Assembly (NCBI GenBank): GCA_964017185.1
Contig: OZ024878.1
Coordinates: forward strand, 836,501-900,500
Origin: Rugalucina vietnamica
Taxonomy: Eukaryota > Mollusca > Bivalvia > Lucinida > Lucinidae
Direction of reading: 5' to 3'
Length of the DNA: 64,000 nt
Under the pieces are notes generated by a model, which saw only the letters and a program-made list of their open reading frames with translations, was not told where the DNA came from and searched no databases. Shown one piece after another: positions 1 through 64,000 of this stretch. The position numbers and the translations under genes were made by a program. Position 1 is the first letter of the stretch, and each line of letters begins with the position of its first letter.

Positions 1-329
1 GGTTAAATCCAAACCTTTATTGAGTATTTGAGGGAAGATTTATAGCTGTTGTTAAACTTAATTTAACTGATGGAGTATTGTCTGTCTTGTAAGATACTGA
101 TATTGACAAAATTGCCACTTTGTTTTTTCCTACTGACAGCTAGTACATTGTATTAAATGCAATGATTTGTGCATGGCGGCATGAAATTATGAAATTTTAA
201 ACAAGTCCAAAATTTGTTTATCTCCCCAAAACAAGGTATCCCACAAACTTCCCTTCGGATGACAACGTTAGAATCTATGAAACATGGTTCAAAGGAAAAT
301 TGTATAATATGTGTTTTGTCCCCCCCCCC

Positions 330-331
<2 letters not shown>

Positions 332-417
<86 letters not shown>
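332..417. repeat. (CA)n microsatellite
   Basis: An uninterrupted CA run of about 43 repeats follows a short C tract. The Cys-Val and Thr-His open frames over it are artefacts of the repeat. Confidence 0.97.
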
Positions 418-419
<2 letters not shown>

Positions 420-2168
420 AAGAACTCAAAACATGAACAATTGAAAAATATTTCCAAACTTTCCATACCTGCCATTTAATCGCCGGGACGACACATTTGA
501 CAAAAGTTAGGAAACTGAAGCATCCCACCTTGAACACAGTAACGAACAAAAAAAAAAAAAGTGAATTCGATAGACTGAACGATACTGATCCTAGCTCGCT
601 CCATGTGCTGTAAGCGTACAGGTCTACATGTATATAACAGGTAAGTGTCGCGTGGTCAAAGTAAGGCCGTAACCTTATCTCATGCCAATTTGATTAAAGT
701 CGTTCAGTTTAACATTTCGGGGTAGATACATGGTAATTTACATGAAATTAAACAAGGTTTCAAGGGTTATCTGACGTCATAAATCGATGATTTTATACGT
801 TTGTGGTGTGGAAATCCAATTTGCACATCAGCTGGATTAGTCATCATCTGGTTAATAACAATCAGGGGGAAACTGGACACTCTAGTTCTGAGATTTAGTT
901 TTGTACTGAGGAAAGAGGAACACCCAAAACATTTGGAGGATAATACTTATTCTGAATAAAAGGTAAATATTTCTTTATAAATATGTTATAAAGTATCAAA
1001 ACACCAAAAGAATTATATCAAAACTGGTTGAATATATCAATAAGAAACTCAATAAGAATGAAAAATGGATTAAAATGCAGTTAAATTAAATATTATAACT
1101 TATCAAAATACAATATTGTTTTGTGAAGGCATCACTTCTGGAACTGAGGCGTTGCATGGTGTCCACTTTAAACAATTGAGATCAGTTCCTTAATCACAAT
1201 ATTCCTGGTAACCGTTCATCAATATTTTGCCTATTCTTAACCAGCTGTTTCTGGCATCGGTTGAAAATTATTGCTTTTTATGTTGTCGTCGAACTTTTCG
1301 TACTTAAAACCAAATTTTAGATAAGCACAATTTTATTTTCATTAATGCACCATTACGTAAATGAAACATTTTGATATGCAAATTATTTTTACAAATCTAT
1401 TACTGCTTGCATAACTTTTGCCTAATTTTCTTTACAATTTTCTTTCAAAACTTAATGTCACAAGTCGACCCCCATTAAGTTTTTCAATTCCTTGCTATAT
1501 TGCAATGTTCCACTTGCTTGATCTTTTTGCTTTCTTCAAAATTTGGGTCCCGAACTCAATTAACCATCAAAGTTAAGAAATACTAATGAAAAGTGCACAG
1601 GTTTACTAGGTTTATTACATATATTTAATGCATATTTTATGGCCTTAAAGTTCGACATTTAAAGTCGAGGGCGGTATTTAAAATGTCAAAAACAAAATAC
1701 TTTTGTTGTATATAAACATTAGACATTTTAAAAATTCATTTTCACACGTAAGTGTATCATTTTTAACCATTTTAACAGTTTTATATTTATATTCTTGTTT
1801 TGGGTAGGGTCATATGCACGCAGGCAGCTTGTGAGTGGGTGAGTTTTAGGCTTGTTTATCATTGGGATATTCATTTTTTTGAACACACTAGTTTATTAGG
1901 TGACCAGGGTTAGGTTTTTTTTCTTCAGATTTATCTTTTTGTTTTGTGATATCCTCCAGTTTTAAGAATGGGTGCAAAATTTCTGTTTCGTTAAACAGTT
2001 ATATTGACGCAAAACTAGGCTATTTTCATTTCTGCTATATACTTTCTACCCTACCCAGAGAATAATTCGACAACTTAGATGATTTTTTATTTAAAAAAAG
2101 TATGTGTTATAGCTCGGAAGATGTGGTACAACTTGAGGATAATGTTAGGTATTGTTATTTATTTTCAG
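418..2168. other. AT-rich sequence, no gene seen
   Basis: No coding frame, RNA gene or repeat family is recognised. It ends at the splice acceptor of the next exon, so at least its right part is probably intron. Earlier exons of that gene could lie here or off the left edge. Confidence 0.5.
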
Positions 2169-2181
2169 GAATGCTCCAAAA

Positions 2182-3375
2182 ATGGAAACTGTTGAAATCA
2201 AAATAGAAACATGTCCAGACAATAATTTCAGCCACCAGAGACCACACAGAGTCAGAAAAGCTTCATTTGACCATGGACGTCACGCCAACGTTGCTGATTT
2301 GAATGGAAACTATGGTCACCGGATGTTGAATCGCAGAAGAGGAAGCTGTGAAACTTCCGGTTTTTTGAGTAGTCTTCCGGTTCGAAAGAATAGTGTTGCA
2401 AACTTGGAATCTATTCCAGATCTGCCTGAATGGCAAAAATCACTGGTGAAACAGATAGAAAACCTTGTTGTGAACGCTAATCATGGTGAATCGATTAAAA
2501 CAGAGATTGAAAACGAACTTGGAATAATTAAAGAAGGAATCGTACCGCAAGATATCCCGACACAAAGAGCTCGTACAAGACGAAAAAGTGTCATGCATAC
2601 TGGAAACTATCTCCATCCGAATCACCACACCAGCTATAAGAACATCAGTCACACATTGCCCCAGACCATATCAAACCAAGGTCAAACGCCGAACGCAAAC
2701 AATGGTCGGAGAAAAAGCTACGCAAACATTGAACATCACATCTCTAGAACGCGGCGCTCTGGTAGCGTTGGTAACCTGAAAGAGACACTCCCACCCCGGG
2801 GGAGAAGATCCAGTGTCTGTCACCATGGTACCTTCCAGATCCCACCCATCAGACAGAGACGAAAAAGCACCGCCAAAATCCCGACATTCACCGTCTCTAA
2901 GATTACAAATTCTCAGAGGAAATCCTACTGGATCTACAGGCGCAGACGGCGCAAGGAGCTCCGCCATGTTGAACAAATCATAGCACCAAAAATAACCATT
3001 AACTCTGATGAGAATACCAATGAGAACAAAACAGATTCGGAGGAACCAAATGATATAGATGAAAACAATGACAATTCTGATAAATCATTGGAGACTTTAA
3101 CTGACTCCGTTGATGGAGATATTGATGATAAGAAAGAGAACGAAACTGCAGCAGAAAATACTCTGGATAAGCAAAATGATAATGCGAATAGTGACTTGCC
3201 TGTAGACGAACCAATACCTATAGTTCGGAGAAAGTGCAGTATACAAATGAGGTATTTTGAAATTTCCAGAAAAAGACGGAAAGATAGGAAAAAATTAGGT
3301 AGTGTAAATACGGATGTGGATAATACAAACATGGGTCTAGAAACGCCAAACGAAAACGAAAGAATTGCGGATTAG
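2182..3375 (+). CDS. Terminal exon of an uncharacterised Arg/Lys-rich, multi-phosphosite protein
   Basis: No family is recognised. The open frame runs from 2152, but TTATTTTCAG at 2159-2168 is a strong splice acceptor. The first ten codons are therefore likely intronic, and ATG at 2182 (METVEIKIE) is the best start unless coding continues from an upstream exon. The product is about 397 aa. Its N-terminal and central parts contain about nine basic-directed Ser sites (RKAS, RRGS, RKNS, RRKS, RSGS, RRSS, RRKS, QRKS, RRKCS). Several are followed by a similar x-x-N-[IL/V] context, as in RKNSVANLE, RRKSYANIE and RSGSVGNLK. The middle has an RRRRRK cluster, then an acidic Asn/Asp/Glu-rich segment, then a second basic patch (SRKRRKDRKK). 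There is no membrane segment or catalytic motif. The basic clusters could be nuclear localisation signals, and the RRxS sites fit PKA-like kinases. Both are inferences from composition. It converges on the importin gene. Confidence 0.75.
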   Translation: METVEIKIETCPDNNFSHQRPHRVRKASFDHGRHANVADLNGNYGHRMLNRRRGSCETSGFLSSLPVRKNSVANLESIPDLPEWQKSLVKQIENLVVNANHGESIKTEIENELGIIKEGIVPQDIPTQRARTRRKSVMHTGNYLHPNHHTSYKNISHTLPQTISNQGQTPNANNGRRKSYANIEHHISRTRRSGSVGNLKETLPPRGRRSSVCHHGTFQIPPIRQRRKSTAKIPTFTVSKITNSQRKSYWIYRRRRRKELRHVEQIIAPKITINSDENTNENKTDSEEPNDIDENNDNSDKSLETLTDSVDGDIDDKKENETAAENTLDKQNDNANSDLPVDEPIPIVRRKCSIQMRYFEISRKRRKDRKKLGSVNTDVDNTNMGLETPNENERIAD

Positions 3376-3555
3376 GATTAAAACATGGGACGCTAAACAG
3401 GTGCAGCTTTAAGGTTTAGTTTAAAAAACAGACACTAGCCATGTCATTAATCTATGCAACAGTTCAGAGAATACGGGTGAAAGAAGTCGCGACAGATAAA
3501 GAATGCAACTTGAATAACATGCGGATAGCTATAGATCTGGCAATGATTTATATAT

Positions 3556-3789
3556 GAGCCACCTCGTGGGAAAACCAACAATGTGGTTTCCGAACAAGTC
3601 TGACACAAACCGGCCTGTACAGTCACAGAAAAGAGCTAGAAGCTTGAAATTTCGGATTAAAGTAGAAGAGGAATATTACTATCCGAGTAGCGAAAACAAA
3701 GACGCTGATCAGCTTCGCGGTTACCGCGAAGCTGATCTGCGTCTTTGTTTTCGCCTATGCAGATTGTTGGTTTTCCCAAGAGGCGGCTC
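3556..3789. mobile_element. Palindromic MITE, copy 1
   Basis: Ends are GAGCCACC and GGCGGCTC, flanked by ATAT on both sides. The core holds two inverted arms around GATCAGCTTCGCGGTTACCG. It lies in the putative 3' UTR of the plus-strand gene. Sixteen copies of this family occur in the window. Confidence 0.9.
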
Positions 3790-4019
3790 ATATAGTCTAT
3801 GGTTCAAACGGACCTTACCGTTTCACCGTTGAAACACAACAATGATCACTACTCGAAAGCAGAAATTTCAACTGAATTGGAAATCAGTATTCGAAAAGTT
3901 TCGAAATTAGTCATATTTTTTCTTCAAATATCTTGAACCTTCTTAGAAGCCTATATTGTGTTTTATATCACTTTTATATTAGTCGCGCAAGACCATAAAA
4001 TGGGCACATTAATTTTGTA

Positions 4020-4025
4020 AATAAA
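4020..4025 (+). promoter_or_regulatory. Candidate polyadenylation signal
   Basis: AATAAA lies about 645 bases after the stop codon at 3375, in AT-rich sequence. If used, the 3' UTR contains a complete palindromic MITE (3556-3789), which would form a long hairpin in the mRNA. Confidence 0.4.
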
Positions 4026-4399
4026 TAATTAGATTTATCGAAGTACCTATTTTGTTCAATTATTTGAAATGAATTCATGGTTTACAATTTAGCTCCTTCA
4101 GGAGCTAACCCTTTAAACCATCAATGACGTCGTTTACAAAGGTTTACATGCGCTTCTTCTTGTCTTGTTTCGTTTTGCCAACTTTAATGATCAAACTTTC
4201 AATTGATGTAGAACTGGTTTGAGATTCCTTTGTTCATTAGTCAGTTTGATACACTATCCTTGATCAATTGTGTACTTCGATAGTCATAAAAATGGGGTCA
4301 TTTGTCCACTTCATTACAATCGTTCACTTGATTAAAATCAGTATTTGTGAATCCAACTGACCACTTCAAAAACCAACTTGCTTTCTGTAAACCATGCGC

Positions 4400-4541
4400 C
4401 TGGTATAGAAGATGGCTAGAAGCTTGAAATTTTGGAGTTAAGTAGAAGAGGAATTGTACTATCCGAGTTGCGAAAACAAAGGCGCTGATCAGCTTCGCGG
4501 TTACGCCTATGCAGATTGTTGGTTTTCCCATGAGGCGACTC
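4400..4541. mobile_element. Palindromic MITE, copy 2 (truncated)
   Basis: It lacks the left terminus and the second arm of the core palindrome. The right end, TGAGGCGACTC, is kept. Confidence 0.8.
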
Positions 4542-4705
4542 AAGTTATATACGTGTCACTTTAATTGCGATACTTTCAGAGCGCATTAAACTTAATAAAT
4601 TCTATCAAAAATCTCATCTCCAATAATTTGATAGGCATTCCCTCCATATGCATGCATTTACACTATTTTCTTTTTCAAACTTTTTCAAAAAAGCCAACTC
4701 TTCAG

Positions 4706-4813
4706 ACGCCAGGTGAATATTTACAAAACCCTACCGAGGAGTTCAAATTCCCGACAGTCCATCAGCAATTCAAAGGTTTATGTCGAACTATGATTGCTGG
4801 GAACCTTGCATAG
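4706..4813 (+). CDS. Candidate exon (unassigned)
   Basis: A long pyrimidine tract ending in TCTTCAG precedes an open frame (TPGEYLQNPTEEF, continuing to GLCRTMIAGNLA) with a stop at 4811-4813. The residue composition looks protein-like. It could be an alternative 3' exon of the plus-strand gene, part of another gene, or chance. No family is recognised. Confidence 0.25.
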   Translation, partial: TPGEYLQNPTEEFKFPTVHQQFKGLCRTMIAGNLA

Positions 4814-4818
4814 TAATT

Positions 4819-5053
4819 GAGCCTCGACGCGAGAAAACCGGTCTTCGGGGTTTCCGACCAGGTCCGACACAAACCGGCCTGTACAAGCTCAGAAAAGAGC
4901 TAGAAGCTTGAAATTTCGGATTTAAGTAGAAGAGGAATTGTACTATCCGAGTAGCGAAAACAAAGGCGCTGATCAGCTTCGCGGTTACCGCGAAGCTGAT
5001 CTGCGCCTTTGTTTTCGCCTAGGCAAAAATCCGGTTTTCTCACGATGCGGCTC
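4819..5053. mobile_element. Palindromic MITE, copy 3
   Basis: GAGCC and GGCTC termini are flanked by AATT on both sides, a candidate 4-bp target duplication. The core palindrome is intact. Confidence 0.9.
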
Positions 5054-5443
5054 AATTGTCTCCAAGCAAGTTTGAAGCCTTGCTGACTAATTTTCCTTAA
5101 CATATCCTTCAACCATGCATTTTGACCAAGCGACCTATACCAGAATTTCTCGCTTTAGTTACGTCTGATGCATGTGCGATATTGACCCCCGCCTTCTTTA
5201 TTGTGCATGTTAAAAATACGTTGACCCCCAACTTCCTTTCTATCAAAGTAGGCGTGATCAGAAGTCGGACAACAGAAACCAATTTTGTCAGTCTGATGAT
5301 GGGGGTTGTGTATGCTAAATACAAAGTCACTAAGAAAAGATTGGAAAGCTGAGTTTTTTTAATGCAAGAAAAAATCTGTTCGTTCAATACTCCACAACTG
5401 ACATGCGGAAACTGAATAAAATTCTATTTCTTGGACACCTATG

Positions 5444-7096
5444 GTTGGTTGATTTTAACGTCCCACCAACAACTAAGGTCATATGGAGACGGGACCTCGA
5501 AGTTTAAGTCTTGTTCGACAGACTGCAGAAGCACGAGATTGACCCTGGTGTACAATTCGAGTGACATAATCACTGTACCACTGGTGTACAATGCGAGTGA
5601 CAATCACTGTACCACTGGTGTACAATGCGAGTGACAATCACTGTACCACTGGTTTTCAAGGCGAGTGACATAATCACTGGTGTACAATGCGAGTGACATC
5701 ACTGTATCACTGGTGTACAAGGCGAGTTACATAATCACTGTACCACTGGAGTACAATGCGAGTGACATCACTGTATCACTGGTGTACAAGGCGAGTTACA
5801 TAATCACTGTACCACTGGTGCACAATGCGAGTGACAATCACTGTGCCACTGGTGTACAAGACGAGTGACAACCACTGTACCACTAGTGTAAAAGGCGATT
5901 GCCATAATCACTGTACCACTGGTGTACAAGGCGATTGACATAATCACTGTACCACTGGTGAACAAGGAGAGTGACATAATCACTGTACCACTGGTGTACA
6001 AGGCAAGTGACAATCACTGTGCCACTGGTGTACAAGGCGATTGACATAATCACTGTACCACTGGTGTACAAGGCGAGTGACATAATCACTGTACCAGTGG
6101 CGTACAAGGCGAGTGACATAATCACTGTGCCACTGGTGTATAAGGCAAGTGACAATCACTGTGCCACTGGTGTACAAGGCGAGTGACATAATCACTGTAC
6201 TACTGGTGTACAAGGCAAGTGACAATCACTGTGCCACTGGTGTACAAGGCGAGTGACATAATCACTGTACCACTGGTGTACAAGGCGAGTGACATAATCA
6301 CTGTACCAGTGGCGTACAAGGCGAGTGACATAATCACTGTGCCACTGGTGTATAAGGCGAGTGACATAATCACTGTACCACTGGTGTACAAGGCGAGTGA
6401 TATAATCACTGTACCACTGGTGTACAAGGCGAGTGATATAATCACTACCACTGGTGTACAAGGCGAGTGACAATCACTATACCACTGGTGTACAAGGCGA
6501 GTGACATAATCACTGTGCCACTGGTGTATAAGGCGAGTGACATAATCACTGTACCACTGGTGTACAAGGCGAGTGATATAATCACTGTACCACTGGTGTA
6601 CAAGGCGAGTGATATAATCACTGTACCACTGGTGTACAAGGCGAGAATGTCACTGTACCACTGGTGTACAAGGCGAGTGACATAATCACTGTACCACTGG
6701 TGTATAAGGCGAGTGACATAATCACTGTACCACTGGTGTACACAAGGCGAGTGACATTATCACTGTACCACTGGTGTACAAGGCGAGCGACATAATCACT
6801 GTACCACTGGTGTATAAGGCGAGTGACATAATCACTGTACCACTGGTGTATAAGGCGAGTGACATAATCACTGTACCACTGGTGAACAAGGAGAGCGACA
6901 ATCACTGTACCACTGGTGTACAAGGCGTGACATTATCACTGTACCACTGGTGAACAAGGAGAGTGACATAATCACTGTTCCGCTGGTGTATAAGGCGAGT
7001 GACATTATCACTGTACCACTGGTGTACAAGGTGTCATAACCACTGTACCCCTGGTTTACAAGGCGAGTCACTTAACCACTGTGCCACGGGGCTTCT
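5444..7096 (-). mobile_element. tRNA-derived SINE with expanded head
   Basis: Identical 13-bp direct repeats (TTGGACACCTATG) at 5431-5443 and 7097-7109 flank the region, as expected of a LINE-mobilised insertion. On the minus strand it starts with a tRNA-like head (CCCCGTGGCACAGTGGTTAA, box A-like). It ends with the tail GTTGGTGGGACGTTAAAAT, which resembles the tails of the other SINEs here. The 36-bp array that fills it is built from the head. Confidence 0.7.
5545..7080 (-). repeat. 36-bp minisatellite made from a SINE tRNA-like head
   Basis: About 43 imperfect copies of a roughly 36-bp unit, some shortened by 3 bp. On the minus strand each reads CAGTGGTACAGTGATTATG then CACTCGCCTTGTACAC. 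This matches the SINE head at 7096-7030 (GTGGCACAGTGGTTAAGTG then ACTCGCCTTGTAAACC). The open frames over it on both strands are repeat artefacts. Confidence 0.85.
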
Positions 7097-7109
7097 TTGG
7101 ACACCTATG

Positions 7110-8258
7110 CATGTGATCAAGATCTTTTTGCTGCTTTTAGGTTTTACACCCCAGTCAACACAGATTCAGTCATGTCGGGATGGAAAGTATCTGGCATTAA
7201 TGAAACAACAAATATTACATTGTATGAACAATTTTATTCACAATAACATCATTTAAATAGCGTTTGTATTTAAAAAAGGGGTAAATATTGGATCATGCAT
7301 CATGAAATTTCAACTGCCATCAGGATGAATCAGAACTATACTAAATAAATATTTTGAATGAGTTTATCACCTTCTATAAAGTTTATGTTATGGAAATTAA
7401 CTTTTGGTTCTAGCAGTGACCAACTATTAAATAGCTGTGATGGTGATTTACAGAAAATATGTTTTTTTTTATTTTCGCATTCCATCAATAAATCAATACT
7501 AACGAGACCAAATTAAATGGCCTGTTTGGAGCAACTGTTTGTGCGTTCTGATTAAGCTGCCATTGAGCTTACAAGTACACACTGTATACCCATGCAACAT
7601 TTGAAGGCGTGTGACAAAACAGTGTGGTAATAGGAAGCAAGATCAAACTGGCTGCAACATACAGCAAAGCAACATAGATTTTACACATACCTACAGCAGG
7701 GCAATGAACTCTCTGCTGTGCGCTGCAATGAAATTGATCAGACTTCCAATTTCTGCATTTTGTCACTGCGACGTGTCCCAAAATGTTACACCAATCTGTG
7801 CTGAAAGAATGATGGGTATACGGGGTGAAGGGATTGGATGCTCTTTTTGTTTTTTTATTTATTTATTTTTTTTTTTTTCAAAAATTATTTTTTTTCATGA
7901 TACATGTATCTTCCATACAAATCAAGGGATGACATACTGCAAAAATGATGTCATATAGCAAGGTGTAGTTAGCACTCATTGAGGTTTACATGTTTATTAT
8001 ATTGATGAACACAAATGCAAGAAGGGAGATTTTCTTAGATTTTTATAGACATAATACTCAAAGTTAGCATATTAGAGTTGTTACACACCAACTATTAAAA
8101 ATTTACAAATAGTTTTATACAAATTAGCTTTTGAAATTATTAAACCTTCAAAAATATCCCTTTTACACTATATGTATGAAAACCAACCCATATGAGTTCT
8201 CTTATTCAGCGCTCCAGGTACACAGAGGATCTTACAAGAGTTGTCATTTCATATAATT
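7110..8258. other. Non-coding, no feature recognised
   Basis: AT-rich sequence with a T-rich low-complexity run near 7845-7880. No exon of the importin gene or other gene was found here, although the missing importin 3' exon must lie somewhere downstream of 12839 on the minus strand. Confidence 0.4.
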
Positions 8259-8489
8259 GAGCCGCCTCGTGGGAAAACCAACGTGGTTTCCGAACAGGTC
8301 CGACACAAATCGAGCTGTACAAGCACAGAATGTGGCTAGAGGCTGGAAAGTTCGAATTTAGGAAGAAGAGGCAGTGTACTATCCGTGTAGCAAAAACAAA
8401 GGCGCTGATCAGCTTCGCAGTTACCGCGAAGCTGATCTGCGTCTTTGTTTTCGCATATGCAGACTGTTGGTTTTCTCATTAGGCGGCTC
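8259..8489. mobile_element. Palindromic MITE, copy 4
   Basis: GAGCCGCCTC and GAGGCGGCTC-like termini with an intact core palindrome. Confidence 0.9.
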
Positions 8490-9269
8490 AAATTTCATAT
8501 GAAATGACCACTAAAGATTCGTTTTATCATATGACTTTCAAAAAAGGATTTTATCGCCCTTCAAAGTGGAAAAGGATTTTATCGCCCTTCAAAGTGGACA
8601 TGTTTTCAATGAAATTTACATTGCTGTTGCGGACGTTGTCAGTGACGTTACATATTCCCGTAAAAGTTAATACACATGTGGTCATAACTCTTTTTATTAC
8701 ATGACCTTATCCACTTGAAAACAGCGATGTCATATAATAAACATGTTTATTTGCAATATATATGATTGGAGCAACAAATTTCATAACCAAAAGCTAGCAA
8801 AAATGAAACCTAAATAAATGCCATCCATTACAGAATCATTAATTGAGCAATACGCTTATAATTTACTTAAAAAGAGTTTAAACATTCTTGTTTGTAAACA
8901 ATTTTCAGTAATTGCACAACTCCATCAGGATTTCTTTTTCCCCCCATTTGGACAGTGCTTGTACCTTTTGCTGAGGAAGTTGGTTAGTGTCTGATCTGAT
9001 CAAAATACATGTAAATGCATATGAATATCGGGAATGTTTAAAGCTAGCATTTCATTTAGTCATATGAGTGGGCAATGAATACTGCAAACAAACTATGTAT
9101 AAACCAATATTTTTTACATTTTGTTTCCGAAACAATAAAAAAATCTGATTATAAAACCAGAATATTTTTTCACATTTTTTCATTATAATTAAGTGACTAG
9201 AATAGTTTATTTGCAGCTTTTCAACAAAAAATAATTTATTGGTTGAGTTTGTTTGCACACCTGCAATTT
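8490..9269. other. Non-coding, no feature recognised
   Basis: It holds a short direct repeat at about 8533-8600 (TTTTATCGCCCTTCAAAGTG, twice). Nothing else could be supported. Confidence 0.4.
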
Positions 9270-9502
9270 GAGCCGCATCATGAGAAAAACAGATTTTTGC
9301 CTATGCAAAAACAAAGACACAGATCAGCTTCCCAGTAACTGCGAAGCTGATCAGTGTCTTTGTTTTTGCTACACTGATAGTACAATTCGTCTTCTTTCGA
9401 AATCCAAAATTTCTTATCTCTAGTCATCTTGTGTGGCTACACCGACCGATTTGTCGGACCTGGTCGTAAACCCCGAAGACCGGTTTTCTCACCTCGCGGC
9501 TC
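9270..9502. mobile_element. Palindromic MITE, copy 5
   Basis: Termini GAGCC and GGCTC are flanked by ATTT on both sides. Confidence 0.9.
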
Positions 9503-10116
9503 ATTTAACAGCAGCAACTATCACCATACATAAAAAAGTCTGTGATAAATTTGACAATTTTCCCTTTTTTTCATAGAAATTTTTGTTTGTTTGAAGTCCT
9601 TGGTCAACAGCTAAGGTTATATCAGGACAGTCAGTACTCCTCAGAATAATGTTCCTGGTCAAGCTTCCCAGAGGCAGGCTATCAGTACTTGGTGCACATT
9701 TCTTTCAACAGTTACTTACAAACGCTCTTCTCAAGTATGTGGAGGACCCAATATTGGCGGAACAAATACTCATCAAAGAAATGTGCCAGACTGAAAATTT
9801 TTAACAGGCCAGTGTCATTACAATTCAGACATGCTACCAATATAGATACCACACATATAGTTTATTATTTAGCCAACTAATTGTATTGGCTTACAGAAAC
9901 TTCCAAGAATGTGAGTTCTACAAAACTGTTTTAATGACTGCAAGAATATGTTTATATTGAGAATGATGTATATAAGAAGATTTCTTCACCACAGCTTTAT
10001 AATTGGGATACAATCATGCCATTTTACAGATCTTTTAAATTACATAAATTCAAGCATGGTTATGAATTCTTGTCATGATGGCACACATAAAGATTGCAGC
10101 TTCAATGTTGGATTAA

Positions 10117-10305
10117 TTTTTTTGTTTGTTTTGAGGTTAAACATCGCAGTCAACAATTTTTCACTCATGTCTGGACTGAGCCACAGCTTTCTGGGTATCA
10201 ACAAGTACTGTGGAGAGTTAATGTGTCAACACTCTGCCGCAAGTGGGAATCAAACCCAGGACCTCTCGATTCAGAGTCCAATGCTCCACCACCGCACTCC
10301 CCTTA
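10117..10305 (-). mobile_element. tRNA-derived SINE
   Basis: On the minus strand a tRNA-like head (GGTGGTGGAGCATTGGACTC, then a box B-like GGGTTTGATTCCC) is followed by a body and a tail complementary to GAGGTTAAACATCGCAGTC. The same layout recurs about nine times in the window. Confidence 0.8.
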
Positions 10306-10783
10306 GAAGTTTTCTTCACTTATATCTTATCAGTAAAAATATTCAACAAAGTTTATATAATGATACAAGCATTCAGTGATATATCACCTTTTCTATCAAC
10401 TGTTGTGCGTAAAACAGTGAAACATAATGTAGATATTTTGTGATGATCAACAGATAATCTTTGCTTTCAGTATTATAAAGCCAATTAACTCAATATTACT
10501 AAACATACACTGTTATTTGAATGAATATTTGTGTCACAATAGTGATTCTAATAAGCTGTGATGGTTCTAGAGGTGGCCATCTTGGCCATGTGACATGTTT
10601 ATGGTGAGCCTTTGGCTAAATTACAAACACTCTGTAAGCCTCCTTGAAACAGTGTGGGGTAGCAGTGAAAACAGAATTACTCAGATCAGTCCATAAGAAC
10701 ACCTCTAACAAGATTGGTATACACGTCTTATTATGTAACGTTATTGTTGCCCTTCCACATTCTTGATTGCATGCAGATCTCGT

Positions 10784-10945
10784 TTATTTGTTTTGTTCAA
10801 GGTGCAAGTCAACAATTTTTCAATCATGTTGGGATGGAGGCAATGTTCTTGGTAAATGTGTCTTGCTCAATCCACTGCCATGGGGATTCAAACCTCACCG
10901 TTCAGAGTCCAAAACAATAACCCCTGGACCACCACACTCCCATGT
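10784..10945 (-). mobile_element. tRNA-derived SINE, diverged copy
   Basis: Same family as 10117-10305: a tail remnant (GTCAACAATTTTTCAATCATG) and a head remnant (CAGAGTCCAAAACAATAACCC) in the same order. Confidence 0.65.
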
Positions 10946-11364
10946 TTGCAGATCTAAAGGAAATCAGCCTATATCTTTCTTTCATACAACTTTCAACAAT
11001 GAATAGCTTCAAACTGCTATTAAGCATCACGTGGGTGGGGTAAGCAGAACTCTTAGCACTTTATTTGCCATGCACCAAATCAACACGGAATCATGTTTAT
11101 CATGTTCACACCGTTCATCCAGGGACAACTCGCGCAACTGAGAACAACCAACGTGGATGAAATCAATAACCGATAGATGATAAATACATGTTTGAGAACA
11201 ACTTACCTTACAGAATGCTCCATGGAAAGTTGTTCCCAGACTGGTTTTAACCCATATATGATGAATGGACTTGCCCATGGTTATCATTTGGGTGAGTCCA
11301 CTGTCATTTTAGGGACATTAGTGATTTTCAATTTTCATATTAATTTTTGATGAAAATCTTTTTA

Positions 11365-11430
11365 GCAAACGGAATAGCCCCAGATGGACGTGTCGTTCTG
11401 CGGCATCACACCTGGGGCTATACTGTTTGC
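11365..11430. repeat. Short inverted repeat
   Basis: Arms GCAAACGGAATAGCCCCAG and CTGGGGCTATACTGTTTGC, with one mismatch, enclose a 28-base loop. This is probably a tiny MITE or a foldback remnant. Confidence 0.65.
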
Positions 11431-11777
11431 CTATGACCCATAAAAAGGATGCCAGGCTTAAATGCGTGAACATACTATAGACTTCACCCACCCTGCTTGT
11501 TTTCAGTCATGTTAGTTCCCTCTGGATAATTGGTGTGTATGTTTATTGGTGTACTATGAAAAATTGAATGTCGATGGTACTGTTTGGACATCAAATGTAT
11601 ATCCTCCTCTCTTCTCTATCTGCTTGGATTCTGGAACGGCAAAATGAGACATTTATAGGTAAAATAATTTGACCGTGCTGCGTGAACTCACTTGTTCAAG
11701 TTTTGTAAACACAGTAAAAGGGACACCCTATTCTTTTTACACATTTCTCCAGTGCCTGGTGCAACACGTGGTCATAT

Positions 11778-12010
11778 GAGCCGCCTCATGAGAAAACCAA
11801 CAATCTGCATATACGAAAACAAAGACGCAGATCAGCTTCGCGGTAACCGCGAAGCTGATCAGCACCTTTGTTTTCGCTACTCGGATAATACAGTTCCTCT
11901 TCTACTTAAATCCGAAATTTGAAGATTCTAGCTCTTTTCTGTGACTGTACTTGTCGGTTTATGTCGGACCAGGTCGGAAATCACATTGTTGGTTTTCCCA
12001 CGAGGCAGCT
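11778..12010. mobile_element. Palindromic MITE, copy 6
   Basis: GAGCCGCCTC left end, a damaged right end (GAGGCAGCT), and an intact core palindrome. Confidence 0.88.
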
Positions 12011-12204
12011 AATATATAGTTTACCATCACAGAGTTGAATTATTGAGAACAAAGTTACTTTAATGAGAAGTCTGATCAACAAATGCATATGTCAGATGTT
12101 AAGAGGAACGGTCAAGGTATTTTATCTATACTAGTATATCTATTAATTGATGTTTATTTGGTAAAATCGACACATACATACACATTCTAAAACTAAAAAG
12201 CTGT

Positions 12205-12410
12205 AATTTGTTCGTTTGCTTGAGATTTAACATCCCAGTCAACAATTTTTCAGTCATATTGGCACGGAGCCATCATTACCTGAGTATAAGCCAGTACTCA
12301 GGTGAATTATGTTTCTTGCTCAATGACACGACACAGTGCCCCAAGTGCGGATCGAACCCAGGACCTCTCGGTTCGGAGTCTGATGCTCTACCACTTTGCC
12401 TACATGCTCT
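12205..12410 (-). mobile_element. tRNA-derived SINE
   Basis: Same family as 10117-10305, with head complement CAGGACCTCTCGGTTCGGAG. A second partial tail copy follows at about 12437-12500. Confidence 0.75.
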
Positions 12411-12838
12411 CCCAGCAGGAGAGTGTAGTTCAAGGTTTTGTTTGTTTTGAGGTTTCACATCGCAGACATTTTTTCAGTAATGGTTATATGTAGTCATTAC
12501 TGCTTCCAGGGTATTAACCAATGGAGCGGAGGCCTAAATTATTTATATGTGTATGTGCGGTTCCAGTTTCCGTACCTTTTTTCACCCTACCCTAAACATT
12601 AAAATGGTCTTTGGGGAGAAAAACAACTAAAAATAGCCACATTTTCTGATTTTGAGGCAATTTTCTGTGTTAGATGTTTTGACTAAATTAAATAATATTC
12701 TCTACCTATCTACTCTAATTTTTGGGGTACATGAAACAGGAACCACATGTATATTTCATTCAAGCCTAAAGTGGTTTGAACACAAAATCTCTTGAACCTG
12801 ACCATGCCACACTATGCCTGTGTTCTGCGTGTCCCTAC

Positions 12839-12955
12839 CTGCAGCTGCCTTGCGTTGATCTGCCAGTTTAAATATGTCCTCTAATTGTTTTGTTTGTTCT
12901 GGAGTTATCTGACTAGCTACTGCTGTATACCACGCTGGGTCTGTGTTTTGTAAAT
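12839..12955 (-). CDS. IPO7: IPO7 exon 25 (last placed)
   Basis: Acceptor ATTTACAG and donor GCAG|GTAGGG. Encodes [20 protein letters not shown] then [13 protein letters not shown], matching NRNPVWYQALTHGL and LADQRRAA. A terminal exon with the last ~30 residues is expected below 12839 but was not recognised. Confidence 0.9.
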
Positions 12956-15900
12956 CTGTAAATATACAAGATGGTGATTCTGCTTTAGTTTTATGTTTTT
13001 GAGTTGTTGCTCATCAGGAAAACATGTCTGTTAAATATATACCCCTTTAAACCCCACTTTTATATAGCAAAACTGAGGTATGCAGGGGTATACCTATTTT
13101 TCTTATTTTTGCTCAGAACATAGATTGTGAGTACACGTTAGAACCGCCTCGATGTGGCGGTTCTAACGAGTACCCACAATCTATGCTTTGAGAAAAAATA
13201 AGAAAAATATCAAACATTTTCTATGCAAAATTTTCAGTTTTTACAAGTTTGGAAAAATCTAAACATTACATGGGCATGTTTTCGTAATGTTAATTTTCAT
13301 GTGAATAGGTCAGGTCATGCCAGGATGGTCATTAACTTCACCATAGCATTCCTTCTTCAAAGAACTTCCCAACACAGTTTACTTGTATTCAATGCCGATT
13401 TATCAACTTTTATGTGACAATTCGTTCTTTTTAAAACCAGGTGTATGTTCAGTAAACAATTATTTTCAGTCTTTTTAAATACAAAACAGACATGACCAAG
13501 CTATTTTTTCTGCCTATATAAACATTTTTTTTAATCAAATTAATTTGATAGAAAAATATGACAAAACATTCTAATCCAATCAAATATCAAAACAGCTTAC
13601 TTGAAAATATATGTTTAAATATTATGTATTCATCTATCGGAGAGTTTTCATCGTCTAGTGGAGTCTGATAACTTTCTAGCGCAGTCTCTTCCGCGTCATC
13701 ATCATCAGTATCGCTGTCGCTATCACTGCCTGTGTGATTAGCCTGAAAAGTTAGAATATGGAAAAAAATGTTTTTGTATGCTGTTTGAACCTTATCTACA
13801 GTTTCATATTTTTATTTAAGTTATGGTAACTGAGTGGCTGCTTATGGGATAATAGCTGCTCACTTGGCTTACGATATGGTACCTAATTGTCAATTTAGTT
13901 TTTCCCACCTCGGTTTTTTGAAGCGAGAATTTCTCTGATTGCACCTCTTCCTGATAATTGCCTACTTGTACCTTTTTATTACATAATGGTAAAACAACCT
14001 GTCAATTGATTTTTGATGATAAAACTCCCAGGCAACAATTTTACAATAAAATTTCGAAAAGCTATCTCTTCCTGGGTACTTAACCAGTTAAAGCATCTTA
14101 TCCACACAGGTTTCATACCCCAGATCTGGCCCATAAAATTAAGAAAACATGCATTTAATACAAGGCAATTTGAGCCGCATCGCGAGAAAACTGGTCTTCG
14201 GGGTTTCCGACCAGGTCTGACACAAACCGAGCTGTACAAGCACAGCAGATGGCTAGAAGCTTTAAATTTGGATTTAAGAAGAAGAGAAATTGTATTATCC
14301 GAGTAGTGAAAACAAAGGCGCTGATCAGCTTCGCAGTTACTGCGAAGCTTATCTGCTCCTTTGTTTCCTTAAAGGCGAAAATCTCATTTTCTCATGACGC
14401 AGCTCATATGGGAGGTATACTTACCGATTTTTCTAATTTTTCTAGATATTCCTGTCCCGCTTCATCAATCTCATCTTCATCACTGGCTAATGCATCTAGA
14501 ACAGGAAAAAAGTTTTGCTGTAAGTTGTTGTTTTGAGGTTTAATGTCTCACCAACAGCTTAGATCATATTGAGAAATAATGATGATCCAACTAAAATTTA
14601 AGTTTAGATGCAGAAAACACGGACATGTTAGAATTGGAGACAACTTTCACGTTGAGTTTTATTCTCTCTTGCACACCTGACAAGAAAATATCAGAATATC
14701 CAAGGTTTTTGTAAGGGGTTGAAATTCTTATCTACCCCTGGTTGTCTGATCCTGCGTGCATGTTCCTCTCAACATTGGTTGCAAAGGATGTCACAGAACT
14801 TCATCGTTATACGTTACATTATCTGGCTTTAAACAAATTTGGACTTTGAATTGTGTCAGACCTGAGGAGAAAACCTGACAAGTTTTCCAAAATCAAGACT
14901 ATGTGAGCTGCAATGCAAAAAACCCTGGGTTTTTGCCAATGTGAAAACAAAGACGCAGATCAGCCGTGCAGTAACTGCACAGCTGATCAGCACCTTTGTT
15001 TTCGCTTCACGGATAGTACAGTCCCCCTTCTTCTTAAATCTGAATTTTCAAGCTTCTAGCCTGCTTCTGAAGACATACAGGCCAGTTTGTGTCAGACCTG
15101 GTCGGAAACGCTGAAAACCGGTTTTCACACATAGCGGCTCATATATTTCGAGTTACAACTGTTATACAACATACAACAACAAATTACCTACCTCCAACAC
15201 CATCTTCATCATCATCATCGTCGTCATCATCATCACTATCACTGTTCTCAGCCTCGGCACGAGCTGAAACACCAGAGAATTTTTTTAATTTATTTTATAT
15301 TGGAAGCTTGCCATACAAAATCAAGAGCCAAGGTCATATTAGGAAAATCAAGTTTTGTTTGTTTGTTTGAATTGATGCTTTATGTCCCAGTCTACAGCAA
15401 TGGTCATGTCGGAACGTTAACGTTGCCTCCATTTTATGGGACTTTTACCCAACATTAGGATGTCATGACACTCAAAATGCACTTCTTAAACATAACCACC
15501 CAACTAAGCCACTAAGTCTTATATGTATGGATGGTTTGACTAAACCTCTTTTCCTGGGCAGGCTCAGACATGAGCGGTTAACCAGTAATCAGATGGTCGG
15601 TCAGTAGATTAGAAGCTTTGCCTGGAGGCACAAGCAGCCCATCCGTTCTTCTAGGCGGCAGGCCCCAATGGGCGAGGGCCCATATTCCCACCTGACCACC
15701 CTTGAAAATCAAGTTAACCTTACACATTGGTTTTGGTTAAATGTTGACTGAATGAAAGTAAGAAGGAATAATTGAATGATGGACATGCTGAAAACAAGTT
15801 ACCCAATATTGATCTTGGGGTTTCAATAAGAAAAGCTGCTTAGAAGTTACCCCATCTTACAGCGATAATTCTGGCTCCAAAATACCTTGGTAGAAAATCT

Positions 15901-18900
15901 CTCGCCAGGCCAAACCTAGCGAGAAATTATGAATTTTCTACGGGAAAACTGGCAAAATGGTTTGTGAAAATAACTGTTTTGTATGAGATTTTTCCTCCCA
16001 TTTAGCCAATTTCAATGAGATTTTTGGCCAAAAAATAACAGAATCTCTCACAATCTCCCCAGAAAATAATCCCTGCATCTTTTCATATCCAGTAAGAACA
16101 CAGACATACAGGCTTACGTAATCATCAATCAAACCTTCCAAGACTGGCTCATTTACCACAGCTCTACAATGCACCCAAAAACAATCCACTTACATTCATA
16201 AGCTCGTTTCAATCCCTGGAAGAGTATTAGTAGTGATGGAAGAAGTTGTGTGCCAATATCTGACACTTCCTGGGGTCGGACATCAGGGCCCATACCCAAC
16301 AAATAACACAGGCCCAGGGCTGCTACCTTGCGGTCATGTAACCTGTAAAAACAGTTCAATGGTGAGAATATTTGTAATAATATGATACAATCCCTTAAGA
16401 ACAGTGGATATAAAATAAATCTGTGACAGTGTGTCAATATCTGATACTTCTTGGGGTCGTACGTCGGGGCCCATACCTAACAAATAACACAGGCCCAGGG
16501 CAGCTACCTTCCGGTCATGCAACCTGTAAAATATTTGGAAAGTTTACCAATGTTTGATATAAACCAATCTGTAAAAGTTGTGTGCCAATAGCAGGCACTG
16601 TTTGGGGTCGTACGTTGGGGCCCATACCCAGCAGATAACAGGCCCAGCACTGCTACCTTCAGATCATGTAACCTGTTAAGATTATGGAAAGTTTGAGAAA
16701 ATTCAAACTGAAATATTTCTCGTAAATTCTTTTAACAAAAGAATTATAACCATTTTTATTTTTATAACCATTTTTTTTTTATAAATGAGCAAAGCATGAG
16801 GTTTGTGGTTTTAAGTCCCAGTACATGATTTTTAGTCATGTTGAGTTAGAGCTACTGTCTTCTAGGTGTTAACCAGTTCAATGGGGAGTTTATGTGTCTT
16901 GATGAAGGACACTACATGTAGGCAGTAGGCCTTGAACCCAGGACCTCTCACTACAGTTCTGTACTCTAACACTTGCCGCCAAAAGGCTCATGCTGATCAC
17001 ACAGTCTCTAAGAGAAATCAGATTTGCATCTTTTACTGACTACAATGCTTGAGATTCTTACAACATCTATTTCCAGCAATGGTCTGGTAACAGTGCGACA
17101 ATTCAGGTACCTACCCTAGGAAGCAGTCCACGTCATGAACCCACTGTTTCAGAAACTGTTGTAACAAAGTTCCCTGTACATTTGCTATTTCTAGAGTTCT
17201 CATTGTCTCAAACAACAGTGGGGTATTATAACACAGAGCGGCAATCACAACTTGTAAACACATCGTCCGTAATTCCGAGGTTTGCACTTCACGAGTGAGT
17301 CTTTGTAAGGCTAGTTCTATGAAAGGTCGAACAATCTGGAAGGAATGAAATAGAACTGCAATATTATAATAATTAACTAAAACATAGCATAGTCACACTT
17401 TGTTTCCTTCTAAAATCAACTGAGTATCCTGTCATTACTTCTATAAATCCATTTTTTTTAAATTCAGTTTTACGCCCCTTTTAAGATTATATCAAGTCAT
17501 ATGAGAAGGGTCAATCAGTAGATGGGGCGAAAACGGGGTAACCCCACAAGCGGAATTTGGCTTGTCTCACATGACACCAGACACAGCGGTGAGATGATCG
17601 AGTGATTAAGAAACAGCGCTCATAACCGCTCGGCCACGGGGGCCGCCTTTTAGGTCTTAAACACGATTGTTATTTAGATCTATTTCAGTGAGGTTGCTGT
17701 ATTCTATCCATTGTCCATGTTAACAGTTTTGTGGGGAAATCAAGAGTATTAATTTTTTCACTTCATCATCGTCAATTTAAATGTTTTAGTGTGGTTAAAG
17801 TTAAACATTATGATTCAGTCGTGTCTGGACGAGGCACACTTCCGGCATCTTTACCGCTGGGGAACAAATGTGTCTTGCTCAAGGACAAAACACGGGTGCC
17901 GCCAGTGGGGATCAACCCAGGACTTCTTGATTCAGAGTCAGATGCTCTACCCTTACTTCACCACCCTCCTCAGTTGTCAATTTAACAGTTGTAAAACTAC
18001 CATAAATGAGCCCCCTCGTGAGAAAACCGGATTTTTGCCTATGCAAAAACAAAGCAGCAGATCAGCTTCGCAGTAACTGCGAAGCTGATCCTTCACAGTA
18101 ACTGCGAAGCTGATCAGCGCCTTTGTTTTCGCTATACGGATATATATAGTACAATATCTCTTCTCCTTCAATCCAAAATTTCTATATAAGTTTCTAGCCA
18201 CCTTCTGTGACTGTACAGCCTGGTTTGTGACGGACCTGGTCGGAAACCCCGAAGACCGTTTTTCTCGCGTTGCGGCTCAATTGTCTTTGTAAGCATGATG
18301 TTCTAGTACTGACCTGATCCACTTGTCCAGGACACTGTAACAAGATGACCTCTAACAATTTAGCAGCATGACATTCCGCGTCCTCACCCACTTCCGCAGA
18401 TAACACCTACAATAGTGGAAATTTCTAAATCTATCCGGGTTCCTCCCAAGTTTCGCAATTTTTATGTTTTTTTTTTTGTCTTTTTTATCAGACCAACATG
18501 CTAAATGCTTAGAATGTGACTCACGTTATTGAGGTCACAAAAATTATTTTACAAAACCCCTTTACTAAAATAATTTTGCCTTATTTGCCAGTGACTTTAG
18601 GTTAATACTTCCAGAAACTACCTTTCAAAACTCAGTAGTGTAAGTTTGGAAGATTTTGCATTTGCCAATTTTATTTTCTCCCAAACTTTTCACAAATTTA
18701 TTCAGAATTCCTCAGTGAGACTATTTGTTAAGTCTTTATAGCTTATAGTAGACCTGTATCAGTACAACTTTGAATTCACAAAGCAACGCTGCAATATAAG
18801 GGAAAAGTAAAGTTCTCACAAATACAAATATTTCCCAAATTAATGACCATACTTACAGACTTGCACATATTATAGACGGCCTCTAGGTTTTTAGGATTGG

Positions 18901-21900
18901 AGAGGAAGGTTGGAGTATACTTACAGACTTGCACATATTATAGACGGCCTCTAGGTTTTTAGGATTGGACAGGAAGGGTGGAGTATACTTACAGACTTGC
19001 ACATATTATAGACGGCCTCTAGGTTTTTAGGATTGGACAGGAAGGGTGGAGTATACTTACAGACTTGCACATATTATAGACGGCCTCTAGGTTTTTAGGA
19101 TTGGACAGGAAGGTTGGAGTATACTTACAGACTTGTACATATTATAGACGGCCTCTAGGTTTTTAGGATTGGAGAGGAAGGTTGGAGTATACTTACAGAC
19201 TTGCACATATTATAGACAGCCTCCAGGTTTTTAGGATTGGACAGGAAGGGTGGAGTATACTTACAGACTTGCACATATTATAGACGGCCTCTAGGTTTTT
19301 AGGATTGGACAGGAAGGGTGGAGTATACTTACAGACTTGCACATATTATAGACGGCCTCTAGGTTTTTAGGATTGGAGAGGAAGGGTGGAGTATACTTAC
19401 AGACTTGCACATATTATAGACGGCCTCTAGGTTTTTAGGATTGGAGAGGAAGGTTGGAGTATACTTACAGACTTGCACATACTATAGACAGCCTCTAGGT
19501 TTTTAGGATTAGAGAGGAAGGTTGGAGTATACTTACAGACTTGTACATATTATAGACGGCCTCTAGGTTTTTAGGATTGGAGAGGAAGGTTGGAGTATAC
19601 TTACAGACTTGCACATATTATAGACGGCCTCTAGGTTTTTAGGATTGGAGAGGAAGGTTGGAGTATACTTACAGACTTGTACATATTATAGACGGCCTCT
19701 AGGTTTTTAGGATTGGAGAGGAAGGGTGGAGTATACTTACAGACTTGCACATATTATAGACGGCCTCTAGGTTTTTAGGATTGGAGAGGAAGGTTGGAGT
19801 ATACTTACAGACTTGCACATATTATAGACGGCCTCTAGGTTTTTAGGATTGGAGAGGAAGGTTGGAGTATACTTACAGACTTGTACATATTATAGACGGC
19901 CTCTAGGTTTTTAGGATTGGAGAGGAAGGTTGGAGTATACTTACAGACTTGCACATATTATAGACGGCCTCTAGGTTTTTAGGATTGGAGAGGAAGGTTG
20001 GAGTATACTTACAGACTTGTACATATTATAGACGGCCTCTAGGTTTTTAGGATTGGAGAGGAAGGTTGGAGTATACTTACAGACTTGCACATATTATAGA
20101 TGGCCTCTAGGTTTTTAGGATTGGACAGGAAGGGTGGAGTATACTTACAGACTTGCACATATTATAGACAGCCTCTAGGTTTTTAGGATTGGACAGGAAG
20201 GGTGGAGTATACTTACAGACTTGCACATATTATAGACGGCCTCTAGGTTTCTAGGATTGGACAGGAAGGGTGGAGTATACTTACAGACTTGCACATATTA
20301 TAGACGGCCTCTAGGTTTCTAGGATTGGACAGGAAGGGTGGAGTATACTTACAGACTTGCACATATTATAGACGGCCTCTAGGTTTCTAGGATTGGACAG
20401 GAAGGGTGGAGTATACTTACAGACTTGCACATATTATAGACGGCCTCTAGGTTTTTAGGATTGGACAGGAAGGGTGGAGTATACTTACAGACTTGCACAT
20501 ATTATAGACGGCCTCTAGGTTTCTAGGATTGGACAGGAAGGTTGGAGTATACTTACAGACTTGCACATATTATAGACAGCCTCTAGGTTTTTAGGATTGG
20601 ACAGGAAGGGTGGAGTATACTTACAGACTTGCACATACTATAGACGGCCTCTAGGTTTTTAGGATTGGAGAGGAAGGTTGGAGTATACTTACAGACTTGT
20701 ACATATTATAGACGGCCTCTAGGTTTCTAGGATTGGACAGGAAGGTTGGAGTATACTTACAGACTTGCACATATTATAGACAGCCTCTAGGTTTTTAGGA
20801 TTGGACAGGAAGGGTGGAGTATACTTACAGACTTGCACATATTATAGACGGCCTCTAGGTTTTTAGGATTGGAGAGGAAGGTTGGAGTATACTTACAGAC
20901 TTGTACATATTATAGATAGCCTCTAGGTTTTTAGGATTGGACAGGAAGGTTGGAGTATACTTACAGACTTGTACATATTATAGATAGCCTCTAGGTTTTT
21001 AGGATTGGAGAGGAAGGTTGGAGTATACTTACAGACTTGTACATATTATAGACAGCCTCTAGGTTTTTAGGATTGGACAGGAAGGTTGGAGTATACTTAC
21101 AGACTTGAACATATTATAGACAGCCTCCAGGTTTTTAGGATTGAACAGGAAGGTTGGAGTATACTTACAGACTTGCACATATTATAGACAGCCTCTAGGT
21201 TTTTAGGATTAGAGAGGAAGGTTGGAGTATACTTACAGACTTGCACATATTATAGACGGCCTCTAGGTTTTTAGGATTGGACAGGAAGGTTGGAGTATAC
21301 TTACAGACTTGCACATATTATAGGTAGCCTCTAGGTTTTTAGGATTGGAGAGGAAGGGTGGAGTATACTTACAGACTTGCACATATTATAGATAGCCTCT
21401 AGGTTTTTAGGATTGGAGAGGAAGGGTGGAGTATACTTACAGACTTGCACATATTATAGACGGCCTCTAGGTTTCTAGGATTGGACAGGAAGGTTGGAGT
21501 ATACTTACAGACTTGCACATATTATAGATAGCCTCTAGGTTTTTAGGATTGGAGAGGAAGGGTGGAGTATACTTACAGACTTGCACATATTATAGACGGC
21601 CTCTAGGTTTCTAGGATTGGACAGGAAGGTTGGAGTATACTTACAGACTTGCACATATTATAGACGGCCTCTAGGTTTTTAGGATTGGAGAGGAAGGTTG
21701 GAGTATACTTACAGACTTGTACATATTATAGACGGCCTCTAGGTTTCTAGGATTGGACAGGAAGGGTGGAGTATACTTACAGACTTGCACATATCATAGA
21801 TAGCCTCTAGGTTTTTAGGATTGGAGAGGAAGGTTGGAGTATACTTACAGATTTGCACATATTATAGACGGCCTCTAGGTTTTTAGGATTGGACAGGAAG

Positions 21901-24900
21901 GGTGGAGTATACTTACAGACTTGCACATATTATAGACGGCCTCTAGGTTTTTAGGATTGGACAGGAAGGGTGGAGTATACTTACAGACTTGCACATATTA
22001 TAGACGGCCTCTAGGTTTTTAGGATTGGAGAGGAAGGTTGGAGTATACTTACAGACTTGTACATATTATAGACAGCCTCCAGGTTTTTAGGATTGAACAG
22101 GAAGGTTGGAGTATACTTACAGACTTGTACATATTATAGACGGCCTCTAGGTTTTTAGGATTGGACAGGAAGGTTGGAGTATACTTACAGACTTGCACAT
22201 ATTATAGACAGCCTCCAGATTTTTAGGATTAGAGAGGAAGGTTGGAGTATACTTACAGACTTGCACATATTATAGACAGCCTCCAGGTTTTTAGGATTGG
22301 ACAGGAAGGTTGGAGTATACTTACAGACTTGCACATATTATAGACAGCCTCTAGGTTTTTAGGATTAGAGAGGAAGGTTGGAGTATACTTACAGACTTGC
22401 ACATATTATAGACGGCCTCTAGGTTTTTAGGATTGGACAGGAAGGTTGGAGTATACTTACAGACTTGCACATATTATAGACAGCCTCCAGGTTTTTAGGA
22501 TTGGACAGGAAGGTTGGAGTATACTTACAGACTTGCACATATTATAGACAGCCTCTAGGTTTTTAGGATTAGAGAGGAAGGTTGGAGTATACTTACAGAC
22601 TTGCACATATTATAGGTAGCCTCTAGGTTTTTAGGATTGGAGAGGAAGGGTGGAGTATACTTACAGACTTGCACATATTATAGACGGCCTCTAGGTTTTT
22701 AGGATTGGAGAGGAAGGGTGGAGTATACACAGACTTGCACATATTATAGACGGCCTCTAGGTTTTTAGGATTGGAGAGGAAGGTTGGAGTATACTTACAG
22801 ACTTGCACATATTATAGACGGCCTCTAGGTTTTTAGGATTGGACAGGAAGGTTGGAGTATACTTACAGACTTGCACATATTATAGACAGCCTCCAGGTTT
22901 TTAGGATTGGACAGGAAGGTTGGAGTATACTTACAGACTTGCACATATTATAGACAGCCTCTAGGTTTTTAGGATTAGAGAGGAAGGTTGGAGTATACTT
23001 ACAGACTTGCACATATTATAGGTAGCCTCTAGGTTTTTAGGATTGGAGAGGAAGGTTGGAGTATACTTACAGACTTGCACATATTATAGACGGCCTCTAG
23101 GTTTTTAGGATTGGACAGGAAGGTTGGAGTATACTTACAGACTTGCACATATTATAGGTAGCCTCTAGGTTTTTAGGATTGGAGAGGAAGGGTGGAGTAT
23201 ACTTACAGACTTGCACATATTATAGATAGCCTCTAGGTTTTTAGGATTGGACAGGAAGGGTGGAGTATACTTACAGACTTGCACATATTATAGATAGCCT
23301 CTAGGTTTTTAGGATTGGACAGGAAGGGTGGAGTATACTTACAGACTTGCACATATTATAGACGGCCTCTAGGTTTTTAGGATTGGAGAGGAAGGGTGGA
23401 GTATACTTACAGACTTGCACATATTATAGACCGCCTCTAGGTTTCTAGGATTGGACAGGAAGGTTGGAGTATACTTACAGACTTGCACATATTATAGATG
23501 GCCTCTAGGTTTTTAGGATTGGACAGGAAGGTTGGAGTATACTTACAGACTTGCACATATTATAGATAGCCTCTAGGTTTTTAGGATTGGACAGGAAGGG
23601 TGGAGTATACTTACAGACTTGCACATATTATAGACGGCCTCTAGGTTTTTAGGATTGGACAGGAAGGTTGGAGTATACTTACAGACTTGTACATATTATA
23701 GGTAGCCTCTAGGTTTTTAGGATTGGACAGGAAGGGTGGAGTATACTTACAGACTTGCACATATTATAGACGGCCTCTAGGTTTTTAGGATTGGACAGGA
23801 AGGTTGGAGTATACTTACAGACTTGTACATATTATAGACGGCCTTCAGGTTTTTAGGATTGGAGAGGAAGGTTGGAGTATACTTACAGACTTGCACATAT
23901 TATAGACAGCCTCCAGGTTTTTAGGATTGGAGAGGAAGGTTGGAGTATACTTACAGACTTGCACATATTATAGACGGCCTCTAGGTTTTTAGGATTGGAG
24001 AGGAAGGTTGGAGTATACTTACAGACTTGTACATATTATAGGTAGCCTCTAGGTTTTTAGGATTGGACAGGAAGGGTGGAGTATACTTACAGACTTGCAC
24101 ATATTATAGACGGCCTCTAGGTTTTTAGGATTGGACAGGAAGGTTGGAGTATACTTACAGACTTGCACATATTATAGACGGCCTCTAGGTTTTTAGGATT
24201 GGACAGGAAGGGTGGAGTATACTTACAGACTTGCACATTTTATAGACGGCCTTCAGGTTTTTAGGATTGGACAGGAAGGTTAAAGTATACTTACAGACTT
24301 GCACATACTATAGACGGCCTCTAGGTTTTTAGGATTGGACAGGAAGGTTGGAGTATACTTACAGACTTGCACATTTTATAGACGGCCTTCAGGTTTTTAG
24401 GATTGGAAAGGTTGGGGTATACTTACAGACTTGCACATATTATAGACGGCCTCTAGGTTTTTAGGATTGGAGAGGAAGGTTGGAGTATACTTACAGACTT
24501 GCACATATTATAGACGGCCTCTAGGTTTTTAGGATTGGAGAGGAAGGTTGGAGTATACTTACAGACTTGCACATACTATAGACGGCCTCTAGGTTTTTAG
24601 GATTGGACAGGAAGGGTGGAGTATACTTACAGACTTGCACATTTTATAGACGGCCTTCAGGTTTTTAGGATTGGACAGGAAGGTTGGAGTATACTTACAG
24701 ACTTGCACATACTATAGACGGCCTCTAGGTTTTTAGGATTGGAGAGGAAGGTTGGGGTATACTTACAGACTTGCACATATTATAGACGGCCTCTAGGTTT
24801 TTAGGGTTGGAGAGGAAGGTTGGAGTATACTTACAGACTTGCACATATTATAGACGGCCTCTAGGTTTTTAGGATTGGAGAGGAAGGTTGGAGTATACTT

Positions 24901-27900
24901 ACAGACTTGCACATACTATAGACGGCCTCTAGGTTTTTAGGATTGGACAGGAAGGGTGGAGTATACTTACAGACTTGCACATTTTTATAGACGGCCTTCA
25001 GGTTTTTAGGATTGGACAGGAAGGTTGGAGTATACTACAGACTTGCACATACTATAGACGGCCTCTAGGTTTTTAGGATTGGACAGGAAGGTTGGAGTAT
25101 ACTTACAGACTTGCACATTTTATAGACGGCCTTCAGGTTTTTAGGATTGGAAAGGTTGGGGTATACTTACAGACTTGCACATATTATAGACGGCCTCTAG
25201 GTTTTTAGGATTGGAGAGGAAGGTTGGAGTATACTTACAGACTTGCACATATTATAGACGGCCTCTAGGTTTTTAGGATTGGAGAGGAAGGGTGGAGTAT
25301 ACTTACAGACTTGCACATATTATAGACAGCCTCCAGGTTTTTAGGATTGGAGAGGAAGGTTGGAGTATACTTACAGATTTGCACATATTATAGACGGCCT
25401 CCAGGTTTTTAGGATTGGACAGGAAGGTTGGAGTATACTTACAGATTTGCACATATTATAGACGGCCTCCAGGTTTTTAGGATTGGACAGGAAGGTTGGA
25501 GTATCGACTGTGATATAGTTGTGGATAGCAGGCATCATATCTGGAAAACAAGTAGACTTTTATGTAATAAGTTATAAATTTAAGACCACACACATTAAGG
25601 TTAAAACAGGTACATGTATGTCATTCTATTGTTTGTCTAAGGTAATTTAAAAGGAACTATTATTAGAGTGCTAAAGGTAGGTTTCGAAATATTTGTCTAT
25701 TTGCTCTAAAAGATGGTCTTTATATTTTCATATTACTGATCCTTCCAAGGCGATACTTCTGTTGTGGTTCTAATTGTTTTGTGTTTGGGAATCAAGTTTT
25801 TGTGCTGTTTGAGCCTTGTGTACGTTTTCATATTTTTAGTTCAGTTCGGGTAACTGAGTGGCCGCCTATAGCTGCTCACTCAGCTTTCGATATGTTTTCT
25901 TGGTTTACATACAGAAGTGTCATTTTATTTTTTTCCCACCCCTCGGTTAATGGAGTGGGAATATCTTTCTCATTTTAGCAATTCAAGACCATTGCCTACT
26001 TGTACCTTTTTATAAAATTCTACTGATTTGTGTCTCTGTCTGACAAGGCTTTTTTCTACTTTAAACTATAAATGTAAAAGCAGCTCTTACCTGTGAAATA
26101 GTCTATGCCATCTTTCTGGAACATTTCATACAGCATACCAAACACCTGCCACATATGTTGGGAAATCTGAGTACTAGTTAGACTGTAGATTAGGGATAAC
26201 ACCTCTTCGTAAAAGTCTGAAAGAAATTCACATTCAAATTTTAAGTAATTTTCATAGCTAATGAAGTTTAAGCTATGAAACCAAAATCTACAACACTGCT
26301 TTGTTTATCAATGTTTCTGTTATATCTACAGGAACTTACAGCAAGAATACAACCAAACAGGTATGTGACTTAAACTACTTGTGTGTGAAATAATAAACTA
26401 CTTGTATGTGAAATAAACTAATTAAGAAATAATAAACTACTTGTATGTGTAATAAACTACTTGTGTGTGAAATAATAAACTACTTGTGTGTGAAATAATA
26501 AACTACTTGTATGTGAAATAAACTACTTGTATGGGAAATAAACTACTTGTATGTGAAAAAAACTACTTGTATGTGAAAAAATAAACTACTTGTATGTGAA
26601 ATAAACTACTTTTTTCTGAAAAATTAGTCACATGAATGTGAAATAAATTAAGTCTGTGAAATAAACCATGTCTGTGAAATAAAACTCATATAGGTATGTG
26701 AAATAAACTACTTGCAAGTGAAATTATCTACATATTTGTGAAATAAAGAATACATGTGTGAAATAGATGACATGTATGTCAGTTTTGTTTGTTTGCTTGT
26801 TTGTATTGATGCTTAACATCCCAGTCAACAGCTAATGGTCATTTCGGGACACTGCCTCCATTTTATGGGACTCTGACCCAAAATTAAGGATATCATGACA
26901 TCCAAAAAGTGCTTCAAATATAACCACCCAACCAAAAAGACTTATATATGTATGGATAGTTTGACATTTTGCTTCATGTATACAAAATAAGCTAATGGAA
27001 AAGGATATTATGGGCAATTTTCATGGATGCCAATACACTTCGATTAATGTAAATGTATATTGAAAGCCAGTCAGTTTTACCCAAGAGCTGTTCTTCTGTA
27101 GCTACTGTACAGTCAGTGGACATAATTATTCGCCACCTTTGGAAAACTCCATAGACTTACATGTGTTTTCATGTTTGCAAGAAAAAATATTCTGCTTCTC
27201 CTGGCCAACATTTTTTTATGTTTTTGGTGTCATTTGAAAGGTAAAGGAATAAAGCAATAAACAAGATATTTTCCATTTAATTCCATGCATGTGTTTTAAA
27301 GCTGCAATTTTTTAAAAACTTATGAATTTTTTTCGGGCACTTTTTGGGCAACGTCACCATTGACGTCAATGGGAAAGTGGCTTTTTCAAAATTTTCTAAA
27401 AATTTAAACTGCTGTATATACAAAATGCACTGTTGAAACTTCACCAAATCACCTTTATTTATTGCTTTACTCATTTAACTTTCAAATGACATGAAAATCG
27501 TGAATATATGTTGACCAGGAGAAGCAGAATATTTTTTCTTGCAAACATGAAAATACATGCAAGTCTATGGAGTTTTCCAAAGGTGGCGAATAATTATGTC
27601 CACTGACTGTACACAGTACGTTTGAACAAAATGCAAGTTCTGTATACAAGTATTTGTTGTGAGGAATGCTAGAGAAACTGCTGAACAATCCACAGTTTCT
27701 ATTTTAGCCTCATCACATTTGGTCTTCCTGGCCTTTACTACACACACAATGATATCAGCATTATGCATGTGAAATCTCCAGGGTCAATAATTTGAGCCGC
27801 TTTGTGGGAAAACCAACAATGTGGTTTCCAAACAGGTCTGACACAAACCGGCCTGTACAGCTACAGAAGCAGGCTAGAGGCTTGAAATTTTGGAGTTAAG

Positions 27901-29072
27901 TAGAGGAGGAATTGTACTATCCGAGTAGCGAAAACAAAGGCACTGATCAGCTTCGCAGTTACCGCGAAGCTGATCTGCATCTTTGTCTTCACATATGCAG
28001 ATTGTTGGTTTTCTCATGAGGCGGCTCATTTGGCTAACATTCTGGGGTCTAGTAATGTTACTTTTCTTTGTAACCTTTCGTCAAGGATTATACTTGTATA
28101 TTGTATTCTATTCTTAAAATTTTATGCCTGCTAATGTCATTTTCACACTCGAGTTTCATGCCACAGGTTGCGGATTCGAAACCGGGCTAGTACATATGCC
28201 TGTCATGTTGGTGACATATGTTCACCCTGACTTAATACAGACAAACCGCCCATAGGGTATAACATTGTAACAAATGTTTATTGCAATTATTGTGAAAAAC
28301 AATTAACCTTTAGCATGCTGTAGGCGACTGCGGTCACCCGTGGAATACCTATCTGTGCCAACTAGAGACGACTGCGGTCGACAAGAAAAAATGCTTTCAA
28401 ATTTCCCGCACTTTTCGCCCACTGCCTACTTATGAATATTAATGAGCGATGCCCAGACAGTTGCGCATGAAAACAACATGGCGGCTTGTGGTTTTGGGAC
28501 CGATTTGTCGGTCGATTTTGATCGGATTTTCGTTATTTTTGCATTAGAAATGCATTTTCAGCGCTTTTTTCGCTGGTAAATGGAAAATTGGGTGCATTTA
28601 CACCCGAAATATGACATCGTAACGGTATTGTCCAAAAATATTCACCAGACGTTGACCTTTATGCATTGCATAAATTAAATCGCTATGACGCTGTATAATA
28701 AATTATCGATATTATCGTAATTGATTCGTGCATCCTCGGTAAGACTCGATAAAGTACGCGAAGAATGTGTATCCAATATATAAGCAGTTTGCTACATATT
28801 GTATCACAAGGACCTTAGCTCAGTGGTTAGGACACTGGATTTGTAACATGAGGATCCCTGGTTCGAATCTCATAGAAGGTGAAAAATATATTTTCTTTTT
28901 ATTTTATTAAATAAAATGCACATCACGTTTTATCAAAAGCAATCGCACGGAGAACATGATATTCTTGCTTTATTGCACTTTTCATGTGCCATATCGTGCA
29001 ACATAAGGGTTTTCAAATACAACCATATCGCACTGGTCATCAACCTCAGAGATGACTCTTCCGACCAGAGAG

Positions 29073-29109
<37 letters not shown>

Positions 29110-32100
29110 AAAAACATACACAAAATTGACCAAAATCAAATTATTAAATACGATAGAGAATGAATAGGGTACATAAGAAATAATAATAAAAATGCGATCA
29201 TTAGTGGGACTCGAACCGCTATCGGTAAAATGAAAAGTAATGTAATCTTAATCTGCGTGCTCTAACATTTGAGCTATGCAGTCCTGAACAATTTCTTGGG
29301 ATAGCAACTTTATATACCGATACATTTACCTTGCTAATAATCGCGAAGAGTCACGATGATGAACGAGCAATCACGAAGCGGTCCGAAGATATATTTAGAA
29401 TTGCAACGAACTATAATTATATACTAATAGAGTTCACCCAACACCAGGTGAATATTTTTGGACTATACGTATGATGAATTTTTACGCTAGAAATCGGCGT
29501 AACAAAGACTTCCGAAACCGAAAGTTGATTTGTTTACTGTGTTTGTTGAATTTATTCAGCTGTTTTTATGGCTCAAAAATTAAGAAAACACGGAAAAAAA
29601 TTGGAAAAAACGTCAGTGGGCTGCCATATTGATTTCACTATATTGCTCAGCATGCTAAAGGTTAAACAAGTATTTTTATGCAATCATTAATCTTATTGCG
29701 AAAAGTATGTACAATGGTTGACAAGTTAGAGCACCTGAAGCCACTAACCTATAATATTTTGTTGTAAGATGATTCCTATCACATTTAACACAATCCCTTC
29801 TAACTGGATCATAATCTGAAATATAGAGGAATATATCAGTTATAAATAGGAAATTAACTTTAAATAAATGAGATATTAGATGTAATCAATTAACAAGTCA
29901 CTCGACCAGTAATTTTATATTACTGACCATTCCAAGGCAACATTTCTGTTTTTGTTGTGGTTTGTTTTGTTTCATGCTTTTTTGTGTTGATTTGTTTGTT
30001 TTGTGATTTAATCTCCCAGTTAAGTTATTCAGCCATGTCGGGACGGACTTCCTGGGTATTAACCAGTACCCTGGGGAGTTAATAAGTCTTGCACAAAGAC
30101 ACAGCACAGTGCGCCAGTAGGGATAGAACCCAGGACCTCTCACTTCACAGTATGATGCTCTTCCACTACTCACTCTAGATAACAATTTTTGCACTTTAGA
30201 AGAACATAATGTATCTAGGATGCTGGATCAATCTCAGAGTAACATACATACTGAGCAGCCTCTCACTTGCACCCTGTCATTTTAACATAAAAAATATTCA
30301 AACAAACCTCTCTATGTTCTTCCATCACAGTTAATATAGTTTCCATGGTATTCAATATACCCAGGGCTGTTATAGCTTTTTCTTCTGAGCCCTCTGAGTC
30401 GGTATCTAACACTTGAGAGAATGTTGTAGCCTATAAAATATGAATAATCACAGTTAATATAGTTTCCATGGTATTCAATATACCCAAGGCTGTTATAGCT
30501 TTTTCCTCTGAGCCCTCTGAGTCGGTATCTAACACTTGAGAAAATGTTGTCGCCTGTAAAATTAAATGTATCAAAATGACTTTTGTGCATGTTTTCTTTG
30601 TAATGCTTTCTTTACAGCTGAAAATGAACTCGTATCCATAAATCGTAAAAGTTAAGTCCTGTAACTACCTTTATGAACTAAATCAGATCAACAAATTTGC
30701 AATTTCTGAATAATGCTTCAAGAGTTGAGATGGGGATTAACAGGCAAATTGAGACATTTTTTTAAACATGTCGAGACAGAGCCAACACTTCTTTTTTTCT
30801 ATTAACACCATCTGTGGAGAGTAAAGTTCCATACTCAAGGTCCAACCTATCTCTGTACCATTGGGTTTTAAACCTAGCTCTCAATTCAGGGTCAGATGCT
30901 TGAATTCAGGGGCTTGAACCCCTCTACCACACAAAGTAATCCACTTACCAGACCCGACATGACTTCTACAGCAATAGGTATCACCTCCTCTACGTAGGTA
31001 CAGACCAGTCGCTGCATAGTGCCAGTCAGGTCGTCATTTTCTGTATCTCGTATAACATTCAGTAACTCCAACATGATCGTCTTCACGTGGGGCTTCATGA
31101 AATTCTTGGCTGAAAAACATTTGATTTGGATTTACTAGTTTATCATAACTTAGTGCACATTTTGTCATTATTAACAGACCAGTTGCTGCATAGTGCTGGT
31201 CAGTTCATCATTTTCCGTGCCTTGTATGACATTCAGTAACTCCAGTATTATTGTCTTAGCTGAAAAAGATTCATTTTGATTTTTTTAGTTTACAATAACA
31301 TAATGCTCATTCTTTCACCATCAACACATGAGTCACCCAATGGGAAAACCAACAATCTGCATAGGCGAAAACAAAGGCAGAGATCAGCTTCGCAGTAACC
31401 GCAAAGCTGATCAGGACCTTTGTTTTCGCTACTCCGATAGTACAATTCCTCCTCTACTTAAATCCGAAATTTTAAGCTTCTAGCCTGCTTCTGTGACTGT
31501 ACAGCCTGATTTGTGTCGGACCTGTCCAGAAACCACAACGTTGGTTTTCCCATGAGGCGGCTCAAATGAGTCGCTGCATAGTTCAGGGTGGTCATCATTT
31601 TCTGTGTCTAACATTCAGTAACACCAGCATTAGTGTCTTAATGTGGGGTTACATGGCATTCTTTGCTGTTTTAACAAATGTCAAATATTTTTTCACCCAT
31701 GTCGGGACAGAGCCACTGCTTCAGGGACACAGCACAGATTGTGTTGCGTTTCAACCCACAAATCCCAAATCCAGAGTCAGATGCTGCACCACTAGTTAAC
31801 TAAGCAACATCAAGCCTAAACTGACATGGGCCTTATTTAAACTAAGTACCTTTATCTTGCTCTGTTATCAACATCTGTAGTGCTATGGCTGCCTCTACTC
31901 TCACAGGTAACTGTTTGTCGGTACACAGACATGTTTTGGTACACTCCAAGGCTTGATACAGGTGATAAAGTTTGAAAGATACATGTTAATACCTTTATCT
32001 TGTTCAGTAATTAACATCTGTAGAGCTATGGCTGCCTCGACCCTCACTGGTAACTCTTTATCGGTACATAGACATGTTTTGGTACACTCTAAAGCTTGGT

Positions 32101-35100
32101 ACAGGTTGGCTTCCTGTTTGAATTTTAGTTCACTGAAATACCGCAACACCCAGCATGCCTGAAAATAATAGAATTTTGTTATTTAGTGAGGTAGCTGTAT
32201 ACAAATTGTTGAAAACTGAAACATGTTTGTTTAAGGTTGGACATCCCAGTCAACACTTTTTCAGTTAAGTCCGAAAAAGTACGCATGGGTATTAACCAGT
32301 ATTTTCAGGCAGTTGGTGTGTCTTGCTCAGACAAACCACAGCCTCAGTGGGCTCTGTATCCAAATCTTTCAATTCAGTCTGATGTCCTAAGCCATACCAT
32401 TGTGATTCCCTCGAAATTGATATGCAACTTTGTGGGATAACTGTATTCAAAATTGTTATTGTATTTGGTGAAAAGTATTATCAGTTTGCAGACATTAATA
32501 CTGATTTTCACTGCCTTATGAACCATTCAAAATTCTTCAGACTTATTTATATAAGGAGAATATCCTATTATGGCAAAAGGTACTAGTATTACCTTCCCTA
32601 GCTCTGAGGAAGCCATGTTGACTAGTGAACTCTGGGTACTAGTATTACCTACCCTAGCCCTGAAGAAGCCATGTTGACTAGTGAACTCTGGGTACTAGTA
32701 TTACCTATCCTAGCTCTGAGGAAGCCATGTTGACTAGTGAACTCTGGGTACTAGTATTACCTACCTTAGCTCTGAGGAAGCCATGTTGACTAGTGAACTC
32801 TGGATACTAGTATTACCTATCCTAGCCCTGAAGAAGCCATGTTGACTAGTGAACTCTGGGTACTAGTATTACCTACCCTAGCTCTGAAGAAGCCATGTTG
32901 ACTAGTGAACTCTGGGTACTAGTATTACCTACCCTAGCTCTGAGGAAGCCATGTTGACTAGTGAACTCTGGGTACTAGTATTACCTATCCTAGCTCTGAA
33001 GAAGCCATGTTGACTAGTGAACTCTGGGTACTAGTATTACCTATCCTAGCTCTGAAGAAGCCATGTTGACTAGTGAACTCTGGGTACTAGTATTACCTAC
33101 CCTAGCTCTGAGGAAGCCATGTTGACTAGTGAACTCTGGGTACTAGTATTACCTATCCTAGCTCTGAGGAAGCCATGTTGACTAGTGAACTCTGGGTACT
33201 AGTATTACCTACCTTAGCTCTGAGGAAGCCATGTTGACTAGTGAACTCTGGATACTAGTATTACCTACCCTAGCTCTGAGGAAGCCATGTTGACTAGTGA
33301 ACTCTGGGTACTAGTATTACCTACCCTAGCTCTTAGGAAGCCATGTTGACTAGTGAACTCTGGGTAGACATGGGTAGTTAACATCATCTCAGCCTGATCT
33401 TTGTAGATCTTCCTCTGTAAGCAAAGATATGAATGTCATATGTTTTCCACTCACTCTTAAATCCATATGAAGCAAATTTAACTTGATGTTGACATGTTTC
33501 CAGTTTTAAAAAAATTCAGCATATTGTGTATTCTGAAAGAGACAATAACCTAAGAAAACATAAACCAAAATATTTATATGGCAAAAATGACTCCCAGTGA
33601 ATGTAGACATTTCTTCTCTTCTTCACCCAAAAATTACAAACATTACTGCAAAATATACTATTATCATAATCACTCTAATATGCGCATTTAAGTAGTTCGA
33701 AATGAACTGGCCTTAATTACGGTTCAATAGGAATTGGACATGCTGTCGAAAGAGCTGTTGTGCCCAGTAAGCAATCACTGTAAAACGACAAATATCTTTA
33801 CCTTCAGCAAGACTTCAGCTACTGCCCCTATCATGTGTAAAGCTCCGTCTTTCTGTCGTGGATCTATATCTCGCTGAGTCAGAATCTGCATACAGAAGCC
33901 CACTGATTTCTGTAGAACCTCTTTCCGTTTAGAGGCGGCGGAGTAAAACATTGTCTGAGCAGCTATCACAGGTGAGAGGAAGTCTTCAAATACATCTGAA
34001 AGAAGAAGGTGAACAAATAAGTGTACAATGATGATTTCAAAGTATGGTAATTGTGGTGTCAGGTTAGCCCACTGATTTCTGCAGAACAGAGGCGGCAAAT
34101 AACTTTGTCTGAGCCCCTATCACAGGTGATAGGAGCCCCTATCACAGGTGATAGGATGTCTTCAAATACATCTGAAAAAGGGAAGTGAACAAACGTGTAC
34201 ATTGATGGTTTAAAAATATGGTGACTGGTGATGTATGTCCCACTCAACAGCTAAGCTCACTGACTTCTGTAGAACCTCTTTCCGTTTCGAGGCGACAGAA
34301 CAGAACCTTGTATGAGCGGCTATCACAGATGACAAAAAATCTTCAAATACATATGTTTTGTCACAGGAAAACATGAATGACTGGCATTATGACAAAGCCC
34401 ATTTCTTCTGTAATGTTTACTATATTACTCAAGTTTGCATCCCTTTCAAGATTATTTCAGCTCATAAGGGACGCAAATGGAACCTACACAAGACACTGTG
34501 GTAATTTGATCCAATGTGCAGTAATGCAACCAAAGATCAGCAGCCATAACTGCTCGGCCATGGGAGCCGCCATGATGTTTACAATTAGTAAAGTGCCTTA
34601 CAAGTCATAAAGCAACAATTTATGAACACATAAGTCTTACCATATTTGATTCTGATATATTCCTGTGGGTCAGAGTTCCAAAGTTCCTCATCAGCATCAC
34701 TGTGACACATGAGAGGGAAGATCACCTCCTGGATGATAGGCTGGATGTGGGGCTTCATAAACTTCCAGCTAAATGCATGGCTCACTCTGACGACAAAAAT
34801 CAAAGATGCAAATCTGTTCTGAATAAGGTACATGTTCATGTTTAAAGTCCACTTTTTTCCAAATTGTGTGTGTATACAAACTACAGTCTTTCTAGCTCTA
34901 GGAATACCTGGCGTTTACAAACAATACTTATTAATGAACAACTTTAACCATGTTAACACAGATCTAAGACAAAATTCAGACTTTCATCAACAAATCATAG
35001 ACAAGGATATGAACTTTTTTTTTGGAAACATAGGCAAATCAAGAATCACAACCACTCAGTTGGCTGTCATGGGCACAAATGCTATGAGAATTGAAGTTAT

Positions 35101-38100
35101 TATTAATCATGCTAGAGTGTGAGTACCCCTTACCCTTGGTTGAGATAATTCAAAGCTTGTTGAAGAATTCTGGGAGCAACATACATCTTCTGTCGATACT
35201 GATCAAGAAGACGCAGTAAAACTTGGATTATTCCCCCTGAAATAGTGTTCCATATACCATCAACTTAAAATGCTTATTTAATATATCAACAAAAAAGCCT
35301 TGAACAAGTTTTAGGGAAGTGTTTTACTTATTTCCATACAGGTTAATCCTACAAAATTTGATTTAATAGGCTTATGAAGATGTGTCTTATATCACTTACC
35401 CGAAAAGGCTTTCAAATACCACTCAGCAAATTGATTGTAGTCTTTTGTAACATTACCAGGGCTCCCATATCTGCAATCAAAGTTTTACACAATTTAGCAG
35501 CTTGACATAGTGGACAAATTATACTATCACTGACATTGTTTGAAATAAATACTAAAATAAATGACTACTAAATTTGTTTCACAAAATTACCTTCCAAAAC
35601 TTCTTTCTTTCTTCAGATACTTAGTCGATCAATTTCTGATCATCACTTTGGGACAGTATACATGTATGTACAGCCCATTTCTTTGCCTTCCACCAGGCTA
35701 GCTCATTACAGTTCAGATCAAAATTGCTTCTTCGAGCAGTATGGTTAGGGTTTACACTATCACCAGAGAGCCACATAAACTGGTCAAAAATTCTTTACCT
35801 TTCGAAAGTTCTGGACAGTATATGTACAGCCCATTTCTTTGCCTTCCACCAGGCTAACTCTGGCCTCTCATCTTCATCTATTTGATTGGCTTGCTGAAAA
35901 ATAAATAATAGACCCTTTTGAGATTTTTCAGTATTTATGAACAAATATATTATAAGATGAATAATGCTTTCAAATATGATAATAAAACATTAAAACACTG
36001 CATAGAGAAAAAGCTCAGCCAACTGGGTCCTGTTTCTGGTACCAAATTTTTTCCAAATTGGCTGAAAAAATTACCAATTGACCTAAAACTTTCCCTGATT
36101 GACAAAAAAATCCCAGTTTATACAGTAAACTTTCCCAATCAGATTAAAAATCATGCTCTTTTCACAATTTGAGGAAAGATTTTACAGTTTTTTTCCCCCA
36201 ATTTCATTTGTACCAAACTCCCAAAAGGTGAGAAAAAATCCCAGTTTAGAAGGTAAACTTTCCCAATCAGACTAAAAATCATGCTCTTTTCACAATTTGA
36301 GGAAAATTTTACAGGGTTTTTTTCCCCAATTTCATTTGTACCAAACTCCAAAAGGTGAGAAAAAGTCCTTGTTTGGGAACATACTCTATTATAATAAAAT
36401 TTGACCACATAACGCCAACATCTTGCCTTCAAGAAAAGGTATATATGTTCCTTAAGCTTTCTGTGTTATTCAAGTAAAAGATATAATGTGTAAGCTTTTT
36501 GGTTAATATCCTTACCTCTGGTACTGGCCTATCTACAATCTGTCGTATCAACTCCATCCATTGGGTGAAAATCTCTTTGGTAATTGTATCCAGAGGCAGG
36601 TAGTTCTGTGGAAATTGCAATCAAAAATCTATTACATGTATTTTCAAATGTTGTACTGATGCTTTTTTGTTGCTACATGTAGCTTCTACAAAGTACTTTA
36701 AAGTCACTTTCTACTTTTGTATTGACAACAGTCCTTAACTATTGTATAACATACATGTATTTGTGTGAACCTTATTTGTCATATTACATGTATATGACCT
36801 GAGTGAAACTAGAATTGTCAGAGAATCTGACTATAGCCCCGCTTCTCAGCTTTTTTGCAGGGTGAAAAAACAATGACAGGTAACTATCACAAGCTAGATC
36901 TCGTCAATATTGATGCGCATACAAAATATGGTCTGATTATGTCGATTCGTTCTCAAGATATTGAGCGGAAACGAAATTCTGACCTCAATAAATGGCCATA
37001 ACTCCGTCAAAATTTTGCGAAAAATGACGGGTAACAATCCCAAGCTAGATCTTGTCAATGATGATGTGCATACAAAATTTGGTCGGATTCTGTCAATTCA
37101 TTCTCAAGATATTGAGCGGAAACGAAATTCTGAAGTCAATCAAGGGCCATAACTCCCGTCAAAATTTTGCGAAAAATGATGGGTAACAATCCCAAGCTAG
37201 ATTTTGTCAATGATGACGTGCATACTAAATTTGGTCGGATTCTGTCAATTCGTTCTCAAGATATTGAGCGGAAACGAAATTCTGACGTCAATCAAGGGCC
37301 GTAACTCCGTCAAAATTTTGCGAAAAATGACGGGTAACAATCCCAAGCTAGATCTTGTCAATGATGACGTGCATACAAAATTTGGTCGGATTCTGTCAAT
37401 TCGTTCTCAAGATATTGAGCGGAAACGAAATTCTGACGTCGATCAAGGGCCGTAACTCCGTCAAAATTTTGCAAAAAAAGACGGGTAACAGTCCCAAGCT
37501 AGATCTTGTCAATGATGACGTGCATACAAAATTTGGTCGGATTCTGTCAATTCATTCTCAAGATATTGAGCGGAAATGAAATTCTGACGTCAATTAAGGG
37601 CCGTAACTCTGTCAAAATTTTGCGAACAATGACGGGTAACAATCCCAAGCTAGATCTTGTCAATGTTGATGTGCACACAAAATTTGGTCGGATTCTGTCG
37701 ATTTGTTCTCAAGATATTGAGTGGAAACAAAATTCTGACGTCAATCAAGGGCTGTAACTCCGTCAAAATTTTGCGAAAAATTACCGGTAAAAATACCAAG
37801 CTAGATCTTGTCAATGATGATGTGCATACAAAATTTGGTCTGATTCTGTCAATTCGTTCTCAAGATATTGAGCGGAAACGAAATTCTGACGCCAATCAAG
37901 GGCCGTTACTCCGTCAAAATTTTGCGAAAAATGACCGTTAACAATCCCAAGCTAGATCTTGTCAATGATGACGTGCATACAAAATTTGGTCGGATTCTGT
38001 CAATTCGTTCTCAAGATATTGAGCGGAAACGAAATTCTGACGCCAATTAAGGGCCGTAACTCCGTCAAAATTTTGCAAAAAATGACGGGTAACAATCCCA

Positions 38101-41100
38101 AGCTAGATCTTGTCAATGTTGATGTGCTCACAAAATTTGGTCTGATTCTGTCAATTCGTTCTCAAGATATTATACGGAAACGAAATTCTGACATCAATTA
38201 AGGGCCGTAACTCCGTCAAAATTTTGCGAAAAATGACAGGTAACAATCCCAAGCTAGATCTTGTCAATGTTGATGTGCACACAAAATTTGGTCGGATTCT
38301 GTCAATTCATTCTCAAGATATTGAGCGGAAACGAAATTTTGACGTCAATCAAGGGCCGTAACTCCGTCAAAATTTTGCAAAAAATGACGGGTAACAATCC
38401 CAAGCTAGATCTTGTCAATGATGATGTGCATACAAAATTTGGTCGGATTCTGTCAATTCATTCTCAAGATATTGAGCGGAAACGAAATTCTGAAGTCAAT
38501 CAAGGGCCGTAACTCCGTCAAAATTTTGCAAAAAATGACGGGTAACAATCCCAAGCTAGATCTTGTCAATGTTGATGTGCTTACAAAATTTGGTCTGATT
38601 CTGTCAATTCGTTCTCAAGATATTGAGTGGAAACGAAATTCTGACATCAATTAAGGGCCGTAACTCCGTCAAAATTTTGCGAAAAATGACAGGTAACAAT
38701 CCCAAGCTAGATCTTGTCAATGTTGATGTGCGCACAAAATTTGGTCGGATTCTGTCAATTCATTCTCAAGATATTGAGCGGAAACGAAATTTTGATGTCA
38801 ATCAAGGGCCGTAACTCCGTCAAAATTTTGCAAAAAATGACGGGTAACAATCCCAAGCTAGATCTTGTCAATGATGACGTGCATACAAAATTTGGTCGGA
38901 TTCTGTCAATTCGTTCTCAAGATATTGAGCGGAAACGAAATTCTGATGTCAATATAGGGCCATCCAAGGGCAATAACTCTTATGCAAATTTGGGGAAACT
39001 GACATGCATTTATACATAAGTTAATATTGTCAATATTGATGCATATGCCAAATTTGGTTAAAGTCTTACAACTGGTTCTCAAGTTATGAGTGGTAACAGA
39101 ATTATGGACGGAATAACGGAATAACGGAATGACGGAATAACGGAAGGACAGAACGACGGAAGGACAGGGTGAATCCAGTATAGCCCCACTTTTTCAAAGC
39201 GGGGCTATAATAAAGTTAAAGTCATACTGTTGTTTAGTAATATAAATCTGAATAAGAGCTTGAGCACATCTTCAAATCTAAGGACACAATAAATGATTAT
39301 TGCATCAGATCAAACCTCCTACCTGTATAAAAGCAAATAGTATATTTTTACGGATCTGTTGTTGCAGACTGACTGGCTCTGACATGTCTGTAAGAAGTTG
39401 TACGCATCTCTTGTAACTTGTTTTTCTCACAGCTGCAATGAGCGGTAGCTTGTAATCAAGAGAATAATAAAAGTCACACCTACCTGTATAAAAGCATAGT
39501 ATATCTTGAGAATCTGTTTCTGTAGCAGACTGGCTGGCTCAGAGGCATCAGGGAGCAGTTGTGTACATCTCTGGTAACACAGGGGTAACATAACTTTCAT
39601 GGCTTCATCCAAGATCTTTCTCTCCTCAGAACGTTTATATCTGAAATTGCCATGCAGGTTTTTTTTAATGGAAAAATTACAGCCGATCCTGAATTAGATA
39701 TTTCTCTTGTGACAATACAGTGCATAATGTCCAAGCTAACATTTACCTGACATGCTTATTGGTCCATTTCAGGTATATTTACATCACACGAAGCCATCGT
39801 AAGCAAGAGAAGTAATGCCAAGGCATTCATTTAGGAACAATGAAATTTATGCAAGACAATTTGAGCCGCGATGCGAGAAAACCGGTCTTCGGGGTTTCCG
39901 ACCAGGTCCGACACGAATCGGCCTGTACAAGCTCAGAAAAGAGCTAGAAGCTTGCAATTTCGGATTTAAGTAGAAGAGGAATTGTACTATCTGAGTAGCG
40001 AAAACAAAGGCGCTGATCAGCTTCGCGGTTACCGCGAAGCTGATCTGCGCCTTTGTTTTCGCCTAGGCAAAAATCCGGTTTTCTCACGATGCGGCTCATT
40101 TCGTGTCATTACAATGTTATTCAAAGACCTGTCTCATTTTACTCCACTTTATACTTTATAAGTAAAAAATTCCATGCCACACTAAAAAGCAATAATGACA
40201 TGCAAATTCAAATGCAGTATACTTTGATGTAACTTACTCGTAGACTTTAACCATCTGGTAGAGACACATGAAAGCTCCCATCCAGGTGCCGTGATTGTCC
40301 GACTGTATATACATAGCTATCTTCTCGGGTATGTTAGGCCAGCGACCAGGGTAGTCATGCTTTATTATTGTACTGACACATACACATAGCTGTACCCTAT
40401 CAAACAATAGAATTATTTGAGCCTGTGTGTGAGAAAACCTTGGGTTCCTACCAGGTCCGACACAAACCAGCCAGTACAGTCACAGATGGTTAGAGGCTGG
40501 AAATTTTGGATTTTGACAGTAGAGGAATTGTACTATCCATGAAGGGAAAACAAAGGCGCTGATCAGTTTAGCAGTTACTGCGAAGCTGATCTACGCCTTT
40601 GTTTTCGCCTATGCAGCTGCTCATTTAGAAATGAAATATATTACATGCAGTCAAAAGTTACACGCAAGTAACCCCAATGTGCCTCTGGTGCCCGGTTACC
40701 TTAATAAGAGCTGTCGCAGAACAGCATAGCTCGCCTGACTTGTGCTTTGCCACTACATCTGTTAAAATCTATGACTCATGAGGGCTTGACCTCAAGGTCA
40801 CTCAGGTGGGTCATGATGGTACAACATAAAACTTCAGACCAATGCAAAGTATCAACATGATCAATCTAAATGTTCAAGAGATAGACTTATAAAAACATTA
40901 ACCAAAACTTAAACACAAAACTTCCATGTCCGTGACCCTGACCTCAAGGTCATCCAGGTGAGTTGTGATGTACAGCATAAAACCTGAGACCAATATCTAT
41001 CAACATGCAAGTATCAACGTTATCCATCAACATGTTCAAGAGATTTAGACTTTACCAAAAAATTTAACACAAAATTTCTAAGTCTGTGACCTTGACCTCA

Positions 41101-44100
41101 AGGTCACCCAGGGTAGGTCATGATGGTACTGCATAAAACTTCAGACCAATATCTACCAACATGCAACCAATATCTACCAACATGCAACGTATCAACTCGA
41201 TCAATCAACATGGTCAAGAGATATAGACTTACAAAAACTTAAACCAAAAACTTAAACACAAAATTTCTAAGTCTGTGACATTGACCTCAAGGTCACCGAG
41301 AGTGGGTCATGATGGTACTGCATAAAACTTCAGACCAATATCTAGCAACATGCAAAGTATCAACTCAATCCATCAATATGGTCAAGAGATATAGACTTAC
41401 AAAAACTTTAACCACACAAGATTTTTAAGTCCGTGACCTTGACCTCAAGGTCACCCAGGGTGGGTCATGATGGTACTGCGTAAAACTTCAGACCAATATC
41501 TAGCAACATGCAAAGTATCAACTTGATCCAACAACATGGTCAAGAGATATAGACTTACAAAAAACTTTAACCGAAAGTGTGACGCGGACGTACACGTAAA
41601 CGTAAATGGGGACGACCGAGGTGACTACAATAGCTCTATGCACTTCGTGCAGGCGAGCTAAAAATCATATCAGTCAGTCAGTTACATGCAAACTATAGTC
41701 GTAAACATGAATGTGGAATAGCCGATTTTGCAAATTTAAACTAGTAAACAATTAAGCAACATGTGACAACTCCCTCATAACCAGAAAGACTCCAGAATGA
41801 GCTGTACTGTTCTCAATTACCGCCCCTGATGCCTCTTTCAAATTCATCACATTTATGATTAAAATGTTTTACCTGATGGGATCCGGAGCATGTATAATAA
41901 CCTCTACAATGTTTCTGATGGCCAGTCTATTTTGTTCATGGACATTGAACGGTACAGGGTCGCTGGGGTTACAAACATTATAGGGTCCGGAGTATGAATA
42001 ATAGCCTCTACAATATTGTTTCTGATGGCCAGTCTATTTTGTTCATGGACATTGAACGGTACAGGGTCACTGGGGTTACAAACATTATAGGGTCCGGAGT
42101 ATGAATAATAGCCTCTACAATATTGTTTCTGATGGCCAGTCTTTCTTGTTCATGGACATTGAACGGTACAGGGTCGCTGGGGTTACAAACATTATAGGGT
42201 CCGGAGTATGAATAATAGCCTCTACAATATTGTTTCTGATGGCCAGGCTATCTTGTTCATGGACATTGAACGGTACAGGGTCGCTGGGGTTACAAACATT
42301 ATAGGGTCTGGAGCATGTATAATAGCCTCTACAATATTGTTTCTGATGGCCAGTCTATTTTGTTCATGGACATTGAACGGTACAGGGTCACTGGGGTTAC
42401 AAACATTATAGGGTCCGGAGCATGAATAATAGCCTCTACAATATTGTTTCTGATGGCCAGTCTATTTTGTTCATGGACATTGAACGGTACAGGGTCGCTG
42501 GGGTTACAAACATTATAGGGTCCGGAGCATGAATAATAGCCTCTACAATATTGTTTCTGATGGCCAGTCTATTTTGTTCATGGACATTGAACGGTACAGG
42601 GTCACTGGGGTTACAAACATTATAGGGTCCGGAGTATGAATAATAGCCTCTACAATATTGTTTCTGATGGCCAGTCTTTCTTGTTCATGGACATTGAACG
42701 GTACAGGGTCGCTGGGGTTACAAACATTATAGGGTCCGGAGTATGAATAATAGCCTCTACAATATTGTTTCTGATGGCCAGGCTATCTTGTTCATGGACA
42801 TTGAACGGTACAGGGTCGCTGGGGTTACAAACATTATAGGGTCTGGAGCATGTATAATAGCCTCTACAATATTGTTTCTGATGGCCAGTCTATTTTGTTC
42901 ATGGACATTGAACGGTACAGGGTCACTGGGGTTACAAACATTATAGGGTCCGGAGCATGAATAATAGCCTCTACAATATTGTTTCTGATGGCCAGTCTAT
43001 TTTGTTCATGGACATTGAACGGTACAGGGTCGCTGGGGTTACAAACATTATAGGGTCCGGAGCATGAATAATAGCCTCTACAATATTGTTTCTGATGGCC
43101 AGTCTATTTTGTTCATGGACATTGAACGGTACAGGGTCGCTGGGGTTACAAACATTATAGGGTCCGGAGCATGAATAATAGCCTCTACAATATTGTTTCT
43201 GATGGCCAGGCTATCTTGTTCATGGACATTGAACGGTACAGGGTCGCTGGGGTTACAAACATTATAGGGTCTGGAGCATGTATAATAGCCTCTACAATAT
43301 TGTTTCTGATGGCCAGTCTTTCTTGTTCATGGATATTGAACTGTACAAGGTCACTGGGGTTACATACCTTATAGGGTCTGGAGCATGTATAATAGCCTCT
43401 ACAATATTGTTTCTGATGGCCAGTCTTTCTTGTTCATGGATATTGAATGGTACAAGGTCACTGGGGTTACATACCTTATAGGGTCTGGAGCATGTATAAT
43501 AGCCTCTACAATATTGTTTCTGATAGCCAGTCTATCTTGTTCATGGATGTTGAACGGTACAGGGTCGCTGGGGTTCTCAACTTCCCGATCCTGCCAGAAC
43601 TGAGAAATCATATTCTTCAGGTACACAACACCTACAATAATAAGATCAAATTTGAGCCTCCTCATAAGAAAACCAACAATGTGGTTTCTGACCAGGTCCG
43701 ACACAAACCAGGCTGTACAGCCACAAAAGATAGCTAGAGCCCTGGAAATTTTGTATTTAGAAAGAACAAGAATTGTACTATCCCTGTAGGGAAAACAAAG
43801 GCGCTGATCAGCTTTGCATTTACTGCGTACTGATCTGTGCCTTTGTTTTTGCATATGCAGATTGTTGATTTTCTCATGACACGGCTCATTTAATTACACA
43901 TAAAAGAGATACATAGTATGAGAATGAAGAGCTGTGAAAAAACAAAGGTTTAGACAAATTTAAACTCAATTTGATAAAACCTCAACAGTATTGCATTCAA
44001 CTGTTCTTTTTTTTTAGCAATCTGCTTTGGTTTTTCAATATGATGCACTGTTTCTTAATATGCAAATCACTGGTGGATTTTAAGGAAGGATCCATCACAT

Positions 44101-44733
44101 TTTTCAATATCACTGCTACCCATTTCCTCACGTTTTTTCTTTATATTTCTATCAATGTTGCAAATTGTAAGGGAACACAACTTTTTTGTTTTCAAAACTA
44201 TGTTTTAATATACCGTATTCGTTCTAATTAGCTCACAGTGCGCTTAACTTTTCAAAATAACTTAAAAGGTCACAAAATATCATTCTAATAAGTGCACACT
44301 ACAAACGAAAAACAAAGTATACATTGCTTTAATAATTATGTCAAACATATCAATCATAGTGTCATTTAAGAGTTCCAAATGTTGCAATAATGGTATTTGA
44401 TCATGTAAGGTTAAGTTGTGATGCAGTAAATATGGCATTTATGTGTAAAATTGGTATAAAATACCAATATGCTAGTCGAGCAGTGTGCGCTTATGCATGT
44501 TTTTCGGAAACAACCAGGGTGTGCGCTTATTGGAGCATGTGCACTAATTAGAATGAATAAGGTACCTAACATCTTTTCATTTTTTAACATAATTTTAATT
44601 TTTACATTCATTATATAAATGACAAATTCAAGATAGTCTCAAGCAACTTACCGGCTTGTCTGACAGGCATGTCAATATTCTCTTCCATCACCACTTGTAG
44701 CAAGATTGGAGCAAACCCAATAATCTTGTGCAC
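12839..44733 (-). CDS. IPO7: Importin-7/8 orthologue (nuclear import receptor), 24 exons placed
   Basis: This is a beta-karyopherin. In animals importin-7 binds cargo in the cytoplasm, crosses the nuclear pore and releases cargo on RanGTP binding; known cargoes include ribosomal proteins, histone H1 (with importin-beta) and signalling proteins. The 24 exons (coordinates below as separate entries) match vertebrate importin-7 from the N-terminal DMPVRQAG segment to LADQRKAAA near the C-terminus. They follow protein order, all with GT-AG introns and consistent phases. The sum is 2950 bp, about 983 residues, against about 1038 for human IPO7. The first exon (start Met, about 29 aa) and last exon (about 30 aa) were not recognised. 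The Asp-rich acidic region (exons 21-23) is conserved. Ten exons have partial boundary copies in neighbouring introns. Importin-8 is the close vertebrate paralogue, and an invertebrate gene would represent both. Confidence 0.93.
13097..13211. mobile_element. Foldback MITE
   Basis: Near-palindrome: arms of about 53 bp starting TATTTTTCTTATTTTTGCTC meet at TAGAACCGCC and GGCGGTTCTA around a short loop. No coding capacity. Confidence 0.8.
13601..13742 (-). CDS. IPO7: IPO7 exon 24
   Basis: Acceptor TTTTCAG and donor CAA|GTAAGC. Encodes [20 protein letters not shown] then [18 protein letters not shown], matching [24 protein letters not shown]. Confidence 0.9.
13775..13980 (+). repeat. Dispersed repeat B
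   Basis: It shares GTAACTGAGTGGC, TTTCCCACCTCGGTTTTT and CCTACTTGTACCTTTTT in order with 25735-26025 and 62445-62755, and in reverse with 60735-60835. Class unknown. Confidence 0.75.
14172..14405. mobile_element. Palindromic MITE, copy 7
   Basis: In the IPO7 intron between exons 23 and 24. Left end GAGCCGCATC, right end GACGCAGCTC. Confidence 0.88.
14425..14495 (-). CDS. IPO7: IPO7 exon 23
   Basis: Acceptor GTTCTAG and donor TCG|GTAAGT. Encodes [20 protein letters not shown] then LEKS, matching DEDDIDEDGQEYLEILAK. Confidence 0.92.
14904..15140. mobile_element. Palindromic MITE, copy 8
   Basis: Diverged copy in an IPO7 intron. Its core arms differ (CAGCCGTGCAGTAACTGCAC) but pair with each other, so the hairpin is kept by compensating change. 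Confidence 0.85.
15192..15263 (-). CDS. IPO7: IPO7 exon 22 (acidic)
   Basis: Acceptor TTTCAG and donor GAG|GTAGGT. Encodes [10 protein letters not shown] followed by a poly-Asp tract and EDGVG. This is the acidic region of importin-7/8, which sits between the last HEAT-like repeats. Confidence 0.9.
15355..15545 (-). mobile_element. SINE-like repeat, second family
   Basis: Shares GATGCTTTATGTCCCAGTC, CTCCATTTTATGGGACT and CTTATATGTATGGATGGTTT with 26782-26965. Its tail resembles that of the tRNA-derived SINEs. Confidence 0.7.
16194..16342 (-). CDS. IPO7: IPO7 exon 21
   Basis: Acceptor TTTTTACAG and donor GAAT|GTAAGT. Encodes [20 protein letters not shown] then [13 protein letters not shown], matching LHDRKMCVLGLCALI and FNGLKRAYAC. 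Confidence 0.93.
16432..16523 (-). pseudogene. Copy of IPO7 exon 21 5' part (a)
   Basis: Acceptor TTTTACAG|GTTGC and an open, nearly identical first 29 codons. It has no donor; reading on reaches TGA just inside the true exon 21. Confidence 0.88.
16583..16672 (-). pseudogene. Copy of IPO7 exon 21 5' part (b)
   Basis: An older copy with an acceptor-like TTAACAG. A small deletion in the LGLCYLLG region shifts the frame. Confidence 0.8.
16795..16990 (-). mobile_element. tRNA-derived SINE
   Basis: Same family as 10117-10305: tail complement TTTTAAGTCCCAGTACATG, head complement CCCAGGACCTCTCACTACAG. Confidence 0.75.
17115..17335 (-). CDS. IPO7: IPO7 exon 20
   Basis: Acceptor CCTTCCAG and donor AGG|GTAGG. 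Encodes [20 protein letters not shown] then [15 protein letters not shown]. Ends in phase 2. Confidence 0.94.
17460..17648 (-). mobile_element. tRNA-derived SINE, Ser/Leu-like head
   Basis: On the minus strand the head reads GGCGGCCCCCGTGGCCGAGC, a class II tRNA-like box A (GTGGCCGAGCGGTTATGAG). A degenerate head of the same type is at about 34552-34572. Confidence 0.65.
17785..17975 (-). mobile_element. tRNA-derived SINE
   Basis: Same family as 10117-10305, with head complement CAGGACTTCTTGATTCAGAG. Confidence 0.75.
18008..18278. mobile_element. Palindromic MITE, copy 9 (enlarged core)
   Basis: About 35 bp longer than other copies because one core arm (AACTGCGAAGCTGATC) is duplicated. Confidence 0.88.
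18314..18406 (-). CDS. IPO7: IPO7 exon 19
   Basis: Acceptor CTATTGTAG and donor CAG|GTCAGT. Encodes [20 protein letters not shown] then [11 protein letters not shown], matching [22 protein letters not shown]. Confidence 0.94.
18850..25505 (-). repeat. 68-bp array: exon 18 3' end plus 5' splice site, about 98 copies
   Basis: 6.66 kb of head-to-tail 68-bp units. On the minus strand each runs from ACTCCAACCTTCCT through the last 20 codons of exon 18 to TCT|GTAAGTAT. Nearly all units keep the GTAAGT donor. Variant sites (GAGAGG or GACAGG, CGG or CAG, GGTAGCC, TTTTATAG) define subfamilies. A block of about 746 bp (24.23 and 24.98 kb) is itself duplicated. The distal unit continues into unique intron as GTAAGTATGG, likely the ancestral donor. 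Confidence 0.97.
25443..25540 (-). CDS. IPO7: IPO7 exon 18
   Basis: Acceptor TTTTCCAG. Encodes [20 protein letters not shown] then [13 protein letters not shown]; donor TCT|GTAAGT. This full-length copy is the only one with an acceptor. Its 3' end is the first unit of the giant 68-bp array. Confidence 0.92.
25735..26025 (+). repeat. Dispersed repeat B
   Basis: Second copy of the repeat at 13775-13980, more complete at its left end (CCAAGGCGATACTTCTGTTG). Confidence 0.75.
26091..26216 (-). CDS. IPO7: IPO7 exon 17
   Basis: Acceptor TTTCAG and donor ACAG|GTAAGA. Encodes [20 protein letters not shown] then [12 protein letters not shown], matching EFYEEIFSLAHSLTCQQVS. Confidence 0.92.
26355..26770. 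repeat. About 19-bp minisatellite
   Basis: About 20 imperfect repeats of AATAAACTACTTGTATGTG, in an IPO7 intron. Confidence 0.9.
26782..26965 (-). mobile_element. SINE-like repeat, second family
   Basis: Partner of 15355-15545, sharing its internal blocks in the same order. Confidence 0.7.
27110..27609. mobile_element. Mariner-like MITE
   Basis: 500 bp with inverted repeats of about 130 bp beginning CAGTCAGTGGACATAATTAT, flanked by TA on both sides. The TA duplication and CAGT-type end fit Tc1/mariner. No transposase frame. Confidence 0.82.
27794..28027. mobile_element. Palindromic MITE, copy 10
   Basis: GAGCC and GGCTC ends, flanked by ATTT on both sides. Confidence 0.9.
28808..28880 (+). 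tRNA. tRNA-like sequence (probably not functional)
   Basis: Box A-like TTAGCTCAGTGGTTAGGACA and box B-like GGTTCGAATCT at tRNA spacing. The D and T stems do not pair fully, so it is scored as tRNA-like rather than a gene. Inside the piggyBac-like element. Confidence 0.35.
29207..29283 (-). tRNA. tRNA-like sequence (probably not functional)
   Basis: Minus strand: ATAGCTCAAATGTTAGAGCA (box A-like) and GGTTCGAGTCCC (box B), with a longer middle than usual. Opposite strand to the tRNA-like unit at 28808. Confidence 0.35.
29749..29815 (-). CDS. IPO7: IPO7 exon 16
   Basis: Acceptor TATTTCAG and donor ATAG|GTTAGT. Encodes [20 protein letters not shown] then II. Confidence 0.88.
29990..30172 (-). 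mobile_element. tRNA-derived SINE
   Basis: Same family as 10117-10305, with tail complement TTTAATCTCCCAGTTAAG and head complement CCCAGGACCTCTCACTTCAC. Confidence 0.78.
30308..30430 (-). CDS. IPO7: IPO7 exon 15
   Basis: Acceptor ATTTTATAG and donor GAG|GTTTGT. Encodes [20 protein letters not shown] then [19 protein letters not shown]. Preferred over the upstream copy because it alone has a donor and an open frame. Confidence 0.9.
30448..30553 (-). pseudogene. Copy of IPO7 exon 15 5' part with acceptor
   Basis: Nearly identical to exon 15, with its own acceptor TTTTACAG|GCGAC. It lacks a donor and runs into the exon 15 acceptor TAG, which is in frame as a stop. Confidence 0.88.
30750..30935 (-). 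mobile_element. tRNA-derived SINE, diverged
   Basis: Recognisable tail and AACCTAGCTCTCAATTCAGG head complement, with a local duplication of the last ~25 bp. Confidence 0.6.
30949..31109 (-). CDS. IPO7: IPO7 exon 14
   Basis: Acceptor TTTTTCAG and donor CTG|GTAAGT. Encodes [20 protein letters not shown] then [20 protein letters not shown], matching [20 protein letters not shown]. Confidence 0.94.
31178..31263 (-). pseudogene. Partial copy of IPO7 exon 14 (a)
   Basis: About 85 bases similar to the central part of exon 14 ([14 protein letters not shown]), ending at a copy of the acceptor-side TTTTTCAGCTAAG. Confidence 0.7.
31330..31563. mobile_element. Palindromic MITE, copy 11
   Basis: Ends GAGTCACC and GGCGGCTC, core palindrome present. 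Confidence 0.88.
31565..31660 (-). pseudogene. Partial copy of IPO7 exon 14 (b)
   Basis: A more decayed copy next to a MITE (31330-31563). It matches the exon 14 central and 5' parts with deletions. Confidence 0.6.
31670..31798 (-). mobile_element. tRNA-derived SINE, partial
   Basis: Same family as 10117-10305 but shortened in the body. Confidence 0.6.
31850..31964 (-). pseudogene. Copy of IPO7 exon 13 3' end with donor
   Basis: An open in-frame copy ([20 protein letters not shown] then LITEQDK) ending in AAAG|GTACTT. It differs from exon 13 mostly at silent or conservative sites. It has no acceptor of its own, so it would be used only by retention. Confidence 0.85.
31993..32158 (-). CDS. 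IPO7: IPO7 exon 13
   Basis: Acceptor ATTTTCAG and donor AAAG|GTATTA. Encodes [20 protein letters not shown] then [20 protein letters not shown], matching the ACWVLHYF and VEAAIALQ motifs of importin-7. Confidence 0.94.
32225..32410 (-). mobile_element. tRNA-derived SINE, diverged
   Basis: Tail complement ACATCCCAGTCAACACTTTT with a degraded head. Confidence 0.6.
32589..33362 (-). repeat. 56-bp array: exon 12 3' end plus 5' splice site, 14 copies
   Basis: Each unit contains the exon 12 end (CTAGTCAACATGGCTTCCTC then GAGCTAGG) with donor GTAGGTAATAC. Units are 95% or more alike by eye. Because 56 is not a multiple of 3, retaining one extra unit shifts the frame and reaches TAG at the next unit's donor. 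Confidence 0.95.
33325..33414 (-). CDS. IPO7: IPO7 exon 12
   Basis: Acceptor GCTTACAG and donor AGG|GTAGGT. Encodes [20 protein letters not shown] then [10 protein letters not shown]. Phase 0. Its 3' end opens a 56-bp array. Confidence 0.9.
33802..33995 (-). CDS. IPO7: IPO7 exon 11
   Basis: Acceptor TTTCAG and donor AAG|GTAAAG. Encodes [20 protein letters not shown] then [19 protein letters not shown]. Two partial copies lie in the preceding intron. Confidence 0.94.
34063..34173 (-). pseudogene. Partial copy of IPO7 exon 11 (a)
   Basis: It contains the acceptor and 5' part ([12 protein letters not shown]), an internal duplication of about 20 bp, and a diverged remainder. No donor is kept. 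Confidence 0.75.
34247..34352 (-). pseudogene. Partial copy of IPO7 exon 11 (b)
   Basis: The sequence around 34262-34350 aligns with exon 11 (KRKEVLQKS region and the first codons) but carries substitutions. It is the most upstream of three successive versions. Confidence 0.7.
34641..34786 (-). CDS. IPO7: IPO7 exon 10
   Basis: Acceptor GTCGTCAG and donor ATG|GTAAGA. Encodes [20 protein letters not shown] then [20 protein letters not shown], a very conserved importin segment. Confidence 0.94.
35134..35236 (-). CDS. IPO7: IPO7 exon 9
   Basis: Acceptor ATTTCAG and donor AAGG|GTAAGG. Encodes [20 protein letters not shown] then [14 protein letters not shown]. Confidence 0.92.
35400..35470 (-). 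CDS. IPO7: IPO7 exon 8
   Basis: Acceptor GATTGCAG and donor GG|GTAAGTG. Encodes [20 protein letters not shown] then AFSG. Confidence 0.92.
35598..35650 (-). repeat. Fragment matching the LINE-flanking 29-bp motif
   Basis: On the minus strand this reads GTGATGATCAGAAATTGATC followed by GACTAAGTATCTGAAGAAAG. It matches the motif that brackets the LINE at 51045 and 56645, and the similarity extends past the 29 bp. Confidence 0.75.
35650..35705 (-). pseudogene. Partial copy of IPO7 exon 7
   Basis: Encodes [14 protein letters not shown], nearly identical to exon 7, then diverges. It has neither an acceptor nor a clear donor. Confidence 0.8.
35799..35893 (-). CDS. IPO7: IPO7 exon 7
   Basis: Acceptor TTTTTCAG and donor AAG|GTAAAG. 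Encodes [20 protein letters not shown] then [12 protein letters not shown], matching the RPELPWWKCKKWALHI region of importin-7. Confidence 0.92.
36095..36375. repeat. Tandem duplication in an IPO7 intron
   Basis: Two copies of about 140 bp sharing TAAACTTTCCCAATCAGA and CATGCTCTTTTCACAATTTG. Confidence 0.85.
36516..36605 (-). CDS. IPO7: IPO7 exon 6
   Basis: Acceptor TTTCCACAG and donor GAG|GTAAGG. Encodes [20 protein letters not shown] then [10 protein letters not shown]. Phase 0 to phase 0. Confidence 0.9.
36833..39208. mobile_element. TIR element with 151-bp tandem core
   Basis: Ends TATAGCCCCGCTT and AAGCGGGGCTATA are inverted. The core is about 14 units of 151 bp, followed by a unique part and short ACGGAATA-type repeats at 39105-39170. 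This layout (inverted ends, tandem core) is like bivalve pearl-type elements. No protein. The 60-101 aa frames over it come from the repeat. Confidence 0.85.
36880..38960 (+). repeat. 151-bp tandem repeat
   Basis: Units contain CAAGCTAGATCTTGTCAATG, TTCTCAAGATATTGAGCGGA and GTAACTCCGTCAAAATTTTG. 151 is not a multiple of 3, so frames rotate and close once per unit. Confidence 0.95.
39323..39425 (-). pseudogene. Degenerate copy of IPO7 exon 5 3' end
   Basis: It reads as [19 protein letters not shown] then AFIQ with donor CAG|GTAGGA, clearly derived from exon 5. From the nearest acceptor-like site the exon 5 frame meets a stop, so it is probably not used. Confidence 0.8.
39484..39640 (-). CDS. 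IPO7: IPO7 exon 5
   Basis: Acceptor AATTTCAG and donor CAG|GTAGGT. Encodes [19 protein letters not shown] then [15 protein letters not shown]. Ends in phase 0. Confidence 0.92.
39863..40097. mobile_element. Palindromic MITE, copy 12
   Basis: Flanked by ATTT on both sides. Nearly identical to copy 3 over its full length, suggesting recent activity. Confidence 0.92.
40238..40396 (-). CDS. IPO7: IPO7 exon 4
   Basis: Acceptor TTGATAG and donor GTAAGT. Encodes [19 protein letters not shown] then [15 protein letters not shown], the HDYPxRW segment of importin-7/8. Phase 2 to phase 2. Confidence 0.92.
40419..40622. mobile_element. Palindromic MITE, copy 13
   Basis: Flanked by ATTT on both sides; about 20 bp near the right end are missing. 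Confidence 0.88.
40693..41661. mobile_element. Element with about 165-bp tandem core
   Basis: Inverted ends TAGCTCGCCTG and CAGGCGAGCTA. Inside, five units share TGACCTCAAGGTCACCCAGG, ACTTCAGACCAATATCTA and GTCAAGAGATATAGACTTAC. Same layout as 36833-39208. Confidence 0.78.
41872..43575 (-). repeat. 107-bp array: exon 3 3' end plus 5' splice site, 16 copies
   Basis: Each unit contains the last part of exon 3 and the start of its intron. The two copies nearest the real exon have donors AAG|GTATGT. Thirteen internal copies have AAT|GTTTGT, weaker at -1 and +3. The last copy (41873) has CAG|GTAAAA and a 3-bp deletion. A five-unit (535-bp) higher-order repeat is visible, e.g. 42208 and 42743 onward. 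Each unit also holds an AACCCCAG that could act as a weak acceptor. Confidence 0.95.
43475..43631 (-). CDS. IPO7: IPO7 exon 3
   Basis: Acceptor TTATTGTAG; encodes [18 protein letters not shown] then [15 protein letters not shown]. Donor GTATGT at 43474. Its 3' two-thirds and donor are repeated 15 more times downstream (to 41872). The proximal copy keeps the residue spacing of the human protein. Confidence 0.9.
43654..43887. mobile_element. Palindromic MITE, copy 14
   Basis: Flanked by ATTT on both sides, 22 bp upstream of the IPO7 exon 3 acceptor. Confidence 0.9.
44211..44566. mobile_element. Small TIR element
   Basis: Imperfect inverted ends TACCGTATTCGTTCTAATTAG-type and CTAATTAGAATGAATAAGGTA-type. 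356 bp, no coding. Confidence 0.65.
44652..44733 (-). CDS. IPO7: IPO7 exon 2 (first placed)
   Basis: TTTACCAG acceptor and GTAAGT donor. Encodes [19 protein letters not shown] then IDMPVRQAG, matching the importin-beta N-terminal domain. Ends in phase 1. The start-codon exon should lie at higher coordinates but was not found. Confidence 0.88.
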
Positions 44734-44757
44734 CTGGTAAACAGAAATTACATAATT

Positions 44758-44993
44758 GAGCCACCTCATGAGAAAACCAACAATCTCCATATACAAAAAC
44801 AAAGGCGCAGATCAGCTTCGCGGTAACTGCGAAGCTGATCAGCGCCTTTGTTTTCGCTATATGGATAGTACAATTCCTCTACTTTCTATATCCAAAACTT
44901 CCAGGCTCGTACCATCTTCTGTTGACTGTACAGCCCGGTTTGTGTCGGACATGGTCGGAACCCTAAATTGTTGGTTTTCTCATGCACAGGCTC
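44758..44993. mobile_element. Palindromic MITE, copy 15
   Basis: Just upstream of IPO7 exon 2. Intact palindromic core. Confidence 0.9.
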
Positions 44994-45028
44994 ATATATG
45001 TACAACAGGCAACAGTATAACTTTAAAT

Positions 45029-45276
45029 GAGCCGCGATGCGAGAAAAGACATCTTCAGCCTTTCAGGGTTTCTGCAGGTCTAACATAAACTGGCCTGTTA
45101 GTGTATGGTCTCAGAAAAAGGCTTGAAGCTTGAAATTTTGAATTTAACGGAGAGATTTATTGTTCATGTAGCGAAAACAAAGACACTGATCAGCGATCAT
45201 CTGTGCAGTTACTGCACTGCTGATCTGCATCTTTGTTTTAGCATAGGCAAAATCTGGTTTTCTCATGAAGCAACTC
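45029..45276. mobile_element. Palindromic MITE, copy 16 (diverged)
   Basis: Its core arms differ from the consensus but still pair (ATCTGTGCAGTTACTGCAC). Confidence 0.8.
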
Positions 45277-45600
45277 GTACAGTTATCTCATCCTATCATG
45301 AGTTCTCATGAAGTCCAAATATAGATTAATTTGGCTTTTTTTTTTTTTTTTTTTTGAAAACTGTCATCAGAAAATTATATCAGAACTCCATACCAACATT
45401 TTTAAGACATACATCATTTATCACACCCGTTAAACTGCAAACTGACCACCACAAATCTGTGGTCAACATAAAAAGAAACTCAAGTGAAAGATTTTTTTTT
45501 TTTATTTTTTTTTTATATAAAAACTTTGACTATTATAAAATCAAAGAATGTCAGGCTATCAATTTATTTGCCGTTGAATGTCTACCCAAACGATAATTGA

Positions 45601-45673
45601 AAAAATAAAATGTTTCACTGCAATCGATTCTGCCCTCAGGGCAGAATCGATTGCAGTGAAACATTTTATTTTT
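45601..45673. repeat. Perfect 73-base palindrome
   Basis: Two 36-base arms, beginning AAAAATAAAATGTTTCACTG, are perfectly complementary around a single C at 45637. Confidence 0.95.
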
Positions 45674-46971
45674 GTGTGCCCTGCTTGATCAGGGATGAAA
45701 ATGAAAGTAGAATCTGGACAAATACAGGCTAGAATGCCCTGATTGAGCCGTTGCAAGCTTTTAACAGCCAAAGGTTGTTAAATTCAGTTACAATACATAA
45801 ACACTAAATTTGCTTTTCAGACATAATTTATAAATATTATTGAAAGAAAACATACATGTGATACCTCCCTCATCATCAGGGAGACTCCAGGAAATGAGCC
45901 ATATAATTGATCTAAATTCTTCTAAATTATACCTATTTTTCATACAAAGTTCAAAGTCTCCCTGAAATGGATCAGGAAGTTTCCTATATTTCTATACATT
46001 TTTCAAAAACCTCCCTGAAATGAAAGAAAAATCTCCCTAAAGCTCCTTTTCAACTCATTACATGTATGAGAAAATCGATCTCAGCTTTGAAAAGAAAGCT
46101 TGAATGTTTTGTCTACTGGGGTCATTCAAGAATCAATGACAATGGTTCAATATCTCGGAAAGTATAAATATAAACAATGGCTTTATTTTACATGCTACTT
46201 GTGGACACATATCTTATGCATTCGTGCTGAAAATTGTGTGCTTTCATCATGGTTAGATTTGACGCTATGCTAATTTGAATATGACCCCTGAAACATATGG
46301 ACACGAAAATGTCATTTTTTACTCATTTTTGTATGGGGGTAGGGTAAGTAAAACATGTAGGATTGTTGCTGGGACAGTCTTATCGGTACTTTTTGATGTT
46401 TAATGATAGCACCAGAGCTTATCCGGATGTGATAAGTAAGGTTTTACGGTGAAGAAGGTGCTGTTCCGATAATTTTGAGAAGGTGCTGTTCCAATGATTT
46501 TGTTGAGAGACATGATGAACAGCACAAAGCCATTTCTCAGTGCATTGGTGGTCTAGTTAATATTTGAAGTTTTTGTTTAAAATCACATTTTACGATCTTC
46601 ACTGCCTTTATTCTGAGGTGTTGCATAGTTAATATTAAAGACACATGTCGCCATAATGCACGCCAGTATAGTTGAGGTTTTTCCACTTAACCTGCATGTG
46701 GCTAATACAATATGCAAATTACTATCGAGATCATACGACGGGTCATTTAATTGGCCAATTTCAACATCCTTAGGCCAAGGTCATATCTGGAAACACCCAG
46801 CATGAAGATCGGCATGTAATTGCTACTAAAATATTTAGAGAGTACCTGTTGGCACAATGATTGAAGCGAGTTCATTGCAATATGAACATTGGCCAATGAT
46901 TTCCTTACACTATTGAGAACATATGATACCAGGATACTGATCGCTAAATAATGAACCTTTGCCACAGTATA
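45674..46971. other. Non-coding, no feature recognised
   Basis: No exon, repeat family or RNA is recognised. The missing IPO7 first exon could lie anywhere from here to the right edge or beyond it. Confidence 0.35.
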
Positions 46972-47150
46972 CCTAGGAGCCTTGCGCAGTTGGTAGCGCA
47001 TCGGACTTTGGGCCGAGAGGTCCCCGGTTCGATCCCGGTCCGAGGCGTCTGTTGTGGCCTTGAGCAAGTCACATTTCCACAGCTCAGTGTATATAGTGTA
47101 CATATATATGTTCTTCAGATAGTCGCAATAAAAGCTCTACAGAGTGTAAC
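46972..47150 (+). mobile_element. tRNA-derived SINE (plus strand)
   Basis: tRNA-like head with TTGCGCAGTTGGTAGCGCAT (box A) and GGTTCGATCCCGG (box B), then GGCCTTGAGCAAGTCACA. The anticodon stem is short by one pair and the acceptor stem does not pair, so it is a SINE and not a tRNA gene. Confidence 0.7.
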
Positions 47151-48461
47151 GATAATGCCTTGATTTGCCTTTTGGGTACGAAACGACCGTCAGAGGATTC
47201 GTTTCTTGCAAGCATCTGTTGATAGGAAATAGTCAATCATCGACTGCTGATTCTAAGCAAATTAATAGCCTAAATATGAGGTAAATAACCTTGATTTTTG
47301 TTGGCAGAGATGCAATAAAGTCCTAGAATGTCGATCCTGTCCAGTACAAATCTAATTCAATTGTTTCGTTGCAATACGGTGTATAAATGTGACTGAATCG
47401 TAGACGCTTATTAAAGATAAAAGGTTACCAATGACAATAAACCCTGGTACCCAGGGATTCAGTTTGGCGTCGGCCCTCGGACATAGTCCGGAACAAATTC
47501 TAGATGTCCGGGAGCAAGCTGGTCAGGTTGGACATTTTGTCCGAGAGCTTTTTCGTCAATGCACCGTTTTTAATCTGTTAGATTATCGCTGATTGGTCAG
47601 AATTTCCAGCGGGGTCTTCCCTAGACTGGTATTATTTTTTTACCTGCTCAAATCTCGTACCAACAGAGATAATATGACAAGCTCATGACACAGTCAAACG
47701 CTTCTTTAACGCTGCTTTTCATTAGTTGTCGGAGAGAGAATGGGCTTGCACAGTAGAGACTACTTTCTGTTTCGCCTTTGCAAACAGTCGGCCATTTCAA
47801 GGCCCATTTCTTTCAATTTTGTTTTACTTTGTCTGTAAATTGTATGGCTGATCAATTTGGTGGCCGACTCAAAGGTTCTTAGTGTCAAAAAACGATCCAA
47901 ATTGCACCCAAAAAGATTGTTGGGAGAGTGGGTCGTGACCTAAAATAGGCCTACTTCGTTTGAATGTGCAAAATACATTATAACCTTCTATTAGCCGCTA
48001 TTTTAGCATTCAATAGACCTGTAATTGTGTAACCTTGCAAAATCCTTGCTTCAAATGCATTTTCCAGGCTTTAAATATCCAAATTTGCTCAAATTTTCTC
48101 TGCAAATGTACGTGAAATATTACACAATGTTGTTGTTGTATATTGATATTCTGCCAGTCATGACACACCTCCAACTGGACTTTTCTCCTTAGGGACTTAT
48201 TTACAGGGGAAATATGGTGCTTTTCTCATCAATCTATTTACTATCACAGATGTTGACCCAACACCAACCATACCCCACAAGGCCATACCCCCACCCCACC
48301 CCCACAATTTTTTTTCATCATTCTTAGTTTACCAAACTCAAATTACTCCTGATCAAGCTTGGAGTTCATGGTGATAATGATAATTTAATACTAAGTTCCC
48401 TATCAACTCTATTGTAACAAAGTGTTTCCTCCACCCCCTCCCCCCCCCCCCAAAGTATTTT
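47151..48461. other. Non-coding, no feature recognised
   Basis: Contains a short GTCCGGAC-rich stretch (47480-47550) and a C-rich run near 48436. No gene could be supported. Confidence 0.35.
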
Positions 48462-49972
48462 TAGCTCACCTGAGCCGTCAGGCTCACAAGGTGAGCTTAT
48501 AGTATACCCATGCTCCGTCGTCCGTCCGTCGTCCACCATTTTCAAAGATCTTCTCCTCTGAAACCGCTTGGCCAATCAAAGCCAAATTTTACATGAAGCA
48601 TCTATGGGAAGGGGGAACCAATGTGTATATAAATAATCCAGGTCACATGACCAAGATGGCCGCCATGCCCATATATGGTAAAAACCCTTCAAAAATCTTC
48701 TTCTCCGGAACCACTGGACCGATTTCAACCAAACTTGGCATGAAGCATTAATGGCTCAAGCACTACAATGTATATATAAATCATGACCCTATGATGACCT
48801 TGACCTATTTTACGGCAAGGTCAACATAGGTCGCGAATGCATTTGAATGGGAAAAATTGTTAAATTGTCATTTAAAGGAAAAATCTTGCAGAAAATGAGC
48901 AGTAGGACTGAATATTAATGATTCTGAAAAAAATTGGGCACCAGGGGCTCATCCGCCCCCACCCCGGGGCAATATACATGTATATCTCCATAATATTCAA
49001 ACATCTTCTCCTCTGAAACCGCTTGGCCAATCAAAGCGAAATTTTATGTGAAGCATCAATAGGAAGGGATAACAAATATGTATATAAAAAATCCAGGTCA
49101 CATGACCAAGATGGCCGCCATGCCCATATATGGTAAAAACCGTTCAAAAATCTTCTTCTCCAGAACCAGTTGACCGATTTCAACGAAACTTGGCATGAAG
49201 CATCGATGGCTCAAGCACTACAATGTGTATATAAATCATGACCCTGTGATGACCTTGACCTATTTTACGGGAAGGTCAACATAGGTCACCAATGCATTTG
49301 AATGGGGAAAACTTTTAAAATGTCATTTAAAGTGAAAGTCTTGCAGGAAATGGGCAGTAGGACTGGATATTAATGATTCTGAAAAAAATTGGACCCCAGG
49401 GGCTCATGTGCCCACACCCCGGGGCAATATACATGTATATTTCCATAATATTCAAACGTCTTCTCCTCTGAAACCGCTTGGCCAAACAAAGCCAAATTTT
49501 AAGTGAAGCATCTATAGAATGGGGGAATCAATGTGTATATAAATAATCTAGGTCACATGACCAAGATGGCCGCCATGCCCATATATAGTAAAAACCCATC
49601 AAAAATCATATTCTCTGAAACCAATAGACTGATTTCAAGGAAACTTGGCTTGAGGCATCGATGACTTAAGTACTCCAATGTATATATAAATCATGACCCT
49701 GTGATGACCTTGACCAAGTTTATGGCAAGGTCAACATGGGTTGCCTGTGCATCTGAATTGGGAAAACTGTTAAAATGTCATTTGAAGGAAAAAGCCAACA
49801 GGAAATTGGCAAATGGACAGAATATTGAAGATTCTGAAAAAAGAAAATGGCCCAAGGGCTTATCTGCCCCTGCACTGGAGTTAAATACCATAATATTCAA
49901 ACATGTTTATTGGTATATGCAGCTGATCTCAGGTGAGCGTTTACAGGACCATTGGTCCTCTGGTTCTTTTGT
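48462..49972. mobile_element. Element with three about 455-bp tandem units
   Basis: Left end TTTTAGCTCACCTGAG and right CTCAGGTGAGCG are inverted. Inside, three units begin with CTTCTCCTCTGAAACCGCTT (48550, 49003, 49459) and contain GGTCACATGACCAAGATGGC. Third member of the tandem-core class. Confidence 0.8.
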
Positions 49973-51044
49973 CCGGAAGAAATGAAAAATGTCCGACTGA
50001 AATGGATGGCATCCGGCCAAAGTGGCCGGACAGAAATTTAGTCCAGCAAAATCACTGGTACCGGAAATTACAAGCGCCCAATAATATTACTGACTTAATG
50101 CAGGTAACCAGCACTCTTTCGCATGGGTATAAAAGGCGAAAATTCAACGAAATGGACACAATCATTTTTGTCACCAAAGAGAGCACATCTAAGCGGATAA
50201 TATAAGTCTTAAGTGGCTCAAGCTTCTTTCTTCTCTTGCCGAAGCCCAGCTTTTGTGGAGGAGACTAAAGCAGTAGCTACTTGTAGACTGAACATTGAGT
50301 TGCAGTTTGTGTTGCAACTCTGATTAGCTTTGGTGAGCTGCGATTTGGGGCTCAAGCACTGCTAGTTCTCCCAGGTCAAGGCTCTGGAACTAAAGTTGTA
50401 ACTCTCGGAGTTGAAATTTATGAATTCTGGTGAGCTGTGACTTGGTTATAAAGTCACAACTCTGGACTAGGATTGTAGCTCTATTGGAGTAATAGAGCTG
50501 AAATACTGGCTTAGGGTTACGTGCTTGAAATTTAGTGACTGTTCTGATTAATATTAAGAGCCAGGCTGCTCTAGGTTTTTTGTATACATGTTTTAATATC
50601 ATTGATCTGTCGTGATTTTATTAATTGTACCAATCATTTGAAAATCACTTGGGACTAATCATATGGCAAAGAAGCCAAGAGGAAAATTTTATATCGTTTT
50701 TACATGCAATGAATTGATTGTTCTGAAGTTGTAAAATTTGTGAACTCGGCTACACGTTACAAGAGCTTATGTTAGTTGTTGAAATTTGAAGCGACTTTAA
50801 ATAAAGATTATTATATTATTATATTATAATGAATACAGAATACAAATTTTATTTATAGTCGGACATTTAAACAAATAAACATTAGCTATGTACAACTATT
50901 AACCGACTTAAGTGTCAGCATATCAATCTTTGCCTTTAGAAAAGAAAATTAATTAATATTACTTTACAGCTGTTTTGTTGTTGTTTGTAGAATTGCGCTG
51001 CTGACATTGGCGCACCCGGATAAACCGGTAAATTTTATTAGGGC
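49973..51044. other. Non-coding, no feature recognised
   Basis: Weak open frames only. No repeat or gene recognised. Confidence 0.35.
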
Positions 51045-51073
51045 GAGGTGATGATCAGAAATTGATCGACTCA
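51045..51073 (+). repeat. 29-bp repeat, left of LINE
   Basis: Identical to 56645-56673 (begins GAGGTGATGATCAGAAATTG). It is either a target duplication or a tail shared by LINE and SINE copies, as a third copy at 35598-35650 suggests. Confidence 0.8.
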
Positions 51074-51577
51074 TACCTGAAGAAAAAAAAAAGTTTCCTA
51101 TGTTTCGATTCACCCAATCAAACACTTTTGCACTACATACAAACAGATGCCTAAATTGCTGCTGATATTATGTGTGTCAAATAGTTATTTGATAAACTCT
51201 TCATTGGGTGGGTGCGCATGCGCACGTTCGTGACGCTTCCTGTTTTCAGGAACCTATTTTGGCTTTTTTCTCTGCATTTGGGCTGAGTCATTGGACTATT
51301 TATTATTTATCCTTCTTTTCAATGTTAACCCTCTCCAACTTTAGTATCTGTCCCAATTTTTTGTTGTTTATTTAGAAGTTTCTAATTTTTATTGTCCCGG
51401 ATAAATTACACCGGATAATTTAGGCCCATTCACCGGTTTCAACACTTCCGGAAGGATTGAACCTGAACACAAACATTAAAAAAAAACAAATAAATGTAGG
51501 TAACCTCCCAAATTAGGATTGTACTCATTGTTGATTTAGTAAGATAGGAGAATTTCCCAGTAATCTACACCAGTCAA

Positions 51578-54500
51578 TTGCCCCTCATATCGCAAGAGGT
51601 CACAAATAGCAAGAAGATGAAGCACTTCTTATTTGACATGCTATTTTCTGTTGCTGGCTTGCTGTTGGCCATCAGATTGACACATTTTTGGAATACACAG
51701 GACAATGACATTGGGAGACTTCCAGTTAACTTGTTTCCAGTTTACTCCAGCATACACGGAACAGCAATTGACCAACAACTTATGGCTCACGTACCACACT
51801 TTTGCAGTGTTTCTATTCTAAGGGCTAGTCTCAGGTTTAAAGATCACCGCTCTGGTAAGCTCATTCATTTATACATTTTTACTCTTCTGATAAGTAACTC
51901 CTGGGACACCGAAACAAATCCTGGTCCAGAATCCCTTATTGACAACTCTCACTTTCCGTGTGGACTGTGTGATGTCAGTGTTGGATGGGATGACCGCGGG
52001 ATTTGTTGCGACTCATGCAACATCTGGTACCATATAGACTGTCAAGGCATGACTTCAACTATGTATGGGATTTACAATAAATCACTTAGCAAAAGTATAG
52101 CATGGGAATGCATACGTTGTGGAATGCCAAACTTTTCCACTTCGTTGTTTGACACTACAGCTTCTCTTGAGATATCTAACAGATTTGAGTCCCTTTCGTC
52201 CCTGTCCGAGCCTGACAGTCCGATACCAGACAATATTGGCCCCCCCAATGCAGCTTCTTCGCCTATTGTGCAAACAAAAGAAGCAAAACCCAGGACCAAA
52301 AGGGCGGTCCTGAACCACCCGTTGAGAATTTTGATCATGAATTGTCAGTCAATTAAAAATAAAAAGGCTGAAATTCACACTGTCATAGAATCGGCTAAAC
52401 CTGACATCATATTGGGGAATGAGTCATGGTTAACCCCAGACATTAGAAACTCAGAGATTTTTCCAGATTCCTTTGATGCTATCCGGAAAGACAGAGCTAG
52501 TGATGCGCATGGTGGTGTCTTCATTGCTTTTAGGCGTGATCTTCTCTGTACTGAAGCTCCGGAATTGGACACCAAGTGCGAAATAATTTGGTGTAAGTTG
52601 AACATTATTGGATGTAGGACTTTGTACCTTGGATCATTCTATCGTCCCCCTAGTTTCCCAACTCAGGAGCTTGAACTGAAATATCTTGAGGATTTTAATA
52701 CTTCACTTTCTCGGATTATGTCAAATAAAAATGCCCATGTTCTTGTAGGCGGTGACTTCAATTGTGGTGATATTGAGTGGAGCACAATGCAGGTACCCGA
52801 GGGGGTCAAAAAGAGGCCAGTTCAGACTAAACTTGTGGACATAATACAGGATCACTGCCTCTCCCAAATGGTAAATATACACACCCGAGAAGACAAGACC
52901 CTTGATTTACTCTTCACTAACTCGCCATCCCCAATTAACCGTGTTAAAGGGATGCCCCCGATCGGCAAAGCAGATCATGACATTGTCTATATTGAATATG
53001 ACATAAAGGCTAAACGGATTCAGCAGGCCCCGCGTAAGATTTTCCTATATAAACGAGCGGATATGGACGGTCTCCATGACCATCTAGCGCGCTATAGGGA
53101 TTCGTTCCTTTCAACTGACCATAGTCAGGTGTCAGTCAATGACATGTGGGTCAGTTTTAAGTCGGAGGTTCTCTCGGCTATTGAAAGGTTTATTCCATCA
53201 AAAATGACCAAGACAAAATATAGCTTACCATGGATCGATAGCTCGATCAAACGCTTGATAAGGAAACGTGATAAACTTTACTTTCGTGCTCGCAAGTCAA
53301 GCAGCCCTGACATTAAGAACCATTACAAACGGTTCAGAGCACATGTTCAAAAGAGCATTAGAGATGCATATTGGAAGCATATTACCAATATCTTCTCCTT
53401 TGAAAATGATAACCCTGATCCCGATTGTCCCCGAAAAAATGAAAAGGCAAAAAAGTTTTGGTCATTTGTCAAGTCCCTTAAGAAAGACGCGTCTGGGATC
53501 AATACTCTTAGAGAAAATGGTATCTTGAAGACTGACACTTTGGATAAGGCTAATATTTGTAATAGGCAGTTTCAGTCAGCCTTCACTCGCGAATCAGATG
53601 ATGAAATCCCCTCCAAAGGCACAAGTCCTTTCACCGCTATGGGTGAAATTACAGTTGACCCCAATGGGGTCATTAAACTGTTGAATAATTTGAATATATA
53701 TAAGGCGCCTGGGCCAGATGGCCTGAGTGCTAGGGTGTTGAAGGAATGTAGTTCTGAAATTGCTCCTGTACTGACCTATATCTTCAATGAGTCGCTTGCT
53801 CAGGGTGCTGTACCAGACGATTGGCGACAGGCAAATGTAGCCCCGGTATTTAAGAAAGGTGAGAAATACGATGCAGCTAATTATCGACCGGTGTCGCTTA
53901 CTTGTATCTGTTGCAAAACTCTAGAGCATATAATAGTCAGCAACATAAACAAACACTTGGCTCTTGAAAACATTCTTGCTGACTGTCAGCATGGGTTCCG
54001 AAGTCAAAGGTCTTGCGAAACCCAGTTAGTTCAGTTTTATCATGATTTGGTTAGTAATCTGGACCGAGCAGTGGGTCGTGGCCACAGGCAGACGGATGTG
54101 ATTGTCATGGATTTCGCTAAGGCCTTTGACAAGGTCCCACATAAAAGGTTATTATACAAACTTGACTTCTACGGGATTAGAGGATCTACACATAAGTGGA
54201 TCGACTCGTGGCTCTCTGAGCGCTCTCAAAAAGTGGTATTAGATGGCCGTGCCTCAGACCCAGTCCCGGTTCTTTCTGGTGTCCCACAAGGATCGGTCTT
54301 AGGACCGGTCCTATTTCTTATTTTCATTAATGATCTTCCTGACAACATCAGGTCATCTGTTCGGCTATTTGCTGATGATTGTGTTTTATACAGAAATGTC
54401 AAGTCACCATTGGATTGTCAAATTTTACAAGACGACCTGAATAGCTTGGCCAAATGGGAAATGGATTGGCAAATGAAGTTCAATGTTAGCAAATGTCATT

Positions 54501-54826
54501 CAATGAGGGTGACGCGGCTACATCCAAGCAGGCATATAGATTTCAATTACACACTGCATCAGCAAACATTAGAACAGGTTCAGTCCGCTAAATACCTCGG
54601 TTTAACTATCACAGATGATCTTGATTGGGGTCAACACATTTCTGAAATTACATGCAAGGCAACTAAGACTTTGGGTTTTCTTCGGCGCAATTTGGCACTG
54701 GCACCTAGGCATACTAAGGAAGTTGCATACAAAACATTGGTTCGGCCTCAACTTGAGTATGCAGCTCCTATTTGGCATCCCTATCATGAAACTCAGATTC
54801 AGAGATGGGGTAATGGTAATGTGTAA
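51578..54826 (+). CDS. LINE polyprotein, interrupted: 2A-like, PHD finger, endonuclease, reverse transcriptase
   Basis: 1082 codons open, of which 1074 (to 54799) are LINE; the last codons are inserted hAT sequence. Residues 15-34 are hydrophobic. Residues 110-117 are DTETNPGP, the 2A ribosome-skipping consensus DxExNPGP, preceded by a hydrophobic stretch as usual. Residues 128-181 form a Cys4-His-Cys3 finger (CGLC, CCDSC, YHIDC, CIRC). The APE-type endonuclease starts near 249 with ILIMNCQSI and includes GNESWL, GGDFNC (about 390) and ADHDIVYI (about 465). The RT follows: APGPDGLSARVL, NYRPVSLT, FRSQRSCETQ, MDFAKAFDKVPH, GVPQGSVLGP and FADD at 931-934. It acts by target-primed reverse transcription. 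The start is the first Met of the frame. Confidence 0.92.
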   Translation: MPLISQEVTNSKKMKHFLFDMLFSVAGLLLAIRLTHFWNTQDNDIGRLPVNLFPVYSSIHGTAIDQQLMAHVPHFCSVSILRASLRFKDHRSGKLIHLYIFTLLISNSWDTETNPGPESLIDNSHFPCGLCDVSVGWDDRGICCDSCNIWYHIDCQGMTSTMYGIYNKSLSKSIAWECIRCGMPNFSTSLFDTTASLEISNRFESLSSLSEPDSPIPDNIGPPNAASSPIVQTKEAKPRTKRAVLNHPLRILIMNCQSIKNKKAEIHTVIESAKPDIILGNESWLTPDIRNSEIFPDSFDAIRKDRASDAHGGVFIAFRRDLLCTEAPELDTKCEIIWCKLNIIGCRTLYLGSFYRPPSFPTQELELKYLEDFNTSLSRIMSNKNAHVLVGGDFNCGDIEWSTMQVPEGVKKRPVQTKLVDIIQDHCLSQMVNIHTREDKTLDLLFTNSPSPINRVKGMPPIGKADHDIVYIEYDIKAKRIQQAPRKIFLYKRADMDGLHDHLARYRDSFLSTDHSQVSVNDMWVSFKSEVLSAIERFIPSKMTKTKYSLPWIDSSIKRLIRKRDKLYFRARKSSSPDIKNHYKRFRAHVQKSIRDAYWKHITNIFSFENDNPDPDCPRKNEKAKKFWSFVKSLKKDASGINTLRENGILKTDTLDKANICNRQFQSAFTRESDDEIPSKGTSPFTAMGEITVDPNGVIKLLNNLNIYKAPGPDGLSARVLKECSSEIAPVLTYIFNESLAQGAVPDDWRQANVAPVFKKGEKYDAANYRPVSLTCICCKTLEHIIVSNINKHLALENILADCQHGFRSQRSCETQLVQFYHDLVSNLDRAVGRGHRQTDVIVMDFAKAFDKVPHKRLLYKLDFYGIRGSTHKWIDSWLSERSQKVVLDGRASDPVPVLSGVPQGSVLGPVLFLIFINDLPDNIRSSVRLFADDCVLYRNVKSPLDCQILQDDLNSLAKWEMDWQMKFNVSKCHSMRVTRLHPSRHIDFNYTLHQQTLEQVQSAKYLGLTITDDLDWGQHISEITCKATKTLGFLRRNLALAPRHTKEVAYKTLVRPQLEYAAPIWHPYHETQIQRWGNGNV

Positions 54827-56135
54827 TGGTAATGCATTGTAATGCATTACAAATTTCAAAGTAATGGAAAGTAATGTGTAATGAAGGATTTTTATCATTA
54901 CAAGTAATGGTAATTTAATGAATTACAATTGAAAAAATGCCTGTAATGCCACCATTACTTCTCATTACATTATCATTACTTTGTATATCAAAAATGATAC
55001 AGCTTCTGCAACTTCACAGTCTGTGCATCAGATCACAATGATGTGGTTCAACAAAATACTTTTTTTTCACCAAGTTGTAAATTTATAGAATGTTAGAAAC
55101 AAAGAGAACAACAGCTGTGATGATGATGTTGATGAAAAACAATATTATTGTTGATTTAGGATTTAAAAATCCTATATTCCCAGAAGATAATACTTTTTTT
55201 TACTATTGTTCACTATGGTACAATTCAATTCTAAAGCAATACATCTATCTAAATCAACCTTAATAATCTACTCTGTTGTTACAAAAGGTGACAAAGTAGA
55301 ACAAAAGAGTTTGCTAAGTGTGAATACAGTTGCTCAAGATTAACTCAAATTAAAGACTACCCTGATACATTGTTTGGCAGATGCACACATGAATGAATCA
55401 GTCTATAAAGTCACTACAAGGGGCTTCGAATTCAATCTTGCAAAAACATAAAACAAGTTAGCTGTGCATACAAAAACATGAAAGTTAACTTTAATAAAAA
55501 TGAAAACTGATTTTAACTTAGAAATCAAAGCAAAACATCATATTAAACATATTAAACAACTTCATCCAGTGATAATTTGTTTTGGTGAAACAGTCCTTTC
55601 AAATTTGATAGTCAACTTGCATAAATAAAGAAAAAGAATTTCAAAAGAATTAAGATATTCCTCTATAAACAAATTTTACAAATCTTACTTTTTCATTTGT
55701 TGCACGAAGAAGCAGTTGCAGACAGTCTTGTTTTAATATGTCTAACCCTCTCCTAAGTTGGTGTGCGGCAGATATCCGCAAACATCATTTTTCAAAGTGG
55801 GGCAAATGTCTGAGGGAGAATTTGTCTAGTACACTCATTTTTGGTAAGGTATCAGTATAAAAATTCAACACCATGTTTTAATGCTGTCAGGCACTTGTAA
55901 AATTTGTATGTTTAGTCCAAAGTGAACTTTGTTCAAATCCGCCATATTGGGACAAATCTGTCATATCGGGACAAAAAGTAATGTGAAATGGTAATGATTA
56001 CATTTCCAATGTAATGGTAATGGTAATGATTACTTTTCTAAAAACGGTGTAATGGTAATGGTAATGGTAATGAAGAAAATGCAATGTAATGGTAATGTAA
56101 TTCATTACTTTCAAAAGTAATTGACCCCATCTCTG
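54800..56135. mobile_element. hAT-like non-autonomous element inside the LINE ORF
   Basis: 8-bp target duplication CTCAGATT at 54792-54799 and 56136-56143. Inverted ends CAGAGATGGGGT and ACCCCATCTCTG. 1336 bp without transposase. Both ends carry GGTAATG/GTAATGCATTAC-type repeats. The 8-bp duplication with CAG-initial ends is diagnostic of hAT. Confidence 0.92.
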
Positions 56136-56143
56136 CTCAGATT

Positions 56144-56515
56144 GAGAAGGTGGAGAAGGTGCAGAGGACTGCTGCCCGGTGGACCTGCAGGCGATGGAGG
56201 AACACCAGTAGCGTCGGTGAAATGCTAGACGAACTTGAGTGGCCATCCCTGGAGTCTCGCAGGGAGCGGTCCTCCTTAACCTTCTTCTACAAGATACACT
56301 CTGGTACAGTGTCTCTTGATAAAGACAAATACCTGACCCCGGCACCCAATCTAAGGCATACTCGGGCATCACATGAATCACAATACACAAGACCATTTGC
56401 CTATAGTGATGCCCTGAAAAATTCCTTTTTCCCCAGAACTATTCCGGTTTGGAATAGTCTCCCTTCTTCAGTGGTCCTATCTAAGACCATTGAGGAATTT
56501 AAGGCTTCTATTTAA
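56144..56515 (+). CDS. LINE polyprotein, C-terminal part after the insertion
   Basis: 123 codons and a stop in the same frame as 51578-54799 once the hAT-like element and one target copy are ignored. Contains VQRTAARWTCRRW and FFPRTIPVWNSLP, typical of LINE RT C-termini. The uninterrupted ORF would be about 1197 codons. Confidence 0.88.
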   Translation, partial: EKVEKVQRTAARWTCRRWRNTSSVGEMLDELEWPSLESRRERSSLTFFYKIHSGTVSLDKDKYLTPAPNLRHTRASHESQYTRPFAYSDALKNSFFPRTIPVWNSLPSSVVLSKTIEEFKASI

Positions 56516-56644
56516 ATCATTAGCCCAGAGGCATGCGTTTTAGTATGCCTCTCATCTATATCTTGTAAATAGTTTTAATGGTCCACCCCAAATGTTTTAT
56601 TTTCCCTTGACTAAATTCTAAATTTAGCCACCCACCCCACACCT

Positions 56645-56673
56645 GAGGTGATGATCAGAAATTGATCGACTCA
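56645..56673 (+). repeat. 29-bp repeat, right of LINE
   Basis: Identical to 51045-51073; the following bases (GTATCAGAAGATAGATAG) are also similar to those after the left copy and to the copy at 35.6 kb. Confidence 0.8.
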
Positions 56674-56916
56674 GTATCAGAAGATAGATAGGCTGAGATG
56701 GCATGAAAATGACGTCACAAAAATGTGGTCCCCAAAATTCACCGTTTCAAGCTGAGTTTCTGCATCTTTCTGTCTATTTGGATCCAGTGTCGCTCTCAGA
56801 ACTTCGACAAGTGTTGCGACATCCATGACTGTATCGAAAAATACAAGAATATCTGTCGATATTTAGTCAAATTTTGTCGAAATGTGCGGCGAAATCGCGT
56901 GTTCCAGAAGGCTGAG

Positions 56917-57043
56917 GCTATCCGCACGACGGTCGTGCCGATAAGCGGCGTTATCCGCACGACGGTCGTGCCGATAAGAGGAGTTATCGGCCCGACTGTC
57001 GTGCGGATAGCCAATGCTACAGGTATTGGCTATCGGCACGACG
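56917..57043. repeat. GC-rich palindrome cluster 1
   Basis: Several overlapping inverted copies of GCTATCCGCACGACGGTCGT and its complement, ending CCAATGCTACAGGTATTGG. Confidence 0.85.
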
Positions 57044-57553
57044 GGAATATAAGATTTTCTAACAAGCTTACGTATGCATTAAACTTTTAATTTGTCATTA
57101 AATAAATTAATTATGTGTTTAGCTATTGAAATGCATTCAAAATTGACATTTTTGTTAATTATGAATAAGAAAACTAGTTTGACTTGATTAATCCAGCTGA
57201 TGTAAACTGAATCAAAGTAGATTTGTAACATCGGATAAAAATATAATCATTGCATTTTTTCAATTGTGTTACTGAAATGTTTCCATACTCCATTGTTAAA
57301 ATCAAAGGCTGTTTATTCTTTTGGATTACCACATTATTTCATCATTTAGGTAACGATAATTACTGTCTCACGACTGATTTTTACAGGTAAATTTAGAGGT
57401 AAGCCAATTTCAGCAAAATAACAATTTTGTTTATTAAAAAGTAAAAAATCCTGCATGTGTAATATTCTGTTTCAGTTTTGAAGCCAGTGTGATATATTTT
57501 TCAACTTAAAATGTATAAATTTCTAAACATATTTAACATTTGGATATCGATTT

Positions 57554-57642
57554 CCCTGTCGTGCGGATAACGCCGCTTATCCGCACGACGGTCGTGCCGA
57601 TAAGCGGCGTTATCGGCACGACCGTCGTGCGGATAGCCAGTG
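57554..57642. repeat. GC-rich palindrome cluster 2
   Basis: Same motif family as cluster 1 in inverted orientation. The ~510 bp between them is AT-rich, so clusters 1 and 2 may be the two ends of one element. Confidence 0.8.
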
Positions 57643-57894
57643 TCGTTCCAGAACGCGCGGAAAGAGAAAGAAACGTTTGCGTTTGTCGTAAATATAGAAA
57701 AAATTAAAATAAACGAAAAATTATTTCACTGGGCCCGATTCATTTATCATTGATTGTAGTTTTAAAATTTAGACATTTGTTTATTTTATTTATATTTTTC
57801 TGAAAATATTTTTGCGACATATTAAGTGACACTAAATACCGAAAACGCAGTCAGTCGAAACCCCCCTCCCATCGACCTATCTATGGTGCATACT

Positions 57895-59014
57895 AATTGC
57901 CGGAAATGTCCGGGATGTATAGGGTAGTGGTGGTTCGGGCTTTGTTTCTCCTTTTTACATGTTTTATGTTAAACAGTATACAACTATTTCATACCTTCCT
58001 GTGTGACAGTCAAAACTATCACCCCGAGGTGCTGTGGATGACCCGATGAACTGTTGCCCGAGGCCGAAGGCCGAGGGCAACAGTTGATCGGGTCATCCAC
58101 AGCTCCGAGGGGTGATAGTTATGACTGTCACACAGGAAGGTTTGAAATAGTTGTGTTATTACCCAACTCAAATTTAATACCATACACATACTATATTATG
58201 ACAAGACTGGTTGTAACATTAAATGTAAAAAGTGAAAATAAGGTTGAAACATGCTCATATCCTGGTTTTGTTGTACAGATCATGTTTGCTTGTTTGATTC
58301 TGATTTGCTTGTTTGTTTACTTGCTTGAAGGTTTGGCACTTAAGTTGATTTACTTGTTTGCTTATTTTACTGTTTTTGTTTTGTTTATACTGTTTGTTTC
58401 TTTGGTTTATTTTTGTTTGTATGAGTGTTTGTTTGTTGTGTTTTATTCCATTTTTGTTTGTTTTGCTTGTTTGTTTTTTGTTTGTTTTGTAAGTGTTTTG
58501 TTTCTGTTTTCTTAGATTATTTAGTGTGCTTATTTGTGATTTATGCTTGTTTTGAATTGTTTGTTTTATGTTTGTTTGTGTGCTTGTTTTTGTTTGTTTG
58601 GTCATATGTTTTGTTTGTTTGTTTGATTTATTTGTTTGTTGTTTGCTTTTGATTACTTTTTGTTTGACAATATTTGCAGGTATACAGGCAGTATAAAAGC
58701 ATGCGGTATAAAAGCATGCAAAGCATGTCACTTGACTGGGAAACAGTAAAAACTGTTGCACATGAAACAGTTCGTCACATGAAATGAAACAGTTCATTGA
58801 AACTGGTTTAAACTGGGTTTAACTAAAATTGTTTAAAAAACAGCCTGAAATGTTTTATTTCTCTTTATATAGTATGTTGGGTAATAAAATTTAACGATTT
58901 CGGTATCAATAATGAAAGTATTGCTTCAATTTAAACGTAAATGTAAAGAAATTTTGTAAAAAAAACTTTTTTAAAATGTTGTTTCCGGACATTCCCGGCA
59001 ATTAATATGCACCC
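57895..59014. mobile_element. TIR element with 28-bp ends and internal hairpin
   Basis: Left end GGTGCATACTAATTGCCGG continues to AATGTCCGG; the right end is its complement with two mismatches. No transposase. It includes a hairpin (57986-58149) and a TTTG-rich tract (58260-58680). The 153-aa and 180-aa frames there are low-complexity artefacts. Confidence 0.7.
57986..58149. repeat. About 164-base near-perfect hairpin
   Basis: Arms of about 80 bases beginning CTTCCTGTGTGACAGTC, with matching GGGTCATCCACAG parts, meet at GAGGCCGAAGGCCGAG. A few mismatches. Confidence 0.88.

Positions 59015-59017
<3 letters not shown>

Positions 59018-59080
<63 letters not shown>
59018..59080. repeat. (CTAT)n microsatellite
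   Basis: About 16 CTAT repeats directly outside the preceding element's right end. Confidence 0.95.
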
Positions 59081-59081
<1 letters not shown>

Positions 59082-59329
59082 CAAGTTCTGCCAACGCCCT
59101 CGCGAGCATTTTTGGCAGGCACTGCGCATCAGGGTTATGAAAAAGAAAAAAAAAAGAATGATAGTGAGTCTATGTCTAGATGAAAGGTTAAAAATTAGAT
59201 CGATGATGAAGGGGAGATAAAAACAACCGACACTCACTGTTACAGACAGTGCATAAAATTGATGAGTGTGAAGGGTCTAAAACATCTAAAACAGGTTAAA
59301 ATAAACAGTGCACTGTCGGGGGGGGGGTG

Positions 59330-60012
59330 TTGCAGCTATCCAACTGCTGCCTTGAAGACTTCAAGACTTGGAGCAGCTACAATACTGCATGGCTGGGAGG
59401 GCATTCCACTATACGACCGCCAGTGGAAAGAAGGAGTACTTGTATTAGTCCTTGCCAGTATGTATTTGCCTGAAAGTCATAGAGCGGTAGTATCGGGAGA
59501 TCCTATGATTGGGCTGTATGTAGTCTGGGATGGGTATAGCTACTAGGCAGTGGACAGTTTTGTAGAATAAACACAGTCGGGCCACAGATCGTCTCTTTTC
59601 AAGGGTCTGCCAATTCTACTGGCACAGTAATGAAGAGGCACTAAGTCTTGTTGATCTGGAGTAGTCACTTAAGGTCCACCGGACAGCACGTCTTTGGACC
59701 ATTTCTATTTTTTTTTTTTTTTTTTGATATTCTCTTTACCGTGCGGGTCCCAAAATCATGAGCTGTATTCGAGTGGGGTCGGACAAGAGTCTGGTATGCC
59801 ATCTCTCGGACTTTGGGGTTTTTAGTTTTGGTATTTCGTTTTATGAATCCTATGGACCTGCCTGCGTTTGCTGTGATTCTATTCACATGAGTATTCCAGG
59901 TTAGGTTGTTAGAGATATCAACCCCAAGTACCTGGCGCAGTCGACAACCTCCAGGGACTGTCCGTGCAGTATATACTGTGTCTGAAGGGGTGTCCGAGAG
60001 GTTGTCACCCTC
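59330..60012 (-). pseudogene. LINE reverse transcriptase fragment
   Basis: Minus-strand frames give YLGVDISNNLTWNTHVNRI, NAGRSIGFIKRNTKTKNPKV and VQRRAVRWTLSDYS, the region after the RT active site. An A-rich insertion and frameshifts break it. Different from the LINE at 51-56 kb. Confidence 0.82.
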
Positions 60013-60023
60013 TCCATCCGCTC

Positions 60024-60082
<59 letters not shown>
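60024..60082. repeat. (CTAT)n microsatellite
   Basis: About 14 repeats, inside the upstream limit of the LINE fragment. Confidence 0.95.
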
Positions 60083-60106
60083 CCAGCCAGTTACCAACCG
60101 ACTCAC

Positions 60107-60160
60107 CATTCCTTCCTTCCTTCCTTCCTTCTTTCCTTCCTTCCTTCCTTCCTTCCTTCA
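60107..60160. repeat. (TTCC)n microsatellite
   Basis: About 13 TTCC repeats with one TTTC variant. The sequence after it (CGCGAGCATTTTTGGCAGGC) also follows the CTAT run at 59080. Confidence 0.93.
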
Positions 60161-60477
60161 AATACTGCCTACGCCATCGCGAGCATTTTTGGCAGGCACT
60201 TCATTCCTTAATTAATAAATTAATTAATTAATAAATTAGTTAATTTTTTCGTTTTCTTTCATTATTTCTTTCCTTCTTTGTATACTGCCCTCCGGGACTG
60301 CCCTAAGCTCTCAGGGTCATTATAGGGCTGAGATCTATAATCATCGTTCCCATAGACATGATAGACTCCCATTGTAATTTGCCCCCAAACAAGACTCATT
60401 CTTATGCTTCACAACTCATAGTGGACCCCAACACATTCAACAGACGAGAGATCGCCCCAGGCCGTGTACAAGTGCAG

Positions 60478-60544
60478 CGGCGTTATCGGCCCGACCGTCG
60501 TGCGGATAGCCTGTGCTATAGGCATTGGCTATCGGCACGACGGG
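60478..60544. repeat. GC-rich palindrome cluster 3
   Basis: GTTATCGGCCCGACCGTCGT and ATTGGCTATCGGCACGACGG: same motif family as clusters 1 and 2. Confidence 0.82.
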
Positions 60545-60734
60545 AGCATGGGGTTTTTAACAATCATTTTTACCATGTTTACTGTTAATTTTCTATTTAA
60601 TTTTGTAATTTATTATTGATCAAGATTTAAATACAGTCTTTGTTAATCATGAAATTGTTTTAAGGGAAAATAAAATTGAATGTGCTGATTTCATTGTTTA
60701 TGTACATTGTCTGTCTCACAGACAGAATAAAAAG

Positions 60735-60835
60735 GTACAAGTAGGCAACGATGAGGAAAAGGCGCAATCAGAAAAAATTTTTCACTCCAAAAACCGAGGC
60801 GGGAAAAAAACTAAATTAACAATCAGGTACTTACT
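60735..60835 (-). repeat. Dispersed repeat B (partial)
   Basis: Reverse complement of the right part of the repeats at 13775 and 62445. Confidence 0.75.
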
Positions 60836-60837
60836 GA

Positions 60838-60990
60838 CCGGTCCCGATAGCGTAATGGTTAGAGCGTTCACTTCGGAAGCGGGAGGCGCGGGTTCTAATC
60901 CGGGGCGCGTCATACCAAAGACGTTAAAAATGGTACCAGTGGCTACCTTGCTTGGCGCTGGCAAGCAATGGCTTCTCTTCTTTGAAAAAG
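60838..60990 (+). mobile_element. tRNA-derived SINE (plus strand)
   Basis: Head GATAGCGTAATGGTTAGAGC (box A), GCGGGTTCTAATCCGG (box B-like), then AAAGACGTTAAAAATGG. A distinct family from the minus-strand SINEs. Confidence 0.72.
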
Positions 60991-60999
60991 ATAACTTCA

Positions 61000-61950
61000 A
61001 CAAGTTGGCTTCTTTAAAAAGAAACCAATGAAAAGGTCAGCAGCCGTTTGTTATAAGAGATATTCCCTTTTGCTCTAAATTTCAGTGTTGTTGATTCTCT
61101 GGTTCGTCATTAATTTCGATTCTCATGCATTTCAGTTTCGTTTCCTATACATGAATGTCGTCTTGACCAGTGTGTGTATCTGTTGCTCAAGGCAATGACA
61201 AAATTTTTTGATGTTATGGAATCAAAGCCGATACTAAAGGGAGCACGATTACAATCAATATGTCGATTTGTAGAAAACCATTTTGCAGTGCAGTCAATTT
61301 GTGACAGAGTTCTGAATTTTGACCTGCAGCCACACTACCAGAAACAGACCCATAGTGCGATGTGATGGACTAAAAGTCAGCCATATGGAGTTTCTGTAGT
61401 TTCTGTACCCCTCGTCAGGGTATATACGATGTAATTCTAGATGCGCTATGATAAGCAGTCACCACGATCGAGATCGCTTGCTAGATATTTACCGCTTGTA
61501 TTTGACGGGGAGTGTCAACAATTGATAAATTAAATTGATTGTGGTGAACTGTCTAGTCCCAATAGACGGGTTCACTAGTTTTTAGTAAGCGCTTTATGTG
61601 ACAAAACGCGTAATTGAGGGAGAGCAGTCGATCATGGGTACAATTTTCTTCATATTCAAAGTAAACACTGTGGAAAAGGTCCTGAGGGACCTTTTCCAAT
61701 GATGGGAGCTCCATGTAATTCTCTGTTTATGAGGTGTTTGGAGTACTTGGCAGATTTAGACTTATACCATGAAAACATATCGTAAGCCGAATGAGCAGCT
61801 ATTTTCCCAATACATATAGGTAAGTTTTCAAGAAGTGGGTGGGTTAACTAACCCCCTCATATCTTATAAACTATAGAATATTTCTTCAAGAAATCTTGTC
61901 AGTCATCACTCTAGTAATTGATTTCAACTCGCAAACCTTTCTTACAATTC
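61000..61950. other. Non-coding, no gene recognised
   Basis: Includes an 11-bp-arm hairpin at 61672-61697 (GGAAAAGGTCC, loop TGAG). Nothing else supported. Confidence 0.35.
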
Positions 61951-61951
61951 T

Positions 61952-62219
61952 TACTAACTCCGGAGCAAAAGAAAAACACCAGTTGAAGCTCCGGCCCCAA
62001 CCAACTAAAATGATTAGCTTTATGTCGGGGCCATTATAGAGTCTGACGCCCGACCCACCGGCGTGTAATTAAAGAAGGCAGCATAGTTATCAACCATGAC
62101 TGGGTTAAAAACTAAGCATGCAGACTGTCGCATAACATTTAAGTTATATCCCATATGTCTAACGCGTAAAGATTTTTCAAGGGTCCAACTGGTGTTTTTC
62201 TTTTGCTCCGGAGTTAGTA
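61952..62219. mobile_element. MITE
   Basis: 268 bp with inverted ends of about 33 bp starting TACTAACTCCGGAGCAAAAG. No coding. Confidence 0.82.
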
Positions 62220-62444
62220 GGTTATTCGGCGCCCAGGGATCTCCATCGTCGGGCAGCTTACTCAGTCTGTGAGTCCTGGTTTTTGATTCATCAGGATGTT
62301 TATCATGATTTATTTGTTTGTTCTTGATGATTCATTGACTAGTTAGAGATTCACCACGAGGACCGAATAACTAACTAAATGTTATGAACCACTGCAGAAG
62401 CTGAGGGTGAGGTTATGGCCATGTAAAACCGGTTTAAGCCCGCC

Positions 62445-62755
62445 AGTAACTTTGTGTTACTGATCGTTCCAAGTCGATACTTCTGTGGTGGTTCTTTTTG
62501 TTTTATGTCTTGGTGTTTAAAAATTTTTTTGTGCTGTTGGCGCCTTATGTGTGTTTTCGTGTTTTTAGTTAAGTTAAGGTAACTGAGTGGCCACCTATTG
62601 GGAAAATAGCTGCCCATTCGGCTTACGATTGTTTCATGGTATAAGTACCTGATTGTTAGTTTGGTTTTTTCCCACCTCGGTTTTTGGAGTGGGAATCTTT
62701 TTCTGATTGCGCCTTTTCCTGATCTTTGCCTACTTGTACCTTTTTCTGAATTGAA
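62445..62755 (+). repeat. Dispersed repeat B
   Basis: Longest copy: GATACTTCTGTGGTGGTTCT, GGTAACTGAGTGGCC, TTTTTCCCACCTCGGTTTTT and GCCTACTTGTACCTTTTT in order. Confidence 0.78.
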
Positions 62756-62769
62756 AAGAAAAATCCTTC

Positions 62770-63290
62770 CTTCCTATAAGTTTCTTAAATTTGTAAACCA
62801 AGTCACCATAAAATTCTGGTTCCGAAAGGCCCTCGCGTAAAAGGTTCTTTAGCCCAACATTAAATTTGGAAATCAGTTCATATATAGTGTCTGAGATAAA
62901 ATTTAGAAAAGGTTTTTCGAAGTTTATGATACCGGTGCTGAATAAGTTTGGCTGTTAAACATTTATTTCGCACATTGAAGTCCGCAACATGATTGCAGAC
63001 TCAAGCAAACCTAATAAGTTGCGCAATGTATACGCCATAAGAAGCACGGCGAGGAACGTCACCATCCAAAAACAGAAAGTTTACTATATCAAAATCAAAG
63101 TCATCTCGTTTATCATAAATTTTAGAAGAAACGAATCCATTTGCAATAGAAAGATGTAAATCTAAAAATGGGGCTTCGGTATCTGTGTTGTTTGCTGTAT
63201 TCAACTGTAGTTCAGGGGAATAAATTTGTTTGACCATGCCTTCAAAATAAGGATTGTCAATGTTCAAAAGGTCATCGAGGGGGCGTTATG
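62770..63290 (-). pseudogene. Reverse-transcriptase-associated C-terminal fragment
   Basis: Minus-strand frames: NIDNPYFEGMVKQIY, DTEAPFLDLHLSIANGFVSS and FLDGDVPRRASYGVYIAQLI, then, after frameshifts, KCLTAKLIQ, KFNVGLKNLLREGLSEPEFY and GDLVYKFKKLIG. This is the conserved tail of a widespread invertebrate mobile-element RT protein, possibly Penelope-like. It is broken by at least two frameshifts. Confidence 0.8.
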
Positions 63291-64000
63291 AACGTCATAT
63301 GTTTTTTACAGATCCACAAGTATATGATACTTACTAACTAATAAAAGAAATATAATGGTTTGATCCTTTGGAAGCTATAAAATTAAAAAAAAAATAAAAA
63401 AAAACATAAAAAAATTAATAAATAAATGCTTAGAAGTATGTTTCTTAACGTGAGTGTTTTGAACACTCTGAATATCTTTACAGATCTCAAAGGATCTAAA
63501 TAAAAATATAATCTTAGTAAACAAATTGCACTACATCTTTTTTAAATAAGCATTGTTTATTCAACTGTACTTTTTTCTTATTTTAAGGAGGAAGTACTTT
63601 TTGAATGGAAAGTTGCCTGAAGAAATCTAAAAATAAAAAATACGAGTATAGTGGAAATAAAAACAAATCTTCTAATCAATTGTTGGCCTGGTTCCTGAAG
63701 TATCCCAAAATTCTTTTTCTAAGTTGGTGAGGTTCCTTTCTGAAAATTTGGGTTGAAAGCATTATTTTCTCATATGTTTTTAGACGTGTCCCCCCCCCCC
63801 CTCCGAGATAAAGAAATCCTTTTGCATGCAATCGTATTTTACCGTACCAAGGCGGTACTGCTGTTCTGGTTCACACTTATCAAAGTTATTCCAATTACGA
63901 GTTTCATGTTGCATGACTTTGTGACCACCCGAATATAATGGCTGTTCACTTAGCCCTCTGCATTTACTTGTTCTGTCCAAGCTAGCACTGTGACCACCTA
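63291..64000. other. AT-rich non-coding end of window
   Basis: A-rich low complexity (63385-63425) and a C run (63790). No gene recognised. Confidence 0.4.

Follow-up and report, generated by a model that had tools for sequence, protein, structure and literature searches.

Partial exon duplication is a general class of change in which copies of part of an exon, together with one splice site, lie beside the parent exon. Minisatellite (VNTR) arrays are built of head-to-tail units of about 10 to 100 bp. Choice among identical donors has been studied in artificial constructs; PMC9225289 describes five minigenes, each with a pair of identical donors and with 365-nt introns, in which the upstream donor was used exclusively. 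The same paper reports that about 60% of human events favor the downstream site overall, that 60% favor the upstream site among pairs of nearly equal strength, that short introns favor the downstream site, and that identical weak donors in larger exons lead to exon skipping. U1 bound to several candidate 5' sites affects the choice among them, and efficiency only if the sites are very close, according to PMC5389562; in PMC5585400, the canonical site of DOK7 is the intron-proximal one and the choice is shifted by SRSF1. We found no long natural donor array described in titles and abstract openings of the open-licence PMC literature.

Such an array lies in the importin-7 (IPO7) gene, a conserved transport-receptor gene, on the minus strand of a 64,000-nt window of the Rugalucina vietnamica genome (assembly GCA_964017185.1, contig OZ024878.1, positions 836,501 to 900,500; Table 1). 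The joined protein aligned with Xenopus importin 7 (6n88) over residues 1 to 891 in a single alignment of 1262.7 bits and contains an IBN_N domain; the gene model has 23 exons, 23 donors, and 22 introns including intron 18. TRF reported a period of 68, 98.0 copies, and 95% matches, and wrap-around alignment also yielded 98 units, in agreement with a sequence-only reading of this DNA that had described about 98 tandem 5' splice sites in 68-bp units within one intron; the span it gave, 18850..25505, is one base off. Each unit consists of the final 60 nt of exon 18 followed by GTAAGTAT. Unit 1 is mostly exonic and lies inside coding exon 18, while units 2 to 98 are intronic and make up 6594 of the 7036 bp of intron 18 (25442..18407). 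Two of the 98 units have a damaged donor; the other 96 carry TCT/GTAAGTAT unchanged. A search of the genome with the 68-bp unit gave 98 matches, all at this locus (one assembly, 47 contigs).

Table 1. Features of the importin-7 gene discussed in the text (positions within the window)
Feature	Position	Strand	Basis
Exon 18 array, 98 x 68-bp units, 96 intact donors	18849..25502 as units (18849..25504 by TRF)	-	TRF, wrap-around alignment, and genome search
Intron 18 tail outside the repeat, 442 nt, acceptor TTGTAG/GTG, two AATAAA	18407..18848	-	Gene model
Exon 18, 98 nt, last 60 nt forming the exonic part of unit 1	25443..25540	-	Gene model; Xenopus importin 7 alignment runs through the exon
Inferred true 5' splice site TCT/GTAAGTAT (donor 1)	25435..25445	-	Gene model and frame analysis
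Unit 7, 1-nt deletion damaging the donor	25032..25098	-	Wrap-around alignment
Unit 41, 2-nt deletion damaging the donor	22725..22790	-	Wrap-around alignment
Exon 19	18314..18406	-	Gene model and Xenopus importin 7 alignment
Exon 3 sister array, 107-bp unit, 15.9 copies	41882..43575	-	TRF and donor scoring
Exon 12 sister array, 56-bp unit, 14 copies	32579..33366	-	TRF and donor scoring
Exon 13 tail and first donor bases, two-copy duplication	31847..32106	-	TRF and local copy search
Exon 15 acceptor and exon head, two-copy duplication	30324..30586	-	Gene model and local copy search

With a period of 68 and 98 copies, the array falls within the size range of minisatellites, which it also resembles in its head-to-tail units about 95% alike, its variants common to units, and its single locus. 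Unlike those of minisatellites, its units each include the end of an exon and the adjoining 5' splice site (damaged in two units), and unit 1 is coding. Like partial exon duplications, it places copies of an exon portion and of a splice site next to the parent exon, but it has grown to 98 copies, and the remaining ones resemble passengers within the intron more than new exons. As in the minigenes of PMC9225289, identical donors in cis would compete for one acceptor; those constructs are artificial and have two sites, whereas this array is natural and has 98 sites at 68-bp spacing in a 7-kb intron.

Of the 98 donors, only the first preserves the open reading frame modelled for importin-7. Use of donor 2 adds 68 nt, shifts the frame, and leads to a stop in exon 19, at a TAG 52 nt from its start, while use of donors 3 to 98, both damaged ones included, leads to a stop at a TAA 69 nt past the true donor, within the second GTAAGT. 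The sequence-only reading had foreseen the 68 added bases and the frameshift but had placed a TAG within the second unit, where units 2 and 3 read TGG; 17 of the 98 units, units 1 to 3 among them, have G where the other 81 have the A of CTAG. Its point that splicing must keep to the first donor is supported. The premature stop that marks unproductive (poison) splicing is found for 97 of the 97 alternative donor positions, several exons before the last modelled exon, although such a stop is expected for most out-of-frame additions.

The intron side of the donor is fully complementary to the eight leading bases of the U1 5' end, while the exonic TCT matches the consensus CAG at none of three positions; an earlier description of the donor as near consensus applies to its intronic bases alone. 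Ranked by U1 pairing energy, the array donor falls below 14 of the 22 other modelled donors, and it is the sixth weakest of 23 on a profile built from the gene's own donors. The density of donor-like sites is 13.6 per kb in intron 18 (96 sites) versus 0 to 6.9 per kb across the remaining 21 introns of the model. Donor 1 has a predicted accessibility of 0.014 compared with a median of 0.0047. This could mean that RNA structure helps donor 1 too, but structure does not single it out, as 13 of the 95 other intact donors score higher. The RNA structure of a four-unit stretch was unremarkable (z = 0.28). A cryptic 3' splice site in each unit, at the CTAG, was considered and rejected (mean score of -3.1 versus -1.4 for the weakest real acceptor). 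Only 2 of the 385 AGs in the array score up to the weakest real acceptor, which makes pseudo-exons unlikely.

Substitutions occur in 20 of the 68 unit columns over the 98 units, in 0 of 9 donor columns versus 20 of 59 others (one-sided P = 0.034, post hoc). When distinct events including indels were counted, there were 2 in donor columns, the deletions in units 7 and 41, compared with 24 in the rest of the unit (P = 0.31). The donor falls within the unit's longest stretch without variation, 13 columns, and the chance of a stretch of this length is 0.15. Pooling the exon 18, 12, and 3 arrays gave 5 varying columns of 27 in donors versus 38 of 204 outside them. Donor constancy in the exon 18 array is weak evidence of selection, and its donor columns show no convincing additional protection. 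Read in the exon frame, the intronic units take amino-acid changes freely, 13 of their 22 alleles being nonsynonymous; 9 are synonymous, the latter exceeding the 23% expected. Units 1 and 2 are identical and the 98 units comprise 45 haplotypes, as expected with turnover between copies. No strict higher-order period was found, the mean unit distance being 3.0 to 3.7 over lags 1 to 30 with slight dips, for example at lags 2, 5, and 6. Identical pairs number 12 at lag 5 versus 7 at lag 1, which indicates that some blocks repeat.

The exon 18 array has company within the gene, in donor-bearing arrays at exon 3 and at exon 12 along with a two-copy duplication at exon 13. Copies 1 and 2 of the exon 3 array have the donor AAG/GTATGT, copies 3 to 15 have AAT/GTTTGT, and the last ends in CAG/GTAAAA. 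Copies 3 to 15 pair with U1 at -2.4 kcal/mol versus -8.4 kcal/mol for copies 1 and 2, and their profile score is 3.6 versus 4.1 for the weakest real donor; we call them weakened and dropped the view that they are dead, as exon 15 itself has GTTTGT for its real donor. At exon 12, the modelled donor retains GT in 8 of 14 copies, with +1 G to A in five and +2 T to A in one, and a weak GTAATA four nt downstream is present in all 14. In the exon 15 duplication, the frame requires the downstream copy. Altogether, 10 of the 23 modelled exons have local partial copies, a count that omits a 31-bp match of exon 23 lying 1.5 kb away in a CAT repeat and a match of exon 2 confined to the intron flank. Tail copies lie downstream and head copies upstream, but this follows from tandem geometry and was discarded as a pattern.

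Considering the directly observed anatomy, host gene, frame consequences, lack of convincing donor-specific conservation, altered sister-array donors, and similar duplications elsewhere, we think it likely that the array is an extreme instance of a recurring process, tandem duplication across splice sites, and is passively carried, with donor 1 picked by exon definition. A tandem duplication spanning the exon 18/intron 18 border would have started the array, and unequal exchange, slippage, or conversion may have extended it to 98 copies, with the donors as passengers of a presumably neutral array. U1 can probably bind many of these donors. If recognition of exon 18 spans the exon from its own acceptor to donor 1, the spliceosome would use donor 1 exclusively or nearly so and discard the other 97 with the intron. 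Sequence does not set donor 1 apart from its rivals, which leaves position as the principal cue. The upstream-only use in the two-donor minigenes and the U1 occupancy statement of PMC5389562 fit this reading; the downstream preferences and exon skipping in PMC9225289, the intron-proximal canonical site of DOK7, the donor columns free of substitutions, and the excess of synonymous alleles tell against it. The sequence-only reading had offered U1 buffering, regulated unproductive splicing, and neutrality; the evidence leans toward neutrality because donor protection is unconvincing, sister donors are weakened or lost, nonsynonymous and synonymous alleles stand at 13:9, and the duplication recurs elsewhere.

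Regulated unproductive splicing, in which some transcripts use donors 2 to 98, stop early, and are degraded, with importin-7 output depending on array length or on the level of splicing factors, would draw on the early stops and on the density of donor-like sites. We regard it as unlikely, since almost any out-of-frame extension yields premature stops, donor 4 or any later donor would produce an exon of at least 302 nt, larger than any other modelled exon, and no sign of selection keeping the donors is seen once indels and sister arrays are counted. Multiple U1 particles sitting along the intron might instead guard against premature polyadenylation or stabilize recognition of exon 18, and both the full pairing of GTAAGTAT with the U1 end and the two AATAAA in the intron tail fit such a role. 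The array itself contains no AATAAA or ATTAAA, so U1 bound there would protect little beyond the array; donor strength is ordinary or lower for this gene, and the poor U1 pairing of exon 3 copies 3 to 15 indicates that such arrays can grow without U1 binding. Either role for U1 is most improbable.

It is also highly improbable that the array exists but the number 98 is a product of assembly. Tandem units this much alike are difficult to assemble, and the excess of identical pairs five units apart could be read in this way, but 6.6 kb is within the reach of long reads, the locus is single in a 47-contig assembly, and the 45 haplotypes follow no strict higher-order period. Targeting of duplication to exon ends by a process linked to splicing or transcription is suggested by the 10 of 15 local clusters (offset up to 500; four with larger offsets, touching no exon, were dropped before counting) that touch exons in importin-7 versus 1.87 expected, with P = 0.036 even at fivefold odds of exon copies being seen. 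Among younger duplications (at least 85% identity, one 40-bp match omitted), however, 5 of 8 touch exons, and P rises from 0.001 to 0.013, 0.048, and 0.17 at odds of 2, 3, and 5; importin-7 was chosen because it is extreme, and of the 55 clusters in myosin regions, 11 touch known exons, unmodelled exons there being uncounted. The evidence for targeting is suggestive in importin-7 and unsettled in the myosin sample, and we consider such a process unlikely.

Under the favored reading of a passively carried ladder, the locus is a natural test of choice among identical donors, with 96 intact, almost identical sites in 68-nt steps and one acceptor, and the sister arrays with weakened or lost donors are built-in comparisons. 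Almost exclusive use of donor 1 would be strong in vivo support for exon definition; any other outcome would point to an unusual regulator. A broader scenario, which we rate as very unlikely, is that short tandem duplication, mostly of 100- to 200-bp units in the examined stretches, is frequent in this genome and repeatedly copies exon ends with splice sites, some of the copies growing into long ladders, and that the importin-7 ladder has since perhaps become a length-tunable rheostat, each array-length allele setting how much productive mRNA is made through excess U1 binding or through splicing that leaks to later donors. A genome-wide excess of GTAAGT triplets at 46- to 76-nt spacing was sought and dropped (9912 matches versus 13244 in a reversed control), and the count is uninformative because many of the listed places are simple repeats. 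The wider pattern suggests that splice-site duplication is frequent enough in this genome for statistical study. Local partial copies are found at 11 of 74 myosin-head exons elsewhere in the genome, and in a TCP-1 family gene an exon tail and its donor are repeated in an 8-copy ladder with eight donors.

On the gene strand, the unit repeated in intron 18 consists of the final 60 nt of exon 18 followed by GTAAGTAT. The 98 units, resolved by wrap-around alignment, comprise 45 distinct haplotypes, and a search of the genome assembly (1.09 Gb, 47 contigs) with the unit as query returned 98 matches, every one at the importin-7 (IPO7) array. The ladder of donors is real and extreme. Unit 2 is identical to unit 1, which is mostly exonic; each has two changes from the consensus, both synonymous in the exon frame. 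The same 4-nt deletion occurs in units 6 and 17, one base is inserted in unit 8, and deletions inside the donor in units 7 (1 nt) and 41 (2 nt) leave intact donors in 96 of 98 units. The gene lies on the minus strand, and the model used here contains 23 exons (56826 to 13601) and leaves out a further coding stretch seen near 12760-12960. The joined protein matched Xenopus importin 7 in a single alignment (1262.7 bits, residues 1-891) that is ungapped at the exon 18/19 junction.

Features of the importin-7 donor ladder, its sister arrays, and related duplications (window positions unless a stretch elsewhere in the genome, L009, L034, or L035, is named)
Feature	Coordinates	Strand	Description
Exon 18	25540..25443	minus	gene model
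Intron 18	25442..18407	minus	7036 bp, of which 6594 bp is array
Tandem array	18849-25504		period 68, 98 copies, 95% matches (TRF, one array)
Exon 12 sister array			56-bp unit, 14 copies
Exon 3 sister array			107-bp unit
Exons 3, 5, 12, 13, 18			tail and donor copied downstream (exon 13 match reaches intron base +3)
Exons 11, 14, 15, 21			acceptor and head copied upstream
Exon 7			40-bp internal piece copied
Exon 15 duplication	30324-30586		exon duplicated with its acceptor
Exon 14 copies	31174-31668		two diverged upstream copies, identity 68-77%
151-bp unit array	36872-38961		13.8 copies, no modelled exon touched
TCP-1 family gene ladder	L035 665-2028		period 178, 7.7 copies
TCP-1 family gene, second exon	L034 514-911		2.8 copies of 144 bp
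Myosin-head matches	L009 2078-4096		three, ~950 bp apart

The modelled frame stays open with donor 1 alone among the 98 donors. The sequence-only reading had placed a TAG stop within the unit added by donor 2, which holds for the consensus unit but not for the actual units 1 to 3, which carry CTGG. Use of donor 2 would lengthen the exon by 68 nt and put the reading out of frame, with a TAG following 52 nt inside exon 19, while the remaining 96 alternatives (including the two damaged donors) meet a TAA 69 nt past donor 1, within the second GTAAGT. Therefore, all 97 alternative donors end the protein early. Exon 18 would be 98 nt long with donor 1 and 166, 234, and 302 nt long with donors 2, 3, and 4.

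In sequence, donor 1 is no different from its rivals. Of the other 22 donors in the model, 14 pair more strongly with U1 than donor 1 (−7.3 kcal/mol), which ranks sixth weakest of 23 against a profile built from the donors of this gene. Its accessibility is 0.014 versus a median of 0.0047 for the other intact donors, 13 of 95 of which exceed it, and a four-unit stretch showed no excess RNA structure relative to shuffles. The main remaining cue is position, as donor 1 is nearest the exon 18 acceptor and defines a 98-nt exon flanked by introns of 550 and 7036 nt. In a donor competition study (PMC9225289), the upstream of two identical CAG/guaagu donors was the only one used in five minigenes with 365-nt introns. 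In the same study, the upstream donor was chosen in 60% of human events with near-equal donor strength and the downstream donor in ~60% before the strength filter, short introns favored the downstream donor, and weak identical donors at larger exons led to exon skipping; these human, short-intron, and weak-donor results argue against an absolute upstream rule. Two further papers report that several U1 bound to 5′ sites affect choice without compromising efficiency unless the sites are very close (PMC5389562) and that the canonical DOK7 site is the intron-proximal one, with SRSF1 shifting the choice (PMC5585400). Together, the position cue and these published results make first-donor use the likelier predicted outcome.

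The best-supported reading of the ladder is as a minisatellite that arose across an exon border and has been tolerated because exon definition would pick the first donor. A role in regulated unproductive splicing is possible, given that every alternative donor ends early, as is a role in U1 loading. Within the exon 18 array, substitutions occur in 20 of 68 columns but leave the nine donor columns (positions −3 to +6) untouched (Fisher's test, one-sided P = 0.034, with the donor region chosen post hoc); of the 26 distinct events obtained when indels are included, 2 hit the donor (P = 0.31). Donor protection was compared with the sister arrays at exons 12 and 3 of the same gene. At exon 12, 3/9 donor columns vary versus 4/47 others; GT is gone from 6 of 14 modelled donors, and a weak GTAATA four nucleotides downstream is kept in all 14. 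At exon 3, the counts are 2/9 versus 14/98, and copies 3 to 15 carry AAT|GTTTGT in place of AAG|GTATGT, with lower scores than any real donor in this gene (profile, 3.6 versus 4.1 for the weakest; U1 pairing, −2.4 versus −4.5 kcal/mol for the weakest). These donors are weakened rather than dead, as exon 15 itself uses GAG|GTTTGT. Pooled over the three arrays, 5/27 donor and 38/204 other columns vary; therefore, donors show no sign of being protected in general, and poor donors do not keep an array from spreading. Nonsynonymous changes account for 13 of 22 variant alleles in the exonic part of the exon 18 units, which speaks against protein-level constraint on the intronic units.

The ladder is one of a recurrent class of duplications in this genome and is not isolated. 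Local partial copies were found at 10 of the 23 modelled exons; a 31-bp match at exon 23 was left out, as it lies within a CAT repeat, and the side on which copies lie (tails downstream, heads upstream) results from tandem geometry. Exons were touched by 10 of 15 local duplication clusters in the gene (offset ≤500) versus 1.87 expected by random placing, and by none of four further clusters with offsets >500. Old exon copies are easier to recognize because one copy is conserved. Allowing threefold or fivefold recognition odds gave P = 0.003 or 0.036 for the whole set and P = 0.048 or 0.17 for the younger class (5/8). Use of the upstream exon 15 acceptor leads to an in-frame stop, so the downstream acceptor is needed for full protein. 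The exon 14 copies, one or both of which end like an acceptor, are probably dead exons.

Outside the gene, 20 stretches containing 75 of 91 myosin-head matches yielded 55 clusters, 11 of which touched known exons. Partial copies affected 11 of 74 myosin exons, one of the 75 matches itself resembling a tail copy. Of these exons, six have a tail-side copy downstream (match end shown crossed in four), four a head-side copy upstream (crossed in three), and one a copy spanning both sides. IPO7 is richer in copied exons (Fisher P = 0.007), but it had been picked for its striking look. Five more 10-kb stretches placed regardless of genes contained nine clusters, in three of the five. A second ladder occurs in a TCP-1 family gene (PF00118), presumably CCT3, where an exon tail and donor are repeated and eight donors, read by eye as AAG|GTAA.., keep GT. 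The units at its second exon pair a donor with a pyrimidine-rich acceptor-like stretch ~45 nt apart.

Same-strand 14-mer pairs in L009-L028 (20 stretches of the genome, 198 kb) numbered 2,802 at 100 to 200 bp, where each 20-bp bin was fed by 5 to 9 of the 20 stretches, 34 at 40 to 100 bp, and 8 at 200 to 240 bp, with more at 240 to 500 bp. Local tandem duplications in these stretches have a preferred unit size of 100 to 200 bp, which resembles nucleosome or Okazaki fragment length. The importin-7 units of 68 and 56 bp are shorter. The three myosin-head matches in L009 cover nearly the same part of the profile (119-153) and look like mutually exclusive exons.
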